A stretch of 64,000 nucleotides of DNA from Salinibaculum litoreum (GCA_009789175.1 CP046867.1:124001-188000), one strand, 5' to 3'; shown: positions 1 to 64,000, numbered from the stretch's first letter. The notes: a model not told the origin generated them from the letters alone. Made by a program: numbers and translations.

Positions 1-519
1 TGGCCGCGGCGATGGCTTCGATGGATCTTCCTCGGAGCAGATCCTCATTCTGGGCGCTCCGGAAGAGCTGACACGCCTGGTCACGGACCGAATCGGAGAG
101 TTCGAGAGCACTCGCCAACCGGCGCACTTCGCCTAGCCCGTGGGCGAGATTCCGTTCCGCTTTCGACCGCCAGCGACCACGTGTCTGCTCACGTCGCATC
201 CGCGCGAGTCGCCGTCGCTTCTCTCCGAGAGTTGGTTCCCCTTCGCATCGGTGCCGCGACCGATTTCCGTTGACAGGCCGCGATCGTGGCGGGCGGCAGT
301 GAGTGGGGCGCCCGTTCGTTCGCACTCCTCGTCGTCGTACGCCCGCCATTCCGGCCCGTGATCGATACGCTGTTCGTCGATGACTAGGCCACAGTCCTCG
401 CAGACCGTTTCGACCGCGTTCGTGGTGACCCGTCCGTCGCACTCGGGACACTGGTTCGCACTCGATTCCGTTCGGACGTCTTCGTCGACTCCGCTCTCGT
501 AGATGTCTCTGGTTGCCAT
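1..519 (-). pseudogene. Transcription initiation factor IIB (TFB), frameshifted and cut by the window edge
   Basis: Archaeal TFB bridges TBP and RNA polymerase at the promoter. The ATG at 519 opens an N-terminal zinc ribbon (CPECDG and CEDCGL pairs) nearly identical to the intact TFB at 9670-10596. After the residues LSE the frame breaks near 220-223: compared with the second copy one base is missing. In the shifted frame the conserved [11 protein letters not shown] core and the first cyclin repeat continue without a stop to the window edge. It is either a recent pseudogene or a one-base sequencing error. The start at 519 matches the intact copy; an upstream ATG at 615 only reads through the promoter element. 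The identity of the family is certain; the functional state is not. Confidence 0.85.
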
Positions 520-561
520 GGTATCGTACCGTATTAGCGGGAAACTCATCCTCGAGACGAG

Positions 562-591
562 CCCCTCACCCGTTATGGGGCTAACAAACTC
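562..591 (-). promoter_or_regulatory. CCCC/GGGTGAGGGG promoter element, site A
   Basis: On the minus strand this reads GAGTTTGTTAG, then CCCC, six bases, GGGTGAGGGG, ending 42 bases before the TFB start at 519. CCCC and GGGG can pair as a hairpin. TTTGTTA sits where a TATA box would be. Four further copies occur in the same accessory block (7355, 10640, 15717 and 17368), always upstream of a minus-strand gene. Confidence 0.55.
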
Positions 592-869
592 TGCGTTTTC
601 GAAGATCGGCACCATCCAACTGGACCTCTTGTCTGTTGAGGAGAATTAGCCGCACGAATGCTTGGCCGTCTCATACCGTTCAGGTCCCCATAGCTAGGTC
701 GAACTGAGAACAGTGGGCGCGACCTGATATAAGTCTCATCAATAATGGACGGTCAGCCGAGATTGGAAGTCTTAATAATACAGTCGCAGTATATTATTAG
801 TAATTAGCTAAAAATTTCGTATATTTCTCAGTCAGTTTAATAATCACGGCGTAACGAGTTCCCGATAGC
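592..869. other. Divergent intergenic region between TFB and the CDF gene
   Basis: No gene is visible. The part from about 770 to 850 is very AT-rich with several TTTAATA-like and AAAAATTT runs and probably carries the plus-strand promoter of the metal-efflux gene at 870. No metal-responsive operator could be recognised with confidence. Confidence 0.4.
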
Positions 870-1811
870 ATGAGTGATTACGAGTCCGGCCACGTCCACG
901 ACGGTTCGCACGACGAGCATAGCCACGGACATGGTGGCTTGTCCACGAGCAGTCGGAAGCTAGCCGCCGTCTCCGTCATCAACCTCCTCGGATTCCTCGC
1001 CGAACTCGCCGGCGGTCTGCTCTTCGGATCGGTCGCGCTGCTCAGTGACGCCTTCCACATGCTGTTTGATGCGCTCGCCTACGTGATGGCGTTCGCCGCC
1101 GCGCACGTGGCCGACCACTACGGCGACGGCGACGAGTGGTCGTATGGCCTTCACCGAATGGAACCCTTTGCGGCCTTTCTCAACGGCGTCCTGCTGTTGC
1201 CGATGGTTGGATTCATCCTTTGGGAGTCCTACCAGCGGTTCCTCAACCCCATCGAGATTGGAACGGGACCGACGTTGGTGATTGCGTTCGGTGGGCTACT
1301 CGTCAATATCGGCTCAGTGTATGTCCTGCAGGGCGGTGAGATGAGTCTCAACGAGCGCGGGGCGTTCTACCACCTGCTCGGCGACGCCGGCGGCTCGGTG
1401 GCAGTCATCGTCTCGACGGTCGCCATCGAGGTGACCGGCATCCGAATCGTCGATCCCATCACGGCTGCTCTCATTGCAGTCGTGGTGACGTGGTCGGCCC
1501 TGAAGGTGCTGCGCGGGAGCGGAGCCATCTTCTTCCACCGGACGCCGTTCGACACCGACGAAATCCGAACGCATCTCCTCGGTGTTGAGGGCGTCGAGGC
1601 TGTCGACGACCTGCACGCCTGGCAGATCTGCAGCCAGATTACCGTGGTCACCACGCACGTCGAAACCGCCGTGGACACGATGGCGGAGGCCGAGGACGTG
1701 ACACAGCGCGTCCACGAGGAACTCGCCCACCATGGCGTCGATCACGCCACCGTTGAACTCTATCCCAGCTACGGCGACCGCGACACACACCTGAATAATC
1801 ACGCCCACTAA
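870..1811 (+). CDS. CDF family cation (zinc-type) efflux transporter
   Basis: This is a membrane antiporter that exports divalent metal ions, most likely Zn2+, in exchange for protons. The 313-aa protein has a His-rich N-terminus (HDEHSHGHGH-like, residues 10-22), about six membrane segments and the two metal-site motifs of the family: H63-x3-D67 in the second segment and H168-x3-D172 in the fifth. A soluble ferredoxin-like C-terminal domain (about 225-300) ends in an H-rich tail. The length is normal. It is followed after two bases by the SpoIIAA-like gene, suggesting co-transcription. Metal specificity cannot be read from the sequence. Confidence 0.9.
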   Translation: MSDYESGHVHDGSHDEHSHGHGGLSTSSRKLAAVSVINLLGFLAELAGGLLFGSVALLSDAFHMLFDALAYVMAFAAAHVADHYGDGDEWSYGLHRMEPFAAFLNGVLLLPMVGFILWESYQRFLNPIEIGTGPTLVIAFGGLLVNIGSVYVLQGGEMSLNERGAFYHLLGDAGGSVAVIVSTVAIEVTGIRIVDPITAALIAVVVTWSALKVLRGSGAIFFHRTPFDTDEIRTHLLGVEGVEAVDDLHAWQICSQITVVTTHVETAVDTMAEAEDVTQRVHEELAHHGVDHATVELYPSYGDRDTHLNNHAH

Positions 1812-1813
1812 TT

Positions 1814-2281
1814 ATGACTGATAATTCTCCCACCGATTTCACGACTACAGAACGGACAGCTTCCCCTATGTTCGAGATTCTTGAGGCGACCCGCGACGAC
1901 GTGGTCGCAGTTCGGATGGGGCGTGGCACGCCCGCCGGGTATCGGGAGTTCTACGATATCCTCGTGGAGAAGAACGACGAGTACGGGACGGTACACGTCT
2001 ACGAAGAGACGACGGGGTGGACGCTGGCGACGTATCTCTCGCACCTGCACGGCATCGTCCCCGACCTGCGAACCGGGCCGAAATTCGACATCGGCCGGTA
2101 TGCCGCGGTCGGTGATTCCCGCTGGGCGAAACTGCTCTACCACCAGTGGCGGGCCATCGCCCCCGGCTGGCCGGTTGCTCCGGACGAGATGCGCTACTAC
2201 GAACTGCAGGAACGCCGCCAAGCCCTTGACTGGGTGATGGCGGGCAATGCTAACCCTGATGAGAAACCATTCAATAGCTGA
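1814..2281 (+). CDS. SpoIIAA-like (STAS-fold) protein
   Basis: Residues 19-140 match the SpoIIAA-like/STAS family of small soluble proteins (MFEILE start, then an HVYEE strand and a C-terminal YYELQE region). Their biochemical role is unknown; in bacteria relatives sit beside transporters and redox genes. The 155-aa reading from 1814 carries a low-complexity Thr/Ser head, and the family start more likely corresponds to the ATG at 1868. It lies directly behind the CDF transporter and 6 bases before the broken amidohydrolase. Confidence 0.7.
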   Translation: MTDNSPTDFTTTERTASPMFEILEATRDDVVAVRMGRGTPAGYREFYDILVEKNDEYGTVHVYEETTGWTLATYLSHLHGIVPDLRTGPKFDIGRYAAVGDSRWAKLLYHQWRAIAPGWPVAPDEMRYYELQERRQALDWVMAGNANPDEKPFNS

Positions 2282-2287
2282 ACAATA

Positions 2288-2602
2288 ATGGACGCCGACA
2301 TAGCGATTCACGACGCATACGTTCTCACGGTCGATGACCGAAATCGGCTCTATGAACGGGGTACGGTACTCATGGGGGATGGCCGCATCACCGAGGTGCG
2401 AGCCTCCCGGGACGATGATGCGGACATCGATGCGACCCGCGTCATCGACGGCGAGGGCACGCTCGTGATGCCGGGGCTGGTCAACGCCCACACCCACCTC
2501 GAGCTGACGCCGCTGATGTATTCACCTGGAAGGGCCGTTATCGACGACGATTTACGCCACACAAGTTGGCCACACTGGTTCTCCCGAAGAGAAGTTCGGT
2601 GA
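2288..2602 (+). pseudogene. Truncated amidohydrolase (N-terminal fragment)
   Basis: The first about 80 residues match the start of the cytosine deaminase/TrzN-like amidohydrolases: a small beta domain (VIDGEGTLVMPGLV) running into the metal-binding HTHLE motif. A full enzyme has about 430 residues and two more metal-ligand regions; here similarity stops just after LTPL near 2517, and the remaining short tail to the stop looks unrelated. The gene was therefore cut by a deletion or insertion whose right side is the decayed gene at 2636. Confidence 0.75.
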
Positions 2603-2635
2603 CTCGGTGAGAGATCTCATCTCTTTTCTTCTATA

Positions 2636-3530
2636 TTGAGGAGTTGTGACCACAGTTCCGACCTGTTTCATTACCCTACGGTTCACAGACTGAGTTACGC
2701 ACGAATGCAGGATTTCATTGTGGATGAGGACTCGCGGCCTCGATCTATCGGGTTTGACGCCACCGACCGACAGGATCTCGTGGTGACTGTCGGTGTTCTT
2801 CTCAATCGGACGCAGGAAGCCACACTTCTCGATGACCTCTATCAGACGATATACGATGACGGTTATCGCCCGTTCCGGACGAAAAGCCGTGACCTTTCCC
2901 TCCCATCTGAGAGGGTTCAGGAGCTTCTTCTGCGGTGTAACGGGGAGGTCGGTATTTGCGTTCATCAGGACGATGTCAAGCTGCCATTTGCTGAGGCAGT
3001 CCACTCCGCGATCCTCCTTGACGAATTGAGTGTGACAACCGACGATACGATAGCCATCGTTGACGGTGATCAGGGCCGAGCAGACCAGCTGTATCAGACT
3101 GCCGTTGCAATTGACGTGGTCCCGCCATCGATCACAAACTGTGCCCAGTCAGAGCTCTACTATCCACACCTCTTGTTGGCGACCTTGTTGCTGGCGTTGT
3201 CGCAGATACAATTGCGGCGGACCCTACAGCTCTCCCTTCATCCTCGGTCGCCGGACCAGTTGAGATGATACTGGAGACGACACAGGAATCTCGGAAAGGT
3301 CGATGGGGACGTGGATACTCTGCCGCTGCGCGTGGGGAAGGAGAAGTTCAACGAGCGACATTCGAACAACGTATGCAGATTCCGTCCGAGAACGCGTCAG
3401 CTGTTGGTTCCACGGGACATTTGGAAAGACACATGCCCCACCTCCGGAGAGTGATGGCGTTCAACCTGTTGTAGGGCGGCTTGAGGCAATGGGGTGTAGC
3501 GATGTCGCTACGTGGCTTGCTGAGCAGTAG
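2636..3530 (+). pseudogene. Decayed unrecognised gene, possibly DUF3800/RNase H-like
   Basis: Frame one (2636-3268, conserved-looking from the ATG at 2705) is acidic and protein-like up to the word ELYYPHLL; then a one-base shift near 3176 moves the coding signal to another frame (VGDLVAGVVADTI). Further shifts lead to a last stretch ending MGCSDVATWLAEQ at 3530. The general plan (N-terminal FDATD-like acidic strand, a late LGDLVAGVV helix) resembles DUF3800 proteins, which have an RNase H-like fold, but this is only a guess. At least two frame changes make it a pseudogene. Confidence 0.5.
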
Positions 3531-3788
3531 TGAAAAGGCACTGATTCCCGCCTCCACCCCCGTTTCCACGCAGGACCTCTCCGAGGACACAATTGTGATG
3601 TGATGCGTCCCCGTTCGGACCGCGTCTTACCGGGATGGCAGGAGCGGTGCGACGGGCTTCAAACGCCGGTGCCTGCGGCGCTCCACCTAGTACGTGTGGG
3701 GACATCCTATTAGAAGTTGTCCTTCATTTTCTGCGCTTTACAGTACATCAGTCAGTGCTACCGTTTTGTCGTAGTCGACGGCTGGGGA
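3531..3788. other. Non-coding stretch between decayed genes
   Basis: No reading frame of haloarchaeal character and no repeat or RNA gene was seen here. It lies between two blocks of gene debris and is probably remnant DNA. Confidence 0.3.
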
Positions 3789-4019
3789 TTACTGAGTGAG
3801 GAGAGCGAGCAACCCCAGCCCAACGACCACGCCAACGCCAGCACCAGTAGCGGCGGCTCGACGTACTTCGGGGTCCTCATGGATCTCCTCAGCGAGTGCA
3901 GTACCGATCCGTTTTCCTACTTCCTTCCCGAATTCTTGGGCAAATTCATCCAGTGGATCGGTCTCTTGATTGCTCTTCTGTACCTGGTTCTTCGTCTGTG
4001 CCGTTGGGACGGTGGTAGT
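3789..4019 (-). pseudogene. C-terminal piece of a small membrane-anchored acidic protein
   Basis: On the minus strand an open frame ends at 3789 with an acidic helix (DPLDEFAQEFGKEVG, ALAEEIHEDPEVRR) followed by a hydrophobic Gly/Val/Leu tail (GVGVVVGLGLLALL) that can span a membrane. No ATG, GTG or TTG is in frame nearby, while an acidic, Asp/Glu-rich stretch lies in the neighbouring frame just upstream, so the N-terminus has probably been separated by a frameshift. The C-terminal half is convincing as former or present coding sequence; its function is unknown. Confidence 0.45.
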
Positions 4020-4060
4020 CGTGTTGTTCGACGAGCGAGATCGTCCCGACTCTCCACGAG

Positions 4061-4231
4061 ATGGCGACGGACGCCGGCGTCGACGACTTCTCGCTGAGTC
4101 GGTGGCCGGACGTCGACTACCAACAGCTGGCGAGTCGGTCGACGTATTCGAGCTACGGTCGCGTTGGCCACTCGCCGGCGCACAATAAACACCGCCGGAA
4201 TACGCACTCGCTAGGCTTCGTCTCGCTCTAA
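4061..4231 (+). other. Coding-like fragment, unidentified
   Basis: A 56-codon frame from the ATG at 4061 shows typical haloarchaeal codon choice (almost all third positions G or C) and continues upstream in frame without a start of its own to about 4025. Residues such as DDFSLSRWPDVDY and STYSSYGRVGHSP look like the middle of a longer protein. I do not recognise the family. The tail after GHSP becomes AT-richer and runs into the 3' end of the opposing gene at 4211, so this is probably a gene fragment. Confidence 0.3.
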
Positions 4232-4621
4232 CTCAGTGACCTTCTCGTCGGTAATCGTCAGGTCACTGGATTCGTAGTCGGTCTCGAAACCGACTGCAAA
4301 CGCCTCTGACTCGTAAGCCGCGTGGTAGGCCCGGTGCCGTTTGAGCGACCCCGTTGCCTTGAAGTGGAAGAACGCCGCTGCCGTGTACGGTTTGCTCGCG
4401 GTTTCGATCTGTGCCTCGACCGACGCTTGCAGTGCGATCTGCGGGGTGTCGCTGTCGACTCCGGCAGCGAAAGCTCTGGCCTCGTCGACATTTGTCTTCG
4501 AATGCGCGGGCGTCTCGGTCTCCTCAGTGAACAGGACCCCTTTGAAGGTGACCGTGCCGAGAATCGCGTCAGGGCCTAGCTCACAGTCCTTGAACGGGTC
4601 GTCGGGTGATTGTTCGGACAT
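4211..4621 (-). CDS. Hypothetical acidic protein, 136 aa
   Basis: The ATG at 4621 begins MSEQSPDD; a longer reading to 4786 adds a stretch without haloarchaeal character and is rejected. The protein has an alternating beta-rich middle (AILGTVTFKGVLF, QIALQASVEAQIE) and an acidic Glu-rich end. No cysteine pairs, membrane segment or known motif was seen. It may belong with the two unknown genes upstream on the same strand (4827 and 5377), but the 205-base gap argues for its own promoter. Confidence 0.6.
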   Translation of the reverse strand: MSEQSPDDPFKDCELGPDAILGTVTFKGVLFTEETETPAHSKTNVDEARAFAAGVDSDTPQIALQASVEAQIETASKPYTAAAFFHFKATGSLKRHRAYHAAYESEAFAVGFETDYESSDLTITDEKVTELERDEA

Positions 4622-4826
4622 GGAATCACGGAGCCCCACAAGGGGGGTCAGTCCTACAGTTCCCGATAAACTGTTGTGTGGTGTAGCGGCCCTTTGAGCG
4701 AGGGTCAGCGGCACACTGTGCTCAAAAGTACCCTCGACGGCGCTTGACGGAGCAAGTTGGACGGTTTGGTTCGGGGCAGGTACCACTATTCAACGGGGCA
4801 GTCTCGCCACTAATTGAGTAGTCCCG

Positions 4827-5351
4827 TCAGTGGCGTGCGGTATAGACCGTTTTCCTGTCCCAGAATGGGTCACGAGTCGAATGGAATTCTTCTGCGCTGG
4901 TTTCGATGACTGAACACACCGTTTCCACGGTTACCGTGTTTTTATCAGTCCACTGAATGGTGAGCTTACTTGGATAGGCCATACACGATAACGTACTTGC
5001 ACTCGGTTCTGGGTTCACGGCCAAGTGTAATGTTACCTTATGCGTTCCGACTGGGAGCGGATCCGTAAGGTTCCAGAATCCGAGGTCTGTCACACCGTTT
5101 GGCCGAATTACTTCTTTGACGACGCCAATTTGTTCTCCGTTGACTGCCAACTTCGCAGACGTTGCTTCAAGAAGCCTGCTAAAAATATCTAGTCGCCATG
5201 AATCATGTTTCTGATTGCTGAGATCAGCTGCCGGCACCACTGGTGCGAGGTGACAGTAGTACAGGACATGGGTATTAGCAGGAACAGTAACGGATTCAGT
5301 ACCACCCGGGTCAAGCGGGACTGCAACCGGGACTACGTCTGAGAGAGTCAT
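4827..5351 (-). CDS. Hypothetical protein, beta-rich, 174 aa
   Basis: The ATG at 5351 (MTLSDVVPVAV) lies 25 bases behind the stop of the RHH protein at 5377, so the two are probably one transcript. The protein is rich in beta-type segments (TESVTVPANTHVLYYCHL, HKVTLHLAV, LTIQWTDKN) with three scattered cysteines and no signal peptide or membrane segment. The layout suggests a beta-sandwich, as in minor structural or binding proteins, but no family is recognised. GC at third positions is lower than in the neighbouring replication and transfer genes, hinting at a different origin. Confidence 0.6.
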   Translation of the reverse strand: MTLSDVVPVAVPLDPGGTESVTVPANTHVLYYCHLAPVVPAADLSNQKHDSWRLDIFSRLLEATSAKLAVNGEQIGVVKEVIRPNGVTDLGFWNLTDPLPVGTHKVTLHLAVNPEPSASTLSCMAYPSKLTIQWTDKNTVTVETVCSVIETSAEEFHSTRDPFWDRKTVYTARH

Positions 5352-5376
5352 GGTGATGTCCAGTGGACGAGAAAGA

Positions 5377-5934
5377 CTATTTTCCCTCGGTATCGGCGTA
5401 CTTGTCGAGAACGCGTCGTAATTTCTCTTTTCGATACCCGTTGAACTCGCCATCTGTCTCGATGTCAATCGTGGAATAGAGGGTGTCAAAGACGTCCTGA
5501 ATAAGTGAAGAAAACGATCGATCAGTATCCTTTGGAATCTTTATTGCGATTGCGGGATCAGTGTTAAACGCCGCACGTTCGACACCTTCGATGTCAATCA
5601 GTGCTGATTCGAGAGCCTCCCGGCTGATTCGGTGCTCCCCGTAAGTGAGCGAAACTGAGTTATTGGGGTGACCGGGTGTGTGATACGTCATATGAAGCGG
5701 TGAATCCGGTGTCGGCGTTAGCTTAATCGTGTGATTCGTGGGACCTTTGGGGGACTGAACCGAATATGAAAAATGAGTCTCATTCGGTATGGGTTTAGCA
5801 ACCTGTTCTTCTTCACTCTCTGTGAGTCGCTGTCGCACCGCGTCTCGAACGAACTCGGACTTTGTTGCGTATCCCGCTCCTTCGTAGTTTCGTTCGATTC
5901 GTTGCTCGAGTGCGTCCGGTATTGGTGTACGCAT
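5377..5934 (-). CDS. Ribbon-helix-helix DNA-binding protein with unknown C-terminal domain
   Basis: Residues 1-45 form a CopG/MetJ-type ribbon-helix-helix: a short strand (MRTPIPDALEQRI) and two helices (SEFVRDAVRQRL), which normally binds DNA as a dimer. The remaining 140 residues are unlike antitoxin tails: a beta-rich middle and a helical end with the acidic patch ESALIDIEGVE. It heads the pair with the gene at 4827, and may control that transcript. It could be an antitoxin, but the partner does not resemble a known toxin. Confidence 0.65.
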   Translation of the reverse strand: MRTPIPDALEQRIERNYEGAGYATKSEFVRDAVRQRLTESEEEQVAKPIPNETHFSYSVQSPKGPTNHTIKLTPTPDSPLHMTYHTPGHPNNSVSLTYGEHRISREALESALIDIEGVERAAFNTDPAIAIKIPKDTDRSFSSLIQDVFDTLYSTIDIETDGEFNGYRKEKLRRVLDKYADTEGK

Positions 5935-5987
5935 AATGATTCTACAAATCCATTATTTGGATATCGTGAAAACTCTCCCGGCGGTAT

Positions 5988-6776
5988 CTATCCGTCGTCC
6001 AAGCTACCTTCTTCGAGGATCCATCGTTTCACCTGCCGTTTCGCATTCCCATACCGCGAGTGAATTTCTCGACTCACCTCCGAATCATTCCTTCGCAGCG
6101 TAACACTGTATCCTCCATTTGACCGGTCCGTACCAGTCTCGATAGTAATCATCTCTTCCCTGTCGTTGGATACGTAATATTCGGTCCCGTCATCGACATT
6201 GAAGCTGTACCTCCAACCTGTAACGAGCGTTTCTTGACCCGATGAGGACTGCTCTCGTTCGTTTTTCGGACCTATCACCCATCGCCTACCCTTGTTCAGG
6301 TCACGAAAGTGAAGGGCGTAATAGGCAACATCCACGGTCTCTACGTGCTTCTCAGAAACCGGCACGTCACCGTGGCCAACAAGATCTGTAAGGCGACCCC
6401 GCACGTATTCATATACACGCCGAAGACCCCGCTCATACCGGCCTGAATTACCTCGTTGCGAAGTGCTTGGAGGTGCCACTTCGAGCAGGTTTTGTGCATC
6501 AGCGACCGATATAATATCTCCGGGCCGGGGATCGTCGCGAAGCACGTTATAAACAGCGGTACCTTCTATAACAGAATGGGCTAGGGCAACTTCTCGAGCT
6601 TTCAAAAACAGCCAATACTCATCATCTTCGCTGTTACTACACTTGGCTTCAAACCTAGCCTGTATCTCTTCCTCCGTTGAATCACGACTCAAACTAAGCA
6701 CTTCTTGGGCAACATTTACACCGGTTATATCATCAGGAGACATACTATCATCGCCACCCATCTCACCGAGTTTCAT
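5988..6776 (-). CDS. Hypothetical protein with possible J-domain-like N-terminus, 262 aa
   Basis: The protein is soluble, mixed helix and strand. Residues 25-70 (VLSLSRDSTEEEIQARFEA then a second helix) recall the first helices of a DnaJ domain, but the HPD tripeptide is missing, so chaperone activity is not claimed. The C-terminal half is beta-rich (YSFNVDDGTEYYVS, EMITIETG). The start could be 6776 or the second ATG at 6743. Codon use is less GC-biased than in core haloarchaeal genes. The function is unknown. Confidence 0.55.
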   Translation of the reverse strand: MKLGEMGGDDSMSPDDITGVNVAQEVLSLSRDSTEEEIQARFEAKCSNSEDDEYWLFLKAREVALAHSVIEGTAVYNVLRDDPRPGDIISVADAQNLLEVAPPSTSQRGNSGRYERGLRRVYEYVRGRLTDLVGHGDVPVSEKHVETVDVAYYALHFRDLNKGRRWVIGPKNEREQSSSGQETLVTGWRYSFNVDDGTEYYVSNDREEMITIETGTDRSNGGYSVTLRRNDSEVSREIHSRYGNAKRQVKRWILEEGSLDDG

Positions 6777-6947
6777 ACCCCGTACGTATATAGCTTCATT
6801 TGTTCACTGGATTGGGTAAGAAACCTCTACCATATCCATCCTCTTTGGCTACCAACTCCTGAATTGTCGGGCTACCACGGCGTCATCTTGCTATTCAACA
6901 CCGCACGATAAACAGCTCTCTTGCATCCAATAGGGGATGATCAACAA

Positions 6948-7328
6948 TTATTCGTCGATGGGACCCAGCCCGCTGAGATTGGCGTAAAGGACCTCACCGT
7001 CGCGAACGACGTACCGGTTGGCGAGCACCGGGAATCGACACTTCGTATACCCGGCCGTCTGGATGTCGAGTTCCTCGTCGCCATCGATGTACCCAGCGAG
7101 CTGTCGGAGGAACTCGTGCGTGACGATCCCACCGTCATAATTGGGAAGGCCGTCTTCATGGGCTTCGTACACCTCGAAATCGTCGTAGCCCCAGATGATG
7201 AGTTCTCTATCCTCGTCCACCTCCCAGTTGAGGGTTCCGAAGCAATGATTCTCACAGAGCTGGCGGACTGCCTGTGCATCCGATACGATCGCGCCGGTCG
7301 ACGTCGTCGCTGCTTGGAGTGTTGCCAT
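6948..7328 (-). CDS. Hypothetical protein of the CCCC/GGGG-element group, 126 aa
   Basis: This is an acidic, soluble protein (CENHCFGTLNWEVDEDREL, FEVYEAHEDGL) with three cysteines and a conserved-looking IVTHEFLRQLAGYI helix. No domain is recognised. Its start at 7328 lies 26 bases behind promoter element B, so it is probably regulated together with the TFB genes and the genes at 15399 and 16897. Confidence 0.65.
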   Translation of the reverse strand: MATLQAATTSTGAIVSDAQAVRQLCENHCFGTLNWEVDEDRELIIWGYDDFEVYEAHEDGLPNYDGGIVTHEFLRQLAGYIDGDEELDIQTAGYTKCRFPVLANRYVVRDGEVLYANLSGLGPIDE

Positions 7329-7354
7329 AGGTTGTACTCGGGGGCGTTCTCCTG

Positions 7355-7383
7355 CCCCTCACCCTTCTGGGGATTACAAACTC
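7355..7383 (-). promoter_or_regulatory. CCCC/GGGTGAGGGG promoter element, site B
   Basis: The minus strand reads GAGTTTGTAAT, CCCC, AGAA, GGGTGAGGGG; the same GAGTTTGT head as site A. It precedes the gene at 6948-7328. Confidence 0.55.
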
Positions 7384-7439
7384 TCCCTCTACGGTGAACT
7401 TGGAAGAAGCGCCGTTCGACGGTTTGTGTAGTCAGGACT

Positions 7440-7676
7440 CTATCTGGATGTTGGCCTCTTCCGTGGCAGCTGGTTGGTGAGGAGACTCACCTGCTCCAGG
7501 AGCGTCATCACTGCGTCGATTCGCTCCCGGTCAGCGGGATCCAATTCATCGACATCGATATCGCTGAGATTACTGAGCGCGCGGTGCAGCCGGTAACCCG
7601 GTGTGTTTCGTGGGTCTATGTGTACGCCTCCGCCGATTTTCGGCGTTCGAAAGACCGGAGGTCTTTCACAGCCCAT
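7440..7676 (-). CDS. Possible small hypothetical protein, 78 aa
   Basis: The C-terminal 50 residues look like a real haloarchaeal helix pair (LSDIDVDELDPADRERIDAV, LLEQVSLLTNQL). The only plausible ATG, at 7676, lies inside a run of three hairpins, so the N-terminal third may be non-native. It may be the tail of a gene whose front was replaced by the hairpin element, or a small helical protein. The function is unknown. Confidence 0.35.
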   Translation of the reverse strand: MGCERPPVFRTPKIGGGVHIDPRNTPGYRLHRALSNLSDIDVDELDPADRERIDAVMTLLEQVSLLTNQLPRKRPTSR

Positions 7677-7695
7677 CAGAACGCTTCGCGTTCTG
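7631..7695. repeat. Three consecutive perfect hairpins with 3-nt loops
   Basis: Three stem-loops follow each other: 7631-7645 (CGCCGA, loop TTT), 7649-7667 (GAAAGACC, loop GGA) and 7677-7695 (CAGAACGC, loop TTC). All arms pair perfectly (6, 8 and 8 bp). This resembles REP-type or IS200/IS605-derived end structures more than a terminator, since no T-run follows. Confidence 0.6.
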
Positions 7696-7881
7696 AGGAC
7701 GCAGAAAAACGCAGACGAGCGGATAGTAGGATATCTCAGGTTTCGATTCTCCATCGAGAGATCATAGGTGTGTCTCAGTTGCACGACGATCCCAGTGTTA
7801 CATACCGGTTGTCCCTGCCGTTTCGCTGTGAATTCAACTTCGGAGTCGGTTTTATTGCCTCTGTAGTGAGATGATCCCTCT

Positions 7882-8517
7882 ATGTACCCGACTCCCCATC
7901 GCTGGACGACTGACGACGGTCTCACGCACGTCTTCTATGACAACCATATGCCTCCAAGCACGGGCTTCGGATGGTCAAGCCTCTGTAATGAGGTGCGAGT
8001 ACCGATTGAGGGAGAGCACTTCGAACTAGAAGAAGACGTGATAGAGGAGGACATTACGTGTCGACACTGTCGGGACAAACTCGGTCGACCATACGTGACC
8101 CTCGACGACGATTCGATCGCCGGCATGAACGGCTGTCTGGTTCGCGTCGAGAGGGATGCAGGAGGCGTGCTCACTCGGGCTGAGCGCGTGTGCAGAGGTT
8201 CACTTCATCATTCCTTAGCGTTCGAACCGGACTCGTTCAGCGGGAATCTAACAGAACAGGTCGAAGCGGTGTGTAGCGAGTGCTGGGAGACGTACATTGA
8301 TCAGCAGTGGGGTAGTGACGTTGAGGGCGCGGAGTTGCGCGTCGAAGTATGGGGTGACGATGGTCGCTTGGAGTACTTCGCGGCGCGTGCCGAGGCGATT
8401 CGCGGCGGTCCTGAGGGCGCAGTACGGTTAGTGAGTGAGAATGGGCTTGAGAAAGACGTTCGTCGTGAAGAGATCGAGTCTATTACGCTCACGCCAGCTC
8501 AGAGGGTCGATTACTAA
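7882..8517 (+). CDS. Hypothetical protein with Cys-pair motifs, 211 aa
   Basis: Two CxxC-type pairs (CRHC near residue 63, CSEC near 133) plus single cysteines suggest a structural zinc site. The middle contains FEPDSFSGNL, and the C-terminal 60 residues form a beta-type domain with REEIESITL. No enzymatic motif is visible. It is one of few plus-strand genes in the accessory block and stands alone, 160 bases before the 3' end of the zinc-ribbon gene. Confidence 0.6.
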   Translation: MYPTPHRWTTDDGLTHVFYDNHMPPSTGFGWSSLCNEVRVPIEGEHFELEEDVIEEDITCRHCRDKLGRPYVTLDDDSIAGMNGCLVRVERDAGGVLTRAERVCRGSLHHSLAFEPDSFSGNLTEQVEAVCSECWETYIDQQWGSDVEGAELRVEVWGDDGRLEYFAARAEAIRGGPEGAVRLVSENGLEKDVRREEIESITLTPAQRVDY

Positions 8518-8678
8518 GGCTCTGTTGAACCTCCCAACGGCTGTCACACTGGGGTGCTGGATGCAGGATGTAGTCGGCAGATAGCTCTAATTCTTCCCAT
8601 CCAACAACGGACAAAACATCTGTTAGGTCGGCACGTCTACTGTACGGTTGTCTCATACCACACGAGACGAAATATTCC

Positions 8679-9593
8679 CTACTGATCTATTTCAGGCTCC
8701 GGTCCGTATCGGGGAGTCCCGCATATCTGACACTCCCACATCGGCTGCCCGGCCCACTCGTCGTCAGGCACGTCTTCGAATCCGTTGAATCGATGCTCGG
8801 TCTCTCGGTTGCACTCCTGACACTCGAGGTAATCTCTGTTCGGGCTCTCGTGTCGCGGGTTCCCGGTACCGGCGTCGGTGACGGATCGCTGAAGCGCAAT
8901 CGCTGGCACTATCCAGACGTCGTCGTCTGCGTCCTCACGAAGGGCCGCAAGACGAGTCTCGTCGCGAATCCTGCTCCCGGTTTCGTCGTAGAGGAACGTC
9001 GCGTGCTCGCCGTCGTGAGGCAACTGTGCCGTGTCTGTCCACGTCGTCCGTTCACGAGCGGCCACGAGCAACTTTGTGCCGCGCTCCGACGTGACCCGTG
9101 CCGCCGAGGGAAGCGAGGGCCATTGGTCGGCAACCTGCGCTGCAGGCGACTCGTCAAGGTCGTAAATGAGCTGGCAGTCGTCGACCGCGGGGTCGGACTT
9201 CGGTTTCGCGAGGAGAGAGGCCGCAGCAGATCCCTTTGTCACGGCGCCGTAGTACGTCTGCGACTCGACGAGCGCATGGACGATATGGAGGATATCACAC
9301 TCCGAATCAGGGGTGTCCTGGTCATCGGTGGGTGCATCGAGATGATTCGTGAGACAGAACCGGCACTTCGTCTGGTCAGCGGGGATCGATGCCCCACAAG
9401 AGGTACACTCGGCCGCAGTAGCTGTCGTGGCGTCTGGATAGCCTGTGTGGGCTTTACCTGTTCGTTGACGTCGGGGGTCTCCGTCACTACTGCTGGAGAG
9501 TGTTTCGTCTGGGATATGCGTCGCTTCGCCAATCGGCCGGAGATCTTCGTAGTCAGAGTACCGTCCGGTCATAGAGTAGTCTGGTCGCAGCAT
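8679..9593 (-). CDS. Large double zinc-ribbon protein of unknown function
   Basis: The 304-aa acidic protein has one ribbon in its N-terminal third (CTSCGASIP..CRFC, near residues 63-79) and a second at the end (CQECNRETEH..CQICG). The middle (LLVAARERTTW, VWIVPAIALQR) is mixed alpha/beta. I recall that relatives carry an unproven database label, biosurfactant protein 1; nothing here supports that role. A decayed copy lies at 59396-59590. It sits next to the intact TFB in the same orientation, so a role in transcription or nucleic-acid binding is possible. Confidence 0.65.
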   Translation of the reverse strand: MLRPDYSMTGRYSDYEDLRPIGEATHIPDETLSSSSDGDPRRQRTGKAHTGYPDATTATAAECTSCGASIPADQTKCRFCLTNHLDAPTDDQDTPDSECDILHIVHALVESQTYYGAVTKGSAAASLLAKPKSDPAVDDCQLIYDLDESPAAQVADQWPSLPSAARVTSERGTKLLVAARERTTWTDTAQLPHDGEHATFLYDETGSRIRDETRLAALREDADDDVWIVPAIALQRSVTDAGTGNPRHESPNRDYLECQECNRETEHRFNGFEDVPDDEWAGQPMWECQICGTPRYGPEPEIDQ

Positions 9594-9669
9594 GCTTCAT
9601 CTTCGGTTTTAAAGGGTAGCTCTTACGTCAATTCCTCTATAGACACACAAACCAACAGGAGGAGCGTCG

Positions 9670-10596
9670 TCAGACAGCCAGTTCGTCCAGCGCGTCTCGG
9701 TGAGTTCGGACGGTTACTGGAGAGACGTTCGCGACCTCTGCGACGTCCGTCTGTGTGAGCAACTGGCCCTGTTCGTGCCCCGCTTTGTACAGGCAGGCCG
9801 CGGCGAACCCTGACGGGCAGACGCCCGTCGTAACTCCCGTTGATTCCGAGCCCTCCGCTAACCTCCGTGCTCGTTGCCGAATTCGATCGGAGACATCGAG
9901 TTCCGACGCGAGCCGCGGAACGAACGCACTGGGCGTCACGGGCTTGGCCGGGAGGCCGAGTTCCGTGTTCAGCGTCTTGTATGCGTTCGTCACGCGCGAC
10001 TGCTCAACGCGTGCCGGGTTGGTGACGTCGTCAAGGGTTCGCGAGAGCCCGTTGCACCGACAGGCGCCGTAGACGCTCGCGGTGGCCATCGCTTCGATCG
10101 ACCGACCCGGTAGCAGGTCTTCGTTCTGGGCGCTCCGGAAGAGCTGGCACGCCTGGTCACGAATCGTCTCGGACAACTCGAGTGCGCTCACGATCCGGCG
10201 GATCTCGCCGAGGCCGTGTGCGAGGTTGCGCTCGGCTTTCGACTGAAACCGGCCCCGGGTCTGTTCCCGGCGCATCCGGGCTACCTGACGACGTTTCCGC
10301 TCGGAGAGTGTGTTCCCGCTCGCATCAGCGCCACGGCCTATTTCGGTCGATAGGCCCCGGTCGTGTCGCGCCGCAGTCAGTGGCGCACCCGTCCGTTCAC
10401 GTTCGTCCTCATCGAATGCTCGCCATTCAGGCCCGTGATCGATACGCTGCTCGTCGACGATGAGGCCACACTCCTCGCAGACTGTTTCGACCGTATTGGT
10501 GGTGACCCAGCCATCGCATTCGGGACAGTGGTTCGTGTTGGAGTTAGTCTGTACGTCTTCGTCGAATGCCGTCGCGTAGATTTCTCTCGTTGCCAT
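9670..10596 (-). CDS. tfb: Transcription initiation factor IIB (TFB), intact
   Basis: This 308-aa protein recruits RNA polymerase to TBP-bound promoters. The zinc ribbon uses C24, C27, C40 and C43; the B-reader region ([11 protein letters not shown]) follows, then two cyclin-fold repeats (LGEIRRIVSALEL.. and ..FVPRLASELDV) ending with the helix-turn-helix RTHRDALDEL. The start at 10596 is chosen because the zinc ribbon begins directly after it and promoter element C lies 43 bases upstream. Haloarchaea carry many TFB paralogues with partly separate regulons, so this copy may serve the element's own promoters. It is very similar to the broken copy at 1-519. Confidence 0.95.
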   Translation of the reverse strand: MATREIYATAFDEDVQTNSNTNHCPECDGWVTTNTVETVCEECGLIVDEQRIDHGPEWRAFDEDERERTGAPLTAARHDRGLSTEIGRGADASGNTLSERKRRQVARMRREQTRGRFQSKAERNLAHGLGEIRRIVSALELSETIRDQACQLFRSAQNEDLLPGRSIEAMATASVYGACRCNGLSRTLDDVTNPARVEQSRVTNAYKTLNTELGLPAKPVTPSAFVPRLASELDVSDRIRQRARRLAEGSESTGVTTGVCPSGFAAACLYKAGHEQGQLLTQTDVAEVANVSPVTVRTHRDALDELAV

Positions 10597-10639
10597 GATA
10601 CTCACGAGGGGGACCACGCAGATCGCGCATCTCGGAACG

Positions 10640-10668
10640 CCCCTCACCCGTCAGGGGCAGATAAACAC
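10640..10668 (-). promoter_or_regulatory. CCCC/GGGTGAGGGG promoter element, site C
   Basis: The minus strand reads GTGTTTATCTG, CCCC, TGAC, GGGTGAGGGG, 43 bases before the TFB start at 10596. TTTATC is the likely TATA box; the CCCC/GGGG dyad would then lie about where transcription starts. Confidence 0.6.
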
Positions 10669-10810
10669 CGAGTGGTACGGAGCCGGCGCAGTGGGATGCT
10701 GTGGCGAAAGCCCGGCGGCTCACAGAGCCGCCCGGACCGTGGAGGTTGGGTGGGGCGGCGGGAAGCGGGTGAACGGGCATCAGCAAAAAAAAAAGAGCCG
10801 CGTTAGCCGA

Positions 10811-11707
10811 CTACTCCCACCATCGACCGCGCTCGGGGAACAGCACGGTGCTCCACCCGGTCAGGGCCACTGAGACGCGCCCCTGATACCAGTTCCGCGC
10901 CGCCCCGTGAATCCGCACGCGCTCGCCCTCTTCCATCCACGGTTGGTTCGATTTCTCCCAGACGGTCACCTTCGTTCGTCCGCTCTCGTCCTCGATGAGC
11001 CCAACTTGCTGAATCGCCGATGAATCCGTATCCCACAACTGGGTCACGGTTCCCTCGATGCTCACCTCCTTTCGGTTTACGTCCTCGATCTCCCCAATCG
11101 GGATCACCTGGCCCGGCGCCGTTTGTAGCTCCTCGAACACCCCGACGACCGCACTCATCATGTCTTTCCCACCGACGACCGCCTCGGCCAGCCGCCGACT
11201 GATCGCCGCCCGCGACCAATCATCCAGCTTCTTGGCTAACCGCATCGACTGTTCGTTCACAGCCGCCAACTGCGCCTGTTCGAGTTCGACACGTGGGTCC
11301 GGTCGATCCGGGTCTGCCATTGGGTCCACGCTCGCTCTCCGCTTCTGGAACTCCGTTCGCCGCTTCGCACTTCGTTCTGCCGCGATATCTCGCGTCCGCT
11401 TCTCTCGACCCTCCTGCCTTCCGAGTTCGGCCTGGGCACTGATGCGCTCCAGCTCAGCCTCCCGCGCCTTGATGCGCTCTTCCTGTTCGAGGGTTTTCCC
11501 GAACATGTGATCCGGTCCTTCCTCGACTCGCGCGTCCGGATGGTTGGAATCGACTTTCGCCTGTACTTCCATGTCGACCGTCGCCCGGAACTCCGGGGTC
11601 TCCTCGACGACCTCGAAGCCATCCTCGTCGACCGCCGCTTCATCGTGTTTCTCGAATGCCTGTTCATCGACCGAAACTACTTCACTGGTGACGTTCTTAC
11701 TCGACAT
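10811..11707 (-). CDS. OB-fold nucleic-acid-binding protein with coiled-coil front
   Basis: Residues 75-190 are highly charged and predicted coiled coil (EERIKAREAELERI, RRTEFQKRRAS). Residues 205-298 form an RPA-like OB fold (VSIEGTVTQLW.. GRTKVTVWEKSN.. ERVRIHGAARNWYQGRVSVAL), which binds single-stranded DNA or RNA. It could be an element-borne single-strand-binding protein used in replication or transfer. The ATG at 11707 (MSSKNV) is the only good start; the long GC-rich leader lies upstream. Its strand and spacing do not tie it to the TFB gene. Confidence 0.75.
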   Translation of the reverse strand: MSSKNVTSEVVSVDEQAFEKHDEAAVDEDGFEVVEETPEFRATVDMEVQAKVDSNHPDARVEEGPDHMFGKTLEQEERIKAREAELERISAQAELGRQEGREKRTRDIAAERSAKRRTEFQKRRASVDPMADPDRPDPRVELEQAQLAAVNEQSMRLAKKLDDWSRAAISRRLAEAVVGGKDMMSAVVGVFEELQTAPGQVIPIGEIEDVNRKEVSIEGTVTQLWDTDSSAIQQVGLIEDESGRTKVTVWEKSNQPWMEEGERVRIHGAARNWYQGRVSVALTGWSTVLFPERGRWWE

Positions 11708-11779
11708 TGCTGCTTAACCTGAAGGCGCTTACTCGGCGTCTTCTTCCGACACCACAACTCTCCAGCCGTGGCAGTCCAC

Positions 11780-12260
11780 AACGACCAACTCACCAATCTC
11801 GCGCTCTCGTTCGCGCCTTCGCGAGCGCCCCCGGGCGCGAACGAGAGCGCGTCCAAGGAGGCCACCCAACCAGCACCGCGCGCCGTCCTGCCGAGCGTAG
11901 CGAGGCAGGGCTTGGAAGACGAACGGGGTGAGTCTTCCAGCGACCCGCCCGGAGCGAGCGGCCAGCGGGATATGCCCGCTCGTGTCCGGCCCGGACTGCG
12001 GGCTCGTGTCCAGGGCGACTGTCGGGAGCACGGCGAGCCCGCGGGGTGGCTCGCCGCGCGCAGCGGCACAAAGCGCTGGAACGCGAAAGCCCGCGAGGGG
12101 CGCAACCGACGGGGATACCCGCTGGCGGCGAGGGCACATTCATTTTAGCCCGGAACGCGGTCGAGTGACGAAGGAACGAGACCGCGACAGCCCGGAATGG
12201 TCGGTCGCGAGCGACGCGGAGGGCGGAAGCGGCGAGCGGGGCGTGCCGTAACATAGAACC
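11780..12260. other. GC-rich, hairpin-rich non-coding region
   Basis: No frame here has haloarchaeal protein character. Strong dyads are present: a perfect 17-bp inverted repeat (11801-11817 with 11834-11850, starting GCGCTCTCGTTCGC), TGGAAGAC (11913-11920 with 11932-11939), CGGCGAGCC (12031-12039 with 12048-12056) and CGCGGTC (12156-12162 with 12180-12186), the last flanked by a direct AGCCCGGAA repeat. It separates the divergent OB-fold and release-factor genes. Candidates are a structured RNA, a replication origin or a transfer origin. Confidence 0.5.
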
Positions 12261-12616
12261 TGTCCAACCGGGCTCGACGCTCAGTGACACAGCCGCTCTC
12301 CTGGTGGACTCAGAAAGGGCGAGGTCGTCTCGGTCGTCCCCCGACTCCGCAAGCACCACAGGTACGAGGAGCGCAGTGTGGGTCGCGGGATGCCGAGCGG
12401 CCGAGGGCTTTCTATTCGTTCTCGGCCACCGCCTGCCGTCTCGACGGAAGCATTATCCTGCACCGTCACGAACGATTTAGTATGCACCACACACCGCCGG
12501 TGCACCAGGTGAACGTGCGGACGATGAGCGCTTGCTCTGTTCTTTCGTAGTTGGTAGCGGCGCCGGCGGGTGTATCGCCTTCTCATCGAGCAGCGACGCC
12601 GCTTTCACCGAGACAA
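12261..12616. other. Upstream region of the release-factor paralogue
   Basis: No gene was seen. A TTTAGTATG segment near 12476 could be part of the plus-strand promoter of the gene at 12617. The reading that would extend that gene to 12551 lacks similarity to the family. Confidence 0.3.
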
Positions 12617-13693
12617 ATGCAGACCACCAAGTACGAACTCCGTGATCGAATCGACCAGCTCACCAACTACCGTGGCGAGGGCACCGAGCTCATCACCGTG
12701 GCCGTCCCGCCAGACAAATCACTCCATACGGTCCGTGAGCGCATCAACCGCGAATATGCACAGGCTGCGAACATCAAATCCGACCAAACACGAACGCACG
12801 TCCAGGACGCTCTCGGACGCATCCGACGCCTCCTCCAAGCGTACGAAGAGACACCACCAAGCGGCCTCGTCATCTACGCCGGAGTCGTCGATGGTGAACT
12901 GCAGGACGCCGTCTTCGACGATCTCGACGTCCCTGTCGACGTCTCACTGTACCGCTGTGCAGCTGAATTCGAGATAACTCCCGTCGAGCAGGCGCTCACC
13001 CCGTCAGAGGTGTACGGTCTGGTCGTCCTCGAACGGGGCCGTGCCGCCCTCGGTCGCCTCGCCGGCGAACGCATCGTTTCCAGCCGGACCTTCGAGAGCC
13101 AAGTGATGGGAAAATCCCGTGCTGGCGGCCAGAGTGCGCAGCGATTCGAACGCGAGCGCGACCGCCAGAAACACGAGTTCTTCGAGCAGGTCGCCGACGC
13201 TGCCGAACAGACGTTCCTCGATGAGCCCACCGTCGATGGCGTCATCCTCGGCGGGACGACGATCACCGTCGACGAGTTCCAGCAGGGTGACTATCTTCAC
13301 CACGAGTTGCGGGACCACATACTAGGCGTCTATCCGATTGAGTACGCGACCAAGCAGGGACTCTCGCAGCTCGTTGAGCGTGCCGAGGACGTACTGTCTG
13401 ATGTTGAGTGCCGACGGGAGCGGGAAGCCCTCGATCGGTTCTTCACGGCGCTGGGACAGGGCGGGGATGTCGCCTACGGAGCTGAAGAGACGCAAACCGC
13501 CCTCGACTATGGAGCGGTCGACGTCCTTCTCGTTTCTGACGGACGGCCACCAGCGGAGATTCGTGAGCTGGAGGCAGCGACGACCGACCAAGGCGGTGAG
13601 TGTCTCGTTGTGTCGACAGACACCGATCGAGGTACCCAGTTCGAGACTGCATTCGGAGGCCTTGGGGCGCTCCTCCGGTTCCGTATTAACTAA
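12617..13693 (+). CDS. Archaeal peptide chain release factor aRF1 paralogue
   Basis: aRF1 recognises stop codons in the ribosomal A site and triggers peptide release. The 358-aa protein keeps both hallmarks: N52-I-K-S55 for stop-codon reading and G170-G-Q172 for peptidyl-tRNA hydrolysis, followed by the third domain (DGDYLHHEL-like QQGDYLHHELRD). Normal haloarchaeal aRF1 has about 415 residues; the missing part is mainly the small zinc-ribbon insert of the third domain, which here is replaced by a short linker before ECLVVSTDTDRGTQF. The gene is probably accessory to a chromosomal copy. It may act in ribosome rescue or give the element a translation advantage; this is inference. Confidence 0.85.
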   Translation: MQTTKYELRDRIDQLTNYRGEGTELITVAVPPDKSLHTVRERINREYAQAANIKSDQTRTHVQDALGRIRRLLQAYEETPPSGLVIYAGVVDGELQDAVFDDLDVPVDVSLYRCAAEFEITPVEQALTPSEVYGLVVLERGRAALGRLAGERIVSSRTFESQVMGKSRAGGQSAQRFERERDRQKHEFFEQVADAAEQTFLDEPTVDGVILGGTTITVDEFQQGDYLHHELRDHILGVYPIEYATKQGLSQLVERAEDVLSDVECRREREALDRFFTALGQGGDVAYGAEETQTALDYGAVDVLLVSDGRPPAEIRELEAATTDQGGECLVVSTDTDRGTQFETAFGGLGALLRFRIN

Positions 13694-13839
13694 GCCGAGT
13701 AGTTTTGGACGCCATAGCTGTTCTAGCATCCCAGTGTACGGATCCGGAGGCAGTCATCGGTCGCATAAACAAGCTCGAGCGGCCGTAAACCGGGCGGGTG
13801 CGGTGTCGCTCTTTGAGACACGAATCGCTCACACCGATC

Positions 13840-14169
13840 TCAGCCGTCGTCCTGTGCGTTCAGTGCTGTCAGGAACTGGCTGGCTGCCGTCCCGATACGA
13901 ATGCCATCTACGTTGCGCATCTCGAGGTCGTGTGTGGCAGTCCGAAAGGGGTAGTGGTCGACGAGGATGCGATGGATAACGATTCGAACGGGATCGGTCC
14001 CGTATCTGTCGACGACAGTAGCCATCATCTCGTCGAGATGCGCGTACCGGTGCTCCGTTCGGGGATTCTGAGCGCGTTCGAGGACGAGTTCGGCCACGTC
14101 GTCAACTGATGCGTGCTCGGGCTTCTTGGTTCGTTCACGAACGTCGTAGAGAGCGTCGTTATCGGGCAT
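13840..14169 (-). CDS. Hypothetical protein, 109 aa
   Basis: This is a small acidic protein with an N-terminal helix (PEHASVDDVAELVLERAQ), a central His/Asp-rich part (HRYAHLDEMMATVVDRYG) and a helical end. It lies 31 bases behind the stop of the PIN gene at 14201 and is probably the last gene of that toxin-antitoxin transcript. No motif for its function is recognised. Confidence 0.55.
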   Translation of the reverse strand: MPDNDALYDVRERTKKPEHASVDDVAELVLERAQNPRTEHRYAHLDEMMATVVDRYGTDPVRIVIHRILVDHYPFRTATHDLEMRNVDGIRIGTAASQFLTALNAQDDG

Positions 14170-14200
14170 TCCTGTTCACTTCGAAGTATCCTCCACGATG

Positions 14201-14713
14201 TCAGGGCTCCTTGAGCAATGAGCGAGCTCGCTGCACGTAACTGTTCGCGCCCCAGCTACGGGCGTTGCTAATCTCATTGAGGAGCAGCCGCGAATCGGCA
14301 GCTGATAGGTGTTCAGTTCGAACGAGAACCGAGAGCAGCGTCGGTGTCGTGACGAGCCGGGTATCAGCGAGTGAGGCGTGGATCAAGCCAAGTTGGTTGA
14401 ACTCGTCACAGAGGAAGAGCGCAGCATCGAGATCGTTCGCGAGCGTGATCGCCGCGTTTTCACCGTCATCGAGTGGAAACTCGGCATCGAGGTCGACCGA
14501 TTGTGTCGTGAATAACTCTTCTTGGTCGAGTACCGCGGACGCAGCGTGTCCATGGACGTCATCGTAGGAGGCAATCTCTTGGAGTTCATCGATGACCGCC
14601 GTTGGGACGACGATCTCATACTCGGAGAGACAGAGTCCGAGTGGATCGGGGTCGTCGTCAGTAACGATCCCGAGACTCACGAGGGCGGAGGCGTCTGGGA
14701 TAAGCCGCGACAT
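14201..14713 (-). CDS. PIN-domain ribonuclease toxin (VapC-like)
   Basis: PIN toxins cleave RNA with a Mg2+ site made of acidic residues. Visible candidates are D7 in PDASAL, E43 in VIDELQEI, E85 in GENAAITLA and D103 in FLCDEFNQ, in the usual order. The 170-aa protein is slightly longer than classical VapC and has a helical tail. Its ATG touches the stop of the antitoxin gene (14714), the typical arrangement of a toxin-antitoxin operon. The sequence belongs to the haloarchaeal PIN group found beside UPF0175-like partners. Confidence 0.8.
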   Translation of the reverse strand: MSRLIPDASALVSLGIVTDDDPDPLGLCLSEYEIVVPTAVIDELQEIASYDDVHGHAASAVLDQEELFTTQSVDLDAEFPLDDGENAAITLANDLDAALFLCDEFNQLGLIHASLADTRLVTTPTLLSVLVRTEHLSAADSRLLLNEISNARSWGANSYVQRARSLLKEP

Positions 14714-15016
14714 CTATGCGTCGGCGACCTCGTCGATGAAGTCCTCGTCCAACTGCTGTTTCAATACTCGGAGGTTTGCCGCCTCCTCGGCGCCGACGAG
14801 TGCTTTGAGCTGCTCGAAGCTGATCTCATTGTCGTAATAGGCGGCGGCGATCTCTTGGGTGAGTGCGTCGTCGTGAGCGGCGTCTTGGAGGTACTCCCGA
14901 AGCGCGGTCACGAGGACGTCTGTTCGGTCTTCCCCGAGGACTGCGGCCAGTGCGTCGGCCCGGTCGATGAGCCGATTGGGGGCCCGAAACTGCACGCGCT
15001 TCTTATCAGCGTTCAT
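14714..15016 (-). CDS. RHH/UPF0175-like antitoxin
   Basis: The 100-aa protein begins with a ribbon-helix-helix (KRVQFRAPNRLIDRADAL, TDVLVTALREYLQ) that should bind the operon's operator as a dimer, followed by a toxin-binding helix pair (EISFEQLKALVGAEEA). The start at 15016 (MNADKK) is chosen because it opens the DNA-binding strand; the upstream ATG would read through the operator. Two direct repeats lie just upstream at 15020-15072. Confidence 0.75.
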   Translation of the reverse strand: MNADKKRVQFRAPNRLIDRADALAAVLGEDRTDVLVTALREYLQDAAHDDALTQEIAAAYYDNEISFEQLKALVGAEEAANLRVLKQQLDEDFIDEVADA

Positions 15017-15019
15017 GAT

Positions 15020-15072
15020 GTGTACATTGTGAGCCAACATACTTAGCCGTTTTCGTGTGTACGATGTGAGCC
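15020..15072 (-). promoter_or_regulatory. Direct-repeat operator of the RHH-PIN operon
   Basis: GTGTACATTGTGAGCC at 15020-15035 and GTGTACGATGTGAGCC at 15057-15072 differ at two of 16 positions and are 37 bases apart. The first starts 4 bases upstream of the antitoxin ATG. RHH antitoxins commonly bind such repeats for autoregulation. Confidence 0.6.
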
Positions 15073-15399
15073 TCACACGGCCACGAGATGCTCCTCGAGA
15101 TCACGCGTCCAGTCTGTGGCGGGTCTACCGGGGCTACAGCGACCACAAAGCTGCAGCGGCCCCTCGAGATGGCCGAGTTCCACACGAAACCGGGTGAGCG
15201 CTGCGAGCGTGTCAACGACGAGCCCACACCCGTCGCAGGCGTGGTGATCGCGCTCATCGGGATCGGGTCGCGACTGGATCGCACAGTCGACACAGATCTG
15301 GTGGGTGACCCGCTCTTCTTTCCCCCAGGTATGGGCTTCACCGGCCTCGGCGCCGGGCAGCGCCTCACAGAAGGCACATCCAGCGAGTGTCTGCTGCAT
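15073..15399 (-). CDS. Small zinc-finger protein with four CxxC pairs, 108 aa
   Basis: The cysteine pairs CAFC (8-11), CVDC (near 37), CDGC (near 56) and CGRC (near 87) can form two zinc sites. Between them lie acidic segments (QSRPDPDERDHHAC). Such proteins usually bind nucleic acid or partner proteins. Its ATG overlaps the stop of the gene at 15399 by one base, so both are translated from one transcript starting at promoter element E. The end of the gene touches the operator of the RHH-PIN pair. The function is unknown. Confidence 0.65.
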   Translation of the reverse strand: MQQTLAGCAFCEALPGAEAGEAHTWGKEERVTHQICVDCAIQSRPDPDERDHHACDGCGLVVDTLAALTRFRVELGHLEGPLQLCGRCSPGRPATDWTRDLEEHLVAV

Positions 15400-15698
15400 C
15401 AGGCCGTCTCCTCGCTGGCGTTACGAGCGGCCGTCCAGCCGTTGTGGAAGACGGCGAGCTGGGTGATCGAGTCGAAGGTCTCGCCGCTCGGTTCGTGGAC
15501 CAGTACTCGGTCGCCGGGAACAGGGATAACGACGTCCCTGTCGACGAGGTTACTGACCAGGTGACGGGCTGTCTTCTCGTCGATGTCCGCCGTTGCGACG
15601 CGAACGGCATCCTGATCGTGGGCAACGAGTTCGGCTTCGAACCGTTCGTGGTCATCTGAGGTATCGTCGAACGTATCTGAGCCAGACATGGGAATCAC
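15399..15698 (-). CDS. Hypothetical acidic protein, 99 aa
   Basis: The protein is strongly acidic (DTFDDTSDDHERFEAEL) with a beta-type end (RVLVHEPSGETFDSITQLAVF). It is the first gene behind promoter element E and overlaps the zinc-finger gene by one base. The start may be 15698 or the second ATG at 15689 (MSGSDT). No family is recognised. Confidence 0.6.
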   Translation of the reverse strand: MIPMSGSDTFDDTSDDHERFEAELVAHDQDAVRVATADIDEKTARHLVSNLVDRDVVIPVPGDRVLVHEPSGETFDSITQLAVFHNGWTAARNASEETA

Positions 15699-15716
15699 GA
15701 AGACACGTGAGAGCGT

Positions 15717-15746
15717 GCCTCACGCCACCTGGCGCAGATAAACAGC
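15717..15746 (-). promoter_or_regulatory. Divergent copy of the TTTATC/dyad promoter element, site E
   Basis: The minus strand reads GTGCTGTTTATCTG, then CGCCAGGTGGCGTGAGGC. The TTTATCTG head and the GTGAGG tail match site C, while the paired bases are changed together (GCGCC with GGCG), which keeps a dyad. It precedes 15698. Confidence 0.45.
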
Positions 15747-15762
15747 ACGGCTGCCGGGCCGT

Positions 15763-16197
15763 CTACTTGTTCCAGAGTGTTGCGATCCGTTCTTCGACGT
15801 CGTCGAGGACGAGCCGCAGTACATCACGATGATCGGTCGGCCACGAGGCGTCATCGCCGGGCGTCGGGGCGGTGGGTGGGAGATGGAAGTGGTCTCGCGT
15901 ATTGTGGGGGTTCGGGTGACGGTCCCACCGGCATTCCCAGGCGCGCTCCGGATGCACCTCTCGATAGTGAATTTTGAAGTCGTCATTCGTGTACCAGCGG
16001 ACAGTCAGGGTCGCCTCGTCGACGGTCGCTGGATAGTACGGCGACGCGAACTCGACCTGAAGTTCGAGATGACCGCTGGCGTCCGTGATGGTCGCTTGTT
16101 CGACTTGCTGTGTCGCTCGGAGACGCGTCTGGAGAAATTCGAGGATCGGACGGTCGATGGGAGCGGGGCTGTCCCCATCGCCTGCTGGCGGTACCAT
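15763..16197 (-). CDS. TumE-like toxin family protein
   Basis: The 144-aa protein has the plan of the TumE/DUF6516-type toxins: a beta-rich middle with an HYRE strand, then W-x-C-R-W-D-x-H-P, then an HFH motif ahead of a helical end (VLRLVLDDVEERI). It lies 8 bases behind the DUF7342-like gene at 16206, a pairing usual in haloarchaea. TumE proteins are thought to be toxins neutralised by the neighbour; the molecular target is not established from this sequence. Confidence 0.65.
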   Translation of the reverse strand: MVPPAGDGDSPAPIDRPILEFLQTRLRATQQVEQATITDASGHLELQVEFASPYYPATVDEATLTVRWYTNDDFKIHYREVHPERAWECRWDRHPNPHNTRDHFHLPPTAPTPGDDASWPTDHRDVLRLVLDDVEERIATLWNK

Positions 16198-16205
16198 CGA
16201 TGATC

Positions 16206-16739
16206 CTACCCGGAGGCCTGTTCGCCCTCGGTACCGGCGCGTTGCTGGCGGGCGCGTTCGTAGCGCTCGCGTTCCTCGCGGGCGGTCGCCCAGTCGCCCA
16301 GATCACTGTACACGTCGTCGATCGTCCGCTCGTCGCTCGCCTCCGCCACGGCGACGGCGTCGACCGCGGCAGGTGTCGCGGCGTCGTACACCGCTTCGTA
16401 GTCGGTGATTCGCGTCGTCAGCTCGCGGACGCGCTCTTGGAGTTCGTCGACGGAGTGGTCTGCGGCGAGCTGGTTGGTGCGTCGCCACTCGAAGTACGCG
16501 TCGTTGCGCTCGTAGGTGGCCGGATGGCCGTCGTGGCGCGTGACGATGCCGAGGTCTGCGAACCAGTCGAGGTACTTCCGGGCGGTCTTCGGGTCACAGT
16601 CGACACGCTCCGTGATCGCGCTCGCGGTGGCGGGTTCGCGAGTTTGGAGGATGGTTCCGTAGATGCGCTGTTCCACATCCTCGCCGCTGAAGGCGTCCTC
16701 AAACGGCGGAGGTCCATTCGTGGATTCTGAATCGGCCAT
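16206..16739 (-). CDS. DUF7342-like winged-helix protein, probable antitoxin partner
   Basis: Residues 20-85 form a winged helix (VEQRIYGTILQTREPATASAIT, DPKTARKYLDWFADLGIV) followed by a long coiled-coil region (DELQERVRELTTRITDYEAV) and a charged tail. It would bind DNA and probably represses its own operon, whose second gene is the TumE-like toxin. A perfect 10-bp inverted repeat about 110 bases upstream (16846-16886) is a candidate operator. Length and arrangement fit the haloarchaeal family. Confidence 0.7.
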   Translation of the reverse strand: MADSESTNGPPPFEDAFSGEDVEQRIYGTILQTREPATASAITERVDCDPKTARKYLDWFADLGIVTRHDGHPATYERNDAYFEWRRTNQLAADHSVDELQERVRELTTRITDYEAVYDAATPAAVDAVAVAEASDERTIDDVYSDLGDWATAREERERYERARQQRAGTEGEQASG

Positions 16740-16845
16740 ACGTGTTCTTGCGCCTCGATGGATATATTTCTTGCTTCAGGGAATAGTTTCCCGATCAACA
16801 TGGGGCATGGGCTACCCGCTGGGTAACGTTGAGCGGGACACCATA

Positions 16846-16886
16846 TTAACCAACAACTCCAGAAGTCCGGCGCGAATGTTGGTTAA
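16846..16886 (-). promoter_or_regulatory. TTAACCAACA/TGTTGGTTAA inverted repeat
   Basis: There are two perfect 10-bp arms (16846-16855 and 16877-16886) with 21 bases between them, upstream of the DUF7342-like gene at 16739. A sister dyad with 9-bp arms and nearly the same total size lies at 59336-59377. Confidence 0.6.
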
Positions 16887-16896
16887 CCTGATGGGC

Positions 16897-17343
16897 TCAA
16901 TCCCGTCGGAGCTCTCGAGTTGGTTTGACGCGAAACGTATCCGCGCCGTCGACTGGGGCGTCGTGACTACGATCCGATGCCAGCGATGATGACCGCGTGA
17001 GGCGGTCAATCAGTTCGTCGCGAACAGCCTGCCGGCTGACCGTCGACTCGTGCCACCCGAGGCGCTCGTCGTAGTGGCGTTTCTGGAACGTTTCCCCGAC
17101 GTCGTCGATGGCGATGAACTGCGTTCGTTTCGCTCCCCACACGTTCCCGGAGACGTACTCTGCACCGACCTCTTCGTGGGTGAGTTCGACAAGTACGCAC
17201 TCGACGAACGAGACGATCGATTCGCCACTTCGGGTATTCGGGACGGACAGGCGAAGATCCGACCAGGGCGATGTCGGTGCGTCGTGATGGGCTGATGCTC
17301 GGTCGATACCACGGTCTCGCTGGTGCTGTCGCTCAGAATGCAT
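16897..17343 (-). CDS. Hypothetical protein of the CCCC/GGGG-element group, 148 aa
   Basis: The protein has a basic, His-rich head, an acidic beta-type core (SIVSFVECVLVELTHEEVGAEYVSG is split by a Val-rich strand) and a WGAKRTQFIAIDDVGETF segment typical of compact plasmid proteins. No known motif was found. The start at 17343 (MHSERQ) is preferred because promoter element D ends 24 bases upstream; the ATG at 17376 would lie inside the element. Confidence 0.55.
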   Translation of the reverse strand: MHSERQHQRDRGIDRASAHHDAPTSPWSDLRLSVPNTRSGESIVSFVECVLVELTHEEVGAEYVSGNVWGAKRTQFIAIDDVGETFQKRHYDERLGWHESTVSRQAVRDELIDRLTRSSSLASDRSHDAPVDGADTFRVKPTRELRRD

Positions 17344-17367
17344 ACGTTGCTTTGGGGCAGTTCGAAA

Positions 17368-17398
17368 CCCCGTCACCCCTCACGGGGAGGATAAACGC
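17368..17398 (-). promoter_or_regulatory. CCCC/GGGTGAGGGG-type promoter element, site D
   Basis: The minus strand reads GCGTTTATCCT, CCCCGTGAGGGGTGACGGGG. The same TTTATC head and CCCC/GGGG arms occur as in site C, with the inner order changed. It precedes 17343. Confidence 0.55.
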
Positions 17399-17416
17399 TA
17401 CGTCGCGGTCTCGCCG

Positions 17417-18688
17417 TTACTCGGAGCCACTCCCGAACAACCGTTTCGTCCGAACCCACACGGACGCTGTCTCGGACCCGTCATCGCATTCACCAGCATC
17501 GACGAGTTGCTCTTCGTGGGTCCGGTCTGTCTCTCGGTCACGATCTGCGAGTTCTTCCGTGAGCCGCTTGATCTCTGCTTCGAGTGTCTCGATACGCTCG
17601 TTTTTCTGTTCGAGCGCTGCCTCGAGTTCGTCGACACGGTCGGTTAACAGCCGATTTTTCTCGGTCAGATACGCGTGACTACGATCTGATTCGTCACGTC
17701 CAGCATCGGTAGTCGACGTACTCGAACTGGCGTGGGATTGCGTGGACTCGTCTCTAGAGTCTGGATCGTAGAACTCTGAGGTATTCGCAATCGCTCGCTC
17801 GATGGTCTTCTCACCGTACGTCGACCCATCGGCGTAGTGAACCTCGTCCCACTTCTCCCGGAGAAGACCTGATTGGCGGAAGAGCTGATCTACCTGTGTT
17901 TGGTCGCCGCCGGTCCAGAACGCCAGCAGATAGCAGAGTGCCATATCGGCTTCCGACTGACTGTCGTATCCGACCGTGTTCCCGTTCCAGAGCCGCTCGA
18001 ACTTCGTCCCGTTCGACGCGTTCGTTGCCTTCTCGAGAAGTTCCTTGTCCTCGAGGTCAACGTCAACCCCGCCTTCACCGTTCGTTGCTGACTGGTCGTC
18101 AGTAGCGCCACGTTGCCCGGACTCGGCCTTCACATCGCTATCCGTGTCTTGGACGTACTCGCGATGGATCGCCACGAGCGCGTCTTGTCGGCGCGCGACA
18201 TGAGTGGGTGTCTCGGCGACGTGGTCGCCCGTGACGGTGAAAAAGCGCGCGGTGTCGTACAGTTCGAAACTCCCGCGGCGGTTCCGGCCCTCCGGTAGTT
18301 CTCCGGTGATGAGCACGTGGTAGCCGGTTCCGGATGGCGAGACCTCCGTATAGGAGTCGAGTCGTTCGATGATGTCCAGTGCCGCGTCGTCGACGTCCCC
18401 GGTCTCGGGATCGCGGCAGTCATCGAGATCCACGCCGACAAAAGGACCATCGTCGGTAAAGACAAATCCTACGCCATCAGCATTCCCGGTCTCGGTGTAT
18501 TCAAGCGCCGTCTCAAAGCTGACCCAGGTGTCTGGATCCGTTGACGAGGCGAGTGCTCCTGTCCCTGGTGTCACCGGTATCTTCGTCGGTTTCCCATCTC
18601 GATCTTCTTCTTTCCAGCACACCCACTGCTCGCGTTCTCGCAAGCTAGCTGGCAGCGCTCTTGTGTCGATTGAGGTGTCAGAATTCAT
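17417..18688 (-). CDS. Primase-polymerase-like replication protein (NrS-1 polymerase type)
   Basis: The first about 170 residues match the N-terminal part of phage NrS-1-like primase-polymerases: LREREQWVCWK, then SFETALEY, then the metal-binding strand FVGVDLDDC and the SGTGYHVLI loop. Residues 230-310 resemble the helical domain that follows it (LCYLLAFWTGGD, VHYADGSTYGEKTI). The end (350-410) is a long coiled coil. It is 423 aa, shorter than phage enzymes, and no helicase domain is attached. It probably initiates or primes replication of the element. Direct repeats lie behind its promoter side at 18851-18932. Confidence 0.75.
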   Translation of the reverse strand: MNSDTSIDTRALPASLREREQWVCWKEEDRDGKPTKIPVTPGTGALASSTDPDTWVSFETALEYTETGNADGVGFVFTDDGPFVGVDLDDCRDPETGDVDDAALDIIERLDSYTEVSPSGTGYHVLITGELPEGRNRRGSFELYDTARFFTVTGDHVAETPTHVARRQDALVAIHREYVQDTDSDVKAESGQRGATDDQSATNGEGGVDVDLEDKELLEKATNASNGTKFERLWNGNTVGYDSQSEADMALCYLLAFWTGGDQTQVDQLFRQSGLLREKWDEVHYADGSTYGEKTIERAIANTSEFYDPDSRDESTQSHASSSTSTTDAGRDESDRSHAYLTEKNRLLTDRVDELEAALEQKNERIETLEAEIKRLTEELADRDRETDRTHEEQLVDAGECDDGSETASVWVRTKRLFGSGSE

Positions 18689-19055
18689 CGTTGATCTCTC
18701 CGAGGACTACTGATTGAAACCTCCGAACAAACATTGTCATAATCTCGAAACAACGACCGATGATCGATAGACAGGCCGATCTCCTTGTCCCTGCATCGCT
18801 CTTCGGATGGAACCCAGTGTATACTAGTTGGTTTTGGCCGGGGAATGTGCGTGGACAGTGCTCCAGTCATGCGATTCTGAGTGGACAGCTGTATCTGTGG
18901 AGATTCCTTGGATGGACGGTCTGCGTGGACAGGTGATGCAGATGCTGGATTCTGGGTGTGTGAGGGGCTATCCCGGAGAGAATTACGGACCTGATTCCAT
19001 CGAGCAAGGATACCCTCAGAACCACTAGTACAGTATATCATATTTCTGTTGAATC
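18689..19055. other. Intergenic region with short direct repeats, possible origin
   Basis: No gene is visible. GTGGACAG occurs at 18851-18858, 18881-18888 and 18925-18932, with a one-letter-changed relative at 18912-18919. The outer part carries imperfect inverted arms (TATACTAGTTGG near 18822, CCACTAGTACAG near 19023). The position between the primase gene and the VirD4-like gene makes it a candidate replication or transfer origin, or the promoter region of the primase. Confidence 0.4.
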
Positions 19056-22000
19056 TCAGTGATCGAGGAGTGTCTTCCCCTCTTCTGTCAGGGTAAGTCC
19101 GATGTAAAACTGTACGCGGTCACCGTCCACTCTGGATCGGTCGGTATCCAGGTTGACGACATTCCGCAGCTTCCGGGTGAACCAGCCCTTGGTTGTCCCG
19201 TCGAGATCGTGCTGTTCAGTCCAAGTGGCGTACGCCTGAAACAGATCATCCTGTGGAACTTTGGCTCCATCAGCCTGTCTAACGTACATCGCTGTAAACG
19301 CTTCAACACCGTCGCCGTCCGGGTCGATATCCATCGACTCGTCTTTCGATGGCGAATCAGATGCATCGGCATCTAGTGGAGCATCCTCGCCAAGTCCGGT
19401 TATCGAAACCTCGACCCGGTCCGAATCACCGGTGGAATCGTCCGGCCACATCTCCTGGGGGTCGGGGTTCTCGGACAGCCCATACATCTCTCCATGCTGG
19501 AAAATCATCGGGCTACCGTCAGCTGGCAGAATCAGCACGATGTAGCTGTCGCGCGAATAGTCTGCATCTGGTAGATCGATGTCAGGGATGAATGGCCGTT
19601 TGATCGGAACCCAGTCCGCCTCGAAGTCGTCTTTCGAGTCATAGACGCAGGTATCTCCGGGTTCGTGGACAGTGTACTGGCCGGTTTCTCGATCATGGCT
19701 GTAGTAGGCCGGGACGCTGTCTTTGGAGAGCGTTCCCTCGTCTGGAACGCGAGCGAACTCTGTCTCGCCGTCTGAAAGCACGCGCTCGCCGTCGTCTCGC
19801 GTCCAGACCGTGCGATTTGAATCGGATGTGCGTGGCCGAACAGCGGTTACTCCACCGTGAGCCGTCGCACCACCGCCGAACATCACGATCTCGTCACGAT
19901 TATAGAACTGCTCGCTGCCGTCGGCCCGCTCTTGCAGCGGTGGCGAGAGAATGTTCTCGATACGCTTGGCCCACTTCGTGTCCGAATCACCAGGACGGAC
20001 GACGAAGATCGGTATCCGGTCGGTCTCGTGGGCTCGTTTGAGGTTCTGCAAGACTTTCGCAGGCCGGTCAGGTGTCGTCGTCTCGGCCTCGATGTTGAAG
20101 GCGACGTCGTGGTCTGGATGGGTCGCGGTGGCGTCGGGCTGCTCGCTCCCGTCCTGTTCAAGGATATCGACACTGAATCCACGCTCGGTGAGCGCCGTCT
20201 CAGTATCCATGAGTACTGCATCGTGGATCGTTCCGCCTGCCGATCCGACAGCCCCAGTCTCAGGCTGTACCGTCGTTTCCCCCTCGTCGGAGAGACGTGC
20301 GACGATGTCGTCGTTCTCCAGTTTGACTTCGAGTAACCGTGACGCTTCACGCACGTCCGGCAAGTCCTCGTACTCATAGTCAATATCAGGCTGGGTGTTC
20401 TCAAGGCGTACCGAGAGTTCTTCGTCGACGGCGGTGACGTCCACCCAGCCGTTTTCCGTCCGCACATCCTCACGTATTTGCACTGCACGAATTGCCTCCG
20501 CCATCGTTTCATCCAGTATCTTCGTCGGGTTGGCTGCCTCGTTGGCATCGCTGTAGATGAGGTTCTGCATAATCTCAGCGTCGGTCAGCGGGTCGGTCCC
20601 GTACCGGTCTAAACTCTGCTTGATGATGTCGTCGACTGCATCAGCCGACCGAAGCGGTGGATACGGCGGAAACGAGCGGAGGAGGACCGGTTCAGAGTAC
20701 CGACCACCGTCGAGAGGCAGTTTCGTCCAGGCCTGATACTGGTCGGTCGAAATGAGGTCCTCTGCCGTGTAGTCTCGGAACCGCTTCATCAAGAGCTGGG
20801 CGTCGTCGACGTCGTTCACCGAGAAGGCGATGAGGTTGTCACAGTTGTTCTGCATCGCCTTGAGCGTATCCTCGTCGAACTGTGAGGGGTACTGGGAGGC
20901 GAGCGTCACGGAGAGCCGCATCGATCTGGCGCGGGCGAGCATCGACTCGATATCGAGATTGTCGCTCGCGATGTCGTCGAACTCGTCACAGAGGACGAAG
21001 TAGGGGTCCGGGTCGGTATCGCATTCGTACGACCGCTGTTGAATTGCGCTCCAGAGGTTTCGCATCACGCCGAGCGTGACCATCTTCTTGATGTCCGTGT
21101 TCTCGACGGGCGTGCGGACGATGACGATTCGGTCGTTGTCGATGATATCGCGGAAGTTGATGGTGCTCTCTCGGTGGGAGATGATTCGCCGGATGACCGA
21201 GTTTTCGACCCATGATTTGATCCGCTTGAGCAGCGGCCGGACTGTCTCGTCGTCCATCCGTGCGATTTCGAGACAGAATTCGCGCACATACGGATCGTCG
21301 ACGTCGAGGGCGAACTCTTCGCGCCGTTCGGCGTTCAACAGCGTGAAGTACATATCGATCACCGAGAACGATTTCTCGGACTGCATCATCGCCCGGCCCA
21401 TCGACTCCGTGATTGACTCCATGTTGATCCCCCAGTACTCGTCCGTATCGAAGATCGCCTTCAGATTCTCAATGCGATTCTCGATCTCGTTTTCGCGTTC
21501 CTCCTCGGTATTGCAGTCGGGAACCTCGAGGAAGTTCAGCCCGACCGTCTTATCGTGTTCGGATGAGCCGGGCTCGATCCAGACGACGTCGTCCAGACGG
21601 TCTTCGGGGAGTTTCCGCAGGAGTTCACGGGAGTCGCGACCTTTCGGGTCGAAGTATACGAAGCCGTAGCCTGAATACGCCCACTGCACCATCATATTCA
21701 GGAGCTCGGTGGTTTTTCCGTAGCCGGTGGTGCCCGTAATCCAGATGTGACGGAAGAGCGACTCGAAGCGGAGCGGTGCTTCACGAAAGCCTCGTTGCGC
21801 GTCCTCGTCGTAGCCGATCCAGAGTGGGGCGGGCGAGGTATCAACTCCTGATTCGAACATCTCTCGGACGTGCGACCCTGCGACAGTGCCCTCACCTGCT
21901 GTTTCGGTGATGACGGACTTCCCACCAACGTAGGCCGTGTCTCGCTCACTGATATCGTACGTTTCGCCGAGTCGGGTCTGGGAAGCCGGTGGTGAATCGG

Positions 22001-22124
22001 ACGTTGAACGCTCGTCTCCGCTGGTCTGCGAAGTGGAATCTACTTCCTCGTCTTCTGTGGGCTTCTCGGACAGTGGAGGTGACTCCTCGGAGTCGCCACG
22101 ATCGAAGAATCGGTCAAACACCAT
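19056..22124 (-). CDS. VirD4/TraG-like coupling ATPase
   Basis: This protein would bring DNA to the transfer channel. The 1022-aa protein has a Ser/Glu-rich head, then a HerA/VirD4-type motor: Walker A GTTGYGKTT near residue 133, strand FVYFDPKG, and Walker B FVLCDEFDD near 378, followed by the motif SQYPSQFDE. The C-terminal half has a nuclease-like region (HPDHDVAFNIEAET) and an unknown end with a DLDGTTKGWFTRKLR winged-helix-like segment. The start at 22124 (MVFDRFFDRG) overlaps the previous stop by 11 bases and is preferred; upstream ATGs would increase the overlap. It is the last gene of the transfer operon. Confidence 0.8.
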   Translation of the reverse strand: MVFDRFFDRGDSEESPPLSEKPTEDEEVDSTSQTSGDERSTSDSPPASQTRLGETYDISERDTAYVGGKSVITETAGEGTVAGSHVREMFESGVDTSPAPLWIGYDEDAQRGFREAPLRFESLFRHIWITGTTGYGKTTELLNMMVQWAYSGYGFVYFDPKGRDSRELLRKLPEDRLDDVVWIEPGSSEHDKTVGLNFLEVPDCNTEEERENEIENRIENLKAIFDTDEYWGINMESITESMGRAMMQSEKSFSVIDMYFTLLNAERREEFALDVDDPYVREFCLEIARMDDETVRPLLKRIKSWVENSVIRRIISHRESTINFRDIIDNDRIVIVRTPVENTDIKKMVTLGVMRNLWSAIQQRSYECDTDPDPYFVLCDEFDDIASDNLDIESMLARARSMRLSVTLASQYPSQFDEDTLKAMQNNCDNLIAFSVNDVDDAQLLMKRFRDYTAEDLISTDQYQAWTKLPLDGGRYSEPVLLRSFPPYPPLRSADAVDDIIKQSLDRYGTDPLTDAEIMQNLIYSDANEAANPTKILDETMAEAIRAVQIREDVRTENGWVDVTAVDEELSVRLENTQPDIDYEYEDLPDVREASRLLEVKLENDDIVARLSDEGETTVQPETGAVGSAGGTIHDAVLMDTETALTERGFSVDILEQDGSEQPDATATHPDHDVAFNIEAETTTPDRPAKVLQNLKRAHETDRIPIFVVRPGDSDTKWAKRIENILSPPLQERADGSEQFYNRDEIVMFGGGATAHGGVTAVRPRTSDSNRTVWTRDDGERVLSDGETEFARVPDEGTLSKDSVPAYYSHDRETGQYTVHEPGDTCVYDSKDDFEADWVPIKRPFIPDIDLPDADYSRDSYIVLILPADGSPMIFQHGEMYGLSENPDPQEMWPDDSTGDSDRVEVSITGLGEDAPLDADASDSPSKDESMDIDPDGDGVEAFTAMYVRQADGAKVPQDDLFQAYATWTEQHDLDGTTKGWFTRKLRNVVNLDTDRSRVDGDRVQFYIGLTLTEEGKTLLDH

Positions 22125-23241
22125 TATGTCCTCTGTTGTCAGCATTGTGTTCGTTGGCATCTCCGCTGTCGGTGGGCGGTTCGTATTGGCCTGCGTCGGC
22201 GGGCACGCGGTCACCGCGTTGCGTGTAGCGCCAGTCGATGTTCGGCGTCTCGATCTCGTTGTTCGGGATGTGTGCGACGCCGGCGAGTTCGTCGACAGTC
22301 ATGATCATCCGCCGGTCAGTCCACTCGCGGTCAGCCATCCGGGTGATATGCTTGCGGAGTTGACTCGCACGCTTGCCGTCCTTCCGATGCCACACCGGCG
22401 TATCGTCGAGACCCTGCTCGGTGATCGCGTTGTAGTACTTTCTGAACATCCCGGCGACGCCACGGGCCCGAGCCTCGGCTTCGTCCTTGTCCGCCGAGAT
22501 TGCGACGACACGGATGTTGACGTGGAACGCCTGTTGACCGCGCTGCTGCTCGATAGTTTTGGCGGCTTGCTTGTCCTTCTCGCTTGCTGGCCGCGTGCGG
22601 GGATTGAGCCAGCCGACCGACGTTCCCTGGCGGAGCGCGTGGGCGAGGTCGTCGACGCTGTTGTGCTTGAACCGGTCGCCACCGGTCCAGGACTGCTTGG
22701 CCGGTCGAAAGATGACCTGCGTAATGACCTTGCTATCGTCGAGCGAGAGCATCTCGCTCGTGATCTCGCCATATGGATCCGTCTCCCACTCCTCGCTGTT
22801 GTGGTGGCGAATCGGGTAATAGGGGAGCTTCTCCATCTCTAGCCACGCACCAGCGACGTACTCGTCGGGCTCGATGACGGGGAAGGCAGCCCCACCTTCG
22901 ACGGGGAAGACCTCGCTGTTTGCGTAGTTGTTCCCAACGCGCCGGCGAAACTTGTCGGCGGCCGCCTCGGTCGCAGCGTGCATGTAGAACTTGATCTTCC
23001 CCTCGTCGAACCAAACCTCAAACGAATGATGGTCACTCGTGTTCTTCCCCCGGAAGTTCGTCGTCACGTCGTGAACGGACTGTAGGAGACCGGCGCCGTC
23101 GACGACTCCCTGATTCTCTTTGAACGGGCGAATCCTGAGCAAGATACCCGGCGCACTCTCCGGGTGCTGGACGAACGGCTCTTCGAACTCAAGTTGTGTT
23201 GCGTCGTACTGCGGGTTGCCACCCAGGAGTTGACTAAACAT
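22114..23241 (-). CDS. Conserved transfer-operon protein, partner of the VirB4 and VirD4 ATPases
   Basis: The 375-aa soluble protein lies between the two ATPase genes and overlaps both (8 and 11 bases). It has the plan of the regions that precede the motor in VirB4-type proteins: EFEEPFVQHPES, a strand FYMHAATEAAADKFRRR, then FHVNIRVVAIS followed by AEARARGVAGMFRKYYN. It probably forms a module of the coupling complex, split off as its own gene. No catalytic motif was seen. The start at 23241 (MFSQLLGG) is chosen for the tight overlap. Confidence 0.65.
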   Translation of the reverse strand: MFSQLLGGNPQYDATQLEFEEPFVQHPESAPGILLRIRPFKENQGVVDGAGLLQSVHDVTTNFRGKNTSDHHSFEVWFDEGKIKFYMHAATEAAADKFRRRVGNNYANSEVFPVEGGAAFPVIEPDEYVAGAWLEMEKLPYYPIRHHNSEEWETDPYGEITSEMLSLDDSKVITQVIFRPAKQSWTGGDRFKHNSVDDLAHALRQGTSVGWLNPRTRPASEKDKQAAKTIEQQRGQQAFHVNIRVVAISADKDEAEARARGVAGMFRKYYNAITEQGLDDTPVWHRKDGKRASQLRKHITRMADREWTDRRMIMTVDELAGVAHIPNNEIETPNIDWRYTQRGDRVPADAGQYEPPTDSGDANEHNADNRGHNGV

Positions 23242-26200
23242 CGTCGGTACCCTCCTCATTGGACTGGACAGCGTCGTCTCCGCCGTCAGCGAGGGCGGAC
23301 GTCTCTACCGTACCGTTCCGCTGTGCGTTCGCGACGACCGCTTCGACGATCTCGTCTTCGGTGAACCCCTCATCGAGAATGCGCGTGGCCTCGTCCTCGC
23401 AGAGGTCGTAGCGGTTGGTAAGCGCGTTCAGTCGCGCCTCGTTCTCCACGAATCCCTCGAAGTCGACGAGATCCTCGGGTTCGGCACTAATCGTCTGCTG
23501 GATGAACTCGCGATCGTCGGGCTCGTAGTCGATAACGCGCTTCTCGAACTCGTCAGCGACGACGTGCAGCGGGTACGTCCCGTGTTCTTCAACGCGGACG
23601 AGCGCCTGACTGTAGCCAAGGTCCTCCTTGCCTGCGTCGGCCCCACGGATGTACTGGCGCTGCTCGCGCGTGAGCCCGATTTTGTCGGCTGTCTCGTCAT
23701 CCAAATCAGGCAGTTTGTGGAAGACTTTGATAGGGCACATACCGAGAATCTTCTCGGCCTGGTCGGTCTCGTAGAACTCCTGGGCAGTCTGGGACAGCAG
23801 CACCATTCGAAGGCCGGCGTGGCGCTGGTGCCGGAACGCCGTTTCGAGGAAATCGAGATTCGCCTGGTCTTCGAACAGGTAGTGCGCCTCGTCGATGGCG
23901 AGTTCGACATTTCGATCGGTCTTCTTTGCCTGCTGGTAGACCGTCGACAGGAGTAGTTGCATCAGGAACGTCTGGCGGTCGATCCCAGACGCACTTCCCT
24001 CAATCTGCCCGAGGTCGATGTAAACGACCTTATTGTCGCCTTCGAGGATATCGATCTCCGACCGCTCTGAGAGATTCGCGTACGCGCCACCCTCACGGAA
24101 CGGCTGGAATGCAATGGCGAGTTCGTCGGCGTACTGTGCGGCGCGCTCGCGGGCAGATTCGGACGCTGCGATGTTGTGTTCGTCCGGATGGTCGGCAATA
24201 TCTGCGAGAATCCGATGGATGTCCGTCATCGTCGGCGAATTCTCGGGGGTATGAGTGCTGACGTCGTCCTCGACGACTCCTGTCTGTCGATATGCTTCGT
24301 CGATGACGTACGAGAGCACGCCCGTTTCGGTTCCGAGATTGATATCGCGAGCGGTCAGGAAATTCTCAAGGACTGCGTACACCTCGTCCTTCTTCGCGGA
24401 CAACGGTGAGATACCGTCCTCGGAATCGAGCACCTCCTGGGGCGTCTCACGGATCTCCAGGGGATTCAGCTGTGTGTCGCCCCCGACAGAGATCGTCTTC
24501 GCGTTCAGCGCGTCGGCGATGCCTTTGAACCCACCGACAGGGTCGATCATGACGAGCATCGTCTCTTGCTGGCGCTTCATCATCCGCAAGTGGCGCATGA
24601 TATCGCCGAACGTCTTCCCCGCACCGGGCATTCCGACGACGAGTTCGCTGTGGCCGGTTTCGAGCTCCCAGGGATTGATCTGGACAGGTGAGCCGTTGTG
24701 TCCGTGGTAGCCGTATTCGACGCCGTCGTCCATCATCATGTAGTTCGAACTGAAGGGGAACATCGCGCCGACCGCCTGGTTCGTCAGCGTCGACATCCGG
24801 TCGCGACCAAGCTCATTCCGACCGAGGGGTGAGACTGTCGCAAGCCCCTTCTCCTGCCAGCGGTTCGCTACTTTGAGCGTACAGTTCGCGGGCGCGTCTT
24901 TGACAATCGAGCGCAGACGCGTCGACTGGTTGTCGAGTTTCTGCTTGCTCTCGGCAGAGAGTCGGATGAAGACGCCTCCACGGTAGAATGACGCCTTATT
25001 CGCCCGGACAAGCGACCGCATGAACTTCCCACGGTCGATGTCCTCCTGGAGGTCCTCAGCTTTGAGGCTATTCGAGTCGTGCTGGTTGACCTTCAAATCC
25101 GAAATCCAGTCGGCCATCATGTCCTCGGCCGACTGGTTGTCGAATGGATCGAGATGGATGCTGATGTCCGTCTGCAGTTCGGTCTCCAGCAACAATCGCT
25201 CGAGCATCCCGTCGGCAGGTTCCTCCGGGAACTGCTCGATCCAGAACATCCGGACGTACGTTTCGTCGTTGATGACGGCGTAGGTCGTCTCCCAGTCGAC
25301 CGTCGACGGCGCAATAACCGACTGATGCAACGTCGACGTATCATCGAGGCGGTCCTCATAGTCGACGTCCGTCTTGTCGTCCGTTTCTGCGGCCTCACTA
25401 TCTTCACTGTCAAGGTCATCGACGGAGACATCCCACTCGTCGCTCTGATCGTAACCGTCGGTCGAAGCGCCACGCCTGCTGTACTGGCCATCGTCCATCG
25501 AATCGACGACGTCGTCTGGGTCTGGCGTCGACGGCACGTCGTCGCTGATACCGTGTGCAACGACCGGGAACGTGCCGATCGCGTCAGTGATATCGCCGTA
25601 CTCCTCAGTGCGCCCCGTCCAGTATTCTTTGGTCACACGAGTGAGGTCGTAGGCGTCCACCGGACTGACCGAACAGCGGTAGAGCGACGACCCACCCCGG
25701 CGGATCTGACCGAGCCGGGATTCCAGCTTGTCCTCTTTGAGACGATCACGCTCGGCTTCAGAGAGGCCGTCAGACTGGAACCGCCCGAATACGTGTCCAA
25801 GCATAGGGATATTAGCGAGGTAGGCGAGGACGCTATCATTGGTTTCGTCGAGCTGTTCGACGTCGGCATCGCGAACGGCGGTGATGATGTAGTATTCGCG
25901 GATGGTCGTAGTCTCGGAGTCGATATCACCATTCGAGTCGGTGTTGTTCGTAATGTACTCTTCGAGCAGTCGTTTGAGAACGGGCCGCGACCGGACGTCG
26001 GCGTCGCCAAGACGACGCTGGTGGTCGCGGACGACGTCGTCCTGGTCGACCTCCCGGCTAGTGAGATAGAACTTCACGGGGAAGTCGATGGTCGCATTGA
26101 CAAACTCGGAGAGCGATTGGACGGCTTTCGCCCACGCCTCCTCGTCTTCGAGCGCCATGTTCGCGGGTTCGACTTTCATCGCACCGACGAGCGCGCCATC

Positions 26201-26578
26201 GGAGCGCTCGATAGCGTGCGGGAATACCTGACCAACGCGGGTTAGGTACCGAACTTCGCTGTTGTCCTCGCCGTGGGTGTACTCCTTGTTCTTGACCGCC
26301 CAGCCGAGACGGGCCGCGAGCCACTCGGTGAGCCACAGGTAGGAGGGTTTTACTTTGTGAAGTATCCCGAGGACGAGGCCGAGCATGAGGCCGAACCCGA
26401 GAACGGGAATCGTGAAGGTGGCTGGAACCAGTGCTGCGCCGACGAGGGTGATGAACGCGACGCCGACAAACAGCATGATCTCGCCGATGGTGTACCCCTG
26501 GAAGAACGCGGTCGTCCCGCCCAGGGACTGGTGAATTCGTCGGGCACTATACTCGTGATCGTCAGTGTTCGTACTCAT
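23234..26578 (-). CDS. VirB4/HerA-like transfer ATPase with membrane N-terminus
   Basis: This is the central motor of a type IV secretion-like apparatus. The 1114-aa protein starts with two or three membrane segments (about residues 25-75, YTIGEIMLFVGVAF.., GFGLMLGLVLGIL), which resembles a VirB3 unit fused to VirB4. The ATPase carries Walker A VGMPGAGKT near residue 645 and Walker B LAIDEAHYLFED near 898. An acidic, low-complexity insert (about 350-420, EDSEAAETDDKTD) separates the two parts. It overlaps the following gene by 8 bases and is preceded by the VirB6-like gene at 6 bases. Confidence 0.85.
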   Translation of the reverse strand: MSTNTDDHEYSARRIHQSLGGTTAFFQGYTIGEIMLFVGVAFITLVGAALVPATFTIPVLGFGLMLGLVLGILHKVKPSYLWLTEWLAARLGWAVKNKEYTHGEDNSEVRYLTRVGQVFPHAIERSDGALVGAMKVEPANMALEDEEAWAKAVQSLSEFVNATIDFPVKFYLTSREVDQDDVVRDHQRRLGDADVRSRPVLKRLLEEYITNNTDSNGDIDSETTTIREYYIITAVRDADVEQLDETNDSVLAYLANIPMLGHVFGRFQSDGLSEAERDRLKEDKLESRLGQIRRGGSSLYRCSVSPVDAYDLTRVTKEYWTGRTEEYGDITDAIGTFPVVAHGISDDVPSTPDPDDVVDSMDDGQYSRRGASTDGYDQSDEWDVSVDDLDSEDSEAAETDDKTDVDYEDRLDDTSTLHQSVIAPSTVDWETTYAVINDETYVRMFWIEQFPEEPADGMLERLLLETELQTDISIHLDPFDNQSAEDMMADWISDLKVNQHDSNSLKAEDLQEDIDRGKFMRSLVRANKASFYRGGVFIRLSAESKQKLDNQSTRLRSIVKDAPANCTLKVANRWQEKGLATVSPLGRNELGRDRMSTLTNQAVGAMFPFSSNYMMMDDGVEYGYHGHNGSPVQINPWELETGHSELVVGMPGAGKTFGDIMRHLRMMKRQQETMLVMIDPVGGFKGIADALNAKTISVGGDTQLNPLEIRETPQEVLDSEDGISPLSAKKDEVYAVLENFLTARDINLGTETGVLSYVIDEAYRQTGVVEDDVSTHTPENSPTMTDIHRILADIADHPDEHNIAASESARERAAQYADELAIAFQPFREGGAYANLSERSEIDILEGDNKVVYIDLGQIEGSASGIDRQTFLMQLLLSTVYQQAKKTDRNVELAIDEAHYLFEDQANLDFLETAFRHQRHAGLRMVLLSQTAQEFYETDQAEKILGMCPIKVFHKLPDLDDETADKIGLTREQRQYIRGADAGKEDLGYSQALVRVEEHGTYPLHVVADEFEKRVIDYEPDDREFIQQTISAEPEDLVDFEGFVENEARLNALTNRYDLCEDEATRILDEGFTEDEIVEAVVANAQRNGTVETSALADGGDDAVQSNEEGTDDV

Positions 26579-26584
26579 GAATCG

Positions 26585-27787
26585 TCACCACCGCGAAACC
26601 TTGCTTTTCGTGTTCCTGAACGCCTGCTTCGACCGGGCTTTCGCGGCCTGTGTGGCCTGACTCGCGTCTTTTTTCGCTTTGTCGCGCATTCGACCGGTAC
26701 TCGACTTCCGGAGGTTGTTGTAGCGGCCTGCATGGTCTTTCGTTGACTGCGCAGACGAGCCGAGTTTGTAGGCTTTTGAATCGCCGCTACCGAGCTGGGT
26801 CTGCCCGCTCTTTGTCACCGGGCCAGCTTTATTCTGGGCGTATCCTCGATGGACGTTCCGGGCACCGCGTGCGGCTTTCCCAGTGCCTCGCTTTGCGGTG
26901 TTCTTCGCTTTCGGTGCGCCCTTCGCGGTTGCACCTGCGCCTGAACTTGCTACCCGCTGTAGTGTGGGTGCGCTCCAGTAGATGGTTAGAATACTTGCAA
27001 TGCAGGCTGCAGGGATGAGCGAGAGACCGAGAACCAACGCGAACAGCGCACTCAATCCGCTAGCTGGGTCGGTCTGCCATCCAAGTCGGAACAGAACTGC
27101 CGCTGGAATTCCGGCGATGATGAGCCCTGGATAGATACTCGCTCCACGCCGGGCGATGTTCGACATCGAATTGAGTGGCCAGACATCAACAGCCCACAAC
27201 ACGCCGAGTAACGGCATCAACGGCGTCAATACGATCACACCTAGCCATCGGAGGCCATAGACGAACGCGGCTGCGAGTAGGAGGATGTTCTCTACGAACA
27301 CCATCACCAGTGCCGCGATCAGCCCTCCGAGTCCCGCTTTCGCCAATCCACCCAACCCAGCGGACATCTCTCCGATGGGTGCGAGCGTCATCCCAATCGC
27401 GTTCACGAACTGGAGGGGAATCGAGATGAGCGGGAACCAGACGAACGATCCCATGAACACGATGCCAATACGACGGAGGAGTCGCTTCCGCCGATACTCG
27501 CTAATTGACCCCGCTCGAAGTCCGACAAATGCGAGGGCGATAACTAACAGCATGACCGTCAGTGGCAGGATATACGGGAGATAGAAATCCTGGTAGATGG
27601 ACTGCCACGGATCGTTCGATGGCGTTCCAACAACGATGTACTGGGAGTCGGATTCCGGAGCCGGAACACCGACAATCGGCTCTAAGAGAGCTTGGAAGAT
27701 GTCTTCTGCTAATCCAATCAGCCCCTCCTTTATCCGGGTGAGGACATCGTTGATGGCGTTCTCAACCTGCTTTTCTAGCCAACCCAT
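26585..27787 (-). CDS. VirB6/TrbL/CedA-like polytopic membrane protein
   Basis: The 400-aa protein has an amphipathic front (EKQVENAINDVLTRIKEGLI), about six to seven membrane segments between residues 70 and 275 and a long, basic, Lys/Ala/Ser-rich C-terminal tail (from about 285). This is the plan of VirB6-type channel components. The basic tail probably faces the cytoplasm and could touch DNA or the ATPases. It lies directly between the lipoprotein and the VirB4-like gene; its ATG follows the lipoprotein stop after two bases. Confidence 0.75.
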   Translation of the reverse strand: MGWLEKQVENAINDVLTRIKEGLIGLAEDIFQALLEPIVGVPAPESDSQYIVVGTPSNDPWQSIYQDFYLPYILPLTVMLLVIALAFVGLRAGSISEYRRKRLLRRIGIVFMGSFVWFPLISIPLQFVNAIGMTLAPIGEMSAGLGGLAKAGLGGLIAALVMVFVENILLLAAAFVYGLRWLGVIVLTPLMPLLGVLWAVDVWPLNSMSNIARRGASIYPGLIIAGIPAAVLFRLGWQTDPASGLSALFALVLGLSLIPAACIASILTIYWSAPTLQRVASSGAGATAKGAPKAKNTAKRGTGKAARGARNVHRGYAQNKAGPVTKSGQTQLGSGDSKAYKLGSSAQSTKDHAGRYNNLRKSSTGRMRDKAKKDASQATQAAKARSKQAFRNTKSKVSRW

Positions 27788-27789
27788 CT

Positions 27790-28691
27790 TCAGGACTCAC
27801 TCTCCTTGCCTGCAGTTTGTGAAGAGTCGGTGGTTTCGCTATCGACGATGGTGAGTTCACAAGCGCCCTCCTCGCCACCGTACTCGATCATCTGTGAGAA
27901 CGATGAGTTAGCCCCCGGTTCGACGGTAGCGGTCAGGTGCAGCGTTTTCGTGTCGATCTTCTCGCATTCAACGGAAGACGCACCGACGAGACCACCGCTG
28001 GTCTCGTAGACCGGCGGTATCGCATAGATTGTCGTCGTTTTATTTGGTGGGAGTACCTTCGGATGATCGAATGTCTGTTCGTCCTCATCAGTGCGAAGGA
28101 CGAACGGCGCGTTCCGCCACCGAGTGCGGTGAGCATTGCAGGTCCGCTCCCTCTGTTTTCCAGATGGAATGCGGCGTGTGTCTCCCAGTTATTCGCTGAC
28201 TTATCCCACCCCATGTACGGGTGGTTTTTCGCCCAATGGAAGCTGGTGAGTGACACTTCAGGTTCAAGGTCGACCGTCATACCGCCGACTGGTTCGTCGT
28301 TCTTAACGGCGGCGAGACGATGCTCTCCAGGTGTATAGCCGTCGACGTTCTGCCCGACAAGATCGAATTGCGCTTCCCGGCCGTCCAGTGCTACCTTCGC
28401 CTTCTCTGCAAGATTCCCGTCTGGTCCAAAGCGATGTACCCACCTGGCGGACATATCACGAGCAAGTGTGACGACGAGCTGGCCGGCGTCAACTCTAACA
28501 CCGGCGAACGTATCTGACTGTGCTACAGGCGGCTCAGTTGCCGTATCAGTACTGTTTGTGGGGGTGTCGCTGTCAGTATCAGAGTTGTCTGTACAACCGG
28601 CGAGGGCGACGAGTGTTCCGGTGAGCCCACTGAGAACCATTCGACGGCCAATACGCCTATCGTGACTGGATGCGTCTGTAGTGTCGTTCAT
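27790..28691 (-). pseudogene. Tat lipoprotein of the transfer operon, one frameshift
   Basis: The start at 28691 opens a Tat signal (RRMVLSGLTG) with lipobox LAGC, then a Ser/Thr/Asp-rich linker and a beta-rich extracellular domain. At about 28113-28118 the coding signal moves to the next frame, where it continues with NAPFVLRTDEDEQ and runs cleanly to a stop at 27790, two bases before the VirB6-like ATG. One missing base explains it. Together the two parts give about 300 aa. It would be a surface-anchored part of the transfer apparatus. The frameshift may be a sequencing error since everything else is intact. Confidence 0.7.
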
Positions 28692-28693
28692 GT

Positions 28694-30436
28694 TCAATTT
28701 GAGAGACCGAGTAGTGCGCCATCGGACATGTAGTCGAAGCCGAAGATCAGGACTGCGAGCGGAATGAACCAGAGAATTGTCACGACGACGAGCTGGATGA
28801 GCGTCTGGAAATCGGGATAGTTCCCTGGCATCTTTGCAACATCCGTTGCCATTGCGTAGGGTCGGTCCGTCCGCCACCACTCGGATGGCTGGTACTGCCC
28901 TCGTACGAGCGCCCCTGGATTCGAGAGTGTGAGGGTGGCCATCCCACTGCTGTTCAGCGCCGCAGACTGGTTGCGGACCGTCACGCGACCGTTGGTCACA
29001 GCCGTGCCGGTCGCTGTTTCCGCGACCGTCGCACGGACGACCGCGTGTGTCGCGTTGGCGTTGGTAACCGTGAGAGTGAGCGTCGTCTCGCGGACAGTCT
29101 GTTGCTCCGAGAGGGAGACTGTTCGTGATTGCCCGCGGACGATGCCTTGTACTGTGACCTTTCGGAAGGCGCTCTCGTCGAGGGTTGTGGAACTAACAGC
29201 TATCGAATCTGCGTTCACGTATGGGTCAGCAGACTCGAGATCGATGTTCACCGGCAGCGACGGCCCTGCCAGCTCTGTCCCCCACGTTTCCTTGATGGCA
29301 AGTGGGCGCTTTCCGTCGTCGGTCGGTTCAGTCGGTACGTACGGCGCTTGCTGACTCGGGAACGCATGAACCTGAACGGGACGTACCGACGACTCAGCCT
29401 GTGACGTATTAGTCGCAGTGCTCGTAACCATCGTCTGCCAGCCGGACCTTCCGGCCGTGTAGAACCACCAGTTGCTCCGGGCTCGAACATTGCCGTTGAC
29501 CGTAATCGTCGACCACTCGGTGTTCGGATGGACGACTGCGCCGACCCGGTCTTCGTAAGCCTCAAACTGGACGCGGTTTCCAGAAATGTCGGAAAGTTGG
29601 TTGACAACGACGGTCTGTGACGTCGACACCGTTTTCGACGCTTCGAGGGTTTCGATGTCACGAGTCCAATCCCCGTCACAACTGGATATCGAGGAGTTCC
29701 AGTCTGGACAATCCAGTGTGACATGACGGAGTTGTACCGTAATATTGGCCTCGACGGTCAGCTGCGGTGATCCCGAGAGGTCGGTATATTGAAGCGTTGC
29801 CTGATGGCCGCTCCCAGTGTCGATGGTTCGCCCATCAGCGGAGAGTTCAACAGATTCGATACTCGTTCGGTCGATCGACCAGTAATCACGCTGTGACCCG
29901 TTCTGATCACCCTGGGGAACAGCAACGCGGTAGTCACTGAGTGCGCGGACCTGGCCGTCTGGAGCAACGTAGTGCGTCGTCTCGTTCCCTTGGTGGAGGA
30001 TCGTCGACGGTTGGGTGGCGAAGATACTGACATACGCATCCTTGATGTACACACCGTCTTCGAGGGATGCACTTTCAGGATGAATAGACGAATCTCGGTC
30101 ACCAGAACTGTAATCACCGAAATCTCCATTGTTCCAGTCCCCAGCAGCCTGTGGTGGCTGATCGGACGGGATGTCCGTCGACCGGGCAAGTCGGTGTGCG
30201 AATTCGGCGCGCGATGAAACATTTGCACCGTCGAAATCGTCGGCTGAGAGATTGCCGTTGTCGGCATCCTCGGACCAGAGACGCTGAAACGTACTGTTAT
30301 TCACGCCGTAGTCCGGTCCATCGTCAGGAACAGTAGATCCTGAATCGGGAGGCATGCCTCCCGCGACGACAACTATAGCGCTGCTGCTCACGAGAAAGAG
30401 GGCAAGCACGGCAGCCATCGGACGGGGGGAGTGCAT
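28694..30436 (-). CDS. Large secreted protein with C-terminal membrane anchor
   Basis: The 580-aa protein has an N-terminal Sec-type signal or anchor (MAAVLALFLVSSSAIVVVAG), an extracellular, Asn/Ser/Thr-rich body with several N-x-S/T sites, a beta-rich stretch (TLTLTVTNANATHAVVRATV) and a final membrane helix (LIQLVVVTILWFIPLAVLIFG is about residues 545-566). The single pair of cysteines CPDW..CDGD could form a disulfide. It is conserved in position between pilin-like and lipoprotein genes, so it is probably the outer, cell-contact part of the machine. No homology is recognised. Confidence 0.65.
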   Translation of the reverse strand: MHSPRPMAAVLALFLVSSSAIVVVAGGMPPDSGSTVPDDGPDYGVNNSTFQRLWSEDADNGNLSADDFDGANVSSRAEFAHRLARSTDIPSDQPPQAAGDWNNGDFGDYSSGDRDSSIHPESASLEDGVYIKDAYVSIFATQPSTILHQGNETTHYVAPDGQVRALSDYRVAVPQGDQNGSQRDYWSIDRTSIESVELSADGRTIDTGSGHQATLQYTDLSGSPQLTVEANITVQLRHVTLDCPDWNSSISSCDGDWTRDIETLEASKTVSTSQTVVVNQLSDISGNRVQFEAYEDRVGAVVHPNTEWSTITVNGNVRARSNWWFYTAGRSGWQTMVTSTATNTSQAESSVRPVQVHAFPSQQAPYVPTEPTDDGKRPLAIKETWGTELAGPSLPVNIDLESADPYVNADSIAVSSTTLDESAFRKVTVQGIVRGQSRTVSLSEQQTVRETTLTLTVTNANATHAVVRATVAETATGTAVTNGRVTVRNQSAALNSSGMATLTLSNPGALVRGQYQPSEWWRTDRPYAMATDVAKMPGNYPDFQTLIQLVVVTILWFIPLAVLIFGFDYMSDGALLGLSN

Positions 30437-30488
30437 TCTATTCCGGGCGAGGGGCGCGGGGACAGTTCGCTGGCGACCTTAGATGGAC

Positions 30489-30974
30489 TTAGAAGGGCTT
30501 CACGCAGTCCGAGAAGCCAAAGCCCATCTGACTGCCGACCTTGTCGATGAGTTCGGGCGAGATGAGTGCGAGGGTGACGATGCCGAAGCCGATGCCGGAC
30601 ATGACGAGTTTTTCCTTGGCATCGTTCTTCTTCTCGGGGTTCCCGCCGGCGCGCATGTACGAGAGGCCAGCCTTCCCGGTGTAGAAACCGGTTGCAGGGA
30701 GGCCGAGACCAGCGACCGCGCCGAACACGAGGTCAATCCCTGTCGCAACGCCAGTGTCACAGTACACGTCGCCGACCTGGCTCTGTGCGGCGGCCGGGCC
30801 AACAGCGATAACGAGGAATGCGAGCCCCATCGAGAGGGAGACAAACCGCGGGGGCGCTCGGGCGAGGATTGTTTTGAGACGGTGGCTGATCGTCGACTCG
30901 GTGGTCTGGTCGGTAGTAGGGGCTGTTTCAGTTGACGGTGCATCGCTCGCGGGGTCAGAGGGTGCTTGACTCAT
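30489..30974 (-). CDS. VirB2/TrbC/CedA1-like pilin candidate
   Basis: The 161-aa protein has a Ser/Thr/Pro-rich cytoplasmic head of about 40 residues, a signal-like hydrophobic helix ending in a possible cleavage region (VGPAAAQS), then two further membrane helices separated by a short polar loop with YMRAGGNPEKKNDAKEK. This is the plan of VirB2-type pilins: long leader, two hydrophobic helices, short basic loop. Two cysteines (YCDTG, SDCVKP) flank the mature part and could form a disulfide. It is the second gene of the operon, a usual place for pilins. Confidence 0.6.
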   Translation of the reverse strand: MSQAPSDPASDAPSTETAPTTDQTTESTISHRLKTILARAPPRFVSLSMGLAFLVIAVGPAAAQSQVGDVYCDTGVATGIDLVFGAVAGLGLPATGFYTGKAGLSYMRAGGNPEKKNDAKEKLVMSGIGFGIVTLALISPELIDKVGSQMGFGFSDCVKPF

Positions 30975-30991
30975 AGTCGTTTTCTGGGGAG

Positions 30992-31261
30992 CTAGTCGGT
31001 GGAAGGGTCTGCTTCGAGCAGGGCGTTTATATCCTCCATGCTGGAGGTCTGTTCGAGGAGGTCATCGAGGTCTCGGTCAGTATCGATGAGCGCCTCCTCG
31101 GTGAGCGTCGAGAGTTCGTTGCGGTCGATATCTCGGTAAGCCATCTGCTCGTCCAATGCCTCACGGAAGAGCCCGGATGCGTTGATGCCGGTCGCCCAAC
31201 TGAGGAATAACGCATCGGCGGGCATGATCGACACAGTGGTGTTGACGGTGTTCCGTGACAT
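30992..31261 (-). CDS. Small acidic protein at the head of the transfer operon, 89 aa
   Basis: It has a short N-terminal strand (NTVNTTVSIMP) and helices (ALDEQMAYRDIDRNEL, TDRDLDDLLEQTS) which could form a ribbon-helix-helix-like regulator, but no firm family match was made. It is the first gene behind the operon promoter with its dyad at 31310-31336, and may therefore regulate the operon. Confidence 0.5.
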   Translation of the reverse strand: MSRNTVNTTVSIMPADALFLSWATGINASGLFREALDEQMAYRDIDRNELSTLTEEALIDTDRDLDDLLEQTSSMEDINALLEADPSTD

Positions 31262-31309
31262 TCGTCAGTTGGTCATGTGCGATTGACCGATAATCTGTGA
31301 TATTGCTTA

Positions 31310-31336
31310 CTCTCGTATATGTCTTCTGTACGAGAG
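31310..31336 (-). promoter_or_regulatory. Operator-like dyad and promoter of the transfer operon
   Basis: CTCTCGTA (31310-31317) and TACGAGAG (31329-31336) are perfect inverted arms with 11 bases between them. On the minus strand a TATA-like ATTTATT lies just upstream at 31349-31355, so the dyad covers the expected transcription start about 25 bases further. The first gene starts at 31261. Confidence 0.6.
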
Positions 31337-31504
31337 ATATACTAGTGAATAAATATGTTGAGGCCTATACAACAATCGTCTATCGTGTTCTCACCTGAAT
31401 AGCAGAATGGCGATACGGCAATACGAAGTACGGGACACCAACTCCTGTAGGAGATTTATTCTACACCGGGGGGTTAAGACGCTGCAGGAGAAACGCGTCA
31501 CCCG

Positions 31505-31678
31505 ATGGATAGTTGCGGCGACTGTGGTGGTGGAATCATCGACGGCTATCGGTGCGATACTTGCGGCGACTACACCTGTGAGGGCTGTTTCGAATATCTC
31601 CCTACAAAGGGCCTAATCGTAACCAAGCACAAATGCCCTCACTGTGAGGAATGGTCGCTGCTCGATCATTACACGTAA
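31505..31678 (+). CDS. Tiny zinc-finger protein, 57 aa
   Basis: The short frame carries four CxxC pairs: CGDC, CDTC, CEGC and CPHC, enough for two zinc sites, and ends HCEEWSLLDHYT. Such haloarchaeal zinc-finger miniproteins are common and some act in regulation, but this one is not assigned. The ATG at 31505 follows an AT-rich stretch that could be its promoter. A longer frame overlapping it (from 31407) lacks any such pattern and is rejected. Confidence 0.6.
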   Translation: MDSCGDCGGGIIDGYRCDTCGDYTCEGCFEYLPTKGLIVTKHKCPHCEEWSLLDHYT

Positions 31679-31726
31679 TTCAGGTAGACGCACTCAATTG
31701 CACGGATCTCCAGTGCAGTACTCAAT
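31679..31726. other. Short spacer before gene debris
   Basis: Nothing is recognised in this stretch. Confidence 0.3.
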
Positions 31727-31974
31727 TTAGCAGACTTCCAACGAGCGAATTCCTGCCGATATCATTCCGGTATCAATCCATGGCCCATCCTCGTCGTGGC
31801 TGACAAGTCGGCCCTCGTTCGTCCCCGCTATCATATCCCCGTCGGCGGCAGACCACGCGAGGATGACCTAAGTCGGCCCACCATGATACGACCGTTCCTC
31901 AAAGGTCTCACCGCGATCCGTTGATTTCAATAGTACCACGTCGGCACCTCTCTCACCGCTCCACGTCCAAAAAA
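31727..31974 (-). pseudogene. Fragment of a BNR/WD40-like repeat protein
   Basis: The minus-strand frame ending at 31727 contains two repeats of the type found in BNR, YCF48 or WD40-like beta-propellers: VLLKSTDRGETFEERS and AGTNEGRLVSHDEDGPW. An amber stop (TAG) lies between the two, and no start exists upstream. It is a decayed piece of a larger propeller protein. Confidence 0.6.
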
Positions 31975-32347
31975 ACCACAATCGCTCCTACACCAGAATA
32001 GCACGGTTCCAGAGGAACCCCCGGCGCTGGGACGCCGGAGGGATCGTCCTGTAAACCAAATTATAGCAAGCCATACTCCCGGGGTCAGGAGTGATAACTT
32101 TGTTTCTCAGAGTGCCACTCCGGAAACCGATCCACGGACACACCAAGTCGTATAACTCGCACACCAGCACGACGAACCGACCAGTAGCGCCGATGTCGAT
32201 AGCACAGTTTGCCAGTCTATTGAAGCATCCCCGGAGTCGTACACGTGGCGGCAGGAAAGCCACAACGGGTACCTAATCAACGAGAGCACATCCTCAAGAA
32301 CGTGACAGTCGCGTCGGACAACAACACCTACGACGGAGGCGAGCTGA
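31975..32347. other. Non-coding region before the DUF7344-like gene
   Basis: No gene was seen. A GC-rich dyad (CCGGCG..CGCCGG near 32022-32039) lies in it. The last part contains AT-rich segments which may hold the promoter of the gene at 32348. Confidence 0.3.
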
Positions 32348-32733
32348 ATGACTGCTCCAAACGACGACACGTCGTCACTCGTGATCCCAATGGATTCCGA
32401 TGCCGTGTTCAATGCGATTGGGAATAGTCGCCGTCGGCGCGTCGTGTTGTCCTTGTCACGCTCCTCCGGAGATATCACTGCTGACGATCTTGCGGTCGAA
32501 ATCGCGGGCATCGAAAACACGATCGACCCCAGCACGGTCGGGAGTGATGAACGGACATCAGTCTATATGGCGTTGACCCAACGGCATCTCGAGACTCTCG
32601 ATGAGGTCGGTGCGGTTGACTATGATGGCCGATCCAAGACTGTGACCTCGACGGACGCAACTGAACCGTCGCCGAGTATATCCGCCGACGCAAGACGGCC
32701 TGCTACAAGCCAGAATCGGAGAACACCGCATGA
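32348..32733 (+). pseudogene. DUF7344-like winged-helix protein, C-terminus frameshifted
   Basis: The first 105 residues form the haloarchaeal winged helix: VFNAIGNSRRRRVVLSLS, TADDLAVEIAGIE, VYMALTQRHLETLDEVGAVDYD. Near 32670 the signal moves to another frame, which ends TVAEYIRRRKTACYK..NTA at 32733. A single-base change explains it. The shifted end overlaps the next ATG by four bases (ATGA), the normal arrangement, which supports the shifted frame as the original. It is probably a small transcription regulator. Confidence 0.6.
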
Positions 32734-33223
32734 CAGACACACAAACCCGCGCCCTTACGACGCTTCGAGACATCGACGCTCGCCTCCATCGGCTTTTTGA
32801 GGCTGTCGACGACGTTAACGGGACAGCAGCCACACCGGGTGCAGATCCTCTCGCTACACTGCAGCGTGCACGCTCGCAGATTGACGCAACGCTGTTCGAA
32901 CACTAGCGCCAAACAGCCGATGGGATACTTTCTGGCGGTGAATCGTGTGTTCTCCAGTGGAGTCCAGCTGGTACTCCGTCGCGGCGCCTCGTCCACCCAC
33001 GCCGAGCCAGTGAGCTAAGGTTCCGGCTCGAGTCCTTCGATTCACTCGTTCAATTCTTCGAGTCAGCACCCGATGACAGCTACGCCGAGGAGAACTGGGA
33101 GCAGGTACTCCCAACCTCGATTCGGATGGAAAAACGGATACCCCGGAGGGGAACTCCGAAACGGCAGAAGCACAAGCTGAAGCCCTGATCACAGATATCG
33201 AAGACTGTCGTACAGCGGAATAA
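32730..33223 (+). pseudogene. Decayed small gene behind the DUF7344-like gene
   Basis: From the ATG at 32730 a 58-codon helical protein is read (LTTLRDIDARLHRLFEAVDD) up to an amber stop at 32904-32906. In the same frame, coding-like sequence resumes after the stop (SFDSLVQFFESAPDDSYAEENW), then shifts once more to a frame ending ALITDIEDCRTAE at 33223. Either the first 58 residues are a complete small protein or the whole stretch is one broken gene; I prefer the second view. The function is unknown. Confidence 0.4.
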
Positions 33224-33412
33224 TCTTCTTGGCACGAGGTTGCTTAGAGAATCACTCTGGAGGTCACACTACGCTCAGACTCACACTGGCCATTCTAAAT
33301 GACGACCCCTACGCAGCCCGTGATTCAATAGACGGACAGCCAATCCCACGGTGAAACCCCCGGTAATCTAACATTTTACACACGCCTTTTGAGTGGTTTG
33401 AATATTTTCCCA

Positions 33413-34786
33413 CTAGCGGACAACTCGTTTCAAACGGCCCCGTCTGAAGTACATGTTCGCCGGGTCGGAATCGAGATCAAATTCGATGTCTCTTTTCGAC
33501 CCATCATTCGTGACTGTATAGAAGCTGAATTCCCCCGGATCAAGATGGTGCGGGAATGCTCGGATGCCCTCTTCTTTACTTTGTTCAGGCGTGTGGAGAG
33601 AGATTCCGCCGTCCGCAAGGTCAACAATCGTAGTAAATCTATTTTGGAAGGATTCGTAACGTCCAGTCACAGCCTGGCATTTCTCTCGAAGTGCAAATAT
33701 AGGGACTTTCGTCCGAGAGTACCCGGATAGCAATGCCAGAATAGCTAACCCAATATCCGTTGGGTGGGTTTCTGGCGAAGCATTACATGCAATTGCGAGG
33801 CCAACCTCGGCTTCAGTCAGATATCCCGCGAAGGCTGTAGAGCCACTGATTCCACCCCCGTGTCCGACAACCTCATCCCCACCGAGTGACTGACGCATCC
33901 AACCATGTCCATACCTACGTTTAGTGCCATCTAGGAACGTCTGTTTGATCGCTTGTTCTGCCTGCATCTGATCTACCAATTCTGGAGTGGCACCCTCGAA
34001 AACATCACCTCCTCCACGTATCATCTCCTGCATAAACCGGGCGATATCACGTGTAGATGCGATCAATCCAGTGGATGGAATCAGGAGTTCCTCGAACGGC
34101 AGTGGTGCCGGGGTGGCCCCACTTTCTGTTATCTGATAGCCAAGCGCTTTTTCATCGGCGTCACTGAATGTGTCCTCGTTGAACGTGGCCCGCTCCATAT
34201 TCAGCGGTCGGAAGATCTCCTCATCAACATACGTTGAAAAGGAACGACCGGCAACTTCCTCTATCACTCTCCCGATGACATTATAGCCCGTATTATTGTA
34301 GAAAAATCGCTCTTCGTCGGAGACCCGGTATTCGCTTGCTTGCTCAAGATAGCGGACTCTGTCCTCTTCAGTAGCGACCCCAGCAGGCACTCCTTTGGTT
34401 GCTTGATTGATGAGAGCGCGGTCGGGACCAGTTGTTGGCATCCCAGATGTATGAGAGAGTAATTCACCAATCGTGATTGCGGGCCCAGACACGTTGGAGA
34501 AATGTTCGACATACTCATTGACTGCGTCGGAGAGCGACAGTTCCCCGTTCTCCACCAATTGGAATACGGCTAGGGCGGTGATGGGCTTTGTCACAGACCC
34601 CATCGCGTACAACGTATCTGGGGTGGCGGGTTTTGTGGTTTCTAGGTTTCTCACACCAACCCCGTTTGCGTATTGCTCCGAGTCGGAATCAAAAATGGTG
34701 ATACTGGCTCCAGGTATATTGTGTCGACGCAGCCAATCAGTCAGGAGTGATTCTACCTGCTCGGTTTCAGACGGTTGTAGTGACAT
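33413..34786 (-). CDS. Serine hydrolase of the class C beta-lactamase/penicillin-binding family
   Basis: These enzymes use an active-site serine on peptides, esters or beta-lactams. The 457-aa protein has S64-V-T-K67, the YNN motif near 163-165 and a late GHGGG box, so all three catalytic boxes are present. No signal peptide is visible, so it is probably cytoplasmic or leaves the cell by an unseen route; archaea have no murein, so an esterase or D-aminopeptidase-like role is more likely than antibiotic resistance. The C-terminal 100 residues form the beta-type lipocalin-like domain often found here. It is intact within a decayed region, with moderate GC. Confidence 0.8.
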   Translation of the reverse strand: MSLQPSETEQVESLLTDWLRRHNIPGASITIFDSDSEQYANGVGVRNLETTKPATPDTLYAMGSVTKPITALAVFQLVENGELSLSDAVNEYVEHFSNVSGPAITIGELLSHTSGMPTTGPDRALINQATKGVPAGVATEEDRVRYLEQASEYRVSDEERFFYNNTGYNVIGRVIEEVAGRSFSTYVDEEIFRPLNMERATFNEDTFSDADEKALGYQITESGATPAPLPFEELLIPSTGLIASTRDIARFMQEMIRGGGDVFEGATPELVDQMQAEQAIKQTFLDGTKRRYGHGWMRQSLGGDEVVGHGGGISGSTAFAGYLTEAEVGLAIACNASPETHPTDIGLAILALLSGYSRTKVPIFALREKCQAVTGRYESFQNRFTTIVDLADGGISLHTPEQSKEEGIRAFPHHLDPGEFSFYTVTNDGSKRDIEFDLDSDPANMYFRRGRLKRVVR

Positions 34787-34863
34787 TGTGTGTGCGATCT
34801 ATGTCGTTGAATGAGTGGTTCATCGTTCAGTTTAATTTGCGGCGATCAATCCTGATAGCATGA

Positions 34864-35103
34864 TTAGTTACGTAGCTCGGAAAGCAGTCGGAACTGGTCA
34901 TCGTTTGGTAGCACTTCCGTGGAGGTCTCTGCGCCGGTAACCTTGATGTGGTGGGCGGAAGCGTTCTGGTGGTAATACGTCATCTCCTGTCCTCCGTCTA
35001 TTGCTACGATCGCAGTCATCAAAAATGGAGAGTCGCCCAGAACGGAAGTATCCCCGCTATAATCCTTTTTGGTTGATAATTTTATATTAATTCGCTTGGT
35101 CAA
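34864..35103 (-). CDS. Hypothetical protein, 79 aa
   Basis: This is a small beta-rich protein with strands INIKLST, TAIVAIDGGQEM and HHIKVTGAET. No motif is recognised. The low GC and the isolated position in a decayed region make it uncertain as a true gene, although the composition is protein-like. Confidence 0.4.
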   Translation of the reverse strand: MTKRINIKLSTKKDYSGDTSVLGDSPFLMTAIVAIDGGQEMTYYHQNASAHHIKVTGAETSTEVLPNDDQFRLLSELRN

Positions 35104-35191
35104 TGTGGTGGGCGTTCAGAGCTAATAAATATTCTACTAAACTGCAGTTTCGGAGAGAACTAAGTTCAAATCAGTGGCAGTGGATGATCGA

Positions 35192-35398
35192 ATGAGTGAC
35201 GTAATCGTGGTCGGCGGAGGCCCAGCATGACTCAGTGCAGCACTGTTCACCGAAAGAACGGACTCGACACCACTGTCTATGATACCGGGAAATCATGGAT
35301 GCCCCATGCCCACCTCTTCAATTACCTCGGCATCCGGAGCATCAGCAGTGAAGAATTCATGACTCTAGCAAGAGGACAGGTTTCCGATTGAGGCGTGT
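35192..35398 (+). pseudogene. N-terminal fragment of an FAD-dependent oxidoreductase
   Basis: The start reads MSDVIVVGGGPA, a dinucleotide-binding motif, but the next glycine codon is a TGA stop. After a frame change the thioredoxin-reductase-like front goes on (NGLDTTVYDTGKSWMPHAHLFNYLGI). It stops abruptly at about 35398, where SDR sequence begins. Nonsense, frameshift and truncation together make it a dead gene. Confidence 0.75.
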
Positions 35399-35708
35399 AT
35401 ACCAGAAATGAAGGACAAAGGATGGGGCGTATCCTGAATATTTCGTCTATTTCAGCCCGAAATGGGGGATATGTAGGTCCACACAATGCAGCGTCAAAAG
35501 CAGGTCTCATTGGGCTGACCCGCTTCTATGCCCAATCAGCAGCCAAACATGGAATTACGGTGAACGCGATTTCGCCTGGGGCTATTGACACTGATATGCT
35601 ACGTGACCCCCGTTCGGGGAGGACGTAACTCCTGTGGGCCGATTCGGCAAACCTGAAGAAGTTGCACACATTGCGATGTTTATTATGAAGTATGCTGGTG
35701 GTTGGAGG
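35399..35708 (+). pseudogene. C-terminal fragment of a short-chain dehydrogenase
   Basis: It starts inside the SDR fold with RILNISSISARNG, keeps the catalytic-type region (serine, then an S-K pair in AASKAGLIGLTRFYAQ with the usual tyrosine position lost) and VNAISPGAIDTDML, then shifts frame near 35610 into VGRFGKPEEVAHIAMF. It lacks the nucleotide-binding half and the final strand. It is joined at both sides to other gene fragments. Confidence 0.75.
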
Positions 35709-35956
35709 GAATACCCCCTATCTGGGGTATGCGTGATGAGCTCCCCCTCAAGGCGATCAAGGTGGTAGTTTATATTTCCGCTATCCCTCGCGGATACGCC
35801 GTCCATGATTTCGGAAAACGGCACTACATCCTTTTCTGTGGCCCAGATTGCCCAGAGCGCTTCAACACGTGTTTGGTTTGCCAGTGTCTGGAAGGTAGAC
35901 ACCAACTCTTTCGTAGTGATATCTCTCGCTTCAGGTAAGAAATCTAGTCGAGCCAT
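35706..35956 (-). pseudogene. Truncated haloarchaeal winged-helix regulator
   Basis: The ATG at 35956 opens a winged helix (LVSTFQTLANQTRVEALWAI, SEIMDGVSARDSGNINYHLDRL) of the ArsR/DUF7351-like type. Similarity ends after GYSL at about 35705; the sequence that follows belongs to the opposing SDR fragment. Full-length relatives have another 150 residues with a sensor domain, so this is a remnant, although a short DNA-binding peptide could still be made. Confidence 0.65.
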
Positions 35957-36064
35957 TTCAGTTCAGCCCGCCATTAGTTGGTTATGAATACCATCTAGTC
36001 CCAGCCCATCTTGTGGTCTTTCGTTTACTCCCCATTATCACTGTGAGTTCTATCTCCTACCCCA

Positions 36065-36571
36065 TTAGCGGAGTTTTTCGTAAACGAATACGGTCATTGG
36101 TTCGGAAAATGCTTCGACATCCGTCTTGATCTCCAATTCGTATCCACTACTTTCGAATAATTGGCGAGCACGGGGTTGCTTATTCGTAGTATCGAGAGCA
36201 ATCTCTGAGAATCCCCGTTTTTGAGCACACTGTTCGAGTTCGTTCAGAATCTTTTGGCCGAACCCCTTCCCCTGCACCGATGGATCTACGCGTAGTCGTT
36301 TGAGTTCTGCTGTTTGTTCGTCAAATTCTTCCAGCATCTCTGTGAGATGGCCTTCAACCGGTCTTATTCCGCCCATCGCCACGATCTCCCCGTCGTATTC
36401 TCCAATGAGAAATGCGCCGTTCTGTAGATATGTACTCTCAATGGCGTTCAAATCTTCTTCGGGCACGCCTTCAACGTACGCCCCGATATCGCGCATCGCG
36501 TTCTCGTGTAGGTCGAGGATTCGGGAAACGTCCGAGGGTTCAAAAGTACGGATGGTCAGTTTATTCCCCAT
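36065..36571 (-). CDS. GNAT family N-acetyltransferase
   Basis: The 168-aa protein transfers an acetyl group from acetyl-CoA to an unknown amine. The acetyl-CoA-binding motif A is clear (LRVDPSVQGKGFGQKIL), followed by a helix and the ALDTTNKQPRARQLFESSGY motif B region. The length is normal and no membrane segment is present. It stands alone between the debris region and the stress genes. The substrate cannot be predicted. Confidence 0.85.
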   Translation of the reverse strand: MGNKLTIRTFEPSDVSRILDLHENAMRDIGAYVEGVPEEDLNAIESTYLQNGAFLIGEYDGEIVAMGGIRPVEGHLTEMLEEFDEQTAELKRLRVDPSVQGKGFGQKILNELEQCAQKRGFSEIALDTTNKQPRARQLFESSGYELEIKTDVEAFSEPMTVFVYEKLR

Positions 36572-36624
36572 CGAGTAGATGAATCGACTCCATATTGATA
36601 AGAGCTCTTAGCAGACCAGTGCTA

Positions 36625-36864
36625 TTAGAATACATACACTTTGATCGAGTTGGATTCTAAGAGTACCAAGACGTATAGAGATCTAGTCAAGGTACTAGTC
36701 GAAGCTTGATGCCTGTAGCAACACGATACTTGGAGTTCGATGCCACCCGCTACCCCTGCTACAGCGTTATAAATGACTGCCGTGATTGCTCCGCCGATCA
36801 CACCGTATAGAGCACCGCCAATAATCGCAATGAACAGTTCCGGTAACCCCGGGCGGCCTCCCAT
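36625..36864 (-). CDS. Small Gly/Ala-rich membrane protein
   Basis: Residues 8-45 contain a hydrophobic, glycine-zipper-like helix pair (ELFIAIIGGALYGVIGGA, TAVIYNAVAGVAGGIEL), known from haloarchaeal miniproteins of unknown function. The part after GIEL is Ser/Tyr/Arg-rich and AT-rich and does not look native, so the original protein was probably about 48 aa and has lost its stop. The start at 36864 (MGGRPGLPE) is conserved-looking. Confidence 0.5.
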   Translation of the reverse strand: MGGRPGLPELFIAIIGGALYGVIGGAITAVIYNAVAGVAGGIELQVSCCYRHQASTSTLTRSLYVLVLLESNSIKVYVF

Positions 36865-37030
36865 GGGTCCGCCGAGGGGGTTACAGGCGGTTCACGAATC
36901 GATGCCGAGTACGGCACCCATCCAGCCATTCGTCGGCGAAAAAACGCAGGATTCGTCTCGTTCGAGTAACTGGGTAAGCGAGCATAAGGCGGGAAAGAGA
37001 CACAGTTCAGGTAGTCAGTAACGGAGTTAT

Positions 37031-37450
37031 CTACCGAACGACTACTACAGGGACGGGCGACCGACGGAAGACTTTCTGTGCAACATTGCCGACGAACAGT
37101 CGATCGGCCACCGATCCGCCGTGGCTCCCGATTACGATCAGGTCGAAGTCGTCGACTCTGTTCAGAATCGCTCGGACTGGCATCCCGAGGCGAACCTCAG
37201 TATCGATCTCGACATCGTACTCTGCTGCAAGTTCTCGGGCGGAAGTGAATACCGATTCTGCGAGGTCCTCTGCCGCCTGTTCAAGATCATCCTCGAGCGC
37301 AAGCCCCGTTGCTTCACCCCACATGGGCGACGGTTCACCCACAACGTGCAAGACAGTGATCTCCGCGTCAGGATGGTTCTCAAGAGCGTATTCAAGTGCT
37401 TCGTGGGCCATTTCTGAACTATCCATTGGGACGAGAATTCGTGAGATCAT
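37031..37450 (-). CDS. Universal stress protein UspA
   Basis: The 139-aa single-domain Usp has the nucleotide-binding fold: front strand MISRILVPMDSS, middle VRLGMPVRAI, and ATP-type motif GSHGGSVADRLFVGNVAQKVFRRSPVPVVVVR. Such proteins form dimers and help survival under stress. It stands next to the VIT1-like transporter but has its own upstream AT-rich region. The intact length contrasts with the Usp fragments at 41280 and 42180. Confidence 0.9.
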   Translation of the reverse strand: MISRILVPMDSSEMAHEALEYALENHPDAEITVLHVVGEPSPMWGEATGLALEDDLEQAAEDLAESVFTSARELAAEYDVEIDTEVRLGMPVRAILNRVDDFDLIVIGSHGGSVADRLFVGNVAQKVFRRSPVPVVVVR

Positions 37451-37534
37451 GTGGTACTATAGTAGGAGCGTGAATAAAACAGCAGGTGCCCGTTTGGAAG
37501 GGACGATTGGGTAAAGCAGGTGGACTGAGGTTTC

Positions 37535-38116
37535 TTACCCCGGAAGAAAGAAATTGATGACTGCAACGACCAGTCCGGCGAGTCCCATCCGAGCGGCGGC
37601 AACGTACCAGCGCTGTCCCGAAATCGAGCCCATGTACGCCCCAAATACGCCTAACACGCTAATTCCTAACCCGACCGCGACGAGCGCGGCCTCTTGCATC
37701 GTGAGAACGGCCCCCTCGACAACGAACGGGCTTAACGGGATGAGAATCCCGATAAGTGGTCCTGACCCGCTCGCTATGGCGTGCATGAGGCGGGCACCAC
37801 TCTGTTCCCGTTGAATGCGGGTATCGTCGAGGTCCGTGAGCATCGCTCGTTCGATACGTTTGATTTCAGCTCGGGTTTCGGCACGCTCAATCTCCCAGAC
37901 GCTCCAGACTGCGGATGTCCCGAGACCGACCGCCGCACCCAGCCCGATCTTGATGACGGTGAGCCCGTCGGGTACTCCCGAAAGGACGGCGCCGACAATG
38001 ATCCCGATACTCGTGAGCGTGCCGTCGAACCCGTTCGAGATGAAGTAGCGACGTGAGATCGCGAGGACATCCTCTTTCCCAAGGAGACGCCTCAGGAGCT
38101 GTCGAATCGACGTCAC
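37535..38116 (-). CDS. VIT1/CCC1 family Fe2+/Mn2+ transporter
   Basis: The 193-aa protein has about five membrane segments. The N-terminal motif ISRRYFISNGFDGTLTSIGIIVG is the first helix of the family with the metal-translocating D/G positions, and the charged connector EIERAETRAEIKRIERAM follows the second helix. It probably moves iron or manganese out of the cytoplasm. The DUF211 gene precedes it by six bases, so the two are co-transcribed. Confidence 0.8.
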   Translation of the reverse strand: MTSIRQLLRRLLGKEDVLAISRRYFISNGFDGTLTSIGIIVGAVLSGVPDGLTVIKIGLGAAVGLGTSAVWSVWEIERAETRAEIKRIERAMLTDLDDTRIQREQSGARLMHAIASGSGPLIGILIPLSPFVVEGAVLTMQEAALVAVGLGISVLGVFGAYMGSISGQRWYVAAARMGLAGLVVAVINFFLPG

Positions 38117-38122
38117 TGGTAG

Positions 38123-38413
38123 TCAGGCATCCTGTAACGTGCGCCGATCCGTAACGACATATTCACCACAGGCAACTTGATCCACGGAGTGGACCGACCC
38201 ACCGAGGTTTTCGATCGTCTCTTCGATCGCCGCGAAATCGATGTCTTCCCCCTCGAATGTGAGCTTGATATTCTGGACCTCCTGGTCCAGTTCGATGAGA
38301 GACGACGTCACTCCCTCGACACTCTCTGTTTCCGCGACCTGGTCTGTGAATTCCAGCAGAGGCGGGTCATGTGGTTTCAATACATCGATTACGAGCCGGC
38401 GGACTGTAGCCAT
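38123..38413 (-). CDS. DUF211 family protein
   Basis: The 96-aa protein matches DUF211: ATVRRLVIDVLKPHDPP, then VEGVTSSLIELDQEVQNIKLTFEG and a final SVHSVDQVACGEYV. The fold is ferredoxin-like and forms rings in known structures; the role is not settled. In haloarchaea it often sits next to VIT1-type transporters, as here, which suggests a metal- or ion-linked role. Confidence 0.85.
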   Translation of the reverse strand: MATVRRLVIDVLKPHDPPLLEFTDQVAETESVEGVTSSLIELDQEVQNIKLTFEGEDIDFAAIEETIENLGGSVHSVDQVACGEYVVTDRRTLQDA

Positions 38414-38497
38414 GTCTCAATAAAGGGGGGTTCACCCTAAAAATCGCGTGTCGGAATCTGCCCGTCGATATACGAACCATGCATCGAGAGATCCTGT

Positions 38498-38555
38498 GAA
38501 CTACCCCTGCCTACTCGCCGCCTTCGGCGGCTCCTTGAGGAAGGGTGCTTACCGC
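38498..38555. repeat. Nested stem-loop, possible IS200/IS605-type end remnant
   Basis: An inner perfect hairpin GCCGCC-TTC-GGCGGC (38517-38531) sits inside imperfect outer arms (ACCCCTGCCT with AGGAAGGGT). The pattern resembles ends left by single-stranded-DNA transposons of the IS200/IS605 type, which in haloarchaea often begin near a GAACTACCCC word as seen here at 38498. No transposase is present. Confidence 0.4.
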
Positions 38556-38565
38556 TTTCAATCAG

Positions 38566-41190
38566 CTAATCAGGTGATTCACAGTTGGTCGACGTCAGAG
38601 GGAGATACTGTCTAATCGCGGTGACGACGACGAAGTATCCGGGAAGCGCGGCGACAAGTACAGTACCGATAAGTATCCAGTCAGCGAGTTCCAGCGGAAC
38701 CGTTCCTAAGTACTGATTGAGCGGGGTATACAGGACGGCCAACTGCAGCACCAACGATACCCCGACCGCGAGTGCGAGCCAAGGATTTGAGAACGTCGGC
38801 GTTTCTCGGAGCCAACGGATGACGTACAACTTCTCGAACTCGAGGGCGACAAATCCCGTGAACACCATCGTCATCGCGTACGGCGTGATGGCGACCGCCC
38901 CATCAAGGGTGTAGAACATCAACCCGAGCATGACTACCGTCGATACTGTACCGGTTCCCCCGACGAGCCCGAGCATTCGGCGATCGACGATACCTCGGTC
39001 TTGATCACGCGGCGGTCGCTCCATTATGTCGCCGCTCTGTGGATCTGCACCCAGTGCCAACGCCGGTAATCCGTCGGTGAGCAGATTGATCCATAACAAC
39101 TGGACAGCTGGTAACACGAGGTAGCCAAAGAGTGACGCGAGAAACACGATTGCGACTTCAGCGATATTCGCACTGAGCAGGTAGGCGACGAACTTCCAGA
39201 CGTTGTCAAAGATCGCTCGCCCGCGCTCGACAGCTCGCTCGATGGTCGCGTAGTTGTCGTTGAGTAGTACCACGTCGCTCGCATGTTTGGCCACGTCAGT
39301 TCCGCGCACGCCCATCGCGACGCCGATGTCGGCGTTCTTCAACGCCGGTGCGTCGTTGACGCCGTCGCCCGTCATCGCGACGACGTGCCCGTTCGCCTGG
39401 AGCGCACGTAGAATGCGCACCTTGTGTTCGGGAGACGTGCGGGCAAACACGTCGACCGCTTCAACACGTTCGCAGAGCGTGCCGTCATCCATCGCTTCGA
39501 TCTCACGTCCCTTCATCACCTCCCGGCCCATCCCGAGCGACGATGCGATAGCGGCGGCAGTTCGAACGTTGTCACCGGTTACCATTTTCACGTCGATGCC
39601 GGCGCGCGCGGTCGCCGCGAGGGCGTCAGCAACTTCCTCCCGCGGCGGATCGATCAAACCGACCAGTCCGACGAACACGAGGTCGCTCTCGATATCAGCC
39701 GGATCTTCCGCGTATGCGATGGCCAGCACGCGGAGCGCGTCGTCGGCGAACGTCCGAACCTGTTCTCGAACGCAGTCGGCTGCTTCCGCCGTGAGAGCAA
39801 CCGTTCCGTCCGCCGTCAGTACGCACGAAGATTTCGAGAGAACGACGTCCGGTGCCCCCTTCACATACCCCTGATTGTCGTGAACAGTCCCCATCCACTT
39901 TGTTTCGGAGGAGAAAGGAATCTCATCAGTGCGGGGCTGTTTTTCGCGTAACGCCTCGACATCGAATCCGTGATCTTCAGCCGCCTTGACCAACGCCTTT
40001 TCGGTGGGATCGCCCTCGTCTCGGGTCGCGTCGTTGCAGAGCGCGCCTGCCTGTAACAGCAGCTCTACCCGCTCGTCCAGTAATACATCCTCGGTCTCGT
40101 CGAGAGCGACAACGGTGTCGTTCACCCATACTTTGCTGACGGTCATCCGCCCCTCGGTGAGCGTCCCCGTCTTGTCTGTGCAGATAACGTCGACGGCACC
40201 TAGCGCCTCAACGGCCGGTAGTCTTCGGACGAGGGCGTTTTCCTCCGCCATGGTCCGCACCCCGAGGGCGAGCGTCAGCGTCACGACAGCCGGCAGCCCC
40301 TCCGGAACGGCGGCAACCGCAAGCGACACCGCGGTAAGACCGGCTTGAATTATTGGCGTATCGCGAAGCAACAACAGTGGAACAACGAGCGCAGCCAGCA
40401 CCAGCACGCCGAGGCCGAGCCGACGGCCGAGCTGGTCCAATTCCTGTTGGAGGGGTGTTCGCGTCTCCTCGGTGGCTGCCAGTTCCCGGGCAATCGCGCC
40501 GACCTCAGTGTCCATTCCGGTTGTGGACAAGACTGCGACACCCCTCCCGCGGGTGACGTTCGTTCCCTTGTACACCATACTGGTGTGCTCCGCAAGCGGT
40601 GCATTGGGATCGACCGGTTCCGTGGACTTCGAAACGGGCACACTCTCGCCCGTGAGAGCGGCCTCGTCGACCTCAAGATCCGTCTCTTCGAGGAGTCGCC
40701 CATCGGCAGGCACGACGTCTCCACTTTCTAGTTCAACAACGTCACCGGGGACGAGTTCGGTCGCGTCGATCTCTGCCGTCATCCCATCCCGCCGGACGGT
40801 CGCCCTCGGAGCAGTCAATTCCCGAAGCGCTTCGAGGCTCTGTTCGGCGCGGTAGTCCTGGACGAAGCCAAAGATACCGTTGGCGATGACGATGACGATG
40901 ATGAGGACAGCATCGATGGTATGGCCGGCCCAGACCGAGAGGAAAGCCGCAACAACCAGCACCCAAATGAGGACGCTGTCGAACTGCGCGGCGAGGATAG
41001 ATAGTCGAGTGCGCTCGCTCACCTGGACGACCTCGTTCTCGCCGTACTCCACGAACCGCTGCTTGGCCTCCCCAGTAGCCAATCCATCAGCAGTCGTGTC
41101 ATAGGCCGACAAGACTGAATCGGCCGACTGGCTGTGCGGATCGTCGACCACAATTGGATACTCAATCCCGAGCGTATTATAGAGGACCAA
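38566..41190 (-). CDS. P-type cation-transporting ATPase (type II, Ca2+/H+-like)
   Basis: This is an ATP-driven cation pump of the cytoplasmic membrane. The 874-aa protein has the N-terminal cation-ATPase domain, TGES actuator motif (ALTGESVPV), ion-site helix with [10 protein letters not shown], phosphorylation site [11 protein letters not shown] and the hinge [11 protein letters not shown], then the C-terminal membrane domain. The PEGLP motif is typical of the Ca2+ (SERCA/PMR1) and related proton or Mg2+ pumps; the exact ion is uncertain. The start at 41190 is the first ATG; the family match begins a few residues later. Length is normal. Confidence 0.85.
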
Positions 41191-41279
41191 TCCCGCAGTC
41201 GATCCTCATAACCGAGGAGTCTATTTGAGTTTTCATCACGTGGAGTTCCTTATGGAGCACGTCGAATACGTATATATCA

Positions 41280-41600
41280 GGGGAATGACCGAAGTCGGTA
41301 TCGATAAGTTACTCCCTGCGGGGTAGCTGCTTCCGCGTTTTCGCTCCCATCCGTCGGAATGAGAACCCGGGAATATCCCTTATTCTTCTCGGAAACTGCA
41401 TCTTCACCCCGGACAACGAACATCGGGATGTCACTCTGGTGAAGTACCTGCGCGGTAACGCCACCCAAGAGCCCCTTCCCGATTCCAGTCATACCCTGTC
41501 GCCCGATGACGCTCAAATCCGCGTCCTGCTCGTCAGCGTACTTACTTATTTCGACATTCGTTCTCGGCGAATACGCAACGAGTTGTACGTCGAAGATCCG
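41280..41600 (-). pseudogene. Fragment of a tandem universal stress protein
   Basis: The open frame carries the end of one Usp domain (ADEQDADLSVIGRQGMTGIGKGLLGGVTAQVLHQSDIP is the ATP-type segment in two pieces) and the start of a second (YSRVLIPTDGSENAEAA), after which sequence similarity ends. No start is present upstream. It is an internal piece of a two-domain Usp. Confidence 0.7.
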
Positions 41601-41656
41601 CTGGTCCGTATTATTTCAGGGGGGAACTTATCCCGACGTCCATCGTAGTATCCACC

Positions 41657-42106
41657 ATGAGTGATACAGAACCGACAGCGATGGACGCCGAAGAGCGCAA
41701 CGCGTTCCTCGGTACCGGCGGCACCGGCGTCATCTCCTTTCCAAGTTCGGACGACGAATCGCCGCGTTCCGTCCCCGTCTCCTACGGCTACGATAAGTCC
41801 GATACGACCTTTTACTTCAGGCTCGCCGTCGGCCCCGATAGTGACAAGGGAGATGTAGCCGGCAGTCACGTTACGTTCGTGGTCTACGGACAACAAGACG
41901 AGAACTGGCAGAGCGTCATCGCCAAAGGGCAATTGAAAGAGACCACCGAAGCGTCGGTCGCAACGGATTCGCTCGAAGGCCTTCGACAGGTCCATATCCC
42001 GCTCGTGGACATCTTCGGTCGCCCCGTGAAGGACGTTCCATTCGAGTTCTATCGACTTGTCCCCGACGAGATGACCTCCAGAAAGGAGTCTAGCACTGCA
42101 ATGTGA
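41657..42106 (+). CDS. Pyridoxamine 5'-phosphate oxidase-like flavin-binding protein
   Basis: The 149-aa protein has the split-barrel fold of the PPOX/FMN-binding family: an N-terminal helix (MDAEERNAFLGTGGTGVISF), strand VPVSYGYDKSDTTFYF, then VTFVVYGQQD and WQSVIAKGQLKE. Haloarchaea have many such genes with unknown substrates, usually bound to FMN, F420 or heme. It stands alone with its own AT-rich promoter region and is divergent from the Usp fragment. Confidence 0.8.
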   Translation: MSDTEPTAMDAEERNAFLGTGGTGVISFPSSDDESPRSVPVSYGYDKSDTTFYFRLAVGPDSDKGDVAGSHVTFVVYGQQDENWQSVIAKGQLKETTEASVATDSLEGLRQVHIPLVDIFGRPVKDVPFEFYRLVPDEMTSRKESSTAM

Positions 42107-42179
42107 CCTACCTGGCCTACTTCGTTCCACCCAGGAGGGAGTCATCTTGAATCAATAAATCGTCATTCGTCCAACGAAA

Positions 42180-42300
42180 TCATGTCTTTTGATCGGCTGT
42201 TGGCACAACGTGAACGGGGATAGCAGCGTGCGTGACGACGTAGTTCGTGACGCTCCCCAGCAGACGTTAGGGGAGACCACCACGACCGCGAGTCCTCATA
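42180..42300 (-). pseudogene. C-terminal fragment of a universal stress protein
   Basis: The minus strand ends RLLGSVTNYVVTHAAIPVHVV..DQKT at 42180, the conserved end of a Usp domain. Just before it an in-frame TAA replaces a coding codon and the front is missing. It may come from the same ancient Usp as the fragment at 41280, with the PPOX gene inserted between. Confidence 0.65.
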
Positions 42301-42449
42301 ACGACAAAACGGATAGAACCCCTCGACGACGGTGAACGGTCACTCTCGACCCGGGAGAACCCCAAAGACAGGATATTTATGTAAGTACTCGGGAACCGGC
42401 CGCCTGAATTTAACCTCTCTCGTCGCCAATTGTACTACGGTGTTCCAAC
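42301..42449. other. Upstream region of the SDR gene
   Basis: No gene was seen; an AT-rich TATTTATGTAAG segment near 42372 is a reasonable TATA region for the gene at 42450. Confidence 0.35.
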
Positions 42450-43217
42450 ATGGCATTACTCGACGGCCAGACAGCCGTCATAACCGGCGGAAGTTCAGGG
42501 ATCGGCCGCGGCATCGCCCGTGAGTTCGCTAACCACGGGGCGCACTCCATCATTGTCGCAGACATTCAACAAGAGCCAAAGGAAGGGGGGACCCCTACGC
42601 ACGAACAGATCGAACAGGAGACAGACACGCGGTCGACGTTCGTAAACTGTGACGTCACGAACAGAACGGACCTCGAAACGGCAGTAGACACCGCCGACGA
42701 GTTCGGTGGTATCGACGTAATGGTCAACAACGCCGGGATCTGGCACCCCGATGACTTCCTCGAAGTCACCGAAGAGGACTATGGACAGTTGATGACTGTC
42801 AATCTCGAAGGAGCCTACTTCGGCTCCCAGATCGCCGCTCAACGAATGGTCGAACACGACGGGGGAACCATCATCAACATCTCGAGCATCGCTGGCCTCT
42901 TCGGAAACGGGAACTGGCCGACCTATTCTGCGTCAAAGGGTGGGTTGACTATGCTCACCTACTCGCTAGCACACAGGCTGGCTGACGATGGGGTCAGGGT
43001 GAATGCTATCCACCCGGGCAGTATCGAGACGAAAATCGCCGGCGATCAGGATATCAGTCCGGAACAGGTCGAAGCAATGCTCGAGGAGATCCCTCTCGGA
43101 CGATACGGACAGCCCGAGGAGATCGGCGGGGCCGCAGTATTCCTCGCGAGTGAACTGGCGAGTTACGTGACTGGTGAGTCACTTGTCGTCGACGGGGGCT
43201 GGACCAGCTGGCGGTAA
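42450..43217 (+). CDS. Short-chain dehydrogenase/reductase, classical type
   Basis: This NAD(P)-dependent oxidoreductase has 255 aa. The cofactor motif TGGSSGIGRG, the NNAG strand, the catalytic serine in NISSIAG, Y-x3-K in YSASKGG, and the end motif VTGESLVVDGGW are all present, so it is intact and probably active. The substrate is unknown; relatives act on sugars, alcohols and acyl groups. An acidic insert (QQEPKEGGTPTHEQIEQE) follows the cofactor site. Confidence 0.9.
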   Translation: MALLDGQTAVITGGSSGIGRGIAREFANHGAHSIIVADIQQEPKEGGTPTHEQIEQETDTRSTFVNCDVTNRTDLETAVDTADEFGGIDVMVNNAGIWHPDDFLEVTEEDYGQLMTVNLEGAYFGSQIAAQRMVEHDGGTIINISSIAGLFGNGNWPTYSASKGGLTMLTYSLAHRLADDGVRVNAIHPGSIETKIAGDQDISPEQVEAMLEEIPLGRYGQPEEIGGAAVFLASELASYVTGESLVVDGGWTSWR

Positions 43218-43268
43218 AACCGCTCTAACGAGAGAATGAAGAGGCCGTGACTCGCGTTTCATTCTTCA

Positions 43269-43418
43269 TCACCCCAGTTCTCGCTCCAGGTGCTCGCGAA
43301 CGACCCAGCGGATATCGGCTACGCGGTCACCGATCTCACGCGTGAAGTGTACCTCTCTCTCCGAGTAATATCGCTCTGAGCCACCGGAGAGAATATAGCA
43401 ATATTGTGAATCCCACAA
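43269..43418 (-). CDS. Possible 49-aa protein with TTG start
   Basis: The minus-strand frame reads SQYCYILSGGSERYYSERE, then VHFTREIGDRVADIRWVVREHLEREL and a stop. The composition is convincingly haloarchaeal, but there is no ATG; TTG at 43418 is the only near start. Its 5' end overlaps the promoter of the divergent gene at 43453. It may be a small protein or a remnant. Confidence 0.35.
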   Translation of the reverse strand: MWDSQYCYILSGGSERYYSEREVHFTREIGDRVADIRWVVREHLERELG

Positions 43419-43425
43419 AATACTT
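43404..43425 (+). promoter_or_regulatory. Promoter of the CoA-disulfide-reductase-like gene, variant of the sulfur-module operator
   Basis: TTGTG-AATCC-CACAA is a perfect 5-bp dyad (43404-43418) running into an AAAATACTTTTGAC BRE/TATA-like block, 35 bases before the start at 43453. The arrangement parallels the TTG-N11-CAA operators at 47855, 55360, 56800 and 57371, with N9 here. Confidence 0.45.
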
Positions 43426-43452
43426 TTGACGCTACCGCATCAACTCTGAGAT

Positions 43453-44805
43453 ATGAGCGACACGTTCGTGGTCGTCGGTGGTGACGCCGCGGGGATGAGC
43501 GCCGCAAGTAAGGCCAAGCGCGAAGACCCGGAGCTGGATGTCGTCGTCTTCGAGAAGGGCGAGTGGGTATCCTACGCTGCCTGCGGGATGCCTTACCACG
43601 TCAAAGGCGAGGTCGAGGACCTGGAGGCTCTCGTCGCCGTGACGCCCGAGGAGTTCCGCGAGGAGCGCGATATCGACCTCCGAACCGGCCACGAGGTAGT
43701 CGGCATCGACCCCGAGGGCGAAACCATCACCGTCGAGGGGGACGGCGAGACGCTCGACCAGCCCTACGACCACCTCCTCGTCGCGACGGGTGCGACCGCC
43801 ATCGAACCGCCGTTCGACGGGCTCGGCCTCGACGGCGTGTTCACGATCCATGACATGGACGAGGCCAACGCCATTGAGAACTACATCACCGAACACTCGC
43901 CGGACTCCGCAGCCATCGTCGGCGGCGGGTACGTCGGTATCGAGATGGCCGAAGCTCTGTCCACGCGCGGCGTCGACGTCCACCTCTACGAGATGCTGCC
44001 ACACGTCCTCCAACCGTTCGGTGACGCGGTGGCCGAGGTCGTCGAGGACCACCTCCGCGAGCAGGGAGTTGAACTACACCTCGACACCGCCGTGTCAGGC
44101 TTCGAGGGTGCCGACCGGGTCGAGCGCGTCACGCTCGACGACGAGTCCTATCCCGCCGACGTCGCCATCGTCGGCGTCGGTGTCGAACCGAACACCGACT
44201 TGGCGGAGGATGCCGGCATCGAACTGGGCAAGACCGGAGCCATCGCGACCGACGAGTACGGTCGGACGAACTACGAGAACATCTACGCCGCGGGCGACTG
44301 CGCGGAGGCACGCCACGTCGTAACCGGCGAGCCGGACCACGTGCCGCTGGCGCTGACCGCCAACCGCGCCGGCCGCGCAATCGGCCAGACTGTCGTCGGC
44401 GAGCCGGAGCCGGTCGGCGAGATCGCCGGAACGGCCATCGTCAAGGCGTTCGACCTGGGTGCCGCTCGAACCGGAATCGTCGACGAGCAGCGGGCGCGGG
44501 ACGCCGGCTTCGACCCGGTCCTGATCACGATATCGGCACCGACGCGGGCCCACTACTACCCCGGTGGTTCGGAACTTACCGTCACGCTGCTGGCCGACCG
44601 GGAGTCCGGCCGGCTGCTGGGCGGGAGCGTCGTCGGCCGGGAAGACGCAAAGCGTATCGACACGGTCGCGACGGCGCTCACGGCCGGTATGACGGTGACC
44701 GAGCTTCGGAACGCCGACCTGGCGTACGCGCCACCGTTCAGCCCCGTCTGGGACCCGATACTCACGGCGGCGAAAGTCCTCGACGGGAAGTTAGCGGGCG
44801 AATGA
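43453..44805 (+). CDS. CoA-disulfide reductase/NADH oxidase-type flavoprotein
   Basis: The 450-aa pyridine-nucleotide-disulfide oxidoreductase has an FAD motif (VVVGGDAAGMSAA), the single redox cysteine C44 (SYAACGMPYHV), an NAD(P) motif (AIVGGGYVGIEMAEAL), the FAD-contact YAAGDCAEA and a dimerisation domain. Enzymes with one cysteine of this type reduce CoA disulfide or CoA persulfide, or reduce polysulfide, so a role in persulfide handling fits the module. The M20 peptidase overlaps its stop by four bases (ATGA). Confidence 0.85.
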   Translation: MSDTFVVVGGDAAGMSAASKAKREDPELDVVVFEKGEWVSYAACGMPYHVKGEVEDLEALVAVTPEEFREERDIDLRTGHEVVGIDPEGETITVEGDGETLDQPYDHLLVATGATAIEPPFDGLGLDGVFTIHDMDEANAIENYITEHSPDSAAIVGGGYVGIEMAEALSTRGVDVHLYEMLPHVLQPFGDAVAEVVEDHLREQGVELHLDTAVSGFEGADRVERVTLDDESYPADVAIVGVGVEPNTDLAEDAGIELGKTGAIATDEYGRTNYENIYAAGDCAEARHVVTGEPDHVPLALTANRAGRAIGQTVVGEPEPVGEIAGTAIVKAFDLGAARTGIVDEQRARDAGFDPVLITISAPTRAHYYPGGSELTVTLLADRESGRLLGGSVVGREDAKRIDTVATALTAGMTVTELRNADLAYAPPFSPVWDPILTAAKVLDGKLAGE

Positions 44806-46049
44806 GCGACGCTACGCCACCCGAGTACGTGCGAGCACACCGAGAGGAACTGGTCGCGCTCACCCTCGACCTCCTCGCAATTGATACGTCGAACCCGCCC
44901 GGCGACACGCGCGAAATGGTCGCCGCAATCGACCAATTCCTCGCCCCGCTTCCGGTCGATGTGGAGCGTTTTGCAGTCGATCCAGCAAAGCCGAATCTGC
45001 TCGTTCGACTACCGGGTGAGTCTGACCACACACTGCTATATAATGGCCACCTCGATACGGTCCCCTTCGACGCAGATGCCTGGTCCCACGATCCACTTGG
45101 CAAGCGCGTCGATGAACACGTCTACGGACGCGGTGCAACCGACATGAAAGGTGCCGTGGCGTCGATGCTGTTCGCAATTCAGGCTTTCGCTGCCACCGAC
45201 ACTGATCCACCAGTCGACCTCCAATTCGCGTTCGTGAGCGACGAGGAAGTGGGTGGTGACGCTGGCTTGCCAGCGTTACTTGACGCTGGAAAGTTCGACG
45301 CTGACGCATGCGTGATTGGCGAGCCGACCTGCGAGGAAGGCCGCCACTCCGTCACAATCGCGGACCGGGGCAGCATTTGGCTGACGCTCGAAGCCAGCGG
45401 TGAGGGGGCCCACGGCTCCCGGCCAGTACTCGGCGTCAACGCCATCGACCGGCTCTACGACGCCATTGGGACTATGCGCGAACGGTTTGGCACCCAGCGA
45501 CTCGAGATCAACGCCGACGTGGCACCGATCGTCGAGGAGTCAGTCGAATACTACGCCCCCTCTATGGGTGAGGCCGCCGCTCGAGAGCTGTTCTGGTACC
45601 CATCGATCAATCTCGGCGTCCTCGAGGGCGGGGACGCGATAAACACCGTCCCGCAGTCTGCGCACGCCGAAGTTGACGTACGACTGACCGCAGGTGTCCA
45701 CACGCCCGATGTGCTCGCGAAGATTCGGGAGTGCGTCGCCGACTGCGAAGGTATCACGATAGCCGACGTCTCCTGGAGCGTCGGTACCGCCGAAGCACCC
45801 GCCAGCCCCCTCGTCGAAGCCGTCGCGTCGACCGCGGAGGAGGCCACGGGTGATCGCGTCTTCAGGCGGAGCGCTACGGGTGGTGGTGACGCCAAGAAAC
45901 TCCGGAATGCAGACATCCCGACCGTCGAGTTTGCACTAGGAACCGACACCGTCCACGTGCCGGATGAGTACGTTCCGGTAGACGTACTCGTCGACAACGC
46001 CGTCGTCTATGCTCAGCTACCAGGACAGTGGCAGTTCCAGTTCGGTTAG
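44802..46049 (+). CDS. M20 family metallopeptidase (ArgE/DapE type)
   Basis: The 415-aa zinc enzyme hydrolyses an amide or peptide bond. Metal and catalytic motifs are in order: NGHLDTVPF, GRGATDMKG, SDEEVGG with the general base glutamate, GEPT, and a late HVPDEYV. Between them sits the dimerisation domain (about 185-300). The overlap with the flavoenzyme suggests a shared role, perhaps trimming of thiol peptides or conjugates; this is inference. Confidence 0.85.
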   Translation: MSDATPPEYVRAHREELVALTLDLLAIDTSNPPGDTREMVAAIDQFLAPLPVDVERFAVDPAKPNLLVRLPGESDHTLLYNGHLDTVPFDADAWSHDPLGKRVDEHVYGRGATDMKGAVASMLFAIQAFAATDTDPPVDLQFAFVSDEEVGGDAGLPALLDAGKFDADACVIGEPTCEEGRHSVTIADRGSIWLTLEASGEGAHGSRPVLGVNAIDRLYDAIGTMRERFGTQRLEINADVAPIVEESVEYYAPSMGEAAARELFWYPSINLGVLEGGDAINTVPQSAHAEVDVRLTAGVHTPDVLAKIRECVADCEGITIADVSWSVGTAEAPASPLVEAVASTAEEATGDRVFRRSATGGGDAKKLRNADIPTVEFALGTDTVHVPDEYVPVDVLVDNAVVYAQLPGQWQFQFG

Positions 46050-46144
46050 TAACGCCTCCAGGCTGGCGCTTGTGCCAGACTGCTTGGGCGGTGAGAGGAA
46101 GCCATTGGGAAAGACTTAGGCGTTAGTATAGTGTATTTGTGGGT

Positions 46145-46363
46145 ATGAAGAACAATATTGGTGCGGCAGACAGACGAATCCGGATCGGTATCGGGCTGGG
46201 TTTGGCTGCTGTCGGAGTGGCCACACTCGCGGGGCTGCTTGGAGTTGGGACGGTGGTCGGCACAGTGCTGACGCTGCTGGGTCTCGTTCTCGCCGGGACT
46301 GGGTTCGTTCGAGTCTGTCTCCTGTACCGCCTGCTGGGAGTGGACACGTCGGGGTCCCGCTAG
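46145..46363 (+). CDS. DUF2892/YgaP-type small membrane protein
   Basis: The 72-aa protein begins MKNNIGAADRRIRIGIGLGLA, the hallmark of DUF2892, and has two membrane helices separated by a short turn. In bacteria this unit is fused to rhodanese domains (YgaP), linking it to sulfur transfer. The start at 46145 fits the family; an ATG two codons earlier also exists. It ends two bases before the methyltransferase. Confidence 0.8.
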   Translation: MKNNIGAADRRIRIGIGLGLAAVGVATLAGLLGVGTVVGTVLTLLGLVLAGTGFVRVCLLYRLLGVDTSGSR

Positions 46364-46365
46364 GG

Positions 46366-46959
46366 ATGGAACGCTTCCAGAATACCGGCCAGCCCGACTG
46401 GGACTGGTGGAGCAAACTCTGGCCGACACCCGGCGCGACACTCCGGGAACTCGGCGTCGAGTCCGGCAAGTCGGTCGCCGAAGTCGGCTGTGGAAGCGGC
46501 TACTTTGCGCTTCCAGCCGCTCGAATTGTCGACCCTGAGCCCGTTTACGCTATCGACTTGGATGCGTCACTGCTCGATGAACTCGACGACTTAGCCGAAC
46601 AGCAAGACATCGAGAACGTGGTTCCGATTCTCGGTGACGCCAGGAACCTGACTGGCGTCCTCCCCGATTCAGTCAGCACGCTCGTCGTGGCAAACACGTT
46701 CCACGGCGTCGACGACCAGTCCGGGTTGGTCGAGCAAGCGTTCCGGGTGATCGAACCTGGCGGAAGCCTGGTCATCGTCAACTGGCATGATCGCCCGCGT
46801 GAAACGACGACTGTCGGGACTGAACCTCGGGGACCCCCGACGGAACTTCGGATGACGCCGAGAGAAACTGAATATGCCGTACTTCCAGCCGCACCGTTTA
46901 CGCTCGACCGGCAGGTCGAGTTGCCGCCGTACCACTACGCGCTAGTATTCGAGCGGTAA
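46366..46959 (+). CDS. Class I SAM-dependent methyltransferase
   Basis: The 197-aa enzyme has the SAM motif VAEVGCGSGYFALPAA, the acidic second strand YAIDLDASLL, and motif IV region VVANTFHGVDD. The composition resembles small-molecule methyltransferases such as those acting on thiols or arsenite, without the extra cysteines typical of ArsM. It is co-transcribed with the DUF2892 gene. The substrate is unknown. Confidence 0.8.
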   Translation: MERFQNTGQPDWDWWSKLWPTPGATLRELGVESGKSVAEVGCGSGYFALPAARIVDPEPVYAIDLDASLLDELDDLAEQQDIENVVPILGDARNLTGVLPDSVSTLVVANTFHGVDDQSGLVEQAFRVIEPGGSLVIVNWHDRPRETTTVGTEPRGPPTELRMTPRETEYAVLPAAPFTLDRQVELPPYHYALVFER

Positions 46960-47084
46960 ACGCCCTACTCTACGATTTCAATATCACTCCTTTGTCGCCC
47001 ATTCTCGATCCACATATTTTTACAATCTTGCAATTCGCATACAATACTATAATTAGACAGTTCTAACTGCCGCCTGTGAGCTCT

Positions 47085-47384
47085 ATGACTGACATCGAGC
47101 ATAACGACACCACCGACACCGGCGTCCCCAATGCGGGCAGCGTCGCCCATTACTAGGCCGGCATCGTCGGACAGCGCCTCGCCAGCGAGATTCGCGGCCG
47201 ACCGGCGACGGCGACCTAAGACGGGAAGACGCTGTGCTTCATCGAAACGGAAATCGATGCGGCGTCATTCGTCGAGTTCGACTACGAGAATCCCCCGTCG
47301 CCCGCGCCGCCTTCGGAGAAACTCTACTGGTCGAAACTGGCGTACAACGAGTCCTACTGGCTGACTGCACGAGGATTGCTCTGA
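47085..47384 (+). pseudogene. C-terminal remnant of a sulfide:quinone oxidoreductase
   Basis: The frame keeps the end of a type III SQR: VPNAGSVAHY, then an amber stop where QAP is expected, GQRLASEIRGRP, an ochre stop where tyrosine is expected, and the clear tail DGKTLCFIETEIDAASFVEFDYENPP..KLAYNESYWLTARGLL. The FAD and first cysteine domains are absent. Full SQR has about 380 residues. The enzyme that would oxidise sulfide has been lost while the partner DUF1641 gene follows two bases later. Confidence 0.8.
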
Positions 47385-47386
47385 CC

Positions 47387-47784
47387 ATGTCTGAACCGCA
47401 GAACCCTGAGCCATTCGAGTTGGAGGCGGCGATTGAACGAAACTCCGAAGCGGTCGCCGAGTTCAACAGCACCTCGACGCCATCAACGAGCTACTGGATG
47501 TGCTCTCGCTTGGCGAGAGCGCGCTCGACGACGAAATGGTCACGTCGCTGGCCGGCACCGGTACCGCACTCGGTGAGGTCGCGCAGACGGCGTCCGACGA
47601 CGACACCCGTGATGTCATCGAGACGCTGCTAGAGAGTATCGGTGAAGCGGAGCGGACATCACCCGAACAGGTCGGGACTGTCGGCCTGCTTCGCGGATTA
47701 CGTGATCAAGATGTCAAGGACGGGCTGGGCTACCTGCTGGCGCTTGCCGGCGCGATCGGTCGTGAGCATATCGCCGGCGAATAA
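47387..47784 (+). pseudogene. DUF1641 protein, one frameshift
   Basis: The start MSEPQNPEPFELEAAIERN is followed by a shift near 47466-47470; the other frame continues QHLDAINELLDVLSLGESALDDEM..VGTVGLLRGLRDQDVKDGLGYLLALA to 47784. DUF1641 proteins accompany SQR genes in archaea. Both halves are well preserved, so either a recent mutation or a sequencing error separates them. Confidence 0.75.
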
Positions 47785-47854
47785 CGCTTGCTAGCGGCCT
47801 CCGATTCGCTCTCTCCTCACTTGGGCCGACGGAAAAATGACCGCCCCATTTATA

Positions 47855-47880
47855 TTGTACAGTGGGCCCAAGACTATTAA
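47855..47880 (+). promoter_or_regulatory. Sulfur-module operator/promoter (TTG-N11-CAA), thioredoxin at 47905
   Basis: TTG at 47855-47857 and CAA at 47869-47871, followed by GACTATTAAAC as TATA-like block, 25-50 bases before the ATG. Same plan as at 55360, 56800 and 57371. Confidence 0.5.
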
Positions 47881-47904
47881 ACATTCAATGCGTAGTGTCT
47901 GGTA

Positions 47905-48243
47905 ATGGCAACACAGACAACAAAGACGGACGGCGTGGTTTCGCTCGGCGATGACGACATTGAAACAGTCGTCGAAGACAGCAGCGTCGCGCTCGTGGAG
48001 TTCTACACGGAGTGGTGTGGCACCTGCAAACGAATGAAGCCGGTTCTCGAAGCACTCGCAGAAGACACTGACGCGACGATCCTGACGATCGACATCGAAT
48101 CGAATCTCGAAACGGCGATCGAATTCGGTGCCCAGAGCACGCCCACGTTCGTCCTGTTCGTCGACGGGCAACCGGTGAAACAGCTCCGCGGCGGACAGAA
48201 CGAGCAGACACTCCGCGACCTGATCGCGGAGTATAGTGACTAA
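47905..48243 (+). CDS. Thioredoxin family protein
   Basis: The 112-aa thioredoxin fold has the redox pair C38-G-T-C41 in EWCGTCKRMKP and the cis-proline region STPTFVLF. It reduces disulfides or persulfides in the cytoplasm. The GT spacer differs from the GP of the second thioredoxin at 57423, so the two probably serve different partners. The aminotransferase gene follows by 15 bases. Confidence 0.9.
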   Translation: MATQTTKTDGVVSLGDDDIETVVEDSSVALVEFYTEWCGTCKRMKPVLEALAEDTDATILTIDIESNLETAIEFGAQSTPTFVLFVDGQPVKQLRGGQNEQTLRDLIAEYSD

Positions 48244-48258
48244 CTCACCGAGAACGAG

Positions 48259-49377
48259 ATGAACTCGAGAGACCTTCGCGCCGACACGCCCGCCCTGCAC
48301 GAGGACGTCTACCTGAATTTCGGCGCTCACGGGCCGAGTCCGCAGTACGTCGTCGAGGCGGCCGACGAGTTCGTACGATCACACGAGTTCGAGACGAGCA
48401 CGCGAAACGACCCCTACGAGGTGGCGTTCGACACCTATGACCGCGTGCGGGAGCGCGTCGCCACCTTTGTTGGTGCGGACGCCGACGAGATCGCGCTCAC
48501 GGAGAGCACGACGGCGGGCATCAACGCCGTCGCGACCGCGATCGACTGGGAGCCCGGTGACGTCGTCGTTCGAACCGATCTCGAGCACCCAGCAGGAACG
48601 CTTCCGTGGCAACGTTTGGAACAGGAGGGCGTCGAAGTTCGTGTCGTCGAGACTGAGGACGGCCGCGTCGATCTCGATGCCTTCGCCGAGGCCGTCGATG
48701 ACGCACAGGTGGCGTGTTTCAGTGCAGTGACGTGGACCCACGGCACCCAGTTGCCCGTCGCCGATCTCGTTGACATCGCTCACGAGGCTGGCGCGTTCGC
48801 GCTCGTCGACGCTGTGCAGGTGCCGGGACAGCTCCCGATGGACGTTGGTGAGTGGGATGCGGACGCCGTCGCGGCGGCCGGACACAAGTGGCTGCTGGGG
48901 CTGTGGGGCGGCGGCTTCCTCTACGTCGACGGCCAGGCCGTTGACTCCCTCCAGCCCACCACAGTTGGGTACCGAAGCGTCGAAATGCCGACTGCAGATC
49001 CCTACGAGTTCGCAGCCGGCGCCCGGCGCTTCGAGGTCGGATCAGCAAACCCGGCTCCACACGTCGCCCTGGCCGAGGCCATGGAGGTGATCGAAGAGGT
49101 CGGCGTCAAGCGTATCGCCGACCGGAGTCAGGAATTGGCCGGCCAGCTGACCGATGGTATCCCTGAGGAGCGGCTTCTCAGCCCCGAAGATCCCGAGTCG
49201 GGACTCGTGACGATCGACGTGGACGACCCCGAAGCGACGGTCGACCGACTCGCGTCAGAGGGAATCGTCGTTCGCGCTCTGCCGAAACCGAACGCCGTCC
49301 GCGCGTCGGTCCACGCGGTCAACACCCGTGAGGAGGTTGAACGGCTGCTGGATGTCCTAGAACCGGAGTGGACCTGA
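48259..49377 (+). CDS. Class V PLP aminotransferase (cysteine desulfurase-like)
   Basis: The 372-aa PLP enzyme has the fold-type I plan: STTAGINAVA cofactor loop, DAVQVPGQLP strand, and the PLP lysine in AAAGHKWLLG. It resembles SufS/isopenicillin N epimerase-type enzymes; the mobile loop with a catalytic cysteine seen in true desulfurases is not apparent, so it may desulfurate or use another amino acid. The position behind a thioredoxin supports sulfur transfer. Confidence 0.8.
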   Translation: MNSRDLRADTPALHEDVYLNFGAHGPSPQYVVEAADEFVRSHEFETSTRNDPYEVAFDTYDRVRERVATFVGADADEIALTESTTAGINAVATAIDWEPGDVVVRTDLEHPAGTLPWQRLEQEGVEVRVVETEDGRVDLDAFAEAVDDAQVACFSAVTWTHGTQLPVADLVDIAHEAGAFALVDAVQVPGQLPMDVGEWDADAVAAAGHKWLLGLWGGGFLYVDGQAVDSLQPTTVGYRSVEMPTADPYEFAAGARRFEVGSANPAPHVALAEAMEVIEEVGVKRIADRSQELAGQLTDGIPEERLLSPEDPESGLVTIDVDDPEATVDRLASEGIVVRALPKPNAVRASVHAVNTREEVERLLDVLEPEWT

Positions 49378-49501
49378 CGCGACCACCGTTCTCCGCTTCT
49401 CTCGCTACGATTGTCTCTCAGAATCTACTCGTAGAAATCGGACGGAGCTGCTGGCGTGGCCGTCGGCGGGATAGCGCTATCGGAGAGAAATTTTGTCTGC
49501 T

Positions 49502-49723
49502 TCAGTCGACCTGTACGCGACCGCTGTCGTCGACGACGACGTCGTGACCACGATACGCGAATCGAACTTCGAGGTCAGACGCCGTCGAATCCTCGACCAC
49601 CCTTTCTACTGCATCCGGATCGACGACCTCGGCTAGCGGCGGATCGAGTGTGACCGGCTCGACGCCCTCCTCCTCCGCGACGGCATTGACAATCTTGGGA
49701 ATCGGGTTCTCGAATTTGTTCAT
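49502..49723 (-). CDS. HalOD1 output-domain protein
   Basis: The 73-aa protein matches the haloarchaeal output domain HalOD1: IPKIVNAVAEEEGVEPVTL, then DPDAVERVVEDS and a final HDVVVDDSGRVQV. The domain is thought to act in signal output, often fused to response regulators; here it stands alone. It is the third gene of the minus-strand TusA-DsrE transcript, 6 bases behind DsrE. Confidence 0.75.
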   Translation of the reverse strand: MNKFENPIPKIVNAVAEEEGVEPVTLDPPLAEVVDPDAVERVVEDSTASDLEVRFAYRGHDVVVDDSGRVQVD

Positions 49724-49729
49724 TGGAGT

Positions 49730-50302
49730 TTAGACGAGGAGCTGGATGTCGGCATCGGCCATGTCTTGGAGGGCGGTCGCCGCGCCGACGCCCGTGGTGA
49801 CACCGTCATAGAAGTCGTCCTCGTCGTAGTCCATCAGGTCGATGGTCATCTGGCACGCCTGGAACTCCACGCCCATGTCCAGGCTCGTCTCCAGCAGCTC
49901 CTCGATGGTCGCGGTGTCGTTGTCCGCGATTTTTCGCTCCATCATCTTCGTCGTCACGCGGTCCATGCCCGGGAGCGCGGCGACGGCGTTCGGCACGGGC
50001 ATGTTGGGGTTGCCGATGGAGCTGAGCTTGAGGCTCTTCGAGCGCTCCTCGTGGAGGATGTCCAGTCCCCAGAAGGTGTGGAAGACGGTCACGTCGTAGC
50101 CGAATGCGGCCGCGGTGCTGGCGAGGATGAGCGGCGGGTACGCCATGTCGAGCGTGCCTTTCGTCGCGATGATGCTCATCTTCTTGGGGCCGTCGTCGTC
50201 GGTGGCCTCGGCGAGCGCGTCCTCGAGTTCGTCGACGCGCGCGGCCAGTTCCGCACGCGACGGCGCGTCGTCGGGCGGCGCGTCGGGTGTGTCCGTACTC
50301 AT
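49730..50302 (-). CDS. DsrE/DrsH-like sulfur-carrier protein
   Basis: The 190-aa protein starts with a coiled-coil head (AARVDELEDALAEATDD) followed by a DsrE fold: KKMSIIATKGTLDMAYPPLILA, VTVFHTFWGLDIL, and the conserved cysteine in EFQACQMTIDLM, which carries persulfide in this family. It probably exchanges sulfur with TusA, whose gene overlaps nearly directly (two bases between). Homologues in sulfur oxidisers are DsrE2-type proteins. Confidence 0.85.
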   Translation of the reverse strand: MSTDTPDAPPDDAPSRAELAARVDELEDALAEATDDDGPKKMSIIATKGTLDMAYPPLILASTAAAFGYDVTVFHTFWGLDILHEERSKSLKLSSIGNPNMPVPNAVAALPGMDRVTTKMMERKIADNDTATIEELLETSLDMGVEFQACQMTIDLMDYDEDDFYDGVTTGVGAATALQDMADADIQLLV

Positions 50303-50304
50303 CG

Positions 50305-50550
50305 TTACTCCGTCTTGCGGACGTAGTGTTTGTACACGTCGTCGCCTTCCTCTTGGTCGACAAGTTCGACGCCCTCGGTGCCGGACGCCCAGCCGTCGAT
50401 GTCGCTCATGCTTCCGGGGTCGGTCGCCAGCACTTCGAGGATCTCACCTTCCGCGAGGTCGTCGATGGCGGACTTCGTCTTCACAACTGGCATGGGACAC
50501 GATGCGCCTTTCACGTCGAGCGTCTCCGTGATGTCGAATTCAGCACTCAT
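50305..50550 (-). CDS. tusA: TusA/SirA sulfur-carrier protein
   Basis: The 81-aa protein has the family motif C18-P-M-P (KGASCPMPVVKTKSAID), where the cysteine takes up persulfide sulfur. It heads the minus-strand transcript with DsrE and HalOD1. The start region is divergent from the rhodanese-MBL gene at 50800, so both transcripts share a regulatory region. Confidence 0.9.
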   Translation of the reverse strand: MSAEFDITETLDVKGASCPMPVVKTKSAIDDLAEGEILEVLATDPGSMSDIDGWASGTEGVELVDQEEGDDVYKHYVRKTE

Positions 50551-50799
50551 TGGTTATCTGCTCCGTGAGTCTGTATTGGAGCTACCGCACAATACCTCCT
50601 ACCCGAGTAAAAGGTTGTCGATCTTTGTGGATACTACCAACTACTACGAGTCCTAATTCAGGCGTTGAACTGCATTTAGGGCCTACTCAGGCGGTGTAAT
50701 TCCGTTACGGTGCAGAGGAACTCATAATAGTATTGTTCGTAGAAGGAACTACTATGCAAATGCTTTTGTGCGTCTACCCGGTAGAAGCGACTGCACAAC
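50551..50799. promoter_or_regulatory. Divergent promoter region between TusA and rhodanese-MBL genes
   Basis: On the minus side TTG-N10-CAA (50625-50640 when read either way) precedes an ACCTTTTAC TATA-like block. On the plus side ATAGTATTGTTC and the dyad GTAG-AAGGAA-CTAC (50739-50752) lead into GCAAATGCTTTTGTG before the start at 50800. The words resemble the sulfur-module operators but with different spacing. Confidence 0.4.
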
Positions 50800-52011
50800 A
50801 TGAACGCCGACGACTTCCCGACTCCGGACGTCGACGTGGAATCCGTCGACCCGGAAACGCTGAAAGACCGTATCGACGCCGGCGAGGACGTCATGCTCCT
50901 CGACGCGCGTATGCAATCGGACTACGAGGAGTGGCACATCGACGGCGAGAACGTCACGTCGATCAACGTCCCGTACTTCGAGTTCCTTGAGGACGACATC
51001 GACGAGGACGTCCTCGCCAAGGTCCCCGACGACCGCGAAGTGACTGTCCTGTGTGCGAAGGGCGGCGCCAGCGAGTTCGTCGCTGGCACGCTCGCCGAGC
51101 ATGGCTACGACGTGAACCATCTCGAGGACGGCATGAACGGCTGGGCCAGCATCTACGAGGCCGTCGAGGTCGAGCGCTACGACGGCGCCGGCACGCTACT
51201 GCAGTACCAGCGGCCCTCCTCGGGCTGTCTCGGTTACCTGCTGTACGATGATGGCGAGGCGGCGATCATCGACCCGCTGCGGGCGTTTACCGACCGGTAC
51301 CTCGACGACGCTGACGACCTCGGCGTCGGCCTGAAGTACGCTCTCGACACGCACGTCCACGCCGACCACATCTCTGGCGTCCGCGACCTCGACGACGAGG
51401 ACGTTGAGGGTATCATCCCTGAGGCCGCTGTCGACCGCGGTGTCACCTACGCTGACGAACTGACCACGGCCGCGGACGGCGACACCTTCCAAGTTGGCGA
51501 CGCCACCATCGAAGCAGTCTACACGCCGGGGCATACGACTGGGATGACCTCGTACCTCGTCGACGACAGCCTGCTCGCGACCGGCGACGGGCTGTTCGTC
51601 GAGAGCGTCGCCCGCCCCGACCTCGAGGAAGGCGACGAGGGCGCGCCCGAGGCAGCCAGCATGCTCTACGAGTCCCTGCAAGAGCGCGTGCTGACGTTGC
51701 CCGACGACACGCTCATCGGTGGCGCTCACTTCAGCGACGCTGCGGAGCCGGCCGACGACGGCACCTACACCGCACCCGTCGGCGAACTCGTCGCGGAGAT
51801 GGACGCGCTCACGATGGACGAGGACGAGTTCGTCGACCTGATCCTCTCGGACATGCCGCCGCGGCCGGCCAACTACGAGGACATCATCGCGACGAACCTC
51901 GGCCAGAACGCCGTCGGCGACGAGGAGGCGTTCACGCTGGAACTCGGGCCGAACAACTGCGCAGCCAGCCAGGACTCCCTCGCGGTGACTAACGACGGCG
52001 ATGGTCACTGA
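50800..52011 (+). CDS. Rhodanese-MBL fusion, persulfide dioxygenase-like
   Basis: The 403-aa protein has an N-terminal rhodanese domain with active C85 (VLCAKGGAS) and a C-terminal metallo-beta-lactamase domain with THVHADH (185-190), a further GHTTGMT histidine and the late SGGAHFSD-type ligand. This pair oxidises glutathione or other thiol persulfides to sulfite (ETHE1 type). The rhodanese first order is opposite to some bacterial fusions. Sulfite produced would be exported by the TauE gene at 55620. The YeeE gene overlaps its end by 11 bases. Confidence 0.85.
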   Translation: MNADDFPTPDVDVESVDPETLKDRIDAGEDVMLLDARMQSDYEEWHIDGENVTSINVPYFEFLEDDIDEDVLAKVPDDREVTVLCAKGGASEFVAGTLAEHGYDVNHLEDGMNGWASIYEAVEVERYDGAGTLLQYQRPSSGCLGYLLYDDGEAAIIDPLRAFTDRYLDDADDLGVGLKYALDTHVHADHISGVRDLDDEDVEGIIPEAAVDRGVTYADELTTAADGDTFQVGDATIEAVYTPGHTTGMTSYLVDDSLLATGDGLFVESVARPDLEEGDEGAPEAASMLYESLQERVLTLPDDTLIGGAHFSDAAEPADDGTYTAPVGELVAEMDALTMDEDEFVDLILSDMPPRPANYEDIIATNLGQNAVGDEEAFTLELGPNNCAASQDSLAVTNDGDGH

Positions 52012-52558
52012 CCCAGTACTGCTCCAAGCGACTGCCGACCTGTTCCCCAACGGGATCAGTCGGTACGCCGTTGGCGGGCTACTCGTCGGCCTCGGGACCG
52101 TCCTGATCTACATCGGGACGGGAATCCCAGCCGGGGCGAGTACGTTCCTGGAGTCGACGCTGTCGTACGTCTCGGACCAATATCGCTTCCAGCAGTACGT
52201 CGGCTCGCGCGACTGGCGGCTCGTGTTCACAGCCGGCATCATCTTGGGCGGGCTGGCGTTCGCGGCGACGTTCCAGTCCGGTCTGGTCACGAGCCCGCTG
52301 TACCAGCCCGGAACGACCGGCCAGCTGTACGATATCGGCGGCGTGACGCTCTGGATCACCGACGTCCAGCCGTGGCGGCTGTTCGTCGGCGGCATCCTGG
52401 TCGGAATCGGCACCCGAATCGGCAAGGGCTGTACGTCAGGGCACGGCGTCTGTGGCGTCGGGTCGGCGTCGAAGACGTCGCTGGTCGGCGTGCTAACGTT
52501 CCTGACCGTCGCAATCGGAACCGCGCAGGTCGTCGCCGCGCTGGGGGTAAGCCCATGA
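52001..52558 (+). CDS. YeeE/YedE family transporter, first half
   Basis: The 185-aa membrane protein has four to five helices and the family cysteine motif GKGCTSGHGVCGVG. YeeE/YedE proteins (TsuA type) take up thiosulfate or related sulfur compounds through cysteine relays. In many bacteria both halves are one protein; here they are two genes overlapping by four bases. Confidence 0.85.
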   Translation: MVTDPVLLQATADLFPNGISRYAVGGLLVGLGTVLIYIGTGIPAGASTFLESTLSYVSDQYRFQQYVGSRDWRLVFTAGIILGGLAFAATFQSGLVTSPLYQPGTTGQLYDIGGVTLWITDVQPWRLFVGGILVGIGTRIGKGCTSGHGVCGVGSASKTSLVGVLTFLTVAIGTAQVVAALGVSP

Positions 52559-53013
52559 GCGACCGCCACCCGCTGTTCAAGCCGCTGATCTTCGTCGGCG
52601 GCATCGTGTTCGGGTTCGGGCTCGGGTTCAGCCACATGGCGCGACCGGAAGTGGTGCTGAACTTCCTCCAGTTCGAGGACCTCGGGCTCCCGTTCGTGAT
52701 GTTCGGGGCGGCAATCGTCTCAGGCATCGCCTTCGCGGTGATGCCGCGACTCCTCGACCGCGCCCCCCTCACGGGCGACCCCTACGAACGCCGTCTGAAG
52801 CCGTTCGACCGGAACGTCCTGGTCGGCGGCGCCGTCTTCGGCGTCGGCTGGGGGCTGTCCGGCATCTGCCCGGGCGCCGCCTACGCCAGCCTCGGTGTCG
52901 GCAACGTCACCATCCTCTGGGCGCTCGCGGGGATGTTCGTCGGCGCGTACGCCCAGGGGTACTGGCGGAGCCGCAGCCAGGCACGTGACACCGCCGCGAC
53001 GGGCACAGACTAA
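52555..53013 (+). CDS. YeeE/YedE family transporter, second half
   Basis: The 152-aa partner has four helices and the second cysteine motif GLSGICPGAAYA. The start at 52555 overlaps the preceding stop (ATGA). Together with the first half it should form the thiosulfate-type transporter. A longer reading from 52372 would run through the first half in another frame and is rejected. Confidence 0.85.
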   Translation: MSDRHPLFKPLIFVGGIVFGFGLGFSHMARPEVVLNFLQFEDLGLPFVMFGAAIVSGIAFAVMPRLLDRAPLTGDPYERRLKPFDRNVLVGGAVFGVGWGLSGICPGAAYASLGVGNVTILWALAGMFVGAYAQGYWRSRSQARDTAATGTD

Positions 53014-53022
53014 CCCACGTCT

Positions 53023-54197
53023 ATGGACCCCGCTCTCATCTTCCTCTTCGCCGGCGCAGCGCTCGCGAGCCTCTTCATGGCCTGGGTCATCGGTGCCGGG
53101 TCCAGCGGCGCCACGCCGTTTGCGCCCGCCGTCGGCGCGAACGCAGTCTCGACGATGCGGGCGGCGTTCATCGTCGGCATCTTCGGGTTCGCTGGCGCCG
53201 TCACGCAGGGCGGAAACGTCTCCGAAGCCATCGGGAGCGGCCTCATCGGCGGTATCAGTCTCCCGGTCGCCGGCGTCATCCTCGTGCTCGTGTTGGGCGC
53301 GGGACTGATGGCGGTCGGCATCACGACCGGCTACCCGATAGCGACCGCGTTCACCGTGACCGGCGCCGTCATCGGCGTCGGACTCGCGCTCGGCGGGACG
53401 CCAGTCTGGCCGAAGTACCAGCAGATCGCCGCCGTCTGGGTGCTGACGCCGTTCGTCGGTGGTGGTATCGCGTTCACCATCGCGAGCCTCCTCCCGCGCC
53501 CCGACGTCCCCGAACGGTACAGCGTCCCCGTCCTCGCTGGCCTTGTCGGGGCCGTCCTCATGAACGTCCAGTTCAGCTTCCTCGGTGAGGGAGGCACGTC
53601 AGGATCTGCCCGCGGCCTCGGACAGCAAGTGCTGTCAGCCGACGGATTCGTGTCGGCGTTTGGATTACCGGTTTCGCAGCACTGGCGGTCGCGGCCGTCG
53701 TCTGGTGGGACGTGAGTCGCGACGAGCGCGGCGGCCTGCGGCGCGTGCTGTTCGCGCTCGGGTCGCTCGTGGCGTTCTCCGCGGGCGGCAGCCAGGTCGG
53801 GCTCGCTGTCGGGCCGCTGCTCCCACTGCTCGACGAGGTGGGGATGGTGTCGACGCTCGCCGTGCTCGTCGGCGGCGGCCTCGGAATGCTCGTCGGCTCC
53901 TGGACGGGCGCGCCGCGGATGATTAAGTCGCTCGCTCAGGACTACTCGTCGCTCGGGCCGCGGCGCTCCATCTCGGCGCTCGTTCCGTCGTTCCTGATCG
54001 CACAGCTGGCAGTCCTGCTCGGCGTCCCGGTCTCGTTCAACGAGATCGTCGTCAGCGCCATCATCGGAAGCGGTGCCGCCGTTGGTGGTCGGGAAGCTGT
54101 GGATACCAGAAAGATTCTCCTGACAGTCGGGGCGTGGGCAGGATCGTTCCTCCTCTCGTTCGCGCTCGCGTACGGAGCCGCGTTCCTCCTACTGTAA
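53023..54197 (+). pseudogene. PiT-like inorganic anion permease, one frameshift
   Basis: The two open frames (53023-53715 and 53712-54197) are one PiT family protein: N-terminal repeat with GANAVSTMRAAFIVGIFGFAGAV and second repeat with FSAGGSQVGLAVGP and the signature-like end VGGREAVDTRKILLTVGAWAGSFLLSF. Between them the signal changes frame near 53655-53660 (TGFAALAVAAVVWWDVSRDE). PiT proteins transport phosphate, but relatives in sulfur clusters may move sulfate or thiosulfate. Both halves are well kept; a sequencing error is possible. Confidence 0.8.
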
Positions 54198-54267
54198 CCC
54201 ACAACTGAATCTGCTGAGCGCAAGCACCAATGACTACGACAACTGAACTCGAAGACTGAATGCTCCG

Positions 54268-54294
54268 TGGGAGCCCTGTCTCGTGGGACTCCCA
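54268..54294. terminator. Weak dyad between convergent genes
   Basis: TGGGAG and CTCCCA (54268-54273 with 54289-54294) pair between the convergent permease and Usp genes. No clear T-run follows; a bidirectional terminator is possible but weakly supported. Confidence 0.25.
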
Positions 54295-54359
54295 TGCGAC
54301 CTAAGAGCTAGCAGGGGCTGCCGACGCCCAACGATATCGCAGCTCTGGTGTTGTCCCTC

Positions 54360-55204
54360 TCAGACTGCCCGGGGTGGCGGAACGAGGAAGACGTTCCCCG
54401 TCGCCTGTGCGACGATCTCCTCCGAAACGCTGCCCAACAGGAGCCGCCGGATACGGCTTCTCCCTTTCGATCCGACGAGGACCGTAGACGGCGTTACCTC
54501 TGCTTCGACGGCGAGGATTTCGTTGGCTGGATCGCCTTGCCGGACCTCGATCCGCGTCTCGATACCCCAGTTTTCGAGCGTGCTCGCCCGCTCGGCCAGT
54601 CGCTCCCGTGGGCCGCCATCGGCGTCGGCGCCCTCGTCTTTTGGCGACCGAACGTGAACGAGTGTTGCCTCCTCGGTCGCGTGACGGAGGTACGAGAAGG
54701 CGTCGAACGCTCGGTTGGCGTTCTCAGAAAAGTCCGTCGCGAAGAGAACACGCTGAAAGAGGTGTTCCCGGAGAACGTCGGGGTCGTCGGTCCCCCGCTC
54801 GACGCGGTTGACCAACAACGGAACGACAGTCGTCCGCGCGAGGTTGCGGGCGGTCGAGCCGATGATCCGGTTCTCGAGCGGGCTCTGGCCCCGAGAGCTG
54901 ACGACCGCGAGGTCAGCGTGGACGGTTTCAGCGATGCCGTTGATACGGCGATAGGGGTTCCACGGACGACGTGGGTCTCGACGTCGAATCCGGCGGCCTC
55001 GATCACCGTCTGATACTGGTCGAGTGCTCGTCGACGTTGCTCCTCGAAATTCACGCCGGGCATTCCGGAGTGGACGTTCGCCGGAACGACCGTCACGAGG
55101 TGGATCGTATCGACGCCAATACGGCCCAAGCACTCGAGACAGGTTTCGTTCTCTATTGCGGCCTCACTTGCAGCCGACAGGTCGGTCGCGCACAGGGCCC
55201 TCAT
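54360..55204 (-). pseudogene. Two-domain universal stress protein, one frameshift
   Basis: The ATG at 55204 opens the first Usp domain (ALCATDLSAASEAAI, THLVTVVPANVHSG-like). Near 54957 the frame changes (VVRGTP to YRRINGIAETVHADLAVVSSRGQ), then the second domain runs to 54360 with VLFATDFSENANRAFDAF and the ATP motif VGSKGRSRIRRLLLGSVSEEI. Together they give about 280 aa, the normal size of a tandem Usp. One inserted or missing base separates the halves. Confidence 0.8.
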
Positions 55205-55359
55205 AGCGACACTTTTGTCGAGTGTCCACAATATGGTTTTGTTCGGTTTTGTAGGATTAGTCGAAACGGCATCTCTGCTGAGCAGTTTCGTGCGCTGCCA
55301 TCGTCTATATGATTCTTATAAGTTACCGATACTCTAAGAGATGTTACCGGAATATAGTA

Positions 55360-55386
55360 TTGTATAGTAGTCCCAAAAACGTTATA
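55360..55386 (+). promoter_or_regulatory. Sulfur-module operator/promoter (TTG-N11-CAA) of the exporter operon
   Basis: TTG at 55360-55362 and CAA at 55374-55376, followed by AAACGTTATA as TATA-like block. The word ATAGTATTG just before it also occurs before the thioredoxin at 57423. The distance to the first gene (55466) leaves an untranslated leader. Confidence 0.5.
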
Positions 55387-55465
55387 GGCACGAGGCGGAT
55401 AAGTGCTACTGAGCAGAAATGTGCAAACAGCGAATTTCCGTGTTCGAAACTCCGAGGGAGAACCG

Positions 55466-55630
55466 ATGGCAGGATTAGAGATTCCCACATGGGATCCCGA
55501 GACAGCCTTGCTTATCGGCACGATACTACTGGAAGCGATCGTGCTATACGTGGGCTACGGTGGCCTCGAACGGCTCTTCGGGCCCTATCTGATGAAGTTC
55601 CTGGTCGGAGGTGAAGCCAATGCTCGATAG
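55466..55630 (+). CDS. DUF7512-like small membrane protein
   Basis: The 54-aa protein begins MAGLEIPTWDPETALLIG and has one hydrophobic helix (TILLEAIVLYVGYGGL) followed by GPYLMKFLVGGEA. It overlaps the start of the TauE gene by 11 bases. Such small partners regularly precede TauE exporters in haloarchaea and probably assemble with them. A longer reading from 55403 lacks a typical front. Confidence 0.75.
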   Translation: MAGLEIPTWDPETALLIGTILLEAIVLYVGYGGLERLFGPYLMKFLVGGEANAR

Positions 55631-56675
55631 TCTCCTTGACGGCCTCGGGATCTTGGGAACCAGTCCTGAGATGGTGGCACTGTTCGTCGGGTTCGGCCTT
55701 GTCGTCGGGGTCCTGTTCGGGTTCTTCGGCATGGGCGGGTCGTTCCTCGTCACCCCTGCACTGCTGATGCTAGACTACCCGGCGCCCGTCGCAGTGGGAA
55801 GCGGAATGGCGTTCGTCTTCGGGACGGCCGTCATCGCGACCCTGAAGCACCATGACCTCGGGCAGGTCGACTACAAACTCGGCGCCATCATGATTACTGG
55901 GACGACAATCGGTATTGAGGCCGGCCGTGCCAGTGTCTATTACCTTGAGTCGTTAGGACTCGCTGGCGGTATCATCAGCGTCGCCTACGTGGTCCTGCTC
56001 GGCGGTGTCGGGGCGATGGTGACTCGTGACGCGTTGAAGAGTAATCGCGGTGGTATCGATCACGAGGCTGCTGACAAGGACCTCGACGAGTACGAGATCC
56101 CAGAAATCGCCAAAACAATTCAGCAGACCGTTCGGATACCACCGATGGTGTCGCTCCGCGGCGACGTCCGTGTCTCCGTGTGGGTTATCACGGCCGTCGC
56201 ATTCGCGACTGGTCTTCTGTCCGGCTTCCTCGGCGTCGGTGGCGGCTTCATCCGGATGCCGGCGATGATCTACGCGATCGGGGTCCCGGTGCCCGTCGCC
56301 GTCGGCACTGACCTGTTCGAGATCGTCTTCTCCGGCGGTCTCGGAAGTTACCTCTACGGACAGGGCGGCGGCGTGAACCTCGGTATCGTCGCCCCGCTGT
56401 TGTTCGGGAGCGCACTCGGTGCGCGTATCGGCTCTGCTGCGACCGCCGTCGTCGACGCTGACGGCATCAAGATCTACTTCGGCGGGATGCTCCTGATCGG
56501 TGCCGTCGCCGTGGGTATCGGAGAGATCGGCTCCTACGTCGGCAGCCCGACGCTCGAGTTGCTCGGACTGGTACTGGTTATCGGCGCGGCGGTCGTCGTC
56601 GCCTTCGCGATTCTGTACACGACGATTTCGTCGCTTCGTCAGAAGCGTCATCAGGGAACCTCGGTTACCGACTAA
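55620..56675 (+). CDS. Sulfite exporter TauE/SafE family protein
   Basis: The membrane protein has about eight helices in two repeats, each with the family words FGFFGMGGSFLVTPAL and SGFLGVGGGFIRMP. It probably exports sulfite or organosulfonates, which fits the upstream persulfide dioxygenase. The ATG at 55620 has a GGAGGTG Shine-Dalgarno-like sequence 6 bases in front, so it is preferred to the GTG at 55611. A charged loop (EAADKDLDEYEIPEIAKTIQ) separates the two repeats. Confidence 0.85.
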   Translation: MLDSLLDGLGILGTSPEMVALFVGFGLVVGVLFGFFGMGGSFLVTPALLMLDYPAPVAVGSGMAFVFGTAVIATLKHHDLGQVDYKLGAIMITGTTIGIEAGRASVYYLESLGLAGGIISVAYVVLLGGVGAMVTRDALKSNRGGIDHEAADKDLDEYEIPEIAKTIQQTVRIPPMVSLRGDVRVSVWVITAVAFATGLLSGFLGVGGGFIRMPAMIYAIGVPVPVAVGTDLFEIVFSGGLGSYLYGQGGGVNLGIVAPLLFGSALGARIGSAATAVVDADGIKIYFGGMLLIGAVAVGIGEIGSYVGSPTLELLGLVLVIGAAVVVAFAILYTTISSLRQKRHQGTSVTD

Positions 56676-56799
56676 TCTGTTTTTGCGCCAACCTGCTGCC
56701 CGGTCGGGTTGATTTGGTTGTTTACTCCCTGGATATCCCCAGAGTGACGAGTAGCTGTTTACACCTTTTTTTGTTTACCTCTCTTGGTTCACCGCGAAA

Positions 56800-56828
56800 T
56801 TGTGCGAACTGCGCAAAAGTCTTTTAAT
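56800..56828 (+). promoter_or_regulatory. Sulfur-module operator/promoter (TTG-N11-CAA) of the regulator gene
   Basis: TTG at 56800-56802 and CAA at 56814-56816, with an imperfect dyad TTGTGC..GCGCAA, followed by AAGTCTTTTAAT as TATA-like block, 30 bases before the start at 56858. The most palindromic copy stands before the regulator gene itself, which suggests autoregulation. Confidence 0.55.
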
Positions 56829-56857
56829 GGCTCAGTACGTACGTAGTTTCGATAACA

Positions 56858-57262
56858 ATGCCAGATTCGATGTCTGAACAGCTCCGTCGGGACATGGTGT
56901 GCGAAGGGCTGCTGGAGTGTTTCCACGGTCTCAAAGAACTCGATAAGGAGTGCTTCCAGGCGCTCGTCGAGTCCGAAGAACCGCTGACTGTCGACGAAAT
57001 CGCCGACACGGTCGACCGTGAGCGCTCGACGGCCTACCGTGCCGTCCAACGGCTGCTGCAGACCGGGTTCATCGAAAAAGACCAGATCAACTACGACCAG
57101 GGTGGCTACTACCACGTCTACTCGCCGACTGACCCCTCCAAGATCGCCGATGACATGCAACGCCTGCTCAACGACTGGTACGCGAAGATGGGGCAGCTCA
57201 TCCAGGAGTTCGAAACCAAGTACGAACAGACCGAAACTGCGGCTCCTGTAGCCGAAAGCTAA
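56858..57262 (+). CDS. TrmB-like winged-helix regulator of the sulfur module
   Basis: The 134-aa protein has a winged helix (ECFQALVESEEPLTVDEIADTV, ERSTAYRAVQRLLQTGFIEKD) and a C-terminal helix for dimerisation (ADDMQRLLNDWYAKMGQLIQEFE). It has no sugar-binding domain, so it resembles the short TrmB/Lrs-type regulators found in haloarchaeal sulfur clusters. Cysteines C14, C21 and C32 lie in the front helices and could sense persulfide. Its promoter has the best TTG-N11-CAA dyad of the module. Confidence 0.75.
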   Translation: MPDSMSEQLRRDMVCEGLLECFHGLKELDKECFQALVESEEPLTVDEIADTVDRERSTAYRAVQRLLQTGFIEKDQINYDQGGYYHVYSPTDPSKIADDMQRLLNDWYAKMGQLIQEFETKYEQTETAAPVAES

Positions 57263-57370
57263 CGCCCTACTTCTCTCTATCTCTGATCCTAAGACTCATC
57301 TCGGGAGCAGAATTTTGCGCGATCTTGGGTTCCGATCAGTATTTCGGCAGACAGACTATCCTGAATAGTA

Positions 57371-57395
57371 TTGCATATCTTTCCCAAAACTCTTA
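57371..57395 (+). promoter_or_regulatory. Sulfur-module operator/promoter (TTG-N11-CAA) of the thioredoxin operon
   Basis: TTG at 57371-57373 and CAA at 57385-57387, followed by AACTCTTAATTAG as TATA-like block. The preceding ATAGTATTG word is shared with the site at 55360. The first gene starts at 57423. Confidence 0.55.
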
Positions 57396-57422
57396 ATTAG
57401 CGCTGGTGCATACGTACTGTTG

Positions 57423-57782
57423 ATGGCAACTGATACTGCATCCGACGCTGGCACCGCGTCCACGAACGAACCGCTCCACGTCGACGGTCAGTCCCAACTC
57501 GATGACATTGTTGCAGAGAACGAGGTCGTGCTCACGGACTTCTACGCCGACTGGTGTGGGCCGTGCCAGATGCTCGAACCGATCGTCGAGACGCTCGCCG
57601 CCGAGACCGACGCGACTGTGGCGAAAGTCGACGTTGATGCCAACCAGCAACTCGCCACCGCCTACGGTGTCCGGGGGGTTCCCACCCTCGTCCTGTTCGC
57701 CGGCGGCGAACAGGTCAAGGAAATTGTCGGTCTCCAAGCTGAGGACCAACTCCGAACGCTCATCGAGACCTACATCGAATAA
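57423..57782 (+). CDS. trxA: Thioredoxin
   Basis: The 119-aa protein has the classical active site C45-G-P-C48 (ADWCGPCQMLEP) and cis-proline loop GVRGVPTLVLF. It reduces protein disulfides and probably accepts electrons from the reductase encoded directly behind it (start touching the stop). The N-terminal 20 residues are a Thr/Ser-rich tail. The start at 57423 follows the operon promoter. Confidence 0.9.
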   Translation: MATDTASDAGTASTNEPLHVDGQSQLDDIVAENEVVLTDFYADWCGPCQMLEPIVETLAAETDATVAKVDVDANQQLATAYGVRGVPTLVLFAGGEQVKEIVGLQAEDQLRTLIETYIE

Positions 57783-58829
57783 ATGACCGAGGACATCCAC
57801 GACCTCGTCATTGCTGGGTCAGGCGTCGCCGGTCTCTCGGCGGCGGTCTACGCCGCACGTGCCGATCTCGACCCACTCGTCCTCGAGGGCGACGAACCGG
57901 GCGGGCAGCTCACACTGACGACCGATGTCGAGAACTACCTCGGGTTCCCCGACGGCGTCGGCGGCATGGATCTGATCCAACGCGGGAAGGAGCAGGCCGA
58001 GCAGTTCGGCGCGGAGTTCCGACACGGCCGCATCGAGGACGCGGATGTGGACGACCAACTCCTCGAGCTGTCGCTGTCGATCGGGGACACGATCTACACA
58101 CGGTCGCTGATCGTCGCGACCGGCGCGAGCGCGCGTTGGGTCGGCGCCGAAAACGAGGACGAACTGATGGGGCACGGGCTGTCGACGTGTGCGACCTGTG
58201 ACGGCGCGTTCCACCGCGGCGACGACGTTCTCGTCGTTGGTGGCGGCGACAGCGCGATGGAGGAAGCGTTGTTCCTCGCGAAATTCGCCGACTCGGTGAC
58301 GGTCGTTCACCGCCGCGAAGAGCTGCGAGCATCGGAGATCATGGCCGACCGTGCTCGCGACCACAAGGATGTCCAGTTCCGCTGGAACACGGAGCTCGAA
58401 GCAATCCACGGCTCGCAAGAGGAGGGCGTTACCGGCGCCACGCTCGTCTCCCATCCCGAGGGATATCCCAGAAAGAAAGCCGAGTCCGGTGTCGACGTCG
58501 AACGAGAGACAGTCGACGTTGGGGGCGTGTTCTACGCCGTCGGCCACACCCCGAATACGCAGTTCCTCGACGGCACCGGCGTCGAACGGGACGAGAACGG
58601 CTACATCTTCACGCGAAACGACGCCGCTGGTCGGCCCACAGCCCGGACGGCCGTCGAAGGAGTGTTCGCAGCTGGCGACGTTGCTGACCCGCGCTACCGA
58701 CAGGCGATCACGTCCGCCGGCACCGGAAGTATGGCTGCCCTCGATGCCGAGGAATTCCTTGAGGCGCTTCAGGACGCGAGTGACTCGGCCGTTCCAGCGA
58801 CAGTCACAAAGGAACAATCTGTTCCATGA
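57783..58829 (+). CDS. trxB: Thioredoxin reductase
   Basis: The 348-aa FAD/NAD(P)H enzyme has GSGVAGLSAAVYAARA for FAD, the redox pair C136-A-T-C139 (STCATCDGAF), VVGGGDSAMEEALFLA for NAD(P)H and the end motif FAAGDVADPRYRQAITSAGTG. It regenerates the thioredoxin encoded in front of it. The C-terminus extends about 20 residues beyond the usual end and overlaps the SHOCT gene by four bases. Confidence 0.95.
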   Translation: MTEDIHDLVIAGSGVAGLSAAVYAARADLDPLVLEGDEPGGQLTLTTDVENYLGFPDGVGGMDLIQRGKEQAEQFGAEFRHGRIEDADVDDQLLELSLSIGDTIYTRSLIVATGASARWVGAENEDELMGHGLSTCATCDGAFHRGDDVLVVGGGDSAMEEALFLAKFADSVTVVHRREELRASEIMADRARDHKDVQFRWNTELEAIHGSQEEGVTGATLVSHPEGYPRKKAESGVDVERETVDVGGVFYAVGHTPNTQFLDGTGVERDENGYIFTRNDAAGRPTARTAVEGVFAAGDVADPRYRQAITSAGTGSMAALDAEEFLEALQDASDSAVPATVTKEQSVP

Positions 58830-59170
58830 CCTCCAAGTTCACTACCACCATCGTTCGTAGTACTGTTGGCTCCGTCCTATTGATCGCATTTACCGGGATT
58901 GCCAGCGCACAGTCCGGCGGTGGTCACTCTGGTGGAATGGGTGGGATGGGCGGCGGGATGAGTGGCTTCGGCTGGTGGCCCCTCATTTGGTCGCTAATCT
59001 TACTGAGTGTGGTGCTCATCGTCGGCTATACAGTCTACGCACACGGACGTACACCGGCTACTGAGCGATCTGACACGGACACTGCATTGTCGACGCTACG
59101 CTCCCGGTACGCTCGTGGAGAGATCTCCGAGGAGGAATTCGAAGAGCGTCGTCACCGACTTGAGGAATAA
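58826..59170 (+). CDS. SHOCT-domain membrane protein
   Basis: The 114-aa protein has a signal-like first helix ending AQSGGG, a Gly/Met/His-rich extracellular loop (GGGHSGGMGGMGGGMSG) that may bind a metal ion such as copper, a second membrane helix (LIWSLILLSVVLIVGYTVY) and a C-terminal SHOCT motif (LRSRYARGEISEEEFEERRHRL). It overlaps the thioredoxin reductase gene (ATGA), suggesting a link between redox control and metal stress. Confidence 0.85.
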   Translation: MTSKFTTTIVRSTVGSVLLIAFTGIASAQSGGGHSGGMGGMGGGMSGFGWWPLIWSLILLSVVLIVGYTVYAHGRTPATERSDTDTALSTLRSRYARGEISEEEFEERRHRLEE

Positions 59171-59395
59171 CTGATGAGCAACTACCAGACCAGATCCGGT
59201 TCTTGTTTTGGATTGCTGAGCACACGATGCATTAGCCCTGTTTGAACTCTTGCTCCATCGGAAGCTCCTCACTGCTCGCCGGCGCGGAAAGACTTCCCAT
59301 CGAGACTGGCGTCGAGCTTGCAGGTGCTCGCTGCCTTAACCAACGAACCTCGACAACACTCGCAGGGTGTTGGTTAATCGATGGCCAGCACTGGC
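59171..59395. other. Intergenic region with TTAACCAAC/GTTGGTTAA dyad
   Basis: No gene was seen. The inverted repeat TTAACCAAC (59336-59344) and GTTGGTTAA (59369-59377) has perfect 9-bp arms and almost the same size as the dyad at 16846-16886 before the DUF7342-like gene. Confidence 0.55.
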
Positions 59396-59590
59396 GCTAC
59401 TCGAGACTGGGGCCGTAGCGAACCGAGCCACACACCCGGCACTCCCAGATCAGTTGCCGCGGTCTCGCCAGTGGATTCGCTCAGCGCCATCGCTGGAACC
59501 AGCCACACCGCGTCGGGAAGTGAGGGCCATTGATCGCCAATCAAGGCGGCCTCGGAAAACTTGCGGTCGCCCCCCACGCCCTCGAGGAGT
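59396..59590 (-). pseudogene. Decayed copy of the double zinc-ribbon protein
   Basis: The minus strand still reads QWPSLP, VWLVPAMALSEST and, after frame changes and deletions, IWECRVCGSVRYGPSLE before a stop at about 59396. These match QWPSLP, VWIVPAIALQRS and MWECQICGTPRYGPEPE of the intact protein at 8679-9593 in the same order. Only the last third remains and the middle is deleted. Confidence 0.75.
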
Positions 59591-59593
59591 AGA

Positions 59594-59986
59594 CTAAACG
59601 TCAGGCGATTCAGCCGGGTTTGTGTCCGGCTCACCGACCCACTCTGCATTCCACTCGTCGATTGCAGCGAACACTGGTTCGAGTGCCGCACCTTTCTCAG
59701 TCAGGCTGTAGTGGGTCGCGACGGGTGGGCCTTCCTCGACACGGCGATCGACGATCCTGTCCTCTTCGAGTGATTCGAGGACTCGAGAAAGTGTGTACGA
59801 ACTCGCTCCGGATGCTCGTTTCAACTCGTTAAATCGATGGTCGCCATCGAACAGGTTGTACAGAATCCGAAGCCGCCACTTGGTCCCGAACTGATCAAGT
59901 GATTGGACACCTGCACATGCGTTTGGCGTGAGTTCGCGAACCTCTCGGAGATTGTCATCGATCTCCTCGTCGGGCGCTGGAACCAT
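59594..59986 (-). CDS. HxlR-type winged-helix regulator
   Basis: The 130-aa protein has the HxlR plan: a leading cysteine region (TPNACAGVQSLDQFGTKWRLRILYNL), recognition helix NELKRASGASSYTLSRVLESLEEDRIV, wing VATHYSLTEKGAAL and a dimerisation helix. Regulators of this type respond to electrophiles or redox stress. It stands divergent from no gene but near decarboxylase and GST-like genes, which it may control. The front half is acidic as usual in haloarchaea. Confidence 0.85.
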   Translation of the reverse strand: MVPAPDEEIDDNLREVRELTPNACAGVQSLDQFGTKWRLRILYNLFDGDHRFNELKRASGASSYTLSRVLESLEEDRIVDRRVEEGPPVATHYSLTEKGAALEPVFAAIDEWNAEWVGEPDTNPAESPDV

Positions 59987-60188
59987 ACCAGCTATACGGT
60001 AGTCCTCCGATGTAAGCGTTTGTCTTGGGTCGTCTTGTGCCGCTCAGATACTGATGAGCGTACCGGCTGTGCAAGTGATTTACGTCTTTATAGTAGCTGG
60101 TAGCGCGACTTCTATATTTAGATGAGCAAACGGGAATGGCTGAATCGGGAAGTAAGTTGGTATCGCTCATGAGGTCATCTCCAGTAGG
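59987..60188. other. Upstream region of the HxlR regulator
   Basis: No gene was seen. Moderately AT-rich segments near 60085-60120 probably carry the minus-strand promoter of the regulator at 59986. Confidence 0.35.
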
Positions 60189-61628
60189 CTACGGACGTTC
60201 AGCCTCTAGGAACGAACCAATTCCGTCGAACAGTCGATCAAGCGTCGTTTTGTCTGTGAACGGGTTCAATAGGACGACTCGGAGCCACCGTGTGTCCCGA
60301 TAGGTCGGTAGCGAGACAAAGACGTCCTGTTTGGAGAGCAGGTAGCGCTGGAGCCGTCCGTTGAGTGCATCTCGCTCGTCCGGTGGACACCAATCGGGCG
60401 CGGCACGGAAACAGACGATGTTCATCTCTGGCTCGCTGGCCAGCTCCAGCGCATTCTGGTCAGTGACGCGGTCGCGAATCACAGCCGTCAGGCGATAGCT
60501 TTCGTCGATCAACTGTCCGAGTCCCTCACGACCGAGATGCTGGAAGGTAAGCCAAAGTTTCAGAACCTCCGCCCGCCGGGTCCCTTGGACGCTCAGTTCA
60601 CCGAGGTTCGGAATCGCATCGTCGCCGCGCATATACGGTGCCCCAACCCTGAAATCCTGCTGCAAGATGTCCAAATCGGCGAACAACGTCATCGCGCATG
60701 TCTTCGCAACATAACACCATTTCTGGGGGTTGAACGTCACTGAGTCGGCCTCCTCGATTCCATCAAGTCGGTCCCGTTCGGCTTCAGAGAAGACGAGGGC
60801 CCCGCCGTAGGCCGCGTCGACGTGGAACCACAGGGCATGCTCATCGACTACATCACGAATCGCCGGGAGCGGATCAATGTTCCCAGTCGTGGTTGTGCCA
60901 GCGGTCGCGACGACACAGAACGGCGCGCGACCGTTTTGTTCGGCCTGTTCGACTGCCTGGTTCAGCGCGCTCGGCTTCATTCGAGAGTTCGCGTCCGTTT
61001 CGACGGCGATGACGGCGTCGGTCCCGAGCCCCAGTAGCATCGCGGCTTTCTGTAGGGAGGTGTGTGCCACCTGTGATGCGAACAACACTGGCTCACCATC
61101 CAGTCCGGCGATCCCACCCTCGTGAACATCGAATGCCTTGTTCCGAGCGACCGAGAGGGCATGTAGGTTCGCGAGTGACCCCCCGCTGGCGAGGACTCCG
61201 CCGGCGTTGGGGCCGAGGCCGAATTCGCTGGCGATGGTCTCGGTCAACTGAACCTCGAGTTCCGAGAATACTGGCGACATCTCCACGCTCAACATATTGT
61301 TGTTGACCGCCGATGCGACGAGGTCACCCAGTACCGACACCGTAGTCGGCATCGTATCCATATGACCGATATATCCCGGATGAGCGGGGTTCATCGATCC
61401 CGCAACGATCGTCTCGAGGGCATCGAGAACGTCGGTCTGGGAGCGTGGTGATTCTGGGATCGCCCCCACAGGGGCGGTCGACTCGGCAGGTAACGGCGAC
61501 CGTTTTTCGGCCGCTCCGAGCTGTTCGAGGAGCTGATCGAGTACGTCCTCGGTGAGATCCCGGATGGCTTCGGCGTTATCCCCACGCGGATCGATGAATC
61601 CCGTTTCGGGCGAGTTGGAACGGTTCAT
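60189..61628 (-). CDS. PLP-dependent amino-acid decarboxylase (group II)
   Basis: The 479-aa protein is a fold-type I decarboxylase similar to aromatic-L-amino-acid, glutamate and 2,4-diaminobutyrate decarboxylases: MNPAHPGYIGHMDTMPT front, GGVLASGGSLANLHAL phosphate loop, WFHVDAAYGGALVFS with the cofactor aspartate and FNPQKWCYV with the PLP lysine. Length is normal and no frameshift is seen. The substrate cannot be fixed; aspartate or aromatic amino acids are possible. Confidence 0.85.
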   Translation of the reverse strand: MNRSNSPETGFIDPRGDNAEAIRDLTEDVLDQLLEQLGAAEKRSPLPAESTAPVGAIPESPRSQTDVLDALETIVAGSMNPAHPGYIGHMDTMPTTVSVLGDLVASAVNNNMLSVEMSPVFSELEVQLTETIASEFGLGPNAGGVLASGGSLANLHALSVARNKAFDVHEGGIAGLDGEPVLFASQVAHTSLQKAAMLLGLGTDAVIAVETDANSRMKPSALNQAVEQAEQNGRAPFCVVATAGTTTTGNIDPLPAIRDVVDEHALWFHVDAAYGGALVFSEAERDRLDGIEEADSVTFNPQKWCYVAKTCAMTLFADLDILQQDFRVGAPYMRGDDAIPNLGELSVQGTRRAEVLKLWLTFQHLGREGLGQLIDESYRLTAVIRDRVTDQNALELASEPEMNIVCFRAAPDWCPPDERDALNGRLQRYLLSKQDVFVSLPTYRDTRWLRVVLLNPFTDKTTLDRLFDGIGSFLEAERP

Positions 61629-61674
61629 ATGAGCGCTTCTCTCTCTGGTAACTTAGGGACTCGTTGGACCGATG

Positions 61675-62627
61675 TCACTCACTCCCTATTCGTTTGCGAC
61701 CGTGAGGCATCGTAAAATCGATATTCGGTCCGACTGGGACGAATCCAGTCGGGTTGATGTCCGTATGACTCCGGTAGTAGTGTTTCTTGATGTGATCGAG
61801 GTTAACCGTCTTTGAGACGCCGTCGTGTTGATAAATGTCGCGCGTGTATCCCCAGAGGTTGGGATAGTCGACGAGACGTCGAACGTTACATTTGAAGTGT
61901 GTGTAGTAGACGGGGTCGAACCGGACGAGCGCGGGGAACAGTCGAAGGTCCGCGATGGTGAGCGACTCGCCGACGAGAAATCGCTGGTCGTCGAGGATCT
62001 CCTCCCAGTAGTCCAGGGCGTCGAACATCGTCTCGACCGCTTGCTCGTAGGTGTCCTGAGAGTCCGCGAAGCCGGCGGTGTACGCCCCCTGAAGGATCGG
62101 TTCGTATATTTTCTCGACGACCGCGTCGATTTGATCGCGCTTTCCTGCTGGATACAGGTCGTACTCGTCGCTCTGGTCTGCGAAGCCCGTCGCGAGTGTC
62201 TCCATGATCTCGATGGACTCGTTATTGACGATAGTCTCTGTCTCGCGGTCCCAGAGAACTGGCGTAGTAACGCCACCTGTGTACTCTGGGTCGGCTGCCG
62301 TGTACACTTCGTGGAGGTAGTCCGAGCCATGGATCGAATCTGGCGTACAGCCGGGTTTGTCAGGGGAGAACTGCCAGCCATCCTCGCCGCGGTAGGGGTC
62401 GACGATGTCCATCGAGATGACATCCTCGAGGCCCAGTAGCTTCCGCACTAGGACAACGCCGTGGGCCCATGGACAGGCCCGGGAGATGTACAGGTGATAG
62501 CGTCCCGATTCCGGAGGATATGGTGAGTCAGGAGAGATGCGCTCTCGGAACCCGTCGTCACTCCGCTCCTGGTCGTTTTCAGTCAGTTCGTCAGATGTCT
62601 TCCAGTGCCGTCGATGAGGCGTCCCAT
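61675..62627 (-). pseudogene. Glutathionyl-hydroquinone reductase-like (Xi-class GST) gene, N-terminal frameshift
   Basis: The ATG at 62627 opens MGRLIDG, then near 62605 the frame changes to WKTSDELTENDQER, which continues through the catalytic C-P-W-A-H box (SRACPWAHGVVLV) and the full GST fold (SMDIVDPYRG.. VNNESIEIMETL.. GESLTIADLRLFPALVRFDPVYYTHFKCN) to 61675. A GTG start at 62448 would remove the catalytic cysteine. Such enzymes reduce glutathionyl or other thiol conjugates of hydroquinones; in haloarchaea gamma-glutamylcysteine is the likely thiol. One base restores the frame. Confidence 0.8.
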
Positions 62628-62671
62628 GTGTGCTGAACTATGTTCTGTTGATGGTCGTGGGCGTGAGGCGA

Positions 62672-63076
62672 TTACGCTGTCTCTGATACGGGTTCTTTGA
62701 GTTCGATGAGGTAGCCGAACGGATCTCGAACGTAGATCGCTGGGGCTTCGCCGGTTGCCCCGTCAGGCGTGCCTTCTCGCTCGATAATGACGCCGGCGTC
62801 CTCGAGTTCTTGCTTGACGTCTTCGATGTCCTCATCTAGGATGATTGCGAGGTGGTCGAAGTTCTCTCGCTCGGGGTGGACGAACTCCTCGGTCGGTCTA
62901 ACGTGGATGATTGTGTCTGGTGCGAGCCGAAAGTGGAAAATCGGCGTGTCGCCCTCCTCGTAGTCCTCGAACCTTTCGAGTGGAAATCCGAGATGACCCT
63001 GATAGAATTCGATTGCGTGCTCTATCTCGTCCTCCGGAATCTTGAGGTGAACGTGGTCGATGCGTCGTGCGTCCAT
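62672..63076 (-). CDS. VOC superfamily (glyoxalase/dioxygenase-fold) protein
   Basis: The 134-aa single-domain protein has paired beta-alpha-beta motifs: DHVHLKIPEDEIEHAIEFYQGHLGF, then FDHLAIILDEDIEDVKQELE and the end YVRDPFGYLIELKEP. The metal ligands H10 and E129-type positions are present, so it may be an isomerase, dioxygenase or thiol transferase. It stands next to the GST-like gene and may share its detoxification role. Confidence 0.85.
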   Translation of the reverse strand: MDARRIDHVHLKIPEDEIEHAIEFYQGHLGFPLERFEDYEEGDTPIFHFRLAPDTIIHVRPTEEFVHPERENFDHLAIILDEDIEDVKQELEDAGVIIEREGTPDGATGEAPAIYVRDPFGYLIELKEPVSETA

Positions 63077-63283
63077 TGTTCTGGATTGATATAGAATCGT
63101 CTATCGAATATAGTTCAGGCAATCTGTGTCTGATTAGGTCACACGAGGCTAACCACCCACCATCGACGAGAAGCAAAATGGCTGTCGACCCGAAAAATCA
63201 CGAATATTCCTCTCGGCGCATCAGTACTTTCCAGTTCATTCACCAATGAGCCCACTCTCCTTGGAGAAAACAGCGGGCAGCGG
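63077..63283. other. Intergenic region
   Basis: No gene was seen. The first part carries AT-rich words (TATAGAATCGTC) that may form the promoter of the VOC gene on the minus strand. Confidence 0.35.
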
Positions 63284-63446
63284 TCATTCCAATATCCCGG
63301 TCAGCGTATCGCGGTGCGTCCGAATTGTCGCCTTCGAGGCGTTCGCCACGTCCGCGGCCTCGGATTGCGTCCGGACACTCGAGGTCCGAGGCGAGTCGCG
63401 GCACGAACATGCTGGGGGAGACGGGTTCGGCAGGGATCCTCAGGTC
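63284..63446 (-). pseudogene. TFB C-terminal remnant with internal deletion
   Basis: The minus strand reads IPAEPVSPSMFVPRLASDLE, matching LPAKPVTPSAFVPRLASELD of the intact TFB, then, after a deletion and frame change, EAADVANASKATIRTHRDTLTGIL and a stop, matching the last helix-turn-helix. About 50 residues between the two parts are gone and the front half is missing. It is a third TFB-derived locus in the window. Confidence 0.8.
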
Positions 63447-63700
63447 TCATCGATTGACGGATATCCGACCCGCAGATCGGCAAGCTGTGCTGCGGACGCG
63501 TTGTATCCAGCAAATTCCGTTACGAGCACGCCAACGAACACGTCGTTCCATCGGGCTTGACCGGATACGCTCAAGACAAACGGGGCGAAGAGAAGCAAGA
63601 CTCCAAGAAAGGTGAGAGCGCTCCACTTACTCGGCGTTCCCTGTTCCCGCTCACACGAGTAGTTGTGGCCGGCGAGAAGCGAGAGAGCACCATCGACAAC
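63440..63700 (-). pseudogene. SPW-repeat membrane protein fragment
   Basis: The frame contains PSKWSALTFLGVLLLFAPF and RWNDVFVGVLVTEFAGYNA, the two-helix unit of SPW-repeat proteins, plus the end of a preceding repeat (LLAGHNYS). The front lies in another frame and the end runs directly into the TFB remnant. It is a truncated, fused piece. Confidence 0.6.
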
Positions 63701-63845
63701 AACGTCTCCAGGCGCTGACCAGCGGCGCCTCCAGTATAAACGGAGCGGCCATGAGTCAGGCTCCAAGTAGTCCGATGGCTATCGTTATCCAACGAGTAGG
63801 GGACGTCATTCAAAGAACAGGAATCAGGTTTCCGACTAGGTCTGT

Positions 63846-64000
63846 TCAGGAAGCCATCTCGCGACAGGTTTCAGCGCAGTCGCGGAGGACCTCAGCACAG
63901 ACCTGGCAGTGTTCGGCATCGTGGCGCTCACATTCCTCGGCACAGTCCTCGCACGCGTCAGCGCAGGCCGTCGCGAGCTGCTGGCTGTAGTTCGAATTAC
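63846..64000 (-). CDS. Cys-rich four-helix-bundle copper-storage-like protein, partial
   Basis: The minus strand runs in from the right edge as QQLATACADACEDCAEECERHD, then EHCQVCAEVLRDCAETCREMAS and stops at 63846 (read in two pieces). The spacing of cysteines along helices (CxxxC, CxxC, CxxxC) matches Csp1/DUF326 proteins, which hold many Cu(I) ions inside a four-helix bundle. About 50 C-terminal residues are visible; the front lies outside the window. With the CDF and His/Met-rich SHOCT proteins it hints at metal-stress cargo. Confidence 0.75.
   Translation of the reverse strand, partial: NSNYSQQLATACADACEDCAEECERHDAEHCQVCAEVLRDCAETCREMAS

Follow-up and report, generated by a model that had tools for sequence, protein, structure and literature searches.

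The stretch of DNA analysed here, 64,000 nucleotides long and referred to as the window, belongs to a 316-kb plasmid (G000:C2) of Salinibaculum litoreum. It matches CP040680.1, plasmid unnamed2 of Halostella pelagica DL-M4, from which it differs by 1 base over 21.2 kb. The operon it carries is real: all eight tightly joined minus-strand genes that an earlier note on this DNA had read between 19056 and 31261 were confirmed as open reading frames, and their overlapping or near-touching joints consist of overlaps of no more than 11 bases or gaps of 6-52 bases on a single strand. By its position we count the primase gene as the ninth member of the set, because it is found directly after the coupling-protein gene in all checked relatives of the same class (Table 1). 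Upstream of the operon lies a remnant gene (31733-31966, minus strand), which Natrinema pellirubrum pNATPE02 still has in full (311 aa).

Table 1. Features of the operon and of the plasmid that carries it. Positions refer to the window unless another record is given.
Feature	Position	Strand	Basis
AEP-type primase, 423 aa, helix-bundle domain and coiled-coil tail, last gene of the set	17417-18688	-	phrog_1829, PF22763, motifs
VirD4/TraG-type coupling ATPase, soluble, about 1022 aa	19056-22124 (probable; ORF open to 22214)	-	PF12696, PF02534, PF10412
Coupling-protein C-terminal domain, like primase-helicase C-terminus	19074-19346	-	phrog_1829 positions 673-760
PD-(D/E)XK-like domain inside coupling protein, candidate nickase/relaxase	19881-20267	-	invariant residues, fold matches, MOBC alignment
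Detached N-terminal domain of coupling protein ("split partner"), 375 aa	22114-23241	-	phrog_5156, hhalign
VirB4-type ATPase, N-terminal membrane span(s) in VirB3-like position	23234-26578	-	NF045971, NF045975
TrbL/VirB6 channel protein, 6 predicted TM spans, basic tail	26585-27787	-	PF19590
Tat lipoprotein gene, RRMVLSG...ALAGC	27790-28691	-	frameshifted near 28128; intact in CP040680.1
Surface protein, 580 aa, N- and C-terminal hydrophobic spans (signal and anchor)	28694-30436	-	TM prediction
T4SS pilin, VirB2-like	30489-30974	-	PF18895, NF045849
Small acidic protein, 89 aa	30992-31261	-	conserved in L004, L007, L008
OB-fold (RPA-like) protein, conserved across T4SS plasmids	10811-11707	-	
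ArdC-like protein, conserved across T4SS plasmids	G000:C2:104271-105209	-	

The lipoprotein frame is broken in the window assembly, where one C present in CP040680.1 is missing near 28128. In CP040680.1 the gene is intact, has 300 codons and takes up nearly all of the space between the surface-protein gene and virB6, and two lipoprotein relatives align to the window in two frames. A sequencing error is the likely cause of the frameshift. The Tat lipoprotein proposed earlier does exist as a gene, but the ORF as read was frameshifted; ORF 27933-28880 was rejected as a misreading, since it changes frame near 28128 relative to CP040680.1. The start of the coupling gene was placed at 22124, probably its true start, because its relatives begin approximately 30 codons inside the ORF.

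We compared the encoded proteins with profile models of known families. The VirB6 protein was matched by PF19590 (TrbL/VirB6, E = 1.9e-15, 57.1 bits, Pfam cut-off 23), and its last 120 residues contain 29 K/R versus 4 D/E, in line with the basic tail described before. The pilin candidate was matched by PF18895 (T4SS_pilin, E = 9.3e-9, 35.7 bits, cut-off 26.6) and by the NCBIfam model NF045849 (E = 4.6e-5). For the VirB4 protein we obtained NF045971 (1.1e-50), NF045975 (2.5e-43) and TIGR00929 (4.8e-17), all below their equivalog or subfamily cut-offs, and a transmembrane span was predicted at residues 34-52, where a membrane front had been suggested. The VirD4-like ATPase was recognised by PF12696, PF02534 and PF10412, all above the Pfam cut-offs; no transmembrane span was predicted in it, i.e. 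the usual membrane anchor is absent. The VirB6, pilin and coupling-protein Pfam matches, together with the VirB4 models, support the type IV secretion-like DNA-transfer operon of the earlier note. That note had also considered that the ATPases might belong to the HerA repair type only, which the profile search did not bear out: with PF01935 (DUF87) the coupling protein scored 12.7 bits (cut-off 23.2) and VirB4 gave no match at E 1. VIA-align rows played no part in the exclusion of families.

The large surface protein, described earlier as anchored, does carry hydrophobic spans at both of its termini. It had no family match, and its profile gave nothing against PDB chains. Homologues 26-32% identical to it are encoded in the operons of Haloarcula and Haloferax, and both it and the lipoprotein occur in these versions, so neither of them is the lineage-specific part that it had been taken for. 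The 89-aa protein, with only sub-threshold RHH/CcdA matches in Pfam, is a possible RHH-type regulator. In our view the operon very probably encodes a conjugation machine that belongs to the plasmid and is of the reduced, single-membrane type.

The "split partner" had likewise been regarded as lineage-specific, and it appears instead to correspond to the coupling protein's N-terminal domain; on other plasmids the two are made as one chain. The N-terminal part of phrog_5156 matches the partner and its C-terminal part matches the coupling protein, in that order. The partner also aligned with the N-termini of the single-chain homologues (hhalign prob 91, E = 1.1e-6), which are 1387 and 1456 residues long in Haloferax lucentense and pNG600; on these two plasmids it is the VirB4 gene that comes in two pieces. 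Against PDB chains the partner profile gave nothing, and the idea that it is a VirB4 relative was dropped, as HHalign returned no match.

The ninth gene was matched by the DNA primase family phrog_1829 (E = 2.9e-95) and by PF22763 (E = 4.6e-31). Its motifs DxD, SPSGTG(Y/F)H and RFFTVT(G/A)D, which we take to be those expected of the AEP superfamily, are invariant in 13 homologues. The C-terminus of the coupling protein matched positions 673-760 of the same phrog_1829 (E = 4e-4), and this domain thus seems similar to the C-terminus of plasmid and phage primase-helicases.

Five independent genomes (L004, L005, L007, L008 and L009: Natrinema pallidum, Halorussus litoreus, Halobacterium sp. CBA1126, Halorussus halobius and a Haloarcula MAG) share nearly the whole gene set with the window, arranged alike as pilin, surface protein, lipoprotein, VirB6, VirB4, partner, coupling protein and primase. 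This order was found also on plasmids annotated for Natrinema, Halorussus, Halomontanus and Haloterrigena. Identity to the five genomes is approximately 70-98% for most genes, with the lipoprotein more variable; the 89-aa gene is absent in L005 and just 44% identical in L009. Judged by dN/dS, the genes are under purifying selection (0.04-0.24 for all tested genes except the 89-aa ORF, where dS was too small for a usable ratio). No viral relatives were confirmed in IMG/VR, and among phages a relative was found only in Bacillus phage G (20%); the operon is probably not part of a virus. In the model archaeon Halobacterium salinarum NRC-1 we observed a decayed copy of the operon on pNRC100 (L020, 11989-16170), consisting of pilin, surface protein, lipoprotein and a shortened VirB6, with no VirB4 there.

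The earlier note had seen no relaxase in the window and had left the DNA-processing step unexplained. The first part holds for the known families that we searched, i.e. PF03432, PF08751, PF25227, PF13814 and the pNG500 relaxase. PF03432, PF08751 and the pNG500 relaxase gave no match over cut-off on the genome of the window and its sister plasmids, and PF25227 gave none on the plasmids. PF13814 (Replic_Relax) had no match in the genome of the window at E 0.01 and none among the members of set A2; the haloarchaeal matches to this model were all under cut-off, and many of them came from short ORFs and covered the N-terminal half of the profile. We would say that the operon works like, rather than is, a classical relaxase-driven system, because the plasmid has no match to the searched relaxase families. 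The second part of the claim no longer stands as it was put, as two results, a swap of modules and a nuclease-like domain, offer a concrete candidate.

On pNG500-type plasmids the pilus and channel genes are homologous to those of the window and lie in the same order. There virB4 is followed by two NikA-like genes (PF21983 matches sub-threshold), a MOBP-type relaxase (PF03432 above cut-off) and a TrwB-type coupling protein (PF10412, E = 3e-30, 4 predicted TM spans). In the window class none of these module genes is present, and virB4 is followed by the soluble coupling protein with its extra C-terminal domains and by the primase. The window-type coupling protein gave no match at 1e-6 to the coupling proteins of pNG500 and Haloarcula halophila. 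Among 36 pilin-bearing plasmid records, the primase and the window-type coupling protein occur in 19 and the relaxase with the pNG500-type coupling protein in 12, a split that follows two clades and may represent one or two evolutionary events. The two modules were never found together (0/36), the primase being absent on direct checking from 3 of the 12 relaxase-type records and, for the rest, absent among the 60 best matches listed. Neither module was found in the remaining five records, which are four NRC-1 records with the decayed copy and NC_010366. We regard it as likely, from these comparisons of sequence, that the DNA-processing module has been swapped. Each module was met also where virB4 is lacking, the coupling protein with primase on a Halobaculum limi plasmid (L104, 10000-15519) and the relaxase with its coupling protein on a plasmid of Halomarina sp. 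BND7 (L107, 11510-14072); such stand-alone modules are possible mobilizable elements.

Past the coupling ATPase the window protein contains a domain with the motif H..PD..ExE..K (H664, P693-D694, E709-x-E711 and K720, numbered from 22214). The residues H664, P693-D694 and E709-x-E711 are invariant in a diverse set of proteins bearing the domain, including Haloferax, pNG600 and Haladaptatus relatives, while the Haladaptatus relative does not retain K720; the domain is missing from the coupling protein's distant relatives. The position of the usual catalytic Lys is occupied by Glu, as it is in MOBC. Modelled alone, the domain gave low confidence (mean pLDDT 48.7, pTM 0.45) and the order helix, three strands, helix, strand. 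A fold search with this low-confidence model placed PD-(D/E)XK nucleases first, the best being VRR_NUC (Foldseek prob 1.00, E = 0.0086; Z 9.2, rmsd 3.0 over 91 residues), and other matches included Hjc resolvases, TnsA, Bax1, DdmD and FAN1. The sequence profile of the domain had no meaningful match among PDB chains and Pfam. A model of the whole coupling-protein C-terminus (508 aa) was discarded (pLDDT 39.7).

MOBC relaxases are related to the PD-(D/E)XK superfamily (PMC12857230, PMC6499999). We aligned the domain with a profile of six MOBC proteins, for which intact relatives were used because the frame of CloDF13 mobC is broken in its record. The alignment spans all motifs (E = 0.0021, prob 13%, score 27.0), while the best of 40 column shuffles scored 18.0 and the reversed profile 8.4. 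An earlier comparison with two near-identical MobC sequences had given prob 1% and E = 0.05, and the result improved with six. The order of motifs (H, PD, ExE, K) is the same as in CloDF13 MobC and pAD1 TraX, and at each of the six MOBC loci examined the coupling-protein gene has the relaxase gene directly after it, which parallels the order of domains within the window protein. The window domain differs from MOBC in being inside the coupling protein, in having no PF13814 match and in that the N-terminal winged helix of MobC was not seen there. By motif and predicted fold the domain thus appears to resemble MOBC and not to be a member of it, as PF13814 has no match. We propose tentatively, as a candidate that may well prove wrong, that in this large group of conjugative plasmids from haloarchaea the relaxase is part of the coupling protein itself, in the form of a fused MOBC-like PD-(D/E)XK domain. 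PD-(D/E)XK is a broad fold, and the domain could instead be a DNA-end or junction nuclease or be inactive. We found no account of the module swap or of the nuclease-like domain in the openly accessible literature.

Taken as a whole, the reading of a conjugation machine with a swapped module and a built-in candidate nickase is the one we favour, with moderate confidence. The PD-(D/E)XK-like domain would nick the plasmid as MOBC relaxases do, and the coupling ATPase would pass single-stranded DNA to the VirB4/VirB6 channel, so that one protein would both nick the DNA and feed the secretion channel, with a dedicated primase encoded beside it. Cell contact would be made or stabilised by the surface protein and the lipoprotein, the co-encoded primase would prime second-strand synthesis, and the ArdC-like and OB-fold proteins of the plasmid would protect the single strand. 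The ArdC-like protein (ArdcN and M78 matches just under cut-off) was found in 8/9 other plasmids, and 1098/1394 plasmids carrying its relatives are typed as mobilizable or conjugative.

The same machine might instead depend on a nick made by an unrecognised or host relaxase, e.g. of the Rep-Arvir/DUF7845 type, while the domain would only trim or sense DNA. A DUF7845 protein (Rep-Arvir type replication endonuclease) is encoded on the organism's own chromosome (G000:C1:2300470-2301468), the family has been linked to archaeal integrative and conjugative elements (PMC13107129), and many plasmid genes have no assigned function. We consider this unlikely, though a serious alternative: a search of 13 records of related plasmids gave no DUF7845 match, and there is no second conserved candidate within the operon. 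Transfer might also proceed without a relaxase, the ends being produced by host HerA-NurA-like nucleases with no site-specific nick, as proposed for Ced/Ted. Archaeal conjugative plasmids are reported to have no recognisable relaxases, and a HerA-NurA route has been put forward (PMC9905601). This seems improbable, as systems with closely related pilus genes rely on a MOBP-type relaxase and as the operon is plasmid-borne with a plasmid-encoded primase and is not a chromosomal import system.

In proteobacteria, T4SS that have no recognised relaxase are often regarded as protein secretion systems (PMC3158045), and by that analogy the operon could serve protein secretion or adhesion and not DNA transfer. 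The primase in the operon, the ArdC-like and single-strand-binding proteins on the plasmids, the presence of homologues on many plasmids and the relaxase in sister operons make this very improbable. Our preferred reading, the conjugation machine with a built-in candidate nickase, addresses a gap already noted in 2011, when archaeal VirB4 and coupling proteins without a relaxase were described and unknown relaxases were suspected (PMC3158045); the same gap was stated for archaeal conjugation in 2023 (PMC9905601) and 2025 (PMC12857230).

Of the systems described before, that of Haloarcula marismortui pNG500, the only plasmid of archaea that was named as conjugative in 2011 (PMC3158045), shares pilin, surface protein, lipoprotein, VirB6 and VirB4 in the same order (approximately 24-63% identity across the class). 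It differs in its two NikA-like proteins, MOBP-type relaxase and TM-anchored TrwB-type coupling protein, in place of which the window encodes a primase and a soluble coupling protein in two pieces with extra domains. The T4SS of Gram-positive and mycoplasma ICEs (the CD1110 VirB4 family; Mbov_0395/0397) gave the best curated VirB4 and pilin matches and have a similarly reduced single-membrane set; however, the scores are below the equivalog cut-offs, the window surface protein and lipoprotein are unmatched, and the searched relaxase families have no match. Ced/Ted belong to the same VirB4/VirB6/VirB2 homology class (PMC9905601), whereas the window operon is plasmid-borne and comes with a coupling protein and a primase. 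The special closeness to Ced/Ted suggested earlier did not hold up: the CedD model reached only 21.7 bits with the window proteins (cut-off 600), over the P-loop alone.

The same pilus and channel genes are thus accompanied by one or the other of two DNA-processing modules, of which just one includes a known relaxase, and this natural swap points, for the nicking step, to a few candidate proteins and, in one of them, to 4-5 residues. Haloarchaeal DNA exchange has been proposed to occur via cell fusion (PMC7838353), and the operon is a candidate route for the spread of plasmids in haloarchaea.

Other genes of the plasmid include one of eRF1 type with all three domains (archaeal release factor aRF1-like; window 12551-13693, plus strand) and TFIIB-like (TFB) genes (window 133-615 and 9670-10647, minus strand) in a backbone common to sister plasmids. 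On the chromosome we observed a second VirB4-type ATPase (PF19044, PF12846; G000:C1:579693-584077, L100:9693-14077) followed by a membrane-rich gene, and this locus is possibly another transfer element.
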